A stretch of DNA of 28,706 bases from positions 1 to 28,706 of the IMG/VR virus record IMGVR_UViG_3300047546_000298. One strand, 5' to 3'. Every line of letters begins with the position of its first letter. Position 1 is the first letter of the stretch. Source of the DNA: a virus. Shown here piece by piece: positions 1 to 28,706 of the stretch. The position numbers and the translations under genes were made by a program. Under the pieces are notes generated by a model that was given only the letters and a program-made list of their open reading frames with translations, was not told where the DNA came from and did not search any database.

Positions 1-1
1 A

Positions 2-64
2 AATATTCATATCATGGCGGACATTGCTGTTATAGCACTCTGTCAACCCATTGTCAAGAGGTAA
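2..64 (+). CDS. C-terminal end of an upstream gene (partial)
   Basis: Frame 2 is open from the window edge to a TAA at 62-64 and reads NIHIMADIAVIALCQPIVKR, an ordinary-looking protein tail. The stop lies four bases before the gp55 start, matching the tight packing elsewhere. Frame 1 is also open up to a TGA at 67-69 but reads as a less credible Cys/His/Tyr-rich peptide. Only about 20 residues are visible, so no function can be given and even the frame is uncertain. Confidence 0.35.
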   Translation, partial: NIHIMADIAVIALCQPIVKR

Positions 65-68
65 ATTG

Positions 69-620
69 ATGGACAAGACAAAAAAACCACATTATGTAGA
101 TAATCAGAAGTTCTATGCCGAGATCGTGGAGTATCGAAAGAAACTTCAGGAAGCTAGAGAGGCTGGCCTTGAAGACCCACGCATACCTAACTATATTGGT
201 GAGTGTATCTGGAAGATTGCCAACAAACTATCAACCAAGCCTTGTTTCATGAATTACTCCTACCGTGAAGAGATGGTCTCCGATGGTATTGAGAACTGTA
301 TCCTTTACTTCAAGGACTATGACCCTGCAATTGGTCAGAACCCATTTGCCTATTTCACTCAGGTGATATATTATGCGTTTCTTCGTCGTATCAACAAAGA
401 AGAGAAGAACCGCTATGCCATGTATAAACACTTCCAAGAAAACATAATCAACCAGCATGATATCAGTTTGTTAAAAGATAGTGATGATAACCTCTTGCTT
501 CCTATGCAAATGTATGATAATATAAACGACTTTATGAGTAGATTTGAGGAAAAAGAAGAGAAGAAGAAGATCAAGCGTAAGCAAGCAAAAGAAGGTCTGC
601 AACAATTCTATGAGGAATGA
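69..620 (+). CDS. 55: T4 gp55-like late-transcription sigma factor
   Basis: This is a 183-residue protein, close to the 185 residues of T4 gp55. T4 gp55 binds host core RNA polymerase and directs it to the late promoter TATAAATA together with the sliding clamp. The visible match is the sigma-region-2-like core at about residues 62-115 (YSYREEMVSDGIENC, then NPFAYFTQVIYYAFLRRINKE), which parallels the T4 segment containing QEMIADGIEASI and NPHAYITQACFNAFVQRI. A short charged tail (EEKEEKKKIKRK) follows. I chose ATG at 69 over the upstream in-frame TTG at 51 because AGAGG at 57-61 is well placed for it. The gene heads a tight run into gp47/gp46. The clamp gp45 is also encoded in this window (10549), so both phage parts of the late-transcription system are present. 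Confidence 0.9.
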   Translation: MDKTKKPHYVDNQKFYAEIVEYRKKLQEAREAGLEDPRIPNYIGECIWKIANKLSTKPCFMNYSYREEMVSDGIENCILYFKDYDPAIGQNPFAYFTQVIYYAFLRRINKEEKNRYAMYKHFQENIINQHDISLLKDSDDNLLLPMQMYDNINDFMSRFEEKEEKKKIKRKQAKEGLQQFYEE

Positions 621-622
621 TT

Positions 623-811
623 ATGAAGAAGGTCAAGAATGAACATCTACTACCAGTTAACATAGTTGATCTGGTTGCAAAACTGAACCAACCAGGCATC
701 CGTGAGAATGAACGAATGAATTATGTTCTTCGTCTTGAAACCATCCGTGACTATTGTGATGCAGCGGTCAGAAAGGCCGAGCAAGACGCAAAGAAGAAAC
801 TTAGCGCATGA
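623..811 (+). CDS. small charged hypothetical protein between gp55 and gp47
   Basis: This 62-residue protein is of no family I recognise. It is mostly predicted helical, with many Lys, Glu and Arg residues ([17 protein letters not shown], then [11 protein letters not shown]). ATG 623 is preferred because GAGGA at 612-616 sits six bases upstream; the alternative ATG at 617 would lie directly on that ribosome binding site. The ribosome binding site is inside the 3' end of gp55, and the gene's own end overlaps the gp47 start by an ATGA (808-811), so translation of the three genes is probably coupled. The position suggests a minor accessory of the gp55/gp47/gp46 operon, but no function can be assigned. 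Confidence 0.75.
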
Positions 812-1884
812 AGATTGCTCTTATCACCGACACACACTGGGGCATCAGGAATGATTCCCCAGTTTTCTATGACTATTTCAAACGCTCACTCGAACAGTTT
901 TGGCGGGTCATAAGAGAACAAGAAATTCATCATGTCATTCATCTTGGTGATCTTTTCGACCGCCGAAAGTATATCAACTTTCAGACGGCTATGCGTTGTC
1001 GTAAAGACTTCCTTGAAGAGCTAGAGAAACGTGATATTGTCACACATATCATCGCAGGCAATCATGATGAATACTACAAGAACACACATGAGATCAATGC
1101 TCTTCGTGAGATTGTAGAAGGTCGCTACAAGAACATCACGATCTATGACACACCTCACCTTATTGAAATTGATGGCTTGAAGATACAACTTCTACCTTGG
1201 ATTACGGAGTCCAATTATGCCGAGTCAAACGATGCAATCACTAAGTCGCCTGCGGAAATCCTTATGGGGCACCTCGAACTCAATGGTTTTGAAATGTTTC
1301 GCGGGTCTGTTAGTGACCATGGCATGGATCGCAATGTCTTCAACCGCTTTGATGCTGTTTACACTGGTCATTATCATCACAGGTCCTCTGCTGATAATAT
1401 TCATTACCTTGGAGCTTTTGCTGAATATACTTGGTCTGACTACAATGACCCAAGAGGGTTCTCTGTGTTGGATACGAAAACTAGACAGGTAGAATTTTAT
1501 CAAAATGATAATGTCATCTTCAAGATGCTGGCCTATGATGATGTTAAGTATACCGATATCCTTGAGAAGATCAACAAGGCCGATTATAGTCATTGCACTA
1601 ACTGCTATGTTAAGGTAGTTTGTGTAAACAAGACAAATCCTTATGCCTTCGATATGATGTTAGATAAACTATACAAAGTAGGACCTCTTGATATCTCAAT
1701 CATCGAAGATATCTCATCATTCAAGGACAATGAAGAAGGTGGTGAGATTGATCAGGCTCAAGATACACAATCAATCTTAGATACCTACATTTCAGGCTTG
1801 ACATTACCTGTTGATAATGATAGAATGAAAGTCTTCATGAAAGATATCTATAATGAAGCATTGCAGGTAGAGTTCGCAGATTGA
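808..1884 (+). CDS. 47: gp47-like recombination endonuclease subunit (Mre11/SbcD type)
   Basis: This 358-residue calcineurin-type metallophosphoesterase is the partner of gp46 (T4 gp47 has 339 residues). The gp46/gp47 complex resects DNA ends during recombination-dependent replication. The metal-binding motifs are all visible: DTH at residues 8-10, GDLFDRR starting at 47, GNHD at 84-87, MGHLEL, and GHYHH near 188-192. The start ATG overlaps the previous stop as ATGA. The gene is followed by a small TTG-started gene and then gp46, the same order as in many T4-like phages. A C-terminal extension of about 100 residues after the phosphoesterase core contains acidic stretches ([13 protein letters not shown]) and may contact gp46. 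No key residue appears to be missing. Confidence 0.95.
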
Positions 1885-2114
1885 AGCCAACAATCATACA
1901 TATTAATAGAAATATCATTCAACAAAACGCAAAGCACGGTAAAGATGACCCTGTTTGCCGAGTTGAGAAGGATGGTAAAGTTAGATATTGTATGGAAGTT
2001 CAGATTGATGGTCCTTCACATATGATATATCGACCAGAGAAACCAAGACCATGTGGTGCTAAACTCTGGATTGAAACTTATGCTGATGTAAAACTAATAG
2101 GTGAAAAGATTTGA
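1881..2114 (+). CDS. conserved small protein between gp47 and gp46
   Basis: This 77-residue protein starts at TTG 1881, whose TTGA overlaps the gp47 stop. No ATG is available in frame near the start. The protein opens with [14 protein letters not shown], has [15 protein letters not shown], and ends with [16 protein letters not shown]. It reads as a compact beta-rich domain with three cysteines. From memory, short proteins of this pattern occur between gp47 and gp46 in other marine and soil T4-like phages, but I cannot name a function. Its own stop overlaps the gp46 start in the same TTGA manner (2111-2114). It is very likely a real gene, judging from the coupled overlaps on both sides and the absence of a gap. 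Confidence 0.75.
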
Positions 2115-3826
2115 TAGTGTTCAAAGTGATCCGTTGGAAGAACCTCCTTTCAACTGGTAATGCCTTTACTGAAATCAAACTAAACGAAACAGCCAATGCT
2201 CTCATCATTGGTGAAAACGGAGCAGGTAAGTCAACCATTCTTGATGCGTTGACTTTCGCTTTGTTTGGTAAACCATTCCGCAAAGTGAACAAGCCTGGCC
2301 TTGTCAACTCTGTGAATGAAAAGAATTGTGTGGTTGAGATTGAGTTTAAGACCAACGGTAAAGAATATAAGATCATTCGTGGTATCAAGCCAAATGTGTT
2401 TGAAATCTATTGTGATGATACACTACTCAATCAGGACTCAGCCAGTAAGGACTATCAAGAACACTTGGAGAAGTTCATTCTCAAGATGAACTATAAGTCT
2501 TTCACTCAGATTGTCATTCTTGGTTCTGCTTCATTCACTCCTTTCATGCAGCTATCTCCTGCTGATCGTCGTACAGTTATCGAAGACCTACTAGACATTC
2601 AAATCTTTTCCCTCATGAATGTGATTACCAAGCAAAGACTTTTGGCCAACAAAGACATGCTTGAACGTAATCGTATTGAGATGAGTGGTAAAGAAGAAAA
2701 GAAGGTGTACATTGAGAAGACGCTCGCAAACCTTAAAAACAATAACGAGGAGAAAAAGAAACATCTTCAACATCAGATTGAGATTCAGAGATCGTCCTAT
2801 GATAGGCTCAGGTCAGACATTGAAGAGTTGGAAAAAGAAAGAGAGCAACTGTTTTCCCAAATCACGGATCAATCAAAACTCAAGGATAGACATAGAAAAC
2901 TGGTCTCTTTTCAGGCTAGGATTGAGGCTAATCTCAGCAAGTTCAGGAAAGAACATTCTTTCTTCTGCGACAATGATACCTGCCCAACTTGTTTACAAGG
3001 CTTGGAGCAAGGTTTCAAGAAAGAGAAGGTCAAAGAGACTGAAACTAAGATTGCCGAACTAGATAAAGGTTTGTCTGATATTGGTGTACAGATTGATGAT
3101 GCTATCAATTCTATTAATGAAGTTGATATCATCATAAAGAAGAATGATAATCTAAAAAATGATATTGTGGTGAAGAGAAACCAGCAAATGCACCTGAGTT
3201 CTATGATCAATGATCTTGAGGACCAGATTGTTGATATAGACAATTCAGATAAGATTGTGATTGATAATCAGAATGAGCTTGATCAAACGATAGCAGAGAT
3301 TGCTCATCTTTCAACAGAAAGAGAAGACCTGTTGAATGATCGTAAGTATATTGATACGGCCCTCAATCTGTTGAAAGATGGTGGTATCAAGACCAAGATC
3401 GTCAAGCAATATCTTCCTATTATCAACAAGCATATCAATAAGTATCTGGCTCAGATGGGTTTCTTTGTCAACTTCAACATTGACGAGAACTTTGAAGAAT
3501 CAATCAAGAGTAGATATCGCGATGAGTTTTCTTATCACAACTTCTCTGAAGGTGAAAAGATGCGTATTGACTTGGCTCTTCTGTTCACATGGCGAGCGAT
3601 TGCTAAGATGAGAAACTCTGTGAATACAAATCTATTGATCCTTGATGAAATCTTTGACGGCTCACTTGACGGTAATGGTACAGATGAGTTCCTGAAGATC
3701 ATGTGGTCAATGATTGCTGATACGAATACCTTTGTTATCAGTCATAAGACAGATCAGTTGTTTGATAAGTTCCAAAAGGTATATCGTTTCAATAAAATAA
3801 AGAACTTCTCGGTGTTGACACCTTGA
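2111..3826 (+). CDS. 46: gp46-like recombination endonuclease subunit (Rad50/SbcC type ATPase)
   Basis: This 571-residue SMC-like ATPase is similar in size to T4 gp46 (about 560). Visible motifs are Walker A GENGAGKST (residues 34-42), the zinc-hook CPTC (C291 and C294) between two coiled-coil arms rich in Lys and Glu, the ABC signature FSEGEKMRID (478-487) and Walker B LLILDE (508-513) followed by IFDG. The phrase LFGKPFRKVNKPG closely matches T4 LFGKPFRDVKKGQ. The start is taken as TTG 2111 with AGG at 2099-2101 upstream. GTG 2117 is an alternative that would remove two residues. The last codons (about 3811-3826) also carry a palindrome and the -35 of the next gene's promoter. With gp47 it forms the end-processing nuclease. 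Confidence 0.95.
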   Translation: MIVFKVIRWKNLLSTGNAFTEIKLNETANALIIGENGAGKSTILDALTFALFGKPFRKVNKPGLVNSVNEKNCVVEIEFKTNGKEYKIIRGIKPNVFEIYCDDTLLNQDSASKDYQEHLEKFILKMNYKSFTQIVILGSASFTPFMQLSPADRRTVIEDLLDIQIFSLMNVITKQRLLANKDMLERNRIEMSGKEEKKVYIEKTLANLKNNNEEKKKHLQHQIEIQRSSYDRLRSDIEELEKEREQLFSQITDQSKLKDRHRKLVSFQARIEANLSKFRKEHSFFCDNDTCPTCLQGLEQGFKKEKVKETETKIAELDKGLSDIGVQIDDAINSINEVDIIIKKNDNLKNDIVVKRNQQMHLSSMINDLEDQIVDIDNSDKIVIDNQNELDQTIAEIAHLSTEREDLLNDRKYIDTALNLLKDGGIKTKIVKQYLPIINKHINKYLAQMGFFVNFNIDENFEESIKSRYRDEFSYHNFSEGEKMRIDLALLFTWRAIAKMRNSVNTNLLILDEIFDGSLDGNGTDEFLKIMWSMIADTNTFVISHKTDQLFDKFQKVYRFNKIKNFSVLTP

Positions 3827-3843
3827 TGAAACTGTGGTATTAT
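3811..3843 (+). promoter_or_regulatory. sigma70-type promoter inside the end of gp46
   Basis: TTGACA (3815-3820), a 17-base spacer and TATTAT (3838-3843) match the host vegetative promoter. The expected start is near 3850, about 22 bases before the ATG at 3872. The -35 is embedded in the perfect palindrome GGTGT-TG-ACACC (3811-3822), inside the gp46 coding end. This would let the DUF4338-like gene be expressed early and separately from the recombination operon. Confidence 0.75.
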
Positions 3844-3871
3844 ATAAGATACTCTAATTTTAGGAATGAAT

Positions 3872-5152
3872 ATGACCGAAGAAGTTGAAGTGAAAGATCC
3901 TGATCTTGAGCGCCAGTGGAATGAATGGCTTGCTCAGAACGATGTTTCTACATTTGAAGCACTAGATGATTCCGCTTTGCGTGATCTGGTCATCAATGAT
4001 CTTACCAATGTTTCTAAGATGACCGTCGAAGAATACACACTCTTTCAAAAGTGGTGTGAAATTCATGAACGTTATCCTACTCGTCATGTCTCTACTCTGT
4101 TTGGTGAAGAAGTCCAGATGGTGAGTAAAGAAGACGAAATGTTCATTAAACAAATCAAAGATAACATCTGGTCACCGAAAGATGTTGATGATTATATGAA
4201 CCTTCAGCCAGAATTGATCTATACTAAAGATGCTGAGTTGTCTGAAACGTGGAATTGTATTCGCACGTTTACTTCTACTATGAAGAATAACTCCAACATT
4301 GGTCGCAATCTCAACTATATCGTTGTTGATAAGATTACAGGCAAGTATCTTGGTGTTATGTGTATTTCTTCTGACTTCCTTGATCTCACACCTCGCGACC
4401 AGTATATCGGTTGGGAACGTGAAAAGAAGACGCAAGGTCGAATGATCAACTTCACAGCCATTGGTTCTACGATTGTGCCGTTGCAACCTCTTGGTTACAA
4501 CTATGTTGGCGGTAAACTACTTGCTTTGCTATGTCTGTCTGATGAAGTTCAATATCAATGGAAGAAACAGTATGGTGATGTTCTTGTCGGTGTGACAACA
4601 ACTTCACTTTATGGTAAGAACAAGATGGGTGGTTTGTCGCAGTATGATAATCTGAAACACTGGAAGAAGATGGGTTTCTCCTCTGGTTCTGTTTCATATG
4701 AAACAACAAAGCCAACTGTAAATGCTATTCGTGATTGGCTCAAGAAGAACCACACACGAAAGTATTTTGAGTGGTATGCTGCAAAGAAACAATCTGGCCA
4801 ACCATACAAGCGTGATCATAAGAACCGTTCTTATACGTTTGCCTATTCTAAACTAGATATTCCAAAAGACTTGATCCGCTCTGAGCATCAACGTGGTATC
4901 TATTTCTCACCACTGTATAATAATACAAATGAATTCCTTCGTGGTGAAATCAAAGAAGATCAGTTGGTGAAATCTTTTGATACTTCATATGAAGCCCTTG
5001 CCGAACTGTGGAAAACCAAGTATGCTTCCAAACGTATCCGTTCCTTGAAGGAACAAAACAGAGTTTCTACCGAAACTTTATTCTATGATGACCTCATCTT
5101 CCTGTCATGGGAGGAAACAAAGGAAAAGTATCTTTCTCAAGTAGGTCGGTAA
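3872..5152 (+). CDS. DUF4338 / DruA-like protein
   Basis: This 426-residue protein has a central segment (about 150-275) that reads like DUF4338, the family of DruA from the Druantia anti-phage system. Visible features are ITGKYLGVMCISSD (155-168), RDQYIGW (175-181), a hydrophobic run ending GGKLLALLCLSDEVQYQW, then YGDVLVGVTTTSLYGK (234-249) and HWKKMGFSSG. In DUF4338 the corresponding order is a 'lgvi.fs' strand, an RD.yIGW motif, a 'lasklL' helix and a 'yg..p.l.eTfv' strand. The N-terminal 130 residues are acidic and helical, and the basic C-terminal part has YFEWYAAKKQSGQPYKRDH. The start ATG 3872 is chosen because AGGA (3862-3865) is six bases away; ATG 3866 would touch it. The gene has its own promoter. 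No catalytic mechanism is established from this sequence. The family assignment is from pattern memory and is moderate. Confidence 0.65.
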   Translation: MTEEVEVKDPDLERQWNEWLAQNDVSTFEALDDSALRDLVINDLTNVSKMTVEEYTLFQKWCEIHERYPTRHVSTLFGEEVQMVSKEDEMFIKQIKDNIWSPKDVDDYMNLQPELIYTKDAELSETWNCIRTFTSTMKNNSNIGRNLNYIVVDKITGKYLGVMCISSDFLDLTPRDQYIGWEREKKTQGRMINFTAIGSTIVPLQPLGYNYVGGKLLALLCLSDEVQYQWKKQYGDVLVGVTTTSLYGKNKMGGLSQYDNLKHWKKMGFSSGSVSYETTKPTVNAIRDWLKKNHTRKYFEWYAAKKQSGQPYKRDHKNRSYTFAYSKLDIPKDLIRSEHQRGIYFSPLYNNTNEFLRGEIKEDQLVKSFDTSYEALAELWKTKYASKRIRSLKEQNRVSTETLFYDDLIFLSWEETKEKYLSQVGR

Positions 5153-5171
5153 TGTAACATATAATGTTACA
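5153..5171. repeat. 8-bp perfect inverted repeat after the DruA-like gene
   Basis: TGTAACAT, ATA, ATGTTACA begins immediately after the stop codon. It is AT-rich and has no downstream T-run, so it is more likely an operator or transcript-end hairpin than a classic terminator. The core also contains the string TATAAT. Confidence 0.5.
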
Positions 5172-5173
5172 CT

Positions 5174-5203
5174 AGCTATGCGTCCAGCGCAGGTCAGCTA
5201 TGC
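5174..5203 (+). repeat. AGCTATGC direct repeat, 22-bp spacing
   Basis: AGCTATGC occurs at 5174-5181 and again at 5196-5203, exactly 22 bases apart (about two helical turns), just upstream of the promoter at 5215. This spacing would suit a dimeric DNA-binding protein, but two 8-mers could also be chance. Confidence 0.35.
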
Positions 5204-5214
5204 AAAAACCGTGG

Positions 5215-5242
5215 TTGACCTGCTCACCAATACCTCTATAAT
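5215..5242 (+). promoter_or_regulatory. sigma70-type promoter of the CobT-like gene
   Basis: TTGACC (5215-5220), a 16-base spacer and TATAAT (5237-5242). The start expected near 5249 gives a leader of about 17 bases carrying TGAGG (5256-5260) before the ATG at 5266. The -35 lies in the right arm of an inverted repeat, GCAGGTCA (5189-5196) and TGACCTGC (5216-5223). Confidence 0.8.
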
Positions 5243-5265
5243 TGTCACCAATCAATGAGGTTTCT

Positions 5266-7440
5266 ATGTCGGACATCAATCAATCCAAATCACTTCTAGC
5301 CAAGCTGTTGGCTACGGAAAACATCACAATGCAACGGTCAGCCTCGGCTTCGACCGCGGCTTTTGATATCAAGAACCGTGTTCTCATCCTTCCTGTTTGG
5401 CAAGGCATCTCAAACGACCTCGAAGATATGTTGGTCGTTCACGAGGTCGGCCATGCTCTCGACACACCTTATGATGGTTGGAAAAAGGCTGTCGAAAAGA
5501 TCGCTAAAGATGTTTATGGTGACAAAGCCAACGAAAATGTGGAAAATGCCATTCGCGGCTTCATGAATGTTGTAGAAGATGCCCGTATCGACAAACGCCA
5601 AAAACGCCGTTATCCTGGTGCACGCCGCAACTTCCTGATCGGCTACAAAGAGTTGATCGACCGTGACTTCTTCGGTACCGCAAAGCGTGACCTCAATTCA
5701 TTCGGCTTTATTGACCGCATGAATATGTATTTCAAAGGCGGCTTCAATCTTGGTATCAAGTTTGATAATCAAGAAATGCCTTTGATCAAGAAGGCTGAGG
5801 CTCTTGAAACTTTTGCCGATGTTATCAAACTGACGGAAGAAATTTTCCGCTTCTGCAAAGAAAGAGGCGAAGAACAACTCCAAAACCAAGACACTCTCCG
5901 TATCGGCAAAGGTGAAGCCGGCGAAAATGGTGATGAAGATGACTTCGATACTCTCATCCTTGAAGAAGGTGATTTTGACGAAGATGAGGCCGAAGAAGAT
6001 GATGATAACCAAAACGGTAAAGGTTCGGCTCAAGGCGAAGGTGATGAAGAAGTAGAAACGGATTCAAAGCCTAAAGTGAAGTCTGCTGGTAGTGAAGCTG
6101 GCGAATATGTTCCTGAGTCTGAAACTGAAAAGACTTGGAGCCGCAAACAAAGTGAAATTCTGGCCACCGATGGTGTTCAATACAACTATATCGGTGTACC
6201 GAAGCCAATCATCAAGAATGTCGTTCACGATTACAAGCAGGTCTTGAAAGAAAACCGTGAATGGTATGCAAAGAACATGGATGCTCCGTGGATCACGGCT
6301 GTTCGTGAAGAAGCTACCAAATTCCGCACTGAAGATAATGCGACAATCTCCTACATGGTTAAGGAGTTTGAGATGAAGAAGTCTGCGGACATCTTCTCTC
6401 GCATTTCGATTGCCAAAACCGGTGTTCTTGATACCAACAAGATCCACTCATACAAATATAATGAAGACCTGTTCCGCCGGCAGTCTATTGTACCTACTGG
6501 TAAGAACCATGGCTTTGTTATGTTTCTTGATTGGTCTGGTTCAATGCACGGTAACATTCGAGATACAGTCAAGCAACTGATCAGCCTCACGGCTTTCTGT
6601 AAGCGTGTTCAGATTCCTTTCGAGGTCTACACCTTCCGTGATCGTCGTTACAGTGAACTTGGTGAATGCTTCGACTACAAGAAGAATGATCTTCTTCTTG
6701 ACAATCTTGCTTTGCGTAATGTTCTTTCGTCTCGCATGAAATCGTCTGAATTGCTCGAAGCCTATACAATGCTTTGGTCATTGGCTCGGTACGCATCACC
6801 TCATGATCAAATGGGTGGTACACCTCTCAATGCAGCCATCGCGGCCGCTGACGAAGTGGTGAAGAAGTTCCGTGCATCCAGCAAGGCTCAAATCGTCAAT
6901 GTGGTCTTCTTGACCGATGGTGATTCCAATTGGACTCGCGGCATCCATGATGCTACCATTTCAAAGTGGGATGTAAACGGTAAACGCATCAAGAATAAGT
7001 TTGTGTTGCAAGACAAAGAAACAGGTAGAGATTATTATTTCACAGGTAATAACAATATGCCTGAAACCAAAGAAATTACTGTTACATTGTTGAAGCGCCT
7101 GAAGGATCGCACAGGTTGTAACCTGATTGGTTTCTTCCTTTATGATTACTCTGCCTTCAATAGTGTTTTCCGTCAGTTCTTTGGTTACTCAGCCGTCGAT
7201 GGTAAGTTCCAAGAAACTCTGAAGAAGTCATGGTCAGAAAACAAGTTCATTCCTGTTATGAACCAAGGCTATGATGAGTATTATGTCCTCAATACCAAGG
7301 CTATGGCTGATACGGAAAACAACTTACAAGTAAATTCCGATATGACAAAGGCTCGTATCGCTAAGGAATTTATGAAGTTTTCCGAAAAAAAATCTGTAAA
7401 CCGCGTCCTCCTCAAGCGGTTTATTGAAAAGGTGGCTTGA
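5266..7440 (+). CDS. cobT-like: CobT-like VWA-domain protein with HEVGH metallopeptidase-like motif
   Basis: This 724-residue protein has three visible parts. An N-terminal domain carries HEVGH (59-63), a zincin-type HExxH. A central acidic, low-complexity linker follows (EDDFDTLILEEGDFDEDEAE, then EEDDDNQNGKG). The C-terminal von Willebrand A domain has an intact MIDAS: DWSGS (D422, S424, S426), T519 in GGTPLNAA and D551 in FLTDGDSN. This layout (acidic linker then VWA) is that of CobT, and the next gene is its CobS-like AAA+ partner. In bacteria CobS/CobT with CobN make cobaltochelatase, but no CobN is present here. Related MoxR/VWA pairs remodel or insert metals into other proteins, which I consider the more likely role. 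The start ATG 5266 is set by the promoter and ribosome binding site; the in-frame TTG at 5242 lies inside the -10 box. Its last 10 bases form half of a hairpin and part of the next promoter. Confidence 0.85.
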   Translation: MSDINQSKSLLAKLLATENITMQRSASASTAAFDIKNRVLILPVWQGISNDLEDMLVVHEVGHALDTPYDGWKKAVEKIAKDVYGDKANENVENAIRGFMNVVEDARIDKRQKRRYPGARRNFLIGYKELIDRDFFGTAKRDLNSFGFIDRMNMYFKGGFNLGIKFDNQEMPLIKKAEALETFADVIKLTEEIFRFCKERGEEQLQNQDTLRIGKGEAGENGDEDDFDTLILEEGDFDEDEAEEDDDNQNGKGSAQGEGDEEVETDSKPKVKSAGSEAGEYVPESETEKTWSRKQSEILATDGVQYNYIGVPKPIIKNVVHDYKQVLKENREWYAKNMDAPWITAVREEATKFRTEDNATISYMVKEFEMKKSADIFSRISIAKTGVLDTNKIHSYKYNEDLFRRQSIVPTGKNHGFVMFLDWSGSMHGNIRDTVKQLISLTAFCKRVQIPFEVYTFRDRRYSELGECFDYKKNDLLLDNLALRNVLSSRMKSSELLEAYTMLWSLARYASPHDQMGGTPLNAAIAAADEVVKKFRASSKAQIVNVVFLTDGDSNWTRGIHDATISKWDVNGKRIKNKFVLQDKETGRDYYFTGNNNMPETKEITVTLLKRLKDRTGCNLIGFFLYDYSAFNSVFRQFFGYSAVDGKFQETLKKSWSENKFIPVMNQGYDEYYVLNTKAMADTENNLQVNSDMTKARIAKEFMKFSEKKSVNRVLLKRFIEKVA

Positions 7441-7465
7441 CAAAGCCACCTATACCGTCTATAAT
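7431..7465 (+). promoter_or_regulatory. consensus sigma70 promoter of the CobS-like gene, fused to an inverted repeat
   Basis: TTGACA (7437-7442), a 17-base spacer and TATAAT (7460-7465) are an exact consensus promoter. Its -35 sits across the loop of the perfect hairpin GGTGGCTT-GACA-AAGCCACC (7431-7450), which also covers the CobT-like stop codon. The start is expected near 7472. Confidence 0.85.
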
Positions 7466-7503
7466 CCATCCATAGTTGATGATCAAGCAAGGAAGTGACC
7501 GAA

Positions 7504-8673
7504 ATGCCTAAGCTCGTTGACCGCAACAAGTTCCTCACCGCCGTTCAAAAGATGTTCGGTGATATCGAAACCATCACCCGTTCGGATGTCCAGAAAGTTT
7601 GTGCAAAGAACAAGCTGGATTATCCTAACTGGTTGGTGAATGATGTTTCTCGCCGTGTTTCTCGCGGTGTCTATTCTCTCAAGGAAACTCCTGTCGAAAA
7701 GACAAAGACTGTTTCCGCTCCCGTCAATACTGAAACCGCTGTTGCAATGGCTGTGGCTGCGGTTCAACTCAATCAGGCTGCCGTTGTGGATCTCGTACCT
7801 GAAAAAGCAAAAGGCTATGTGCCCTTCGGCAACTTTGCCGATGTTCGACAAATCGTGAAGTCGAATAAGTTTTATCCGATGTATATCACCGGTCTTTCTG
7901 GCAACGGCAAGACGATGATGATCGAACAAGTTTGCGCCCAAGAAAAGCGTGAGATGGTTCGTGTCAATATCACCATCGAAACGGACGAAGATGACCTGAT
8001 CGGCGGCTTCCGCCTTGTTGATGGTCGTACCGTGTGGCAGAATGGTCCTGTGATCGTTGCGATGGAACGTGGTGCTGTTCTTCTTCTTGACGAAGTTGAC
8101 CTTGGTTCAAACAAGATGATGTGCTTACAGCCTGTTCTTGAAGGCAAGCCTATCTATCTCAAGAAGATCAACAAGGTTATCACTCCGATGCCTGGTTTCA
8201 ACATCATCGCCACCGCCAACACCAAGGGCAAAGGCTCCGATGATGGCCGCTTCATTGGTACAAACGTGATGAACGAAGCCTTCCTTGAACGTTTCAGCAT
8301 CACTATGGAACAAGAATATCCGCCTGCAAAGACTGAACAGAAGATCCTGAACAATGTTCTTGGTACTTCTGGCATTGCTGATCCCAACTTTACTGATAAG
8401 TTGGTTCAATGGGCTGAAGTGATCCGTAAGTCCTTCTATGAAGGTGCTGTTTCTGAAATCATCTCAACCCGCCGTCTTGTTCACATTTGCGAGGCCTATG
8501 CCATTTTTGGTCAGAACCGCGAAAAAGCCATTCAGCTTTGCTTGAACCGCTTTGATGTTGATACGAAGAACAGCTTCCTTGATCTTTACAAGAAGTTGGA
8601 TGAAACCATCAACCCGATTCCTGAAGGTACACCTACCGCTCAGGCACCGTCTGATGCAGAAGTTGCTTTCTGA
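7504..8673 (+). CDS. cobS-like: CobS-like AAA+ (MoxR-type) ATPase
   Basis: This 389-residue AAA+ ATPase has a helical N-terminal region of about 115 residues. Visible motifs are Walker A GLSGNGKT (130-137), Walker B LLLDE (193-197) followed by VDLGSNKMM, sensor-1-like IIATANTKGKG and an EAFLERF segment in the arginine-finger region. The order VRVNI, DLIGGF, W.NGPVIVAMERGAVLLLDE, IIATANT closely follows CobS (VRVNL, DLVGKD, VALVFDEYD, LFATANT). It most likely acts with the VWA protein directly upstream as a chaperone-like ATPase/adaptor pair. ATG 7504 is chosen because AAGGA at 7489-7493 is 10 bases away; the in-frame GTG at 7495 would be too close. The residues before the ATPase may be a small DNA- or partner-binding domain (TAVQKMFGDIETITRSDVQK). 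Confidence 0.85.
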   Translation: MPKLVDRNKFLTAVQKMFGDIETITRSDVQKVCAKNKLDYPNWLVNDVSRRVSRGVYSLKETPVEKTKTVSAPVNTETAVAMAVAAVQLNQAAVVDLVPEKAKGYVPFGNFADVRQIVKSNKFYPMYITGLSGNGKTMMIEQVCAQEKREMVRVNITIETDEDDLIGGFRLVDGRTVWQNGPVIVAMERGAVLLLDEVDLGSNKMMCLQPVLEGKPIYLKKINKVITPMPGFNIIATANTKGKGSDDGRFIGTNVMNEAFLERFSITMEQEYPPAKTEQKILNNVLGTSGIADPNFTDKLVQWAEVIRKSFYEGAVSEIISTRRLVHICEAYAIFGQNREKAIQLCLNRFDVDTKNSFLDLYKKLDETINPIPEGTPTAQAPSDAEVAF

Positions 8674-8675
8674 GG

Positions 8676-8704
8676 TTGACAGAGGGTAACTCCTCTGTTA
8701 TAAT
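8676..8704 (+). promoter_or_regulatory. exact consensus sigma70 promoter with palindromic spacer
   Basis: TTGACA (8676-8681), a 17-base spacer and TATAAT (8699-8704) match consensus at every position. The spacer carries ACAGAGG-GTAACT-CCTCTGT (8679-8698), a perfect 7-bp inverted repeat that reads as an operator. The expected start near 8711 lies inside the next hairpin. Confidence 0.85.
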
Positions 8705-8747
8705 GCTCCACAGTGGTAGATCGGTCACTTGCCACTGTGGAGCTTTT
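8705..8747 (+). terminator. 12-bp perfect hairpin with short T-run after the CobS-like gene
   Basis: GCTCCACAGTGG (8705-8716) pairs perfectly with CCACTGTGGAGC (8732-8743) around a 15-base loop, followed by TTTTC. It would terminate read-through from the CobS-like gene. For transcripts started at the adjacent promoter (about 8711) only part of the left arm is transcribed, so those could escape termination. An operator or small RNA role is also possible. Confidence 0.6.
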
Positions 8748-8786
8748 CACACATAAAAAGTGACTATACATTATGGAGAAAATAGT

Positions 8787-8999
8787 ATGTCTCAGCTTTC
8801 TAAGGTTGCCAAGCATCTCCGTCGCCATTCAAAGGGCGCCGGCATTACTGCCAAGAAGCTCGCTAATCTGGCTCATGTTCCTCTTGAGTCCGTTTACAAG
8901 CGTATCTATGACCTTCGTGTTATCGAAGGTAAGGCAATCTACAGCAACTATCGCACTGTCAATGGGCAGCGCAAGATGTTCTATCGTATTGCCTCGTAA
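8787..8999 (+). CDS. small winged-helix DNA-binding protein
   Basis: This 70-residue basic protein has a helix-turn-helix pattern: VAKHLRRHSKGAGITAKKL, LANLAHVPLESVYKRIYDL as turn and recognition helix, then a beta wing (YSNYRTVNGQRKMFYRI). This matches small phage regulators of the winged-helix type. The start is ATG 8787 with GGAG at 8775-8778. It is the sole gene between the strong promoter at 8676 and the terminator at 9020, so it forms its own short transcript. The palindrome in that promoter spacer is a natural candidate for self-repression, an inference only. The closest alternative is a nucleoid-type DNA-binding protein. Confidence 0.75.
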   Translation: MSQLSKVAKHLRRHSKGAGITAKKLANLAHVPLESVYKRIYDLRVIEGKAIYSNYRTVNGQRKMFYRIAS

Positions 9000-9019
9000 A
9001 TTTTTCATCGCATGATCTT

Positions 9020-9053
9020 AAAGGGGTGCTATATACTTGTAGCATCCCTTTTT
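9020..9053 (+). terminator. rho-independent terminator
   Basis: AAAGGGGTGCTA (9020-9031) and TAGCATCCCTTT (9040-9051) form a 12-bp stem with one G-U pair and an 8-base loop, and the right arm runs into TTTTT. It ends the winged-helix transcript and, being A-rich on the left, could also work in the reverse direction. Confidence 0.85.
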
Positions 9054-9075
9054 GCCATTTACGGAGTGATACATT

Positions 9076-9894
9076 ATGGAACTATCAATAAGCGTCGAAG
9101 AACTACGCAAGAATAAATTGTTCGTTGCAACACCAATGTATGGTGGTCAATGTAACGGTCTCTACATGAAGGCTTGTCTTGATCTTCAAGGCATCTGCCA
9201 ACAATACGGCATCGAAATCCGTTTCTCTTTTCTTTTCAATGAAAGTCTGATCACTCGCGCTCGCAACTATCTTGTTGATGAGTTTATCCGTTCAGGTTAC
9301 ACACACTTACTCTTCATCGACTCGGATATTCTTTTCAATCCACAAGACGTTCTAGCACTCATGGCATTAAACAAGGATGTTATTGGTGGGCCATATCCAA
9401 AGAAGTCCATCAACTGGCGAAATGTTTTCAATGGTGCTAAGAAGGTACTTGAGAATGATAAGATCGACAAGAACACATGGAATCCTGGTGAACTTGAAGG
9501 TCTGACAGGTGATTATGTTTTCAATCCTGTTCCTGGTACTACACAGTTCCGCGTAACAGAACCTCTTGAGGTTATGGAGATTGGTACTGGTTATATGCTG
9601 GTCAAGAGAGAAGTCTTCGATAAATTCAAAGAAGAATATCCTCACTTGAACTATAAGCCAGACCATGTTGGTCAGGCCAACTTCGATGGATCACGTTACA
9701 TTCATGCTTACTTTGATACTGTAATTGATCCAGACAGCCATCGCTATCTGTCAGAGGACTACATGTTCTGTCAGTATTGGCGAGCCATTGGCGGCAATAT
9801 CTGGCTCTGCCCATGGATGAAAACCCAACATGTAGGCACTTATGCTTTCACAGGCGATATGCCTAAGATTGCGGAGATTACAGGAAATCTCTAA
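9076..9894 (+). CDS. GT-A fold glycosyltransferase-like protein
   Basis: This 272-residue protein opens with KLFVATPMYGGQCNGLYMK, a nucleotide-sugar-binding strand, followed by FLFNESLITRARNYLVDEF and then HLLFIDSDILF with a DxD-type motif at D82-S-D84 for metal and nucleotide-sugar binding. VIGGPYPKKSINW follows. This is a pattern I know from many T4-like phages of marine and soil bacteria. Its donor and acceptor are unknown. The C-terminal part has LSEDYMFCQYWRAIGG and LCPWMKTQHVGTYAF, typical of the acceptor side. The start is ATG 9076 with GGAG at 9063-9066. It sits between a terminator and the dNMP kinase, whose start overlaps its stop (TAATG). It is separate from the main sugar cassette at 19037. 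Confidence 0.8.
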   Translation: MELSISVEELRKNKLFVATPMYGGQCNGLYMKACLDLQGICQQYGIEIRFSFLFNESLITRARNYLVDEFIRSGYTHLLFIDSDILFNPQDVLALMALNKDVIGGPYPKKSINWRNVFNGAKKVLENDKIDKNTWNPGELEGLTGDYVFNPVPGTTQFRVTEPLEVMEIGTGYMLVKREVFDKFKEEYPHLNYKPDHVGQANFDGSRYIHAYFDTVIDPDSHRYLSEDYMFCQYWRAIGGNIWLCPWMKTQHVGTYAFTGDMPKIAEITGNL

Positions 9895-10532
9895 TGATTA
9901 TCGGTATAATTGGCTTTGCTGGTTCTGGCAAAGGCACAGTTGGTGATATGCTTGTAAGAGATTACAGCTTTGCCAAACTATCTTTTGCCGACTCACTCAA
10001 AGATGCGGTCTCAGCCATTTTTGGCTGGGATCGTTCTCTATTAGAAGGCGACACCGAAGAATCTAGAAAGTTTCGTGAAGCCAAAGATGAATGGTGGAGT
10101 AGTCGCCTTGGCTATCATGTTACACCACGAAACATCATGCAAAAAATGGGAACTGAGGCTGGCCGTGATGTATTTCATGACCAACTTTGGGTACATTCTT
10201 TAGCTATGAGAATAAAGAAACACACCAACGTGGTTGTGCCTGATGTTCGTTTTCCTAACGAAGTGTCTTTCATTAGAGAAAATGGTGGCTTTGTCGTCCG
10301 TGTGGTTCGAGGTAAAGAACCAAAATGGTATGATACAGCCTTAAAGGCTAACAAAGAAAACAATACCGATCTCATGAAAGAACATAGCATTCATTATTCG
10401 GAATGGGCATGGATCGGTACACACTATGACTATGTGATATCAAACAATGGAAGCCTAATAATGTTAGAGTCGGATGTGAAACACATGTTGAAAGTTTTCA
10501 CCGGTTCTGATATAATGAACGAAGTCGCTTGA
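9894..10532 (+). CDS. 1: deoxynucleoside monophosphate kinase (T4 gp1-like)
   Basis: This 212-residue P-loop kinase has Walker A GFAGSGKGT (7-15), then FADSLKDAVSAIFGWD, RNIMQKMGTEAGRD and VVPDVRFPNEV, which follow the T4 gp1 dNMP kinase family. That enzyme phosphorylates dNMPs to dNDPs, including modified ones in T4, to feed replication. The start ATG shares one base with the stop of the glycosyltransferase gene (TAATG). Its 3' end houses the promoter of the sliding clamp gene. Size and motif order fit the family and no key residue looks lost. Confidence 0.88.
   Translation: MIIGIIGFAGSGKGTVGDMLVRDYSFAKLSFADSLKDAVSAIFGWDRSLLEGDTEESRKFREAKDEWWSSRLGYHVTPRNIMQKMGTEAGRDVFHDQLWVHSLAMRIKKHTNVVVPDVRFPNEVSFIRENGGFVVRVVRGKEPKWYDTALKANKENNTDLMKEHSIHYSEWAWIGTHYDYVISNNGSLIMLESDVKHMLKVFTGSDIMNEVA
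10488..10516 (+). promoter_or_regulatory. sigma70-type promoter of the sliding clamp gene
   Basis: TTGAAA (10488-10493), a 17-base spacer and TATAAT (10511-10516) lie within the end of the dNMP kinase gene. The start is expected near 10523, giving a leader of about 26 bases with AAGGAG (10535-10540). The -35 overlaps a short inverted repeat TGAAA-GT-TTTCA (10489-10500). Confidence 0.75.
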
Positions 10533-10548
10533 AAAAGGAGTCTATATT

Positions 10549-11205
10549 ATGAAGTTGAATGATCGTACTCTTACCGTTCTGAAGAACTTTGCCGGTATCA
10601 ATTCCGGTCTTGTTCTTCGACCAGGTAAAGTTCAAAAGACCGTATCACCAGAGAATACCATTCTTGTTGAGGCCCATCTTGAAGATGAGTTTACACATAC
10701 GTTTGGCATCTACGAATTGAATCAGTTCCTCAGTAACGTAACCACTCTCAATACACCTGAGTTATCTTTCACCGACAACAGCGTGATCATGAAAGATAAT
10801 GATCTTGAGTTGAACTATTATTCATGCTCACCTAACTTGATCAATTCTCCACCTGAAGGTAAAGAACTTGTTATGAAGGATCCTGATGTGACCTTCGATA
10901 TCAACTATTCTAATCTTCAAAAGATTATCAAGTTGTCTATCATGAATGAATTGCCTAGCCTGACTGTCATGGGCAAGAATGGTGGTATCTACATTCAGAC
11001 ACATGATGCTAAGAATGATACTTCTAACTTTGCATCATCTAAGGTTGCTGAATATGCTGGCAATGACTTCAGCGTTATGTTCAAGGTTGAAAACCTGAAG
11101 CTTATTCCTGATGACTACAAGGTCGAAATCAAGATCGGTGGTTTCTCATGCTGGACTAACAAGACTGGCACCCTGAAGTATTTCATCGCAATGGAGAAGA
11201 AGTAA
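10549..11205 (+). CDS. 45: sliding clamp (T4 gp45-like)
   Basis: This 218-residue protein (T4 gp45 has 228) opens with MKLNDRTLTVLKNFAGINSG, closely matching T4 MKLSKDTTALLKNFATINSG. Other shared spots are IYELNQFLS, the FDINYSNLQKIIKLS strand-helix in the middle, and a C-terminal LKYFIAMEKK like the T4 NYVVALEAD. The trimeric ring tethers the DNA polymerase and, in T4, also activates late transcription with gp55 and gp33. It has a strong AAGGAG ribosome binding site and its own promoter at 10488, in keeping with the high amounts needed. Downstream genes follow with overlaps, so the promoter probably drives the whole block to RegA. Confidence 0.93.
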   Translation: MKLNDRTLTVLKNFAGINSGLVLRPGKVQKTVSPENTILVEAHLEDEFTHTFGIYELNQFLSNVTTLNTPELSFTDNSVIMKDNDLELNYYSCSPNLINSPPEGKELVMKDPDVTFDINYSNLQKIIKLSIMNELPSLTVMGKNGGIYIQTHDAKNDTSNFASSKVAEYAGNDFSVMFKVENLKLIPDDYKVEIKIGGFSCWTNKTGTLKYFIAMEKK

Positions 11206-11495
11206 TGGCTGGTATGGGTCACAACAAACCTTTCGTTTCACCAAATTCTTTGTCAAATGAAGACAAGAAGAAGTTGAAGAATGTCATCTATGCACTTAAT
11301 GATTCCATGACCCGTGCGGCTGCGGAACGTGACTTGCAGAAAGAGGCTATCAACGAAATCTTCGATGAACTCGGCATTGACAAGAAGATTGTTCGTAAAA
11401 TGGCAAAAGCTTACTTCATGGCCAATTACAATAATATGGTCGAAGAAGAAAAGAACTTTCAAGACTTCTATGATAGTATCATCAAAGAAAACTGA
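11205..11495 (+). CDS. dsbA: DsbA-like dsDNA-binding late transcription protein
   Basis: This 96-residue protein has a helical, charged core at residues 38-92 (RDLQKEAINEIFDELGIDKK, then KMAKAYFMANYNN and FQDFYDSI). It resembles T4 DsbA, which has a similar size and a parallel YNELIKDIR, KDELGVDGKMFNRL, VVELYDTVF pattern. T4 DsbA is a double-strand DNA-binding protein linked to late transcription. The gene starts at ATG 11205, sharing a base with the clamp stop (TAATG), with GGAG at 11193-11196. In T4 this slot after gene 45 is held by rpbA, whereas here a DsbA-like protein sits between clamp and clamp loader. The first 30 residues (GMGHNKPFVSPNSL) look unstructured. Confidence 0.65.
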   Translation: MAGMGHNKPFVSPNSLSNEDKKKLKNVIYALNDSMTRAAAERDLQKEAINEIFDELGIDKKIVRKMAKAYFMANYNNMVEEEKNFQDFYDSIIKEN

Positions 11496-11806
11496 TGTTC
11501 TCACAAAAGGTGTATGCTGACAGATTCGATAAACTATTCAGAGAAAGAGCAGAACTAGCACAGATCAGAAATAATGTGACTGAGGCCTGTACTGCTCCTT
11601 GGATGAAAGTATCTTGTCAGATGCACCGAAATCTCAAAACTAATGATTGGAATGGTGATGAGATTAGAGAGGTGAGAAGAAGTTGGTTGAGAGGGTTTAG
11701 ACCACATCAATGTGATGCTTGCCCTTTAATGTTCTCAGAAAATCTAGGTCTTATAAAAGATAATACAGATCCAGATGGATTTACAAGGATAGATGATGGC
11801 TTATGA
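11495..11806 (+). CDS. hypothetical protein with Cys/His pairs
   Basis: This 103-residue protein is not a family I recognise. The first half is helical and basic (KVYADRFDKLFRERAELAQI). The second half holds C32, C41, H44 and then HQCDACPLM, which could be a small zinc site, followed by an acidic tail. The start ATG overlaps the DsbA-like stop as TGATG, and the gene overlaps the next by about 11 bases, so it is embedded in the clamp operon. Its codon use resembles the neighbours. A role in replication is only suggested by position. Confidence 0.65.
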   Translation: MFSQKVYADRFDKLFRERAELAQIRNNVTEACTAPWMKVSCQMHRNLKTNDWNGDEIREVRRSWLRGFRPHQCDACPLMFSENLGLIKDNTDPDGFTRIDDGL

Positions 11807-12014
11807 ACCCTCAGAACGCCAAAAGAGAATGCGAGAGTTGATGAGGCCTATTGACAAACAGATCATGATGTGCGATGATGTGCAAGATTTGTTTGCTCTG
11901 GCATCAATGATGATGGTGACATCCAAGAATATCTTTAAGCAACAGCTTGGAAAAGATGGTGCCATCCGTGTTCTTGAGCATATCATAGAGGATTTAGAAC
12001 GTGACAAAGAATGA
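11796..12014 (+). CDS. small helical hypothetical protein upstream of gp44
   Basis: This 72-residue protein is all-helical by appearance and methionine-rich (LFALASMMMVTSKNIFKQQL). It opens with PSERQKRMRELMRPIDKQI and ends IIEDLERDKE. ATG 11796 is preferred over 11793 because AAGGAT (11785-11790) is five bases away. It overlaps the gene before it and its 3' end overlaps gp44 by 14 bases, with the gp44 ribosome binding site inside it, so the two are coupled. No function is recognised. Confidence 0.7.
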   Translation: MAYEPSERQKRMRELMRPIDKQIMMCDDVQDLFALASMMMVTSKNIFKQQLGKDGAIRVLEHIIEDLERDKE

Positions 12015-12945
12015 TGAATACCTGTGGGTTGAGAAGTATCGACCTGGCAAGGTAAGTGACTGTATCCTTCCTGATCGTATCAAGAAGGCTTTTCAAGAGT
12101 ATGTTGACAAAGGTTCTATTCCAAATCTCATGCTGACTGGTAGTGCTGGTGTTGGTAAGACAACAGTTGCTATTGCCATGTGTCAAGAGATTGGTCTGAA
12201 CTATCTGTTCATCAATTCATCTGAAGAGCGTGGCATCGACATGCTACGAACCAAGATCAGAGGTTATGCCTCTACAATCTCTTTGACTGGTGGACGAAAG
12301 GTCATCATTCTAGATGAGGCTGACTATCTGACACCAGAAGCCCAAGCTGGTCTTCGTGGTGCCATTGAAGAGTTCTCTGATAATTGTTCGTTTATCTTTA
12401 CCTGCAACTTTAAGGCTAGGCTGATTGAGGCCTTGCATTCTCGTTGTTCTGTAATTGACTTTACTCTCAAGGCTGAAGAGAAGCCAAAGATGGCACTTCA
12501 GTTGACCAAGAGACTTGAGGGTATTCTCTCCAAAGAAGGAGTTACCTATGATAAAGAAGTCTTGGTTCAAATTGTCGGTAAGTTTTTCCCAGACTATCGC
12601 CGCACTCTCAACGAGCTTCAGCGGTATTCTAGTAGCGGAAGTATTGATGCTGGCACTCTTGCTCAAGTATCGGATGTAAGAAAGATTGCCGAACTAGTTG
12701 GCTTTCTCAAAGATCAAAACTTTGCAGAGATGCGTAAGTGGGTCGTAGCCAACTCTGACATCGACCCAGCCCGTATCTATCGTAAGATTTATGATAGTCT
12801 GTATGAGTATTTCAAACCACAAAGCATACCGCAGGCTGTGGTGATTATTGCAAAGTATCAGTATCAGTCTGCGTTTGTCGCTGATCAAGAGATCAACTTG
12901 GTCGCTTGTCTAACTGAGATCATGGTGGATTGTGAGTATAACTAA
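12001..12945 (+). CDS. 44: clamp loader ATPase subunit (T4 gp44-like)
   Basis: This 314-residue AAA+ protein (T4 gp44 has 319) shows EKYRPGKVSDCILPD near the start (T4 EQKYRPSTIDECILP), Walker A GSAGVGKTT (47-55), Walker B LDEAD (104-108), sensor 1 FTCNFKARLIEALHSRC with the arginine finger in HSRC, and FPDYRRTLNELQRYSS. It forms the pentameric loader with gp62 that opens and places the clamp. The start must be GTG 12001, as no in-frame ATG is available, with AGAGGAT at 11987-11993. Unusually, the partner gp62 does not follow directly: a ParB-like gene lies between (12960-14114). Confidence 0.93.
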   Translation: MTKNDEYLWVEKYRPGKVSDCILPDRIKKAFQEYVDKGSIPNLMLTGSAGVGKTTVAIAMCQEIGLNYLFINSSEERGIDMLRTKIRGYASTISLTGGRKVIILDEADYLTPEAQAGLRGAIEEFSDNCSFIFTCNFKARLIEALHSRCSVIDFTLKAEEKPKMALQLTKRLEGILSKEGVTYDKEVLVQIVGKFFPDYRRTLNELQRYSSSGSIDAGTLAQVSDVRKIAELVGFLKDQNFAEMRKWVVANSDIDPARIYRKIYDSLYEYFKPQSIPQAVVIIAKYQYQSAFVADQEINLVACLTEIMVDCEYN

Positions 12946-12959
12946 GAAAGGTATGTGAA

Positions 12960-14114
12960 ATGTTGATGAAAACTCCAAAAGACTTTAATGTTGATGAAGT
13001 AACTGTTCGTAATGTTTTTGGTAGCACCATAGATGTGCTTGCCTATCATGAAACCTTTGATAAAATCGTCTGTGAAGAAAAGCAGACTGATGCTACTTTT
13101 GTTAAATTCGGTTGGTTTGACATCTCAGATTACGCTTTTGATGATGAAAGATTAGAGAATATTGGCATCAGAGCGGATCAAAATACTACTGAAGATGCTG
13201 ATGATATGTTTCATAGTCTTTCCCATAAAGGTTGGGACGCTGGACATTTTCCAATAATTGTCAGCACAAATGGTAGAATTAAAGATGGGCGAACAAGAAT
13301 CCGAGCTTCAATACTTGCAGGTGAACAATATGTTCCTTGTGCTATCTTTGATTATGAAGATGATGATTCAGTATTGAGTCAGATTAGTAATGGTCTTGTA
13401 GCGAATATCGGTGATCCTCAGAGAATTGCAAAAGGTAATGATTTTGTTGTGGCTGGTGTTCAAATCATTTTAGCCGGACAGATGAAGTGTGAATTTAGTG
13501 AAGTTGAACATTGGCTATATCATACTGTAAAGATTGAGAGGGTTATGAATAATGTTGGTGGTAACATTACAAAGATTGTTCAGAGAATCCTTGATAAAGC
13601 TAAAAGAAATAAGAATGGTCAGCTTTTAGAAGTTCGTGATAGAGATGCTTGGCGAAAGTTTTTGGAAGCATCTTTGGATGAAAATGCTGCCTATTATCGC
13701 AACACATTTGGTATTCAAAAAGTTGATGAAATCCTTCTTTACGTTTCTAATGGCAACAAAGATGCTATGACTTTTTGTGAACACATTTTACCAAATGCTG
13801 CAAAAGGCATCGTGACGAATGTTGTTTTGTATTCTCCTATAGATGACCCTGTCCAATCCGTTAAAAATCATAAAGACTTTATTGAGTCGATTGAAAAATA
13901 TCATGGATATATGTATGATTGGGTCAATAGAGAACTTTCAGGTATAAAATTGACAGCACCAGAAAGTTCCCTTTGGAGAGTCATTGGTGTGATGCCTCAA
14001 TTTGTCGAATTGAGTAAACATAGAAAACTGTTGAAAAACCATATGCTTGCTTCAATAAATGATCTTCCGGTCTATAAAGAAGATAATAACATAAACGGTT
14101 TATTTGATGACTGA
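12960..14114 (+). CDS. ParB-N-like (ParB/sulfiredoxin fold) protein inserted in the clamp loader operon
   Basis: This 384-residue protein has a ParB-type nuclease/CTPase-like domain at about residues 66-140: a preceding helix, FPIIVSTNGRIKDGRTRIRA (98-116) and VPCAIFDYEDDD. DGRTRIRA stands where ParB proteins have G.HR.A, so the usual His is replaced. After it comes NGLVANIGDPQRIAKGNDFV and a helical C-terminal part of about 220 residues that I do not recognise. Lysine codons are mainly AAA and phenylalanine mainly TTT, while the flanking clamp loader genes favour AAG and TTC, a sign of recent acquisition. It has its own ribosome binding site (AAAGG 12947-12951) and its end overlaps gp62 by 8 bases. 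Phage ParB-like proteins may cut DNA or switch host genes; which applies here is unknown. Confidence 0.65.
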   Translation: MLMKTPKDFNVDEVTVRNVFGSTIDVLAYHETFDKIVCEEKQTDATFVKFGWFDISDYAFDDERLENIGIRADQNTTEDADDMFHSLSHKGWDAGHFPIIVSTNGRIKDGRTRIRASILAGEQYVPCAIFDYEDDDSVLSQISNGLVANIGDPQRIAKGNDFVVAGVQIILAGQMKCEFSEVEHWLYHTVKIERVMNNVGGNITKIVQRILDKAKRNKNGQLLEVRDRDAWRKFLEASLDENAAYYRNTFGIQKVDEILLYVSNGNKDAMTFCEHILPNAAKGIVTNVVLYSPIDDPVQSVKNHKDFIESIEKYHGYMYDWVNRELSGIKLTAPESSLWRVIGVMPQFVELSKHRKLLKNHMLASINDLPVYKEDNNINGLFDD

Positions 14115-14526
14115 CCTATTCAAAGAGATCATTCCATCTATCCTCCAGACCAAGAAGAACGTGGTGGAGAACGAGAAAGACTATGTACCATTCGTGGTAA
14201 ACAAGGCTCTCTCGTTCCACTACGATTGTGTGCTTTTTGTGAATGAGATGAACAGGGTCCCCAATACCGACAGGATTCTTCAATACCACTATTATCTAAA
14301 TACCATCCGAGGCTATAAACGCCCGTTTCAGAAATGGCAGAAACTTGAGACTACCGAAGACCTGGAAGCGGTCAAGGAGTATTATAACTACTCCAACGAG
14401 AAGGCCAAGGAAGCCCTGTTGATTCTGTCGGATGGTCAGATCAATGAGATAAAAAGAAAATTGGATAAAGGTGGTTTGAATGGTAAATCTAAGCGAACTC
14501 ATAGAGGTGACGCTACCAGAACCTGA
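14107..14526 (+). CDS. 62: clamp loader small subunit (T4 gp62-like)
   Basis: This 139-residue protein (T4 gp62 has 187) resembles gp62 in the stretch FVVNKALSFHYDCVLFVNEM, then HYYLNTIRGYKRPFQKWQKL, which parallels T4 [21 protein letters not shown] and FNYLMAAVPRGKRYGKWAKL. It would complete the gp44/gp62 loader. The start is ATG 14107, with an in-frame TTG at 14104 as an alternative; the ribosome binding site is weak, so translation probably depends on coupling to the ParB-like gene it overlaps. The last 16 residues are encoded in the 47-base overlap with RegA. The protein is shorter than T4 gp62 at its N-terminus, but comparably short gp62 proteins are known in other T4-like phages as far as I recall. 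Confidence 0.82.
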   Translation: MTDLFKEIIPSILQTKKNVVENEKDYVPFVVNKALSFHYDCVLFVNEMNRVPNTDRILQYHYYLNTIRGYKRPFQKWQKLETTEDLEAVKEYYNYSNEKAKEALLILSDGQINEIKRKLDKGGLNGKSKRTHRGDATRT

Positions 14527-14884
14527 CGATTTCCTCAAGATCAGAGAGACACTCTCTCGTATCGGGGTTGCGTCAAAGAAGGATCGCACCCTGTATCAAT
14601 CATGTCATATCTTACACAAGCAGGGTAAGTATTACATAGTTCATTTTAAGCAGTTATTTTTATTAGATGGTAAGAAGTCAGACTTCTCAGACGAAGATAG
14701 GGCTCGCCTTCACACCATCGTAAATCTATTGGCCGAGTGGAACCTCCTTGGGCTGGTCGATCCTGATAAGAGCAAAGACCCTGTAGCACCTCTCAGCCAG
14801 ATCAAGATACTCTCTCACAAAGAGAAGAACGACTGGATTCTTGTGACTAAATATAATATAGGCAAGAAACGTAGGGAAGACTAA
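14480..14884 (+). CDS. regA: RegA-like translational repressor
   Basis: This 134-residue protein (T4 RegA has 122) has LPEPDDFLKIRETLSRIGVA (T4 KKPEDFLKVKETLTRMGIA), then DRTLYQSCHILHKQGKYYIV (T4 DKVLYQSCHILQKKGLYYIV) and a C-terminal WILVTKYNIG (T4 WKLVPKYTIG). RegA binds the initiation region of many phage early mRNAs and blocks ribosomes, including those of clamp and clamp loader genes. The start ATG 14480 lies inside gp62, with AAAGGTGG at 14466-14473. It adds about 12 residues at the N-terminus compared with T4. The tail after the conserved IG is KKRRED, which is basic and may aid RNA binding. Confidence 0.92.
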   Translation: MVNLSELIEVTLPEPDDFLKIRETLSRIGVASKKDRTLYQSCHILHKQGKYYIVHFKQLFLLDGKKSDFSDEDRARLHTIVNLLAEWNLLGLVDPDKSKDPVAPLSQIKILSHKEKNDWILVTKYNIGKKRRED

Positions 14885-16227
14885 TGGCTCAGTTTCGCAG
14901 GGACACAAACCAATATCTACCACAAGAGAAGACACTCTTTGAAGTGGTCATGCTGGCTGATCAGTATGGTAATGTTATTGGTCCTGCAAACCCGTCTGGT
15001 ATGGCCGTCGATGCTTTTGGTCGAGCCAGAGTTTCAAATCCTGTCACACTCTTCGATTCATTTCACAGATATCAAGATAATGGTAAAGTAGGCACAGCCA
15101 ACTCAGCCACAGGCAGTTCATTTGCTCATGATGCAAACTCATCTTCAGTTGTTCTCAGTGTAACAACAGCTAATAACGCATATGTATATCGTGAAACAAA
15201 TCGTGTCTTTGCATATCAACCAGGAAAATCTCTTCAGATATTACAAACATTCGTCATGGCACCTAAACAGACAGGTCTTCGACAGAGATACGGATACTTT
15301 GGTGCAGACAATGGTGTATTCTTAGAAGTAGATGGTCAAAATGTTTACTTCGTCAAACGTTCAAAATCAACAGGTACCGTTGTAGAAACCAGAGTAGCGC
15401 AGTCTGATTGGAATGTTGATACTGTTGATGGTTCAAATGCTGGTGGTTGGACAGAGACACCTGGTAATCAAGTCAATAGAAATCCATCAGGTCTGACTTT
15501 AGACCTATCAAAAGCACAAATTCTTTTTCATGATATCGAATGGCTTGGTGTTGGCTCTGTTCGTGCTGGCTTCGTAATCAACGGTAAGTTTATACACTGT
15601 CATACATGGCAACATGCCAATATTGCCAATAACACATACATGACAACTGGTTGTTTACCTATGCGTTGCGAGATACAAAACACAGCAAATACAGGTAATG
15701 CAAGCAATCTCAGAGTCATCTGTTCTACTGTCATATCAGAAGGTGGTTATCAACTCTCAGGTAGCCCAAAAACAGCAGGTACAAATCCAAATACATCTTA
15801 TACACTGTCAACTGCTGGCCAGTATTATCCTGTTGCTGCTATTCGCCTGAAGTCTGAAAAGGCTGATGCTGTTGTTATACCTACAAACTTTAGTGTTCTT
15901 GGTCTAACAGGCAACGGCACTAGAATTTCTTATAGATTAGCTAAAGGTGATGTAACCGGTGGTACATGGGTTGATGCAGGTTCAGATTCTTCTGTTCAAT
16001 ATAATTTAACTGGCACAGGCATCGCTAACGTATCATATCTAACAAATGGATTTGGTTATGTGGCTCAGCAAGGTGGTACACCAGGTTCTCTACAAGGTAA
16101 TAACTTTAAGCTACAATTAGAAAGAAATAGTTTCACGGGAACTAATACCGCATTCATTCTTGCAGTTGCAGGATATGGTAACGGTGACACCTGTGTTGGT
16201 TCAATGGATTGGGAAGAAGTAACTTAA
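14884..16227 (+). CDS. phage tail or fibre-type structural protein
   Basis: This 447-residue, Asn/Thr/Gly-rich beta protein has no Cys-rich or catalytic motif. Visible segments include DAFGRARVSNPVTLFDSFHR, ETNRVFAYQPGKSLQILQTF, LRQRYGYFGADNGVFLE and DIEWLGVGSVRAGFVINGKF. I know this family from many T4-like phages of aquatic bacteria, where it is annotated only as structural or tail protein; the exact virion position is not established. The start ATG shares a base with the RegA stop (TAATG), an unusual direct link from replication to structural genes. Near-repeated PGKS and GSV patterns suggest a jelly-roll or lectin-like fold in the C-terminal half (TGNGTRISYRLAKGDVTGG), which could bind a receptor glycan. 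Confidence 0.7.
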   Translation: MAQFRRDTNQYLPQEKTLFEVVMLADQYGNVIGPANPSGMAVDAFGRARVSNPVTLFDSFHRYQDNGKVGTANSATGSSFAHDANSSSVVLSVTTANNAYVYRETNRVFAYQPGKSLQILQTFVMAPKQTGLRQRYGYFGADNGVFLEVDGQNVYFVKRSKSTGTVVETRVAQSDWNVDTVDGSNAGGWTETPGNQVNRNPSGLTLDLSKAQILFHDIEWLGVGSVRAGFVINGKFIHCHTWQHANIANNTYMTTGCLPMRCEIQNTANTGNASNLRVICSTVISEGGYQLSGSPKTAGTNPNTSYTLSTAGQYYPVAAIRLKSEKADAVVIPTNFSVLGLTGNGTRISYRLAKGDVTGGTWVDAGSDSSVQYNLTGTGIANVSYLTNGFGYVAQQGGTPGSLQGNNFKLQLERNSFTGTNTAFILAVAGYGNGDTCVGSMDWEEVT

Positions 16228-16247
16228 TAACATAATGGAGTTTTGTC

Positions 16248-16826
16248 ATGTTAAGATTGAATGTATATAAGATACACCCAGATGTGGTATCACCAGATTT
16301 CGCAACAAAGCAGTCAGCTTGTTTTGATCTGGCCTTTTCAGCTTTAGGTAAGGTCGATTACACAGGCTACAATAAGCAGAACAAAACTTTCACCCGTAAG
16401 ATTGGTAAAGACGGTTCTATTCACATCATGCCTGGTGATCGTGTCATGGTACCAACAGGCCTGATTCTGGATATACCTGAAGGTTATTCTGTTCGTGTTC
16501 ATCCTCGCTCAGGTCTATCACTGAAGCAAGGTATCATTCTAGCAAATTCAGAAGGTGTTATTGACTCAGACTACACGAATGAGTTGTTTCTTTTGATGAC
16601 TAACATTTCAGAGAATGGTATCAACATAAATCATGGTGACCGTATTGCTCAAGGTGAACTTGTAGAAAAACTCACATATGGCATCTATGATGCTAAAGAT
16701 AAGCCTACACAAAAGACAGACCGTGTTGGTGGTATGGGTTCAACTGGTGTTGTAGTCATCAAGACAGATCCGGTTGAAGAAGTTCCTGTCAAGCGTGGCA
16801 GAGGTCGCCCAAGAAAAACAGCATGA
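16248..16826 (+). CDS. dut: dUTPase with C-terminal AT-hook
   Basis: This 192-residue trimeric-type dUTP diphosphatase has all five motifs: I SACFDLAF (23-30), II PRSGLS (86-91), III GVIDSDY (103-109), IV NHGDRIAQGEL (128-138) and V DRVGGMGSTG (158-167). It hydrolyses dUTP to dUMP, sparing DNA from uracil and feeding dTMP synthesis. After motif V there is a short linker and the basic RGRGRPRK (183-190), an AT-hook core (GRP flanked by Arg/Lys), not usual in dUTPases. An insert after motif I (GYNKQNKTFTRKIGKDGSIH) lengthens the N-terminal half. The ribosome binding site GGAG precedes ATG 16248, and the end overlaps the next gene as ATGA. It lies among structural genes, so it may be expressed late or be regulated apart from gp1. 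Confidence 0.93.
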   Translation: MLRLNVYKIHPDVVSPDFATKQSACFDLAFSALGKVDYTGYNKQNKTFTRKIGKDGSIHIMPGDRVMVPTGLILDIPEGYSVRVHPRSGLSLKQGIILANSEGVIDSDYTNELFLLMTNISENGININHGDRIAQGELVEKLTYGIYDAKDKPTQKTDRVGGMGSTGVVVIKTDPVEEVPVKRGRGRPRKTA

Positions 16827-17182
16827 AGAACTATACAACTGTAAAGGTTGATGTCAAGCCTGCCGCGATTGAGTTCGAAGGCGGCTTGACCATCTTCATA
16901 GACGAAAGCAATAATATCAAGATTGAAGGGCAGAAGAACGTTGATTTTAACTGCAATGGTGACCTGAACTTCAATGCACAGAAGATCAATATGAAAGGTG
17001 AAGATGAGGTGACTGTAGAATCAAAGATGCACCTCATACACCTCGCACCCCGTATTGATCTCAATCCAGATACCGATGAACCAAGATATAAAGAGCATAA
17101 AGAATTGGTAGAGAAGTTTCGCAAAGAGAAGAGTATACCTAATTCACCTCGCTTCTGTCATCCATTAGGAGATGAAAGTTGA
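16823..17182 (+). CDS. beta-helical spike-like protein (gp5 C-terminal type)
   Basis: This 119-residue protein has a middle part that repeats short strands of the beta-helix type: EGGLTIFIDESNNIKIEGQK, NVDFNCNGDLNFNAQKINMK, then EDEVTVESKMHLIHLAP. Such triple-stranded beta-helix repeats form the needle of T4 gp5 and related spikes. Neither a lysozyme nor an OB domain is present, so only the needle-like part is here, or the resemblance is general. A PAAR tip protein lies two genes on, supporting a baseplate spike role. The start ATG overlaps the dUTPase stop as ATGA. The tail has EHKELVEKFRKEK and PRFCHPLGDES. Confidence 0.5.
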   Translation: MKNYTTVKVDVKPAAIEFEGGLTIFIDESNNIKIEGQKNVDFNCNGDLNFNAQKINMKGEDEVTVESKMHLIHLAPRIDLNPDTDEPRYKEHKELVEKFRKEKSIPNSPRFCHPLGDES

Positions 17183-17679
17183 CGGCTGAACTTTATCCAT
17201 CACAATTACCTCAGGTAACATTCAGAGACTACTTCAGCGATGAAGTTTGGATTCAATCTAATACAGGTAACTCAGTAACCAATGCCGATGTGCGTAATGT
17301 TACCGTAACATCAAACACACCTTTTGGTAATGTGACAGTCAACGTGGCCAATCATGTTATCAGATTCTCAGGTTCATATACAACAGGTTTTAGTGATAAT
17401 GTTGTATATACTAAAATACAGTCAAACACACTGAACTCATATTACTGGCTTGATACGCCTGTAACCACAGACATGTATTCATTGGATGCCAACACGGTAA
17501 ACACAAATAACTTACTCATCTATCAATTCAACACAGACAATAATTTTTGGGCCAACGTAACATATACTCTACAAGTTCAATATACCGGTGGTGGTGCTAA
17601 TGATACACTATCAATCAGCAGAAATGTGGAAAGAAATGTTTATGCTACGGCTGCATATGTAAGGTCTATCTATCCATGA
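17179..17679 (+). CDS. probable structural protein upstream of the PAAR protein
   Basis: This 166-residue, Asn/Thr/Val-rich beta protein is not a family I recognise. It has VTSNTPFGNVTVNVANHVIR, many aromatic turns and a final AAYVRSIYP. There is no signal peptide or membrane segment. It starts at TTG 17179 with AGGAG at 17167-17171, and the TTGA overlap with the previous stop supports this. The end overlaps the PAAR gene by ATGA. Composition and position between a spike-like protein and a PAAR tip suggest a baseplate or tail-tip component. Confidence 0.55.
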   Translation: MTAELYPSQLPQVTFRDYFSDEVWIQSNTGNSVTNADVRNVTVTSNTPFGNVTVNVANHVIRFSGSYTTGFSDNVVYTKIQSNTLNSYYWLDTPVTTDMYSLDANTVNTNNLLIYQFNTDNNFWANVTYTLQVQYTGGGANDTLSISRNVERNVYATAAYVRSIYP

Positions 17680-18005
17680 GTAGACCAGTTTGTAGAATTG
17701 GTGATGCTGACATACCTCATTGTTCACCAATGGTTAGAGCAACAGGCTCACCAAATGTTTTTGTAAACGGTAGACCAGCAAGTTGTCAGTTTGATCTTAA
17801 CACACCACATAGAGGAGCAATAGGTGTACATTGCTTTGGTGCCATGTCTCCCATGCACGTTGCTTATATTGCCATAGGCAGCGTTACAGTTTTTACAAAC
17901 TCTAGAGGTCAGGGAAGAATAGCTGATCTTCTAATATCAGCTGGTGTTCCTCCAATATGTACCGCCGTTGCTCAAGGATCAGCATCAGTTTTTGCTGGTG
18001 GTTGA
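17676..18005 (+). CDS. 5.4: PAAR-repeat spike tip protein (T4 gp5.4-like)
   Basis: This 109-residue protein (T4 gp5.4 has 97) has the PAAR pattern: PVCRIGDADIPH, MVRATGSPNVFVNGRPASC, HCFGAMSP, IAIGSVTVFTNSRG, then PPICTAVAQGSASVFAGG. PAAR proteins fold into a sharp cone that binds one metal ion with His and Cys and cap the tail spike for membrane piercing. Conserved H15, H45, H53 and C54 plus C95 could supply ligands. The final codons are followed at once by the tRNA promoter, whose TTGACA overlaps the stop region (18002-18007). It is the last gene of the small structural block. Confidence 0.85.
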   Translation: MSRPVCRIGDADIPHCSPMVRATGSPNVFVNGRPASCQFDLNTPHRGAIGVHCFGAMSPMHVAYIAIGSVTVFTNSRGQGRIADLLISAGVPPICTAVAQGSASVFAGG

Positions 18006-18032
18006 CAAAAAGACACAAAGGTGATATAAATA
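18002..18032 (+). promoter_or_regulatory. overlapping sigma70 promoter and exact T4-type late promoter (TATAAATA)
   Basis: TTGACA (18002-18007), a 17-base spacer and TATAAA (18025-18030) give a sigma70 promoter. The same -10 continues as TATAAATA (18025-18032), the exact T4 late promoter sequence recognised by gp55. Counting from either element, transcription would begin at about 18037-18038, the first base of the tRNA. It is the only exact copy of TATAAATA I noticed on either strand. Confidence 0.7.
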
Positions 18033-18036
18033 GCAT

Positions 18037-18112
18037 CGTGGAGTAGAGAAGTGGACATCTCGTCAGCCTCATAAGCTGGAGATCGCAGGTTCGAATCCTG
18101 CCTCCGCAACCA
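18037..18112 (+). tRNA. tRNA-Met (CAT), initiator-type
   Basis: This is a complete 76-base cloverleaf. The acceptor is CGTGGAG (18037-18043) against CTCCGCA (18102-18108), then A73 and encoded CCA (18110-18112). The D stem is GAGA/TCTC, the anticodon stem TCAGC/GCTGG with loop CTCATAA (CAT at 34-36), and the T stem GCAGG/CCTGC with loop TTCGAAT. Position 1 is C and position 72 is A, so the first acceptor pair is unpaired, the hallmark of bacterial initiator tRNA. A11-T24 is the initiator-type purine-pyrimidine D-stem pair. The anticodon stem lacks the three consecutive G-C pairs of host initiators (A29-T41, C31-G39). A strong promoter precedes it and a terminator follows it. Confidence 0.92.
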
Positions 18113-18136
18113 ACTCTTGCCTAATGGAAGAGTTTT
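18112..18136 (+). terminator. terminator after the tRNA
   Basis: AACTCTT (18112-18118) pairs with AAGAGTT (18128-18134) around a 9-base loop, followed by TT. It begins at the CCA end, leaving almost no 3' trailer, and would separate the tRNA from the Hsp20 gene; some read-through could still feed Hsp20. Confidence 0.7.
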
Positions 18137-18171
18137 ACATAACCCTAACTTGCTTACAAAGGAGTTAAACC

Positions 18172-18657
18172 ATGAACGCACTCAATAAAGTTCCCTATTT
18201 CGATCCATTTTCTTTCCCTGATCTGACAAAGAATGCCATCGGCTTCGACCAGATTTTCAAGAAGATTGGTGAGATTACAGAAAACCTTCCTAAGATTCCA
18301 ACGTATCCTCCTTACAACATCCGTAAGGTCGATGATAACAAGTATGTGATCGAAATCGCTGTTGCTGGTTTTGGTCAACAAGACCTCGAACTTGAATTGC
18401 AAGAAGGTACTCTGACAGTAAAGGGTAACACAGTAGCATCTTCATATCCTGGTTCAGAATATCTGTTCAAGGGTATTGCAGACCGCGCTTTCACCCGTCA
18501 GTTCACTCTGGCCGATACGGTTGTTGTAAAGAACGCCGATCTCGTAAATGGTATGTTGAAGATCATGCTTGAGCGTTTTATCCCAGAAGATAAGAAGCCA
18601 CAGAAGATCAACATCAATGCTGGTGAAAAGTCAGAAAAGCAATTTCTAAAGGACTAA
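18172..18657 (+). CDS. hsp20: Hsp20/alpha-crystallin small heat shock protein
   Basis: This 161-residue protein has an alpha-crystallin domain at about residues 40-150: YPPYNIRKVDDNKYVIEIAV, GFGQQDLELELQEGTLTVKG, then FKGIADRAFTRQFTLADTV and NGMLKIMLERFIPE with the GxL-type motif. It resembles bacterial IbpA and the Hsp20 common in T4-like phages of aquatic bacteria. It would hold unfolded proteins in oligomers, perhaps capsid or tail parts during assembly. AAGGAG precedes ATG 18172. The N-terminal region FDPFSFPDL is short and hydrophobic. The DUF1127 gene follows with its ribosome binding site inside this gene's end. Confidence 0.92.
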   Translation: MNALNKVPYFDPFSFPDLTKNAIGFDQIFKKIGEITENLPKIPTYPPYNIRKVDDNKYVIEIAVAGFGQQDLELELQEGTLTVKGNTVASSYPGSEYLFKGIADRAFTRQFTLADTVVVKNADLVNGMLKIMLERFIPEDKKPQKININAGEKSEKQFLKD

Positions 18658-18658
18658 T

Positions 18659-18838
18659 ATGATTATTCTGATGGACGAAATGACATCATTCTTCCAAGGT
18701 TGGTTTGATAGATGGCGTCATGCCAGTAAGGCTGCACATGAACTATATCAACTGACTGATAAGGAGTTAGAAGACCTTGGCCTAACACGCATGGAAATTC
18801 CATATGTTAGCCAAGTATCTGCTTTGAAGAATGACTAA
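18659..18838 (+). CDS. DUF1127 microprotein
   Basis: This 59-residue protein carries the DUF1127 core at about residues 14-48: GWFDRWRHASKAAHELYQL, then TDKELEDLGLTRMEIP. The W-x-R start, the L..L.D.EL.DLG.TR.EI pattern and the length all fit. DUF1127 proteins abound in alphaproteobacteria and in some species affect RNA turnover and phosphate or stress responses. A well-placed AAAGGA (18648-18653), five bases before ATG 18659, and coding in frame with no gap after Hsp20 (stop 18657) support it. It would lie in the cytoplasm. Confidence 0.85.
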   Translation: MIILMDEMTSFFQGWFDRWRHASKAAHELYQLTDKELEDLGLTRMEIPYVSQVSALKND

Positions 18839-18840
18839 GT

Positions 18841-18862
18841 AGAGGGGGAGAAATCCCCCTCT
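18841..18862 (+). terminator. 9-bp perfect hairpin after the DUF1127 gene, joined to a promoter
   Basis: AGAGGGGGA-GAAA-TCCCCCTCT is a perfect, GC-rich stem with a stable GAAA tetraloop. The next bases TTGACTT have few Ts, so it is a weak terminator at best. The last T of the stem begins the -35 of the promoter at 18862. Confidence 0.6.
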
Positions 18863-18889
18863 TGACTTCATTGGAGTTTCTGTTATAAT
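18862..18889 (+). promoter_or_regulatory. sigma70-type promoter at the head of the sugar cassette
   Basis: TTGACT (18862-18867), a 16-base spacer and TATAAT (18884-18889). The start is expected near 18896. The -10 shares bases with the ATG (18888-18890) of the small membrane gene, so transcripts from this promoter would start after that ATG but include the glycosyltransferase at 19037 and the genes beyond. Confidence 0.7.
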
Positions 18890-19037
18890 GTGGAGATTAT
18901 GGGCAAAAGCACTTGGTGAAAAACACGGCAAAACGGATAAAGAAGCAGACAAGATCGCGCTCATCCGAACAGCCATTGTGCTTTGCTATATAATAACGAA
19001 TATCTTTATCGTGGCAGGTGTGATAAGGCATTGGTGA
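18888..19037 (+). CDS. small single-span membrane protein
   Basis: This 49-residue protein begins MWRLWAKALGEKHGKTDKE and has one membrane span at about residues 24-45 (IALIRTAIVLCYIITNIFIV) ending AGVIRHW. I recognise this pattern of short MW.LWA.ALGEK...DKEAD proteins from other phages of alphaproteobacteria and related hosts, with unknown function. No other in-frame start exists before the span, so ATG 18888 is required even though it overlaps a -10 element. TTGGAG (18871-18876) is a ribosome binding site 11 bases upstream. The stop overlaps the next ATG as TGATG, showing the frame is used. Its mRNA must then come from upstream through the hairpin at 18841. Confidence 0.75.
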   Translation: MWRLWAKALGEKHGKTDKEADKIALIRTAIVLCYIITNIFIVAGVIRHW

Positions 19038-19801
19038 TGAAATATAACTTTGTAATTGAACCCCCGCAGCCTAAGAAGGCTATCGTAATTACCCCTACAG
19101 TTGGATCTGAAAAGCTTAAAGATACCATTGCTGGTGTCGATGCTCAGACATATCCAAATGTTGAACATCTTATTGTATGTGATGGTATGGAAAACTGGGA
19201 GCGTCTAAAGCAACTTCAGTTTGATGCGCCAAAAAATCATCCAGTTAACATCACAAACATTCCATTCAATACTGGTCATGGCGCACAAGGTTTCTATGGG
19301 CACCGCATCTATGCGGCCTTCGCTCATCTTGTTGATCATGACTATATCTTTTTCTGTGACGATGATAATTGGTTTCGACCAGATCATGTTGAAACTCTCG
19401 TCAAGACATTAGAAGAGGGTAATGATTTTGCTTTCTCTCTTCGTCAAATCTATGACAAAGACAAGAACTATCTGTGTGATGATAACTGTGAAAGCCTAGG
19501 TAAATGGCCAATCTATTTCACACATGGTAAAGAAGAACACTTTCTTATCGACACATCTTCATTTGCTTTCCGTCGTGAGTTCTTAATTAAAGTATCACAA
19601 TTCTGGCATCATGGTTGGGGTGGTGATCGTCACTTCTTCTATAATGTCAAAGACTTTGCCAAGTATAATACAAATGGTAAACACACTCTTTGCTATCGTC
19701 TTGATGGTAACCCTAACTCAGTCACAGCCACATTCTTTGAACAGGGTAATGAGGCAATGAAGACTATTTACGGCGACAAATTCCCCTGGATAAAGGACTA
19801 A
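19037..19801 (+). CDS. GT2-family glycosyltransferase
   Basis: This 254-residue GT-A enzyme opens with KKAIVITPTVGSEKLKDTIA and GVDAQTYPNVEHLIVCDG (nucleotide binding). HDYIFFCDDDNWFRPDHVETL holds the DDD metal motif at 108-110, and HHGWGGDRHFFYNV is the acceptor-side motif with a catalytic acidic residue. It would transfer a sugar from a nucleotide donor; the sugar cannot be read from the sequence. The start ATG 19037 is used rather than an earlier in-frame codon because the TGATG overlap with the membrane protein sets it. It heads a run of overlapping sugar genes. Confidence 0.85.
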   Translation: MKYNFVIEPPQPKKAIVITPTVGSEKLKDTIAGVDAQTYPNVEHLIVCDGMENWERLKQLQFDAPKNHPVNITNIPFNTGHGAQGFYGHRIYAAFAHLVDHDYIFFCDDDNWFRPDHVETLVKTLEEGNDFAFSLRQIYDKDKNYLCDDNCESLGKWPIYFTHGKEEHFLIDTSSFAFRREFLIKVSQFWHHGWGGDRHFFYNVKDFAKYNTNGKHTLCYRLDGNPNSVTATFFEQGNEAMKTIYGDKFPWIKD

Positions 19802-19804
19802 ATT

Positions 19805-20527
19805 ATGGATCTCGGACAACTTATCTATTCAATCAAAGAGGCTTCAAACGAACAACTTCGTAATGAAGAATTGTTTCAGTTTATAGGTTTCTGCCTTCAA
19901 CATGCACATCACTCTGAAGCACAGAACTATCAAGATGTTTGGGCTCTCTGGGAAAACAAATTTCATGAGCGTGATAAGTTTTTCGTAGAGTTTGGTGCTA
20001 CAGACGGCAAGACCAGTAGCAACACATATCTTCTTGAAAAAGTCTATGGTTGGGATGGTATTCTGGCTGAACCTAATCCTATCTGGCATGAAGAACTTTT
20101 TAAGAATAGAACATCACACATTTCTCATAAGTGTGTATTCACAGAATCAAATAAGACACTAGACTTCCTCAAGACAGAGGCTCCTGATCTGGCCACAATC
20201 AAAGGTTTTGGTCGTGACGATGAGTTCAAGACTGAGCGTGAGAAGTCTGAGACAATTTCAGTAGAAACTATTTCACTTTACGATTTGTTGGAGGAGAAAA
20301 ATGCCCCACATATTATTGACTATCTTTCGGTCGATACAGAAGGTAGCGAATACGGGATACTTAATGCGTTCTTCCAGAAGAACAATAAGTATGATGTAAG
20401 ACTGATTACAGTCGAACACAATTTTACGATGCGTGACAAGTTACATGAACTCTTGACAGCCAATGGTTATAAGCGTAAGTTTGAACCAATCTCTCGTTGG
20501 GATGATTTCTATACGAAAGTGAATTGA
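19805..20527 (+). CDS. FkbM-type methyltransferase
   Basis: This 240-residue class I SAM enzyme has FVEFGATDGKTSSNTYLLEK (FVEFGATDG at 60-68) as the SAM loop, GWDGILAEPNP with the EPN acid (89-91), and DYLSVDTEGSEYGIL (D177, E179) as the FkbM-type motif. FkbM proteins methylate hydroxyl groups of sugars and polyketides. Its place directly after a glycosyltransferase suggests O-methylation of the glycan built here. The start ATG 19805 has AAGGA just upstream. Confidence 0.88.
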   Translation: MDLGQLIYSIKEASNEQLRNEELFQFIGFCLQHAHHSEAQNYQDVWALWENKFHERDKFFVEFGATDGKTSSNTYLLEKVYGWDGILAEPNPIWHEELFKNRTSHISHKCVFTESNKTLDFLKTEAPDLATIKGFGRDDEFKTEREKSETISVETISLYDLLEEKNAPHIIDYLSVDTEGSEYGILNAFFQKNNKYDVRLITVEHNFTMRDKLHELLTANGYKRKFEPISRWDDFYTKVN

Positions 20528-20528
20528 T

Positions 20529-21416
20529 ATGAAAAAAGATTTGATTATTGGTGGTGCCAGCAATTACACTTGGGACCAGTTGAAGTATTGGGTGAACTCA
20601 ATCAAGAAGAGTGGCTTTGATGGTGATATTGTCATCGTTGGCACTAATCTCAAGAAGGCCACCATAGAAAAGCTAAACTCTGAAGGTGTTATTCTTAGTC
20701 TCTACGGTCGCACCAATGCAGATGGTGATGTTGTAGCGCCAAACAATAATGCTCCTCATGTCGAACGTTTCTTCTATCTATGGAATTATCTGAATGGTAT
20801 TGAACCAGGTCAATATGAAAATGTGATCACTACTGATACTCGCGATGTGGTCTTTCAAACTAATCCTTCTAAGTGGTTAGAAGATAATATGATGGGACCA
20901 CTTCTTGTGGCCTCATCAGAAGGTATGCGATACAAGAACGAACCTTGGGGTAATCAGAATCTACTTGAAGCTTTTGGTCCTTTCTTCCACAATATTCTCA
21001 AAGAAAAGACAATCTATAATGTTGGTACACTTGCTGGTGAATTTGAAACTCTGAAAGGTCTTCTCTCATTCATCTTTCATCTCAGTGTCAATCGACCTAT
21101 CCCTATTGTAGATCAGGCTGTCTTCAACTTCATACTTAATCAACCACCATTCTGCTTTGACACCTTACTCACGAATAATAGTGATGCTTGGGCCATTCAG
21201 CTTGGTACAACAATTGGTGCTGTTGAGTCAGGTAAAGGTGATCTTGGTATGATGTTCATGAGTGATCCTTCAAAGTATCAAGAAATCTATGAAGACAATC
21301 AACCTGTCATTGAAGACGGTGTTGTAAAGAATACTGAAGGTACTCCATATTGCATTGTTCACCAGTATGACCGTGTGAATGGTCTCAGAGAACAGATTGA
21401 AAGGATTTACGGATGA
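20529..21416 (+). CDS. glycosyltransferase-like protein with DTRD motif
   Basis: This 295-residue protein has MKKDLIIGGASNYTWDQLKY and GFDGDIVIVGTN as the start of a GT-A-like fold, YENVITTDTRDVVFQTNP with D103-T-R-D106 in place of DxD, and a C-terminal YCIVHQYDRVNGL where a His often aids metal binding. QAVFNFILN suits the acceptor loop. This outline fits GT8-like nucleotide-sugar transferases (nucleotide-diphospho-sugar fold); the exact family is uncertain. The ATGA at 21413 couples it to the next gene. Confidence 0.65.
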   Translation: MKKDLIIGGASNYTWDQLKYWVNSIKKSGFDGDIVIVGTNLKKATIEKLNSEGVILSLYGRTNADGDVVAPNNNAPHVERFFYLWNYLNGIEPGQYENVITTDTRDVVFQTNPSKWLEDNMMGPLLVASSEGMRYKNEPWGNQNLLEAFGPFFHNILKEKTIYNVGTLAGEFETLKGLLSFIFHLSVNRPIPIVDQAVFNFILNQPPFCFDTLLTNNSDAWAIQLGTTIGAVESGKGDLGMMFMSDPSKYQEIYEDNQPVIEDGVVKNTEGTPYCIVHQYDRVNGLREQIERIYG

Positions 21417-21919
21417 ACCCCGAATATTTTGATATTGAAAACCTGAAGATGTTTGGTATGTGGCCACACCAGAGTTTTATCTCTAGAGCCATTGCACCAT
21501 ATGCCAAGCGTATCAGAAAAGACAAGGTTTCTATTCTGCTTGTTGGTGATAACAAAGGTGAGCAAGCGGTCGACTTTGCCGATCTTTGTGGTGATAAAAT
21601 TCAGAAACTTTCTGTCTTTAGAAATAGTGATGATGATCTTGTCAAGGCTATCTTTACCAAGAACACCAAAGGTCGAGATGAAATCACAGATACTCATGAT
21701 AAGGAATCTTTTGATATCATTTGTATAGATGAACATTCCTGCACCGAAGAAACCTTGAAGAAGTATTATGATCTTGTTCCTAGTAATGGTATCTTCTGTG
21801 GTAATGGTCACGAAACAAATAAAGTAAAAGAAGCCTTGACATCCTTTCGCAGAAGTAGTAAGATTGGCACTCCTATTCAAGTTGCGAACCGTTCGGTATG
21901 GTTCTGGTATAAGAGGTAA
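21413..21919 (+). CDS. SAM methyltransferase-like protein
   Basis: This 168-residue protein has a Rossmann-type layout: SILLVGDNKGEQAVDFADL as a degenerate SAM loop, SVFRNSDDDL, then FDIICIDEHSCTEETLKKY with the acidic end of the fourth strand, and VPSNGIFCGNGHE. It reads like a small class I methyltransferase (Methyltransf_24 type) acting on the same glycan. The SAM-binding loop GDNKGEQA is not canonical (GxGxG), so binding is not certain. It overlaps both neighbours closely. Confidence 0.55.
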   Translation: MNPEYFDIENLKMFGMWPHQSFISRAIAPYAKRIRKDKVSILLVGDNKGEQAVDFADLCGDKIQKLSVFRNSDDDLVKAIFTKNTKGRDEITDTHDKESFDIICIDEHSCTEETLKKYYDLVPSNGIFCGNGHETNKVKEALTSFRRSSKIGTPIQVANRSVWFWYKR

Positions 21920-21921
21920 TC

Positions 21922-22980
21922 ATGAAGACTGCACTCGTTCTTGGTGCCGGTGGTTTTATCGGCAATCATATGGTCAAAAGATTGAAAGAAGAAGGTTATT
22001 GGGTTCGTGGCGTCGATCTCAAATATCCTGAATATGGTCGCACAGAAGCCGACCACTTTGTTCTTCGTGATCTTCGTCATGCTGATGATGTGTATGATTT
22101 GATTGGTTGGGCCGGAGTAAACCGTGATCCTCATCAAATCTTTGCGTTGAAGTTTGATAAACCATTTGATGAAATCTATCAGTTTGCGGCTGACATGGGT
22201 GGTGCTGGTTACATCTTCACAGGTAACAACGATGCTGATATCATGCACAACTCTGCTACAATCAATCTGAACGTGCTTGATGCTGTTCGTGAAAAGAATA
22301 AACGTTTTCAACAAAACACAACCAAGATTTTTTATTCTTCATCAGCTTGCATGTATCCTGAACACAACCAGTTGGACCCAAACAATCCAAACTGTGCTGA
22401 AGATAGTGCATACCCTGCAAATCCTGATAGTGAATATGGATGGGAGAAACTATTCAGTGAAAGACTTTATCTTGCCTTCAATCGCAATCACGATATTCCT
22501 GTACGCATTGCTCGTTTCCATAACATCTACGGTCCGCTCGGCACCTGGGATGGAGGTAGAGAGAAAGCGCCCGCAGCAATTTGTCGTAAGGTAATTCAGT
22601 CTAGAGGTGAAATCGAAGTTTGGGGTGATGGTGAACAAACACGTTCATTCCTGTACATTGATGATTGTATTGATGCTGTTCGTAAGTTGATGGAATCTGA
22701 CTTCATGGGACCTGTAAACATTGGTTCAGAAGAAATGGTTACAATCAATGAACTGGTTGATACAGCAGCCGAGATTGGTAAGAAGAAGATTGCAATCAAA
22801 CATATTCCTGGTCCTACAGGTGTGCGTGGCCGCAATTCAGATAACAGATTGATCTGGGAGAAGTTGCACTGGAAACCTCAATATAATCTTCGTGCTGGCC
22901 TTGAATTTACATATGATTGGATTGAAGAACAGGTCCAAAAGAAAGTGAACAAGCAGATGAAAGATGCTATTACACTATGA
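21922..22980 (+). CDS. gme: GDP-mannose 3,5-epimerase (GME-like)
   Basis: This 352-residue SDR enzyme reads closely like plant GDP-mannose 3,5-epimerase (EC 5.1.3.18). NAD binding is shown by GAGGFIGNH (8-16). The stretch AADMGGAGYIFTGN is GME-specific. The catalytic set is in place: C143 in SSSACMYPE, Y172 and K176 in EYGWEKL, and K215 in GGREKAPAA, plus ARFHNIYGPLGTWDGG and GPTGVRGRNSDN with the R302/R304 region. The numbering is offset by two from Arabidopsis GME. The reaction converts GDP-D-mannose to GDP-L-galactose and GDP-L-gulose. It has a ribosome binding site at AGAGG just upstream. The next gene, a GT10 fucosyltransferase-like protein, is joined by ATGA, making GDP-L-galactose a likely donor. 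Confidence 0.88.
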   Translation: MKTALVLGAGGFIGNHMVKRLKEEGYWVRGVDLKYPEYGRTEADHFVLRDLRHADDVYDLIGWAGVNRDPHQIFALKFDKPFDEIYQFAADMGGAGYIFTGNNDADIMHNSATINLNVLDAVREKNKRFQQNTTKIFYSSSACMYPEHNQLDPNNPNCAEDSAYPANPDSEYGWEKLFSERLYLAFNRNHDIPVRIARFHNIYGPLGTWDGGREKAPAAICRKVIQSRGEIEVWGDGEQTRSFLYIDDCIDAVRKLMESDFMGPVNIGSEEMVTINELVDTAAEIGKKKIAIKHIPGPTGVRGRNSDNRLIWEKLHWKPQYNLRAGLEFTYDWIEEQVQKKVNKQMKDAITL

Positions 22981-23867
22981 AACCTTTACTCAGATTAGGC
23001 TTTACGGACACATTCAGTGGACCTATTAACTTCTTTACCAACATTCTCTCAGAAAGATTCGATGTGGTTCGTGATGATATTGATCCACATTATCTCATCT
23101 TTGGTGACCTCAATTTTGGCAATGATAATGGCCGATATGATGACAGGCCATGTGTTAAGATTTTCTACACGGGTGAAAACGCTCGCCCTTGGGATTATCG
23201 TTGCCACTATTCCATTTCATTTGACCACCATGAGTTTGATGGTCGCAACTATCGTTTACCTCTTTATGTGTTGTATGATTATGATAATCATTTTAGGGAT
23301 GCGCCGAATACTAGCAACGTTAATAGGCAACCAGAAGACTTGCTTGAACAAAAAGATTTCTGTTCGTTTGTAGTGAAGAATGGTGGTTGCGAAAAGCGTA
23401 ATCAGTGGTTTCATAAATTGAATGAGTATAAGCCAGTCGCATCTGGTGGGCCTCTATTCAATAACATTGGTTACATTCTTCCTCGTGGTGAAGAGTCCGT
23501 TCAAGCTAAAACAAAGTTCCTCAACTCATATCGTTTCAATCTTTGCTTCGAGAACTCTAGCTATCCTGGTTATGCCACAGAGAAGCTATATGAGGCTCTG
23601 ACCTCAAAAACTATTCCTATCTATTGGGGTAGCCCAACCATCGAAGTTGATTTCAATACAAAAGCCTTTCTTAACTGGCATGACTATGGTGATGACGATG
23701 ACTTTTTTGAAGCTATTAAAGAGATTGACGAAAATCCAGATTTATATGAGGAAATGTATCTACAACCTATGTTTGCGGACTATCAGAAGGTAAACAAGTT
23801 CTTTGATAAAGATCGTTTTCTGAATTGGTTTCAACGAACAGTTTATATGGGTATCCCACTATCATGA
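22977..23867 (+). CDS. GT10 alpha-1,3-fucosyltransferase-like enzyme
   Basis: This 296-residue GT-B enzyme shows the GT10 pattern: KIFYTGEN (61-68), and the donor-site block RFNLCFENSSYPGYATEKL (186-204) followed by IPIYWGSP (213-220). It uses GDP-linked L-sugars, normally GDP-fucose. No GDP-fucose pathway genes (GMD/FCL) are visible, but the gene directly upstream makes GDP-L-galactose, the 6-hydroxy analogue, which some fucosyltransferases accept. The ATGA overlap supports joint expression. N- and C-terminal signal or membrane segments are absent, so it is cytoplasmic. Confidence 0.88.
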   Translation: MKPLLRLGFTDTFSGPINFFTNILSERFDVVRDDIDPHYLIFGDLNFGNDNGRYDDRPCVKIFYTGENARPWDYRCHYSISFDHHEFDGRNYRLPLYVLYDYDNHFRDAPNTSNVNRQPEDLLEQKDFCSFVVKNGGCEKRNQWFHKLNEYKPVASGGPLFNNIGYILPRGEESVQAKTKFLNSYRFNLCFENSSYPGYATEKLYEALTSKTIPIYWGSPTIEVDFNTKAFLNWHDYGDDDDFFEAIKEIDENPDLYEEMYLQPMFADYQKVNKFFDKDRFLNWFQRTVYMGIPLS

Positions 23868-24610
23868 ACAAATCACTTATCATAACACCAACTGGTATTC
23901 CTATGACTTTCGATCCGCGTTATGATGCGGAGAACCATTGGCGATATACCAATAAGGCTGAACGTAACTACGAGTTGTTATGTGTGGTCTACAATGACTT
24001 TGAGCCTGAGCCTAATTCATATGACCATATCATTCGTATGAAAGGTCATAAATGGCAAATCATGAAAGAGATTCCTAAAGTCTTTGATCTCTCACCTTAC
24101 AAGTATATCGGTTGTGTCGATGATGATCAGATCACAGACATTCATAACTTCAATATAGGTCTCAACTTGGCCGACAATCTGGACTTCAAGATGTGGCAGT
24201 TGTCCATGATTGAGGGATCTGGTATCATATATGATTGTCTGAAACAAAACAAAGATTGGGTCTTCTCAGAAACTAACTTCATTGAAATGGGAAGCACATT
24301 CTTCCGTAAAGATAAATTTTTTGAGGCTCTAGATTTCTTCAATGAATTGAACTTTACTGTTGGTTGGGGTATTGACAAAGTATGGTGTGATGTGCTACAG
24401 TGTACGGCAAATGTGGTTCATGCGGCATCTATCTATCACCCACCAAATCATATCAAACCTTCCTACTACGATCAACAGGAAGCAATGAGAGAGATGAACC
24501 ATATGATCTACGAGGTCTATCCTCGTATCATGCGTGATAAATACAAGCGTGAGAATTGGCAGTTTGTGGATTCTCAAGTGACACTTAAAGCATTTCAACT
24601 TGCGAGGTAA
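23864..24610 (+). CDS. DUF707-like glycosyltransferase
   Basis: This 248-residue protein has MNKSLIITPTGIPMTF, HKWQIMKEIPKVFDLSPYKY, then YIGCVDDDQITDIHNFN (DDD at 86-88) and FTVGWGIDKVWCDVL. The KW..... DDD, GWGID..W order resembles DUF707 (putative glycosyltransferases known from plants and bacteria). ATG 23864 is chosen because its ATGA overlaps the stop of the GT10 gene; an in-frame ATG at 23825 would run 43 bases into it. Its role in glycan building is inferred from context. Confidence 0.7.
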   Translation: MNKSLIITPTGIPMTFDPRYDAENHWRYTNKAERNYELLCVVYNDFEPEPNSYDHIIRMKGHKWQIMKEIPKVFDLSPYKYIGCVDDDQITDIHNFNIGLNLADNLDFKMWQLSMIEGSGIIYDCLKQNKDWVFSETNFIEMGSTFFRKDKFFEALDFFNELNFTVGWGIDKVWCDVLQCTANVVHAASIYHPPNHIKPSYYDQQEAMREMNHMIYEVYPRIMRDKYKRENWQFVDSQVTLKAFQLAR

Positions 24611-24612
24611 TT

Positions 24613-25641
24613 ATGAAGAAGAAGGTCCTAGTTACAGGCGGTGCTGGTTTCATCGCCCATCATGTTATTGATACTATTCTTGAGAGAACTGATTGGGAAG
24701 TGGTGACAATCGACCGCCTTGATTTCTCAGGCAATCTAAACCGTCTCCATGAATTGTTAGAAACGAAAGATGCGGCCACCCGTAAGCGTGTTCGTTTTGT
24801 TTTCCACGATCTCAAGGCTGAGATCAGCCCTTTGACATTCAACAACATTGGTGATTGCCATTATGTCCTGCATCTTGCAGCTGGCTCCCACGTTGACCGT
24901 GCTATTGAGAATCCTCTTGAGTTCGTTCTTGATAATGTGGTCGGCACCTGTAACATTCTAAACTATGCCCGCAAGTGCAAGAACCTTGAACGTTTTGTTT
25001 ACTTCTCTACAGATGAAGTTTTTGGCCCTGCACCAAAGGGTGTTCTGTATGATGAACGCGCTCGTTACAATTCAACGAATCCTTATTCAGCCACTAAGGC
25101 TGGTGGTGAAGAACTTGCTGTTTCTTTCCATAACACATATTCAATGCCAATCTATATCTGTCATACGATGAACGTTTTTGGTCAGCGTCAGCATCCAGAG
25201 AAGTATGTGCCAAAGAGCATCAAGAACATTCGTGATGGTGGCCTGATTACGGTTCATGCCGATCCTGTTTCTGGTCAACCTGGTTCGCGTTTCTATGTTC
25301 ACGTTTCTGATGTGGCTGACGCTCTCATGCACATTCTTAAACTTGACGAACATCGTTTTGAACCTGATTATGGTGGTGCAAAGTGCCCTAAGTTCAACAT
25401 TGTTGGTAATGAAGAAATTGATAATCTTGAACTCATTCAGATCATCGGCAAGGTCATGAACAAGCATGTGAACTATGAGTTGATCGACTTCAATAAATCA
25501 CGTCCAGGTCACGATCTTCGCTACAGCCTCAGCGGTGAATATATGAAGAGCCTTGGTTGGGAACCTCGTATCAAACTGCGTGACCGAATCGAAGAAGTCG
25601 TTCACTGGACTCTTGAGAATAATCATTGGCTCTTGGCTTGA
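24613..25641 (+). CDS. rmlB-like: dTDP-glucose 4,6-dehydratase-like (RmlB type) SDR
   Basis: This 342-residue extended SDR has NAD-binding GGAGFIAHH (9-17), HLAAGSHVDRAIENP, the RmlB-type STDEVFG (132-138; T133, D134, E135) and Y158/K162 in YSATK. CHTMNVFGQRQHPEK and SRFYVHVSDVADAL follow. This is the standard set for dTDP-glucose 4,6-dehydratase, which makes dTDP-4-keto-6-deoxyglucose. The third glycine of GxxGxxG is replaced by Ala (GGAGFIA). No RmlA, C or D is seen here, so it probably feeds another branch, fitting the C-methyltransferase next door. GAGG precedes ATG 24613. Confidence 0.88.
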   Translation: MKKKVLVTGGAGFIAHHVIDTILERTDWEVVTIDRLDFSGNLNRLHELLETKDAATRKRVRFVFHDLKAEISPLTFNNIGDCHYVLHLAAGSHVDRAIENPLEFVLDNVVGTCNILNYARKCKNLERFVYFSTDEVFGPAPKGVLYDERARYNSTNPYSATKAGGEELAVSFHNTYSMPIYICHTMNVFGQRQHPEKYVPKSIKNIRDGGLITVHADPVSGQPGSRFYVHVSDVADALMHILKLDEHRFEPDYGGAKCPKFNIVGNEEIDNLELIQIIGKVMNKHVNYELIDFNKSRPGHDLRYSLSGEYMKSLGWEPRIKLRDRIEEVVHWTLENNHWLLA

Positions 25642-25649
25642 GGTGAAAC

Positions 25650-26888
25650 ATGATGTCAGATTGCAAGAAACTTACAGAATGTGTGGCTTGCGGATCAAAC
25701 AAGCTCAAGCTAGTTCTTGATCTAAAGAAGCAACCTCTCGCTAATTCTTATAAACTAAAGAAAGATGATTGGCAGCCAGAGTTTCCTTTGGCTATCAATC
25801 GCTGTGAAGAGTGTAATCATGTACAACTTACTCATGCTGTTAATCCTTCTCTCATGTTTGAGGACTATCTCTATGTGAGTGGTACGACTCAGACTGGTCG
25901 TGAACACTTTAAGCAGTTTGCTCAGTTCACTAAAGATTTGCACGGTTCAGCCAAGACTGTTCTTGATGTTGGTTGTAACGATGGTACTCAGCTTGACTAC
26001 TTCAAAGAACTTGGTCTGAGAACTTATGGTGTTGATCCAGCCAAAAACTTGTGGTCTAAATCTTCTGAAAATCATTTTGTTTGGTGTGACTACTTCAACG
26101 ATAAGTGGGTCTCAGGTTCTTCAGGCTTAGTTAAAGGTACCACGTTTGATATCATCACCGCACAGAATGTCTTCGCACATACAGCTAATCCTTTAGAGTT
26201 TCTTCATACAGCAAAGAATGTGATGAGTGATGATAGTTTACTTTTTGTTCAAACTTCTCAAGCTAATATGATTCTGAACAATGAGTTTGATACCATCTAT
26301 CATGAACATATCTCATTCTTTAACTCACAGTCCATGAAGAAGTTGTGTGAACGTGCAGGTCTTTATTTAGTTAATGTCGATAAGATGCCTATTCATGGTA
26401 CAAGTTATATCTTTACAATTAGTCGTAAAGAGCGTAAAGGCAACGTTGACTTTGTGATTGCTCAAGAAGAAAAGAGTGGACTCTACAATCCAGAAACATA
26501 TGTTAAGTATGCAAACCGCTGTAAGCAGATTGTAGATGAGTTGGTCATGACTGTCTGCCAATATACAAGAAGCGATGTTGGTTGGCTTGCAGTCGGATAT
26601 GGTGCACCTGCAAAGGGTATGACATTGCTAAATTACTCAGGCCTGAAGTTAGATTTTATCATTGATGATAATCCATTAAAGCAAGGTCGGTTCACACCAG
26701 GTTCTAGTATTCCGATTGTACCTGCGTCAGAGCTTGAGAAGTATAAAGATGCTTTAGTCTTTGTGCCTCTTGCATGGAATTTCTATGATGAGATTGTCAG
26801 AAAGATTAAGAAACTCCGTGAAGACAATCCAAACAATGTCTATGATAGATACGTTACTTACTTTCCATCAGTGGTAACTTCATCATGA
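25650..26888 (+). CDS. TylC3/NovU-type sugar C-methyltransferase
   Basis: This 412-residue protein follows the three-part layout of deoxysugar C-methyltransferases: an N-terminal zinc-binding domain (C11, C14, C52 and C55 in CVAC and CEEC), a SAM domain with VLDVGCNDGT (104-113) and ITAQNVFAHTANP, the family hallmark DTIYHEHISFF, and a C-terminal domain with WLAVGYGAPAKGMTLLNYSG and FIIDDNP. These enzymes put a methyl on C3 of 4-keto-6-deoxy sugars, the kind of product made by the dehydratase encoded just upstream. Two ATGs (25650 and 25653) are close; GAGG at 25640-25643 suits either. The stop overlaps the next ATG. Confidence 0.9.
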   Translation: MMSDCKKLTECVACGSNKLKLVLDLKKQPLANSYKLKKDDWQPEFPLAINRCEECNHVQLTHAVNPSLMFEDYLYVSGTTQTGREHFKQFAQFTKDLHGSAKTVLDVGCNDGTQLDYFKELGLRTYGVDPAKNLWSKSSENHFVWCDYFNDKWVSGSSGLVKGTTFDIITAQNVFAHTANPLEFLHTAKNVMSDDSLLFVQTSQANMILNNEFDTIYHEHISFFNSQSMKKLCERAGLYLVNVDKMPIHGTSYIFTISRKERKGNVDFVIAQEEKSGLYNPETYVKYANRCKQIVDELVMTVCQYTRSDVGWLAVGYGAPAKGMTLLNYSGLKLDFIIDDNPLKQGRFTPGSSIPIVPASELEKYKDALVFVPLAWNFYDEIVRKIKKLREDNPNNVYDRYVTYFPSVVTSS

Positions 26889-27685
26889 AAAAGCACATCT
26901 ACTACCATCTCTATCTTCCAGATGAACATGCAGCATGGTCAAATTATCTTCTAGAACAATATAAACCAATCGAAGATAATTTTCTGATTGATGCTGTTGA
27001 TAAGTTTCATCTTGTATTGGTTGGAAAACCAAAGAACATAGAGATGGCATCAGCCCTCGCAAGTGCGCTTATTCCAAAACTGGAAATTCACACTTTCGAG
27101 GACAAGTTCAAGAGTGACAAGGACCTTCACACTCTTGATACCGACTTGCATGGTCGCAATGAAAGACCTATGACCGAATATGGTACACTATGTCTCATTG
27201 CTGATCATGCTCGTCGGGAAGATGCTCACTTCTTGTATATGCACGCCAAAGGAGTCACCTCTTATGAGAGGTGTCTTCGTTCAGGTAGATATGCTGAGTT
27301 TAGAAACTATCTATACTGGCGTAAGTTTCTTGAGTGGGCTGTTGTTGAACACTGGCAGGAATGTAATCGTATGCTTGAGACATATGATGTTGTCAGTTGT
27401 AATTACTCAGAATGGCCAATGAAGCATTTCAGCGGTAACTACTGGTGGTCAAAGTCCGAGTATATCAAGAACATCGCTCATATCAATGATGATGCTTGGT
27501 GGGCTTCGGAGTGCCAAAAACATCCTGATGTAAACCCGCTTACATGGCGTTTGCGTGATGAAATGTGGATTTGTCATGGTGAGAATGCAAAGATAGTCTC
27601 ATTGAAGAATGCCGACAGACCACCGCCACATGGTACTCTGGCGGTTGACTTAATGTGTAGAAGAATGTATGCTGGATATAATTGA
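26885..27685 (+). CDS. glycosyltransferase-like protein of the phage glycan cassette
   Basis: This 266-residue protein has IYYHLYLPDEHAAWSNYLLE, a helical middle, FLYMHAKGVTSYERC and KHFSGNYWWSKSEYIKNI, with HGRNERPMTEYGTLCLI between. I have seen the pattern 'Y.H.KGV...FSGN.WWA...Y' in bacterial capsule-type and phage proteins that sit in glycan clusters. No DxD is obvious, so catalytic type is unclear. It joins the previous gene by ATGA and its end overlaps the DUF1289 gene by 17 bases. Confidence 0.6.
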   Translation: MKKHIYYHLYLPDEHAAWSNYLLEQYKPIEDNFLIDAVDKFHLVLVGKPKNIEMASALASALIPKLEIHTFEDKFKSDKDLHTLDTDLHGRNERPMTEYGTLCLIADHARREDAHFLYMHAKGVTSYERCLRSGRYAEFRNYLYWRKFLEWAVVEHWQECNRMLETYDVVSCNYSEWPMKHFSGNYWWSKSEYIKNIAHINDDAWWASECQKHPDVNPLTWRLRDEMWICHGENAKIVSLKNADRPPPHGTLAVDLMCRRMYAGYN

Positions 27686-27860
27686 GTCACCCTGTATAGG
27701 AGTTTGTGACTATGGTGAAACAGCCTATAAAGAGAAAAACTCTGAAAGAATATGCCGAGGATGCGGCCGCACGGCTGAAGAAATCACCGAGTGGTTCAAA
27801 GCCAACAACGAAAGAAAAGTTGAAATCAAAACCTCAGCCGAAAAAAGGAAAGTAAAGTGA
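27669..27860 (+). CDS. DUF1289 cysteine-rich small protein
   Basis: This 63-residue protein has ESPCIGVCDYGETAY, then ICRGCGRTAEEITEWFKA, the DUF1289 pattern of four Cys (C9, C13, C29, C32) in a small Fe-S or zinc-type fold. It is common in proteobacteria and rare in my memory of phages. ATG 27669 overlaps the end of the upstream gene by 17 bases, and its stop (27858-27860) overlaps the GTG of the next gene. The tail is basic (TSAEKRKVK). Its function is unknown. Confidence 0.8.
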   Translation: MLDIIESPCIGVCDYGETAYKEKNSERICRGCGRTAEEITEWFKANNERKVEIKTSAEKRKVK

Positions 27861-28706
27861 AGACTTTCGTTGTCACGGGAGCTAGTGGCTATATTGGTTC
27901 TCATATGTGCTATGAACTTCGTCAAGCTTATTCTGATTGTAAGATCATAGCAATAGATAGAGTACAAAAACACAAGCTCAACCATCTCTATGATGATTTT
28001 GTTTTGATGGATCTGGCTAAGTCAAACTTTCATGTCTTTGAAAGAGAGAAGCCAGAATGTATCTTTCACTTTGCTGCCTCAACTTTAGTACCGCAAGGTG
28101 AGCAGAATCCTTATCACTACTACTATAACAATGTGATGTCATTGACCAAGGTTCTTGATGAGGCTATCTATGCTGGTGTCAAGAACTTTATCTTCTCTAG
28201 TACCTGTGCTGTCTATGGTCCTGTAAAGAAACCTGTCAGCGAAATGATGCCTATGAATCCTCAGAGCGTCTATGCAAAGTCTAAAGCTATGTGTGAAGAA
28301 ATTTTACAGGCCGCAGAAAGAGAACATGATATTCGTGCAGGTATTCTGCGATACTTCAATGCTGCTGGTCGAAACGTTGAGGCCGATCTGTATGAAGAAC
28401 ATGATCCAGAAACACACCTGATACCTAACATCGTTCGTGACTATAAACTAGACTTATATGGTAAAGACTTTGATACACCAGACGGTACTGCTATTCGTGA
28501 TTACATTCATGTAACAGACATTTGTAGATCACATATCAGAGCCTATGAATATATGGAAGAAAAGAACAAAGGAATAGTGTGTAATATCGGAACAGGTAAA
28601 GGTTATTCCGTTCTTCAGGTGGTTGATATCGTATCTCAAGTTATGGGTCGGAATGTTGATCTAGAGTTCCATGATAGACGACCAGGTGATGTTGATTGTT
28701 TGATTT
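27857..28706 (+). CDS. galE-like: UDP-glucose 4-epimerase-like SDR (partial, runs off the window)
   Basis: The open frame from GTG 27857 to the window edge gives 283 residues with no stop. NAD binding is shown by GASGYIGS (8-15), HFAASTLVPQGEQNP follows, and the active-site S/T region is SSTCAVYG (114-121) with Y139 and K143 in YAKSK. YFNAAG and DYIHVTD follow, then CNIGTGKGYSV and RRPGDVD. This order matches UDP-glucose 4-epimerase (GalE), interconverting UDP-glucose and UDP-galactose. The GTGA overlap and AAGGAA at 27845-27850 set the start. It extends the sugar cassette beyond the window; only the C-terminal part is missing. Confidence 0.85.
   Translation, partial: MKTFVVTGASGYIGSHMCYELRQAYSDCKIIAIDRVQKHKLNHLYDDFVLMDLAKSNFHVFEREKPECIFHFAASTLVPQGEQNPYHYYYNNVMSLTKVLDEAIYAGVKNFIFSSTCAVYGPVKKPVSEMMPMNPQSVYAKSKAMCEEILQAAEREHDIRAGILRYFNAAGRNVEADLYEEHDPETHLIPNIVRDYKLDLYGKDFDTPDGTAIRDYIHVTDICRSHIRAYEYMEEKNKGIVCNIGTGKGYSVLQVVDIVSQVMGRNVDLEFHDRRPGDVDCLI

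Follow-up and report, generated by a model that had tools for sequence, protein, structure and literature searches.

How a bacteriophage could start translation with an initiator tRNA that breaks the three-G-C rule of its class is the question raised by a small gene in a stretch of 28,706 bases (the window), a linear virus record that forms part of a T4-type phage genome. By published description, three G-C pairs in the anticodon stem are highly conserved across every domain of life and serve as the pass that admits initiator tRNA to the ribosomal P site. The tRNA encoded here has AGC:GCU at these positions.

ARAGORN found this tRNA as the only one in the window, an intact tRNA-Met(CAU) (Table 1; tRNA position n corresponds to 18036+n) that scores 60.1 bits against Rfam RF00005 (cut-off 29). 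Its acceptor stem opens with an unpaired C1xA72 (18037/18108), followed by G2:C71, U3.G70, G4:C69, G5:C68, A6:U67, and G7:C66; the D stem comprises G10:C25, A11:U24 (18047/18060), G12:C23, and A13:U22, and the anticodon stem U27.G43, C28:G42, A29:U41, G30:C40, and C31:G39, closed by the loop CUCAUAA. The T stem is GCAGG/CCUGC, the discriminator is A73, and CCA is encoded, a trait shared by 98% of proteobacterial initiators (PMC5143459). A preliminary description of the locus had correctly reported the unpaired C1-A72, the A11-T24 pair, and the absence of the three G-C pairs, the last with one refinement: two of the canonical pairs are gone and the middle one, G30:C40, remains.

Table 1. Features of the window around and beyond the tRNA gene.
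Feature	Position	Strand	Remark
Late sigma factor, T4-type	51-620		
SbcC-like nuclease subunit	2111-3826		
Sliding clamp	10549-11205		
Clamp loader	12001-12945		
RegA-like translation repressor	14480-14884		
PAAR-motif protein gene, upstream of tRNA	17676-18005	+	phrog_281, E 1.4e-14
Sigma-70-like promoter	18002-18030	+	TTGACA (18002-18007), 17-base spacer, TATAAA (18025-18030)
Initiator-type tRNA-Met gene	18037-18112	+	anticodon CAU 18070-18072; encoded CCA 18110-18112
Variant anticodon stem, 5' side (A29 G30 C31)	18065-18067	+	GGG or AGG in host initiators
Variant anticodon stem, 3' side (G39 C40 U41)	18075-18077	+	
Hairpin ACUCUU...AAGAGU	18113-18133	+	first part of Hsp20 leader, directly 3' of tRNA
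Hsp20 small heat shock protein gene	18172-18657	+	phrog_432, E 6e-38

The assignment to the initiator class is based on two marks, a weak or unpaired 1:72 and A11:U24. C1xA72 and A11:U24 occurred together in none of the 990 non-CAU tRNAs of the fetched loci and in 160 of the 233 CAU tRNAs, a figure inflated because many loci were fetched by initiator patterns. The combination is diagnostic of initiator tRNA, and both marks support the earlier call of initiator type. Among the features of bacterial-type tRNAfMet, the gene possesses the weak 1:72, A11:U24, CAU within a CUCAUAA loop, and A73, and lacks the three G-C pairs at 29-31:39-41; we treat this motif as usual rather than defining, because the annotated initiator of phage T5 and the chromosomal initiators of alphaproteobacteria lack it too. 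The paired 1:72, pyrimidine 11, and purine 24 of elongator tRNA-Met and of tRNA-Ile2 (lysidine) are absent. Minimum free energy folding returned no cloverleaf, as is usual for an unmodified tRNA, and covariation was therefore used for the structure: when 15 related tRNAs are aligned, 98.7% of the cells in stems are paired and 13 of 20 pairs have changed on both sides, with none of 500 shuffles giving covariation as high. Formylation is favored by a 1x72 mismatch, G2:C71, C3:G70, and A11:U24 (PMC7949028), all of which are present except the minor determinant C3:G70, replaced by U3.G70. The suggestion that the tRNA is formylatable is thus backed by most of its sequence determinants and weakened at one.

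The remark that phages usually carry elongator tRNAs understates how common such genes are: BLAST returned 181 phage records similar to the window tRNA and 412 that resemble the initiator of E. coli, and the T5 gene bears the annotation 'initiator tRNA fMet'. Phage initiator-type tRNA genes are common and already known. In 21 genes of named phages, A11:U24 accompanies a 1:72 that is weak or mispaired; of these, 17 lack GGG:CCC, 19 keep G30:C40, and 11 have G39, in a tally that favors the stem of the window tRNA, with which several members were found as query (the ARAGORN register of phi-ST2 and GodonK was corrected by one base). Acinetobacter phage MD-2021a was dropped because its tRNA adjoins secG and is probably host DNA. 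A scan of viral contigs with the stem left free in the pattern recovered at least 121 genes, including that of the window; these scans covered genes that encode CCA and have both A73 and a GAG/CUC D stem, and the fractions that follow are rough figures from a non-random sample. Among the matches listed, interior viral initiators (at least 700 bases from the end of the locus) have GGG:CCC in 7 of 71 cases and G39 in 32 of 71. G30:C40, on which the search pattern put no constraint, occurs in 139 of 142 unique viral initiators among the matches listed (98%), compared with 650 of 922 other viral tRNAs (Fisher P 6e-16). At 31:39 the same 142 genes, again among the matches listed, have G:C, U.G, or C:G and never A:U or U:A; U31.G39 makes up 39% of them versus 4% of other viral tRNAs, a share raised by the inclusion of a second scan aimed at G39, and the first scan alone gave U31.G39 in 24 and C31:G39 in 6 of 91 unique viral genes among the matches listed. 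Loss of the three-G-C motif therefore appears, from these sequences, to be typical of the phage initiators examined rather than peculiar to this phage.

The chromosomal comparison draws on the initiators of bacterial genomes at large. In Pseudomonadota, 97 of 150 genomes gave a match (about one genome in three has an initiator that the pattern does not pick up), and among the matches listed all are GGG:CCC or AGG:CCU except an extra Agrobacterium copy. With query genomes excluded, G39 initiators number 0 of 298 in Pseudomonadota and 0 of 199 in Bacillota; with them included, the counts are 1 of 299 and 1 of 200, each being a query genome chosen for carrying one. A search across 84,980 species found the exact AGC:GCU form in 7 contigs; four genomes with such a copy also carry a normal initiator, and each of the three copies inspected has phage genes for terminase, portal, or capsid nearby. 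The AGG:CCU initiators of alphaproteobacterial chromosomes share A29:U41 and G30:C40 with the window tRNA but have G31:C39 instead of C31:G39. On these sequences, A29:U41 alone is ordinary in alphaproteobacteria, and C31:G39 is essentially a phage feature.

Several named systems help to place the gene. The tRNAfM (CAU) of bacteriophage T5 (AY543070, 32428-32505), likewise phage-encoded, has A11:U24 and also lacks the three G-C pairs (A29:U41, G30:C40, and U31.G39; AGU:GCU), but it differs in having U1xU72 and U73 and in belonging to the large tRNA cluster of a T5-type phage. The same six stem bases as in the window, AGC:GCU, recur in Agrobacterium phage Atu_ph07, Rhizobium phage RHph_TM3_3_3, Brochothrix phage A9, and the rhizobial prophages L203 and L205. 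The acceptor stems of the two prophage initiators are identical to that of the window tRNA. The carriers represent different phage types and hosts, TM3_3_3 having G1xA72 and A9 no encoded CCA. Unconventional initiators of Mycoplasma and Rhizobium were reportedly treated by Samhita, Shetty and Varshney in 2012. These and the E. coli 3GC mutant (PMC7949028) resemble the window tRNA in lacking the three G-C pairs, and they work when the host initiator is limiting; the laboratory mutant, however, also alters 30:40 (PMC10486304), which the window tRNA keeps. Among open-licence papers, we found no description of this stem pattern in phage initiators. In Sinorhizobium phage phiN3 (L230), a gene annotated as elongation factor Ts-like (1024-1203) lies near a tRNA-Met.

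The tRNA gene sits inside the phage genome among phage genes, which also include a dUTPase gene, and occupies the same site in viral relatives. The stop codon of the PAAR-motif gene overlaps the -35 element of the promoter, and the usual -10 spacing predicts a start site at about 18037, where the tRNA itself begins, so that the tRNA would have almost no 5' leader; tRNA and Hsp20 would share one transcription unit. Of 75 relatives with sufficient sequence, 39 have this TTGACA-N17-TATAAA promoter ahead of Hsp20, including nearly all of the closest, against a background of 54 in 1600 windows drawn at random from these loci. A T4 late promoter was rejected: the window has a single exact copy of TATAAATA, at 18025-18032, where 1.23 copies are expected by chance, and relatives have a TTGACA-N17-TATA promoter in its place. 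Low-threshold Rfam searches of the tRNA's surroundings and of four relatives returned the tRNA and chance matches only, and no wcaG-type leader RNA was found.

A tRNA precedes Hsp20 at this site in 13 of 75 relatives and is always initiator-type, with the stem either AGC:GCU (L122, L123, L124, L135, and L137) or UGG:CCA (L127-L131, L133, L134, and L143). In other relatives, among them L125, L126, L132, and L136, the promoter and the Hsp20 leader are present without the tRNA, which was therefore inserted into, or lost from, the leader; a hairpin like that at the start of the leader is kept in relatives both with and without the tRNA. Two copies look damaged in the acceptor stem, that of L137 by A71 and that of L135 by an extra base in the 3' strand, so the gene is not indispensable. 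Longer contigs of the group can hold other tRNAs, and the initiator is thus not the sole tRNA of such phages. In three UGG:CCA initiators (L127, 3864-3938; L133, 3004-3078; L143, 3850-3924), 1:72 is A1xA72 or C1xA72 and the T loop has G55 (UGCAAUU), where U55 is near-universal. Within about 150 bases ahead of the Hsp20 gene of L139 (start near 3252), the same site holds a tRNA-like sequence, TGCGGGG...CCCCGCTCCA, which ARAGORN does not call and which is perhaps a decayed initiator.

What the variant stem means for ribosomal use turns on the middle pair. In 16S rRNA, A1339 docks on pair 30:40 and G1338 on pair 29:41; swapping G30:C40, the pair that A1339 grips, reduces translation in vivo 20-fold (PMC11497404). 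This pair is kept here and in almost all viral initiators, so P-site use looks selected rather than lost, and we read the tRNA as a working initiator instead of the hybrid altered at the ribosome that was proposed earlier. On balance, the gene probably encodes a functional, formylatable phage initiator of the unconventional-stem type that tops up initiation during infection. Host-type RNA polymerase would transcribe it from the strong sigma-70-like promoter, at the head of the Hsp20 unit and almost or entirely without a 5' leader; host MetRS would charge it (CAU, A73), host transformylase would formylate it (C1xA72, G2:C71, G4:C69, A11:U24), and it would enter the P site through G30:C40, with A29:U41 and C31:G39 tolerated there. 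Its contribution might be felt under heavy phage-driven translation or a shortfall of the host initiator, a scarcity that such translation or host tRNases could create. The two marks, the covarying cloverleaf, the synteny in relatives, retention of G30:C40, the encoded CCA, the formylation determinants, and the conserved promoter all support such a working initiator; against it stand U3.G70, the two damaged relatives, the many relatives without the gene, and the poor initiation of the full E. coli 3GC mutant, in which all three pairs are changed, unless the host initiator is scarce (PMC7949028).

The gene might instead be kept mainly as a spare whose G39 and altered stem escape tRNases such as VapC, allowing initiation after host tRNAfMet is cut, an idea we regard as possible but tentative. 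VapC cuts host tRNAfMet between A38 and C39 (PMC4105405), and since the corresponding bond here is A38|G39, which may make the phage tRNA a poor substrate for such nucleases, evasion is a reasonable second reason for the gene. The frequency of G39 in interior viral initiators, set against its absence from the Pseudomonadota and Bacillota counts, and the excess of U31.G39 over other viral tRNAs agree with this, and resistance to anticodon nucleases has already been proposed for phage tRNAs (PMC10264068). About half of viral initiators nevertheless retain C39, including the UGG:CCA form at the Hsp20 site, and phages generally avoid encoding tRNA-fMet where it is the target of VapC-LT2 (PMC10264068).

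The other accounts are less probable still. That a phage-acquired copy is drifting almost neutrally in its anticodon stem while host initiators do the work would suit the patchy presence and the damaged relatives, but is unlikely given the constraint evident in the near-invariance of G30:C40 among the matches listed, the compensatory changes, and the restricted set at 31:39. It is quite improbable that the tRNA is poorly formylated and feeds methionine into elongation at internal AUG codons: C31:G39 is elongator-like and U3.G70 points the same way, yet the combination of C1xA72 with A11:U24 is absent from the 990 non-CAU tRNAs of the fetched loci, G30:C40 is retained, and A29:U41 is ordinary in alphaproteobacterial initiators. 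Most improbable is that the stem loosens selection in favor of phage TTG, GTG, or CUG starts. An altered 30:40 pair (M1) does loosen discrimination against CUG (PMC11497404), but that pair is unaltered here, and by crude Shine-Dalgarno scoring 26 of 31 window genes start with ATG and three non-ATG starts look real (TTG at 2111 and 17179, GTG at 12001), where published bacterial usage is 82/14/4% ATG/GTG/TTG. The start-codon profile does not suggest the redirected initiation envisaged in the preliminary description.

Beyond this locus, it is conceivable, though we hold it only tentatively, that initiators of unrelated phages have departed from the three-G-C rule again and again, with G30:C40 alone retained and G39 often adopted at 31:39, a pair that host chromosomes hardly use, and so form a phage-specific class selected to start translation once the host initiator is cut or limiting. 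Phages offer many natural variants that break the motif at 29:41 and 31:39 and almost never at 30:40, a pattern that suggests the middle pair is the core requirement; such variants may show which part of the mark matters and are ready-made for tests, the G39 form being a direct test case for evasion of initiator-cutting nucleases.

Some further features of the region deserve mention. The Hsp20 leader is conserved (18113-18171 in the window; L125, L132, L136, L149, and L150), with a hairpin around GCCUAAUGG and then UAACUUGCU...AGGAGUUAA; its UAACU could pair with AGUUA around the Shine-Dalgarno sequence, perhaps as an RNA thermometer, and it has no Rfam match. A second conserved hairpin, absent from the window, directly follows the promoter upstream of the tRNA or Hsp20 leader in L127, L135, L136, L139, L149, and L150, with a variable stem and a loop containing AGUAAUGCGU or GUAUUGCGU. 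The closest named phages by protein, about 48-58% identical, are phages of Synechococcus, Methylophilales, and Stenotrophomonas and indicate no host, and nucleotide searches gave only short matches, to cyanophages. Adjoining the clamp loader gene, 12960-14114 encodes a protein of 384 aa for which 50,697 phage records offered a single distant match, annotated ParB-like and 27% identical. Judged from translations only, the genes in 18983-27685 include successive sugar epimerase, glycosyltransferase-like, and methyltransferase-like members, a set that would suit glycan or capsule-type modification.
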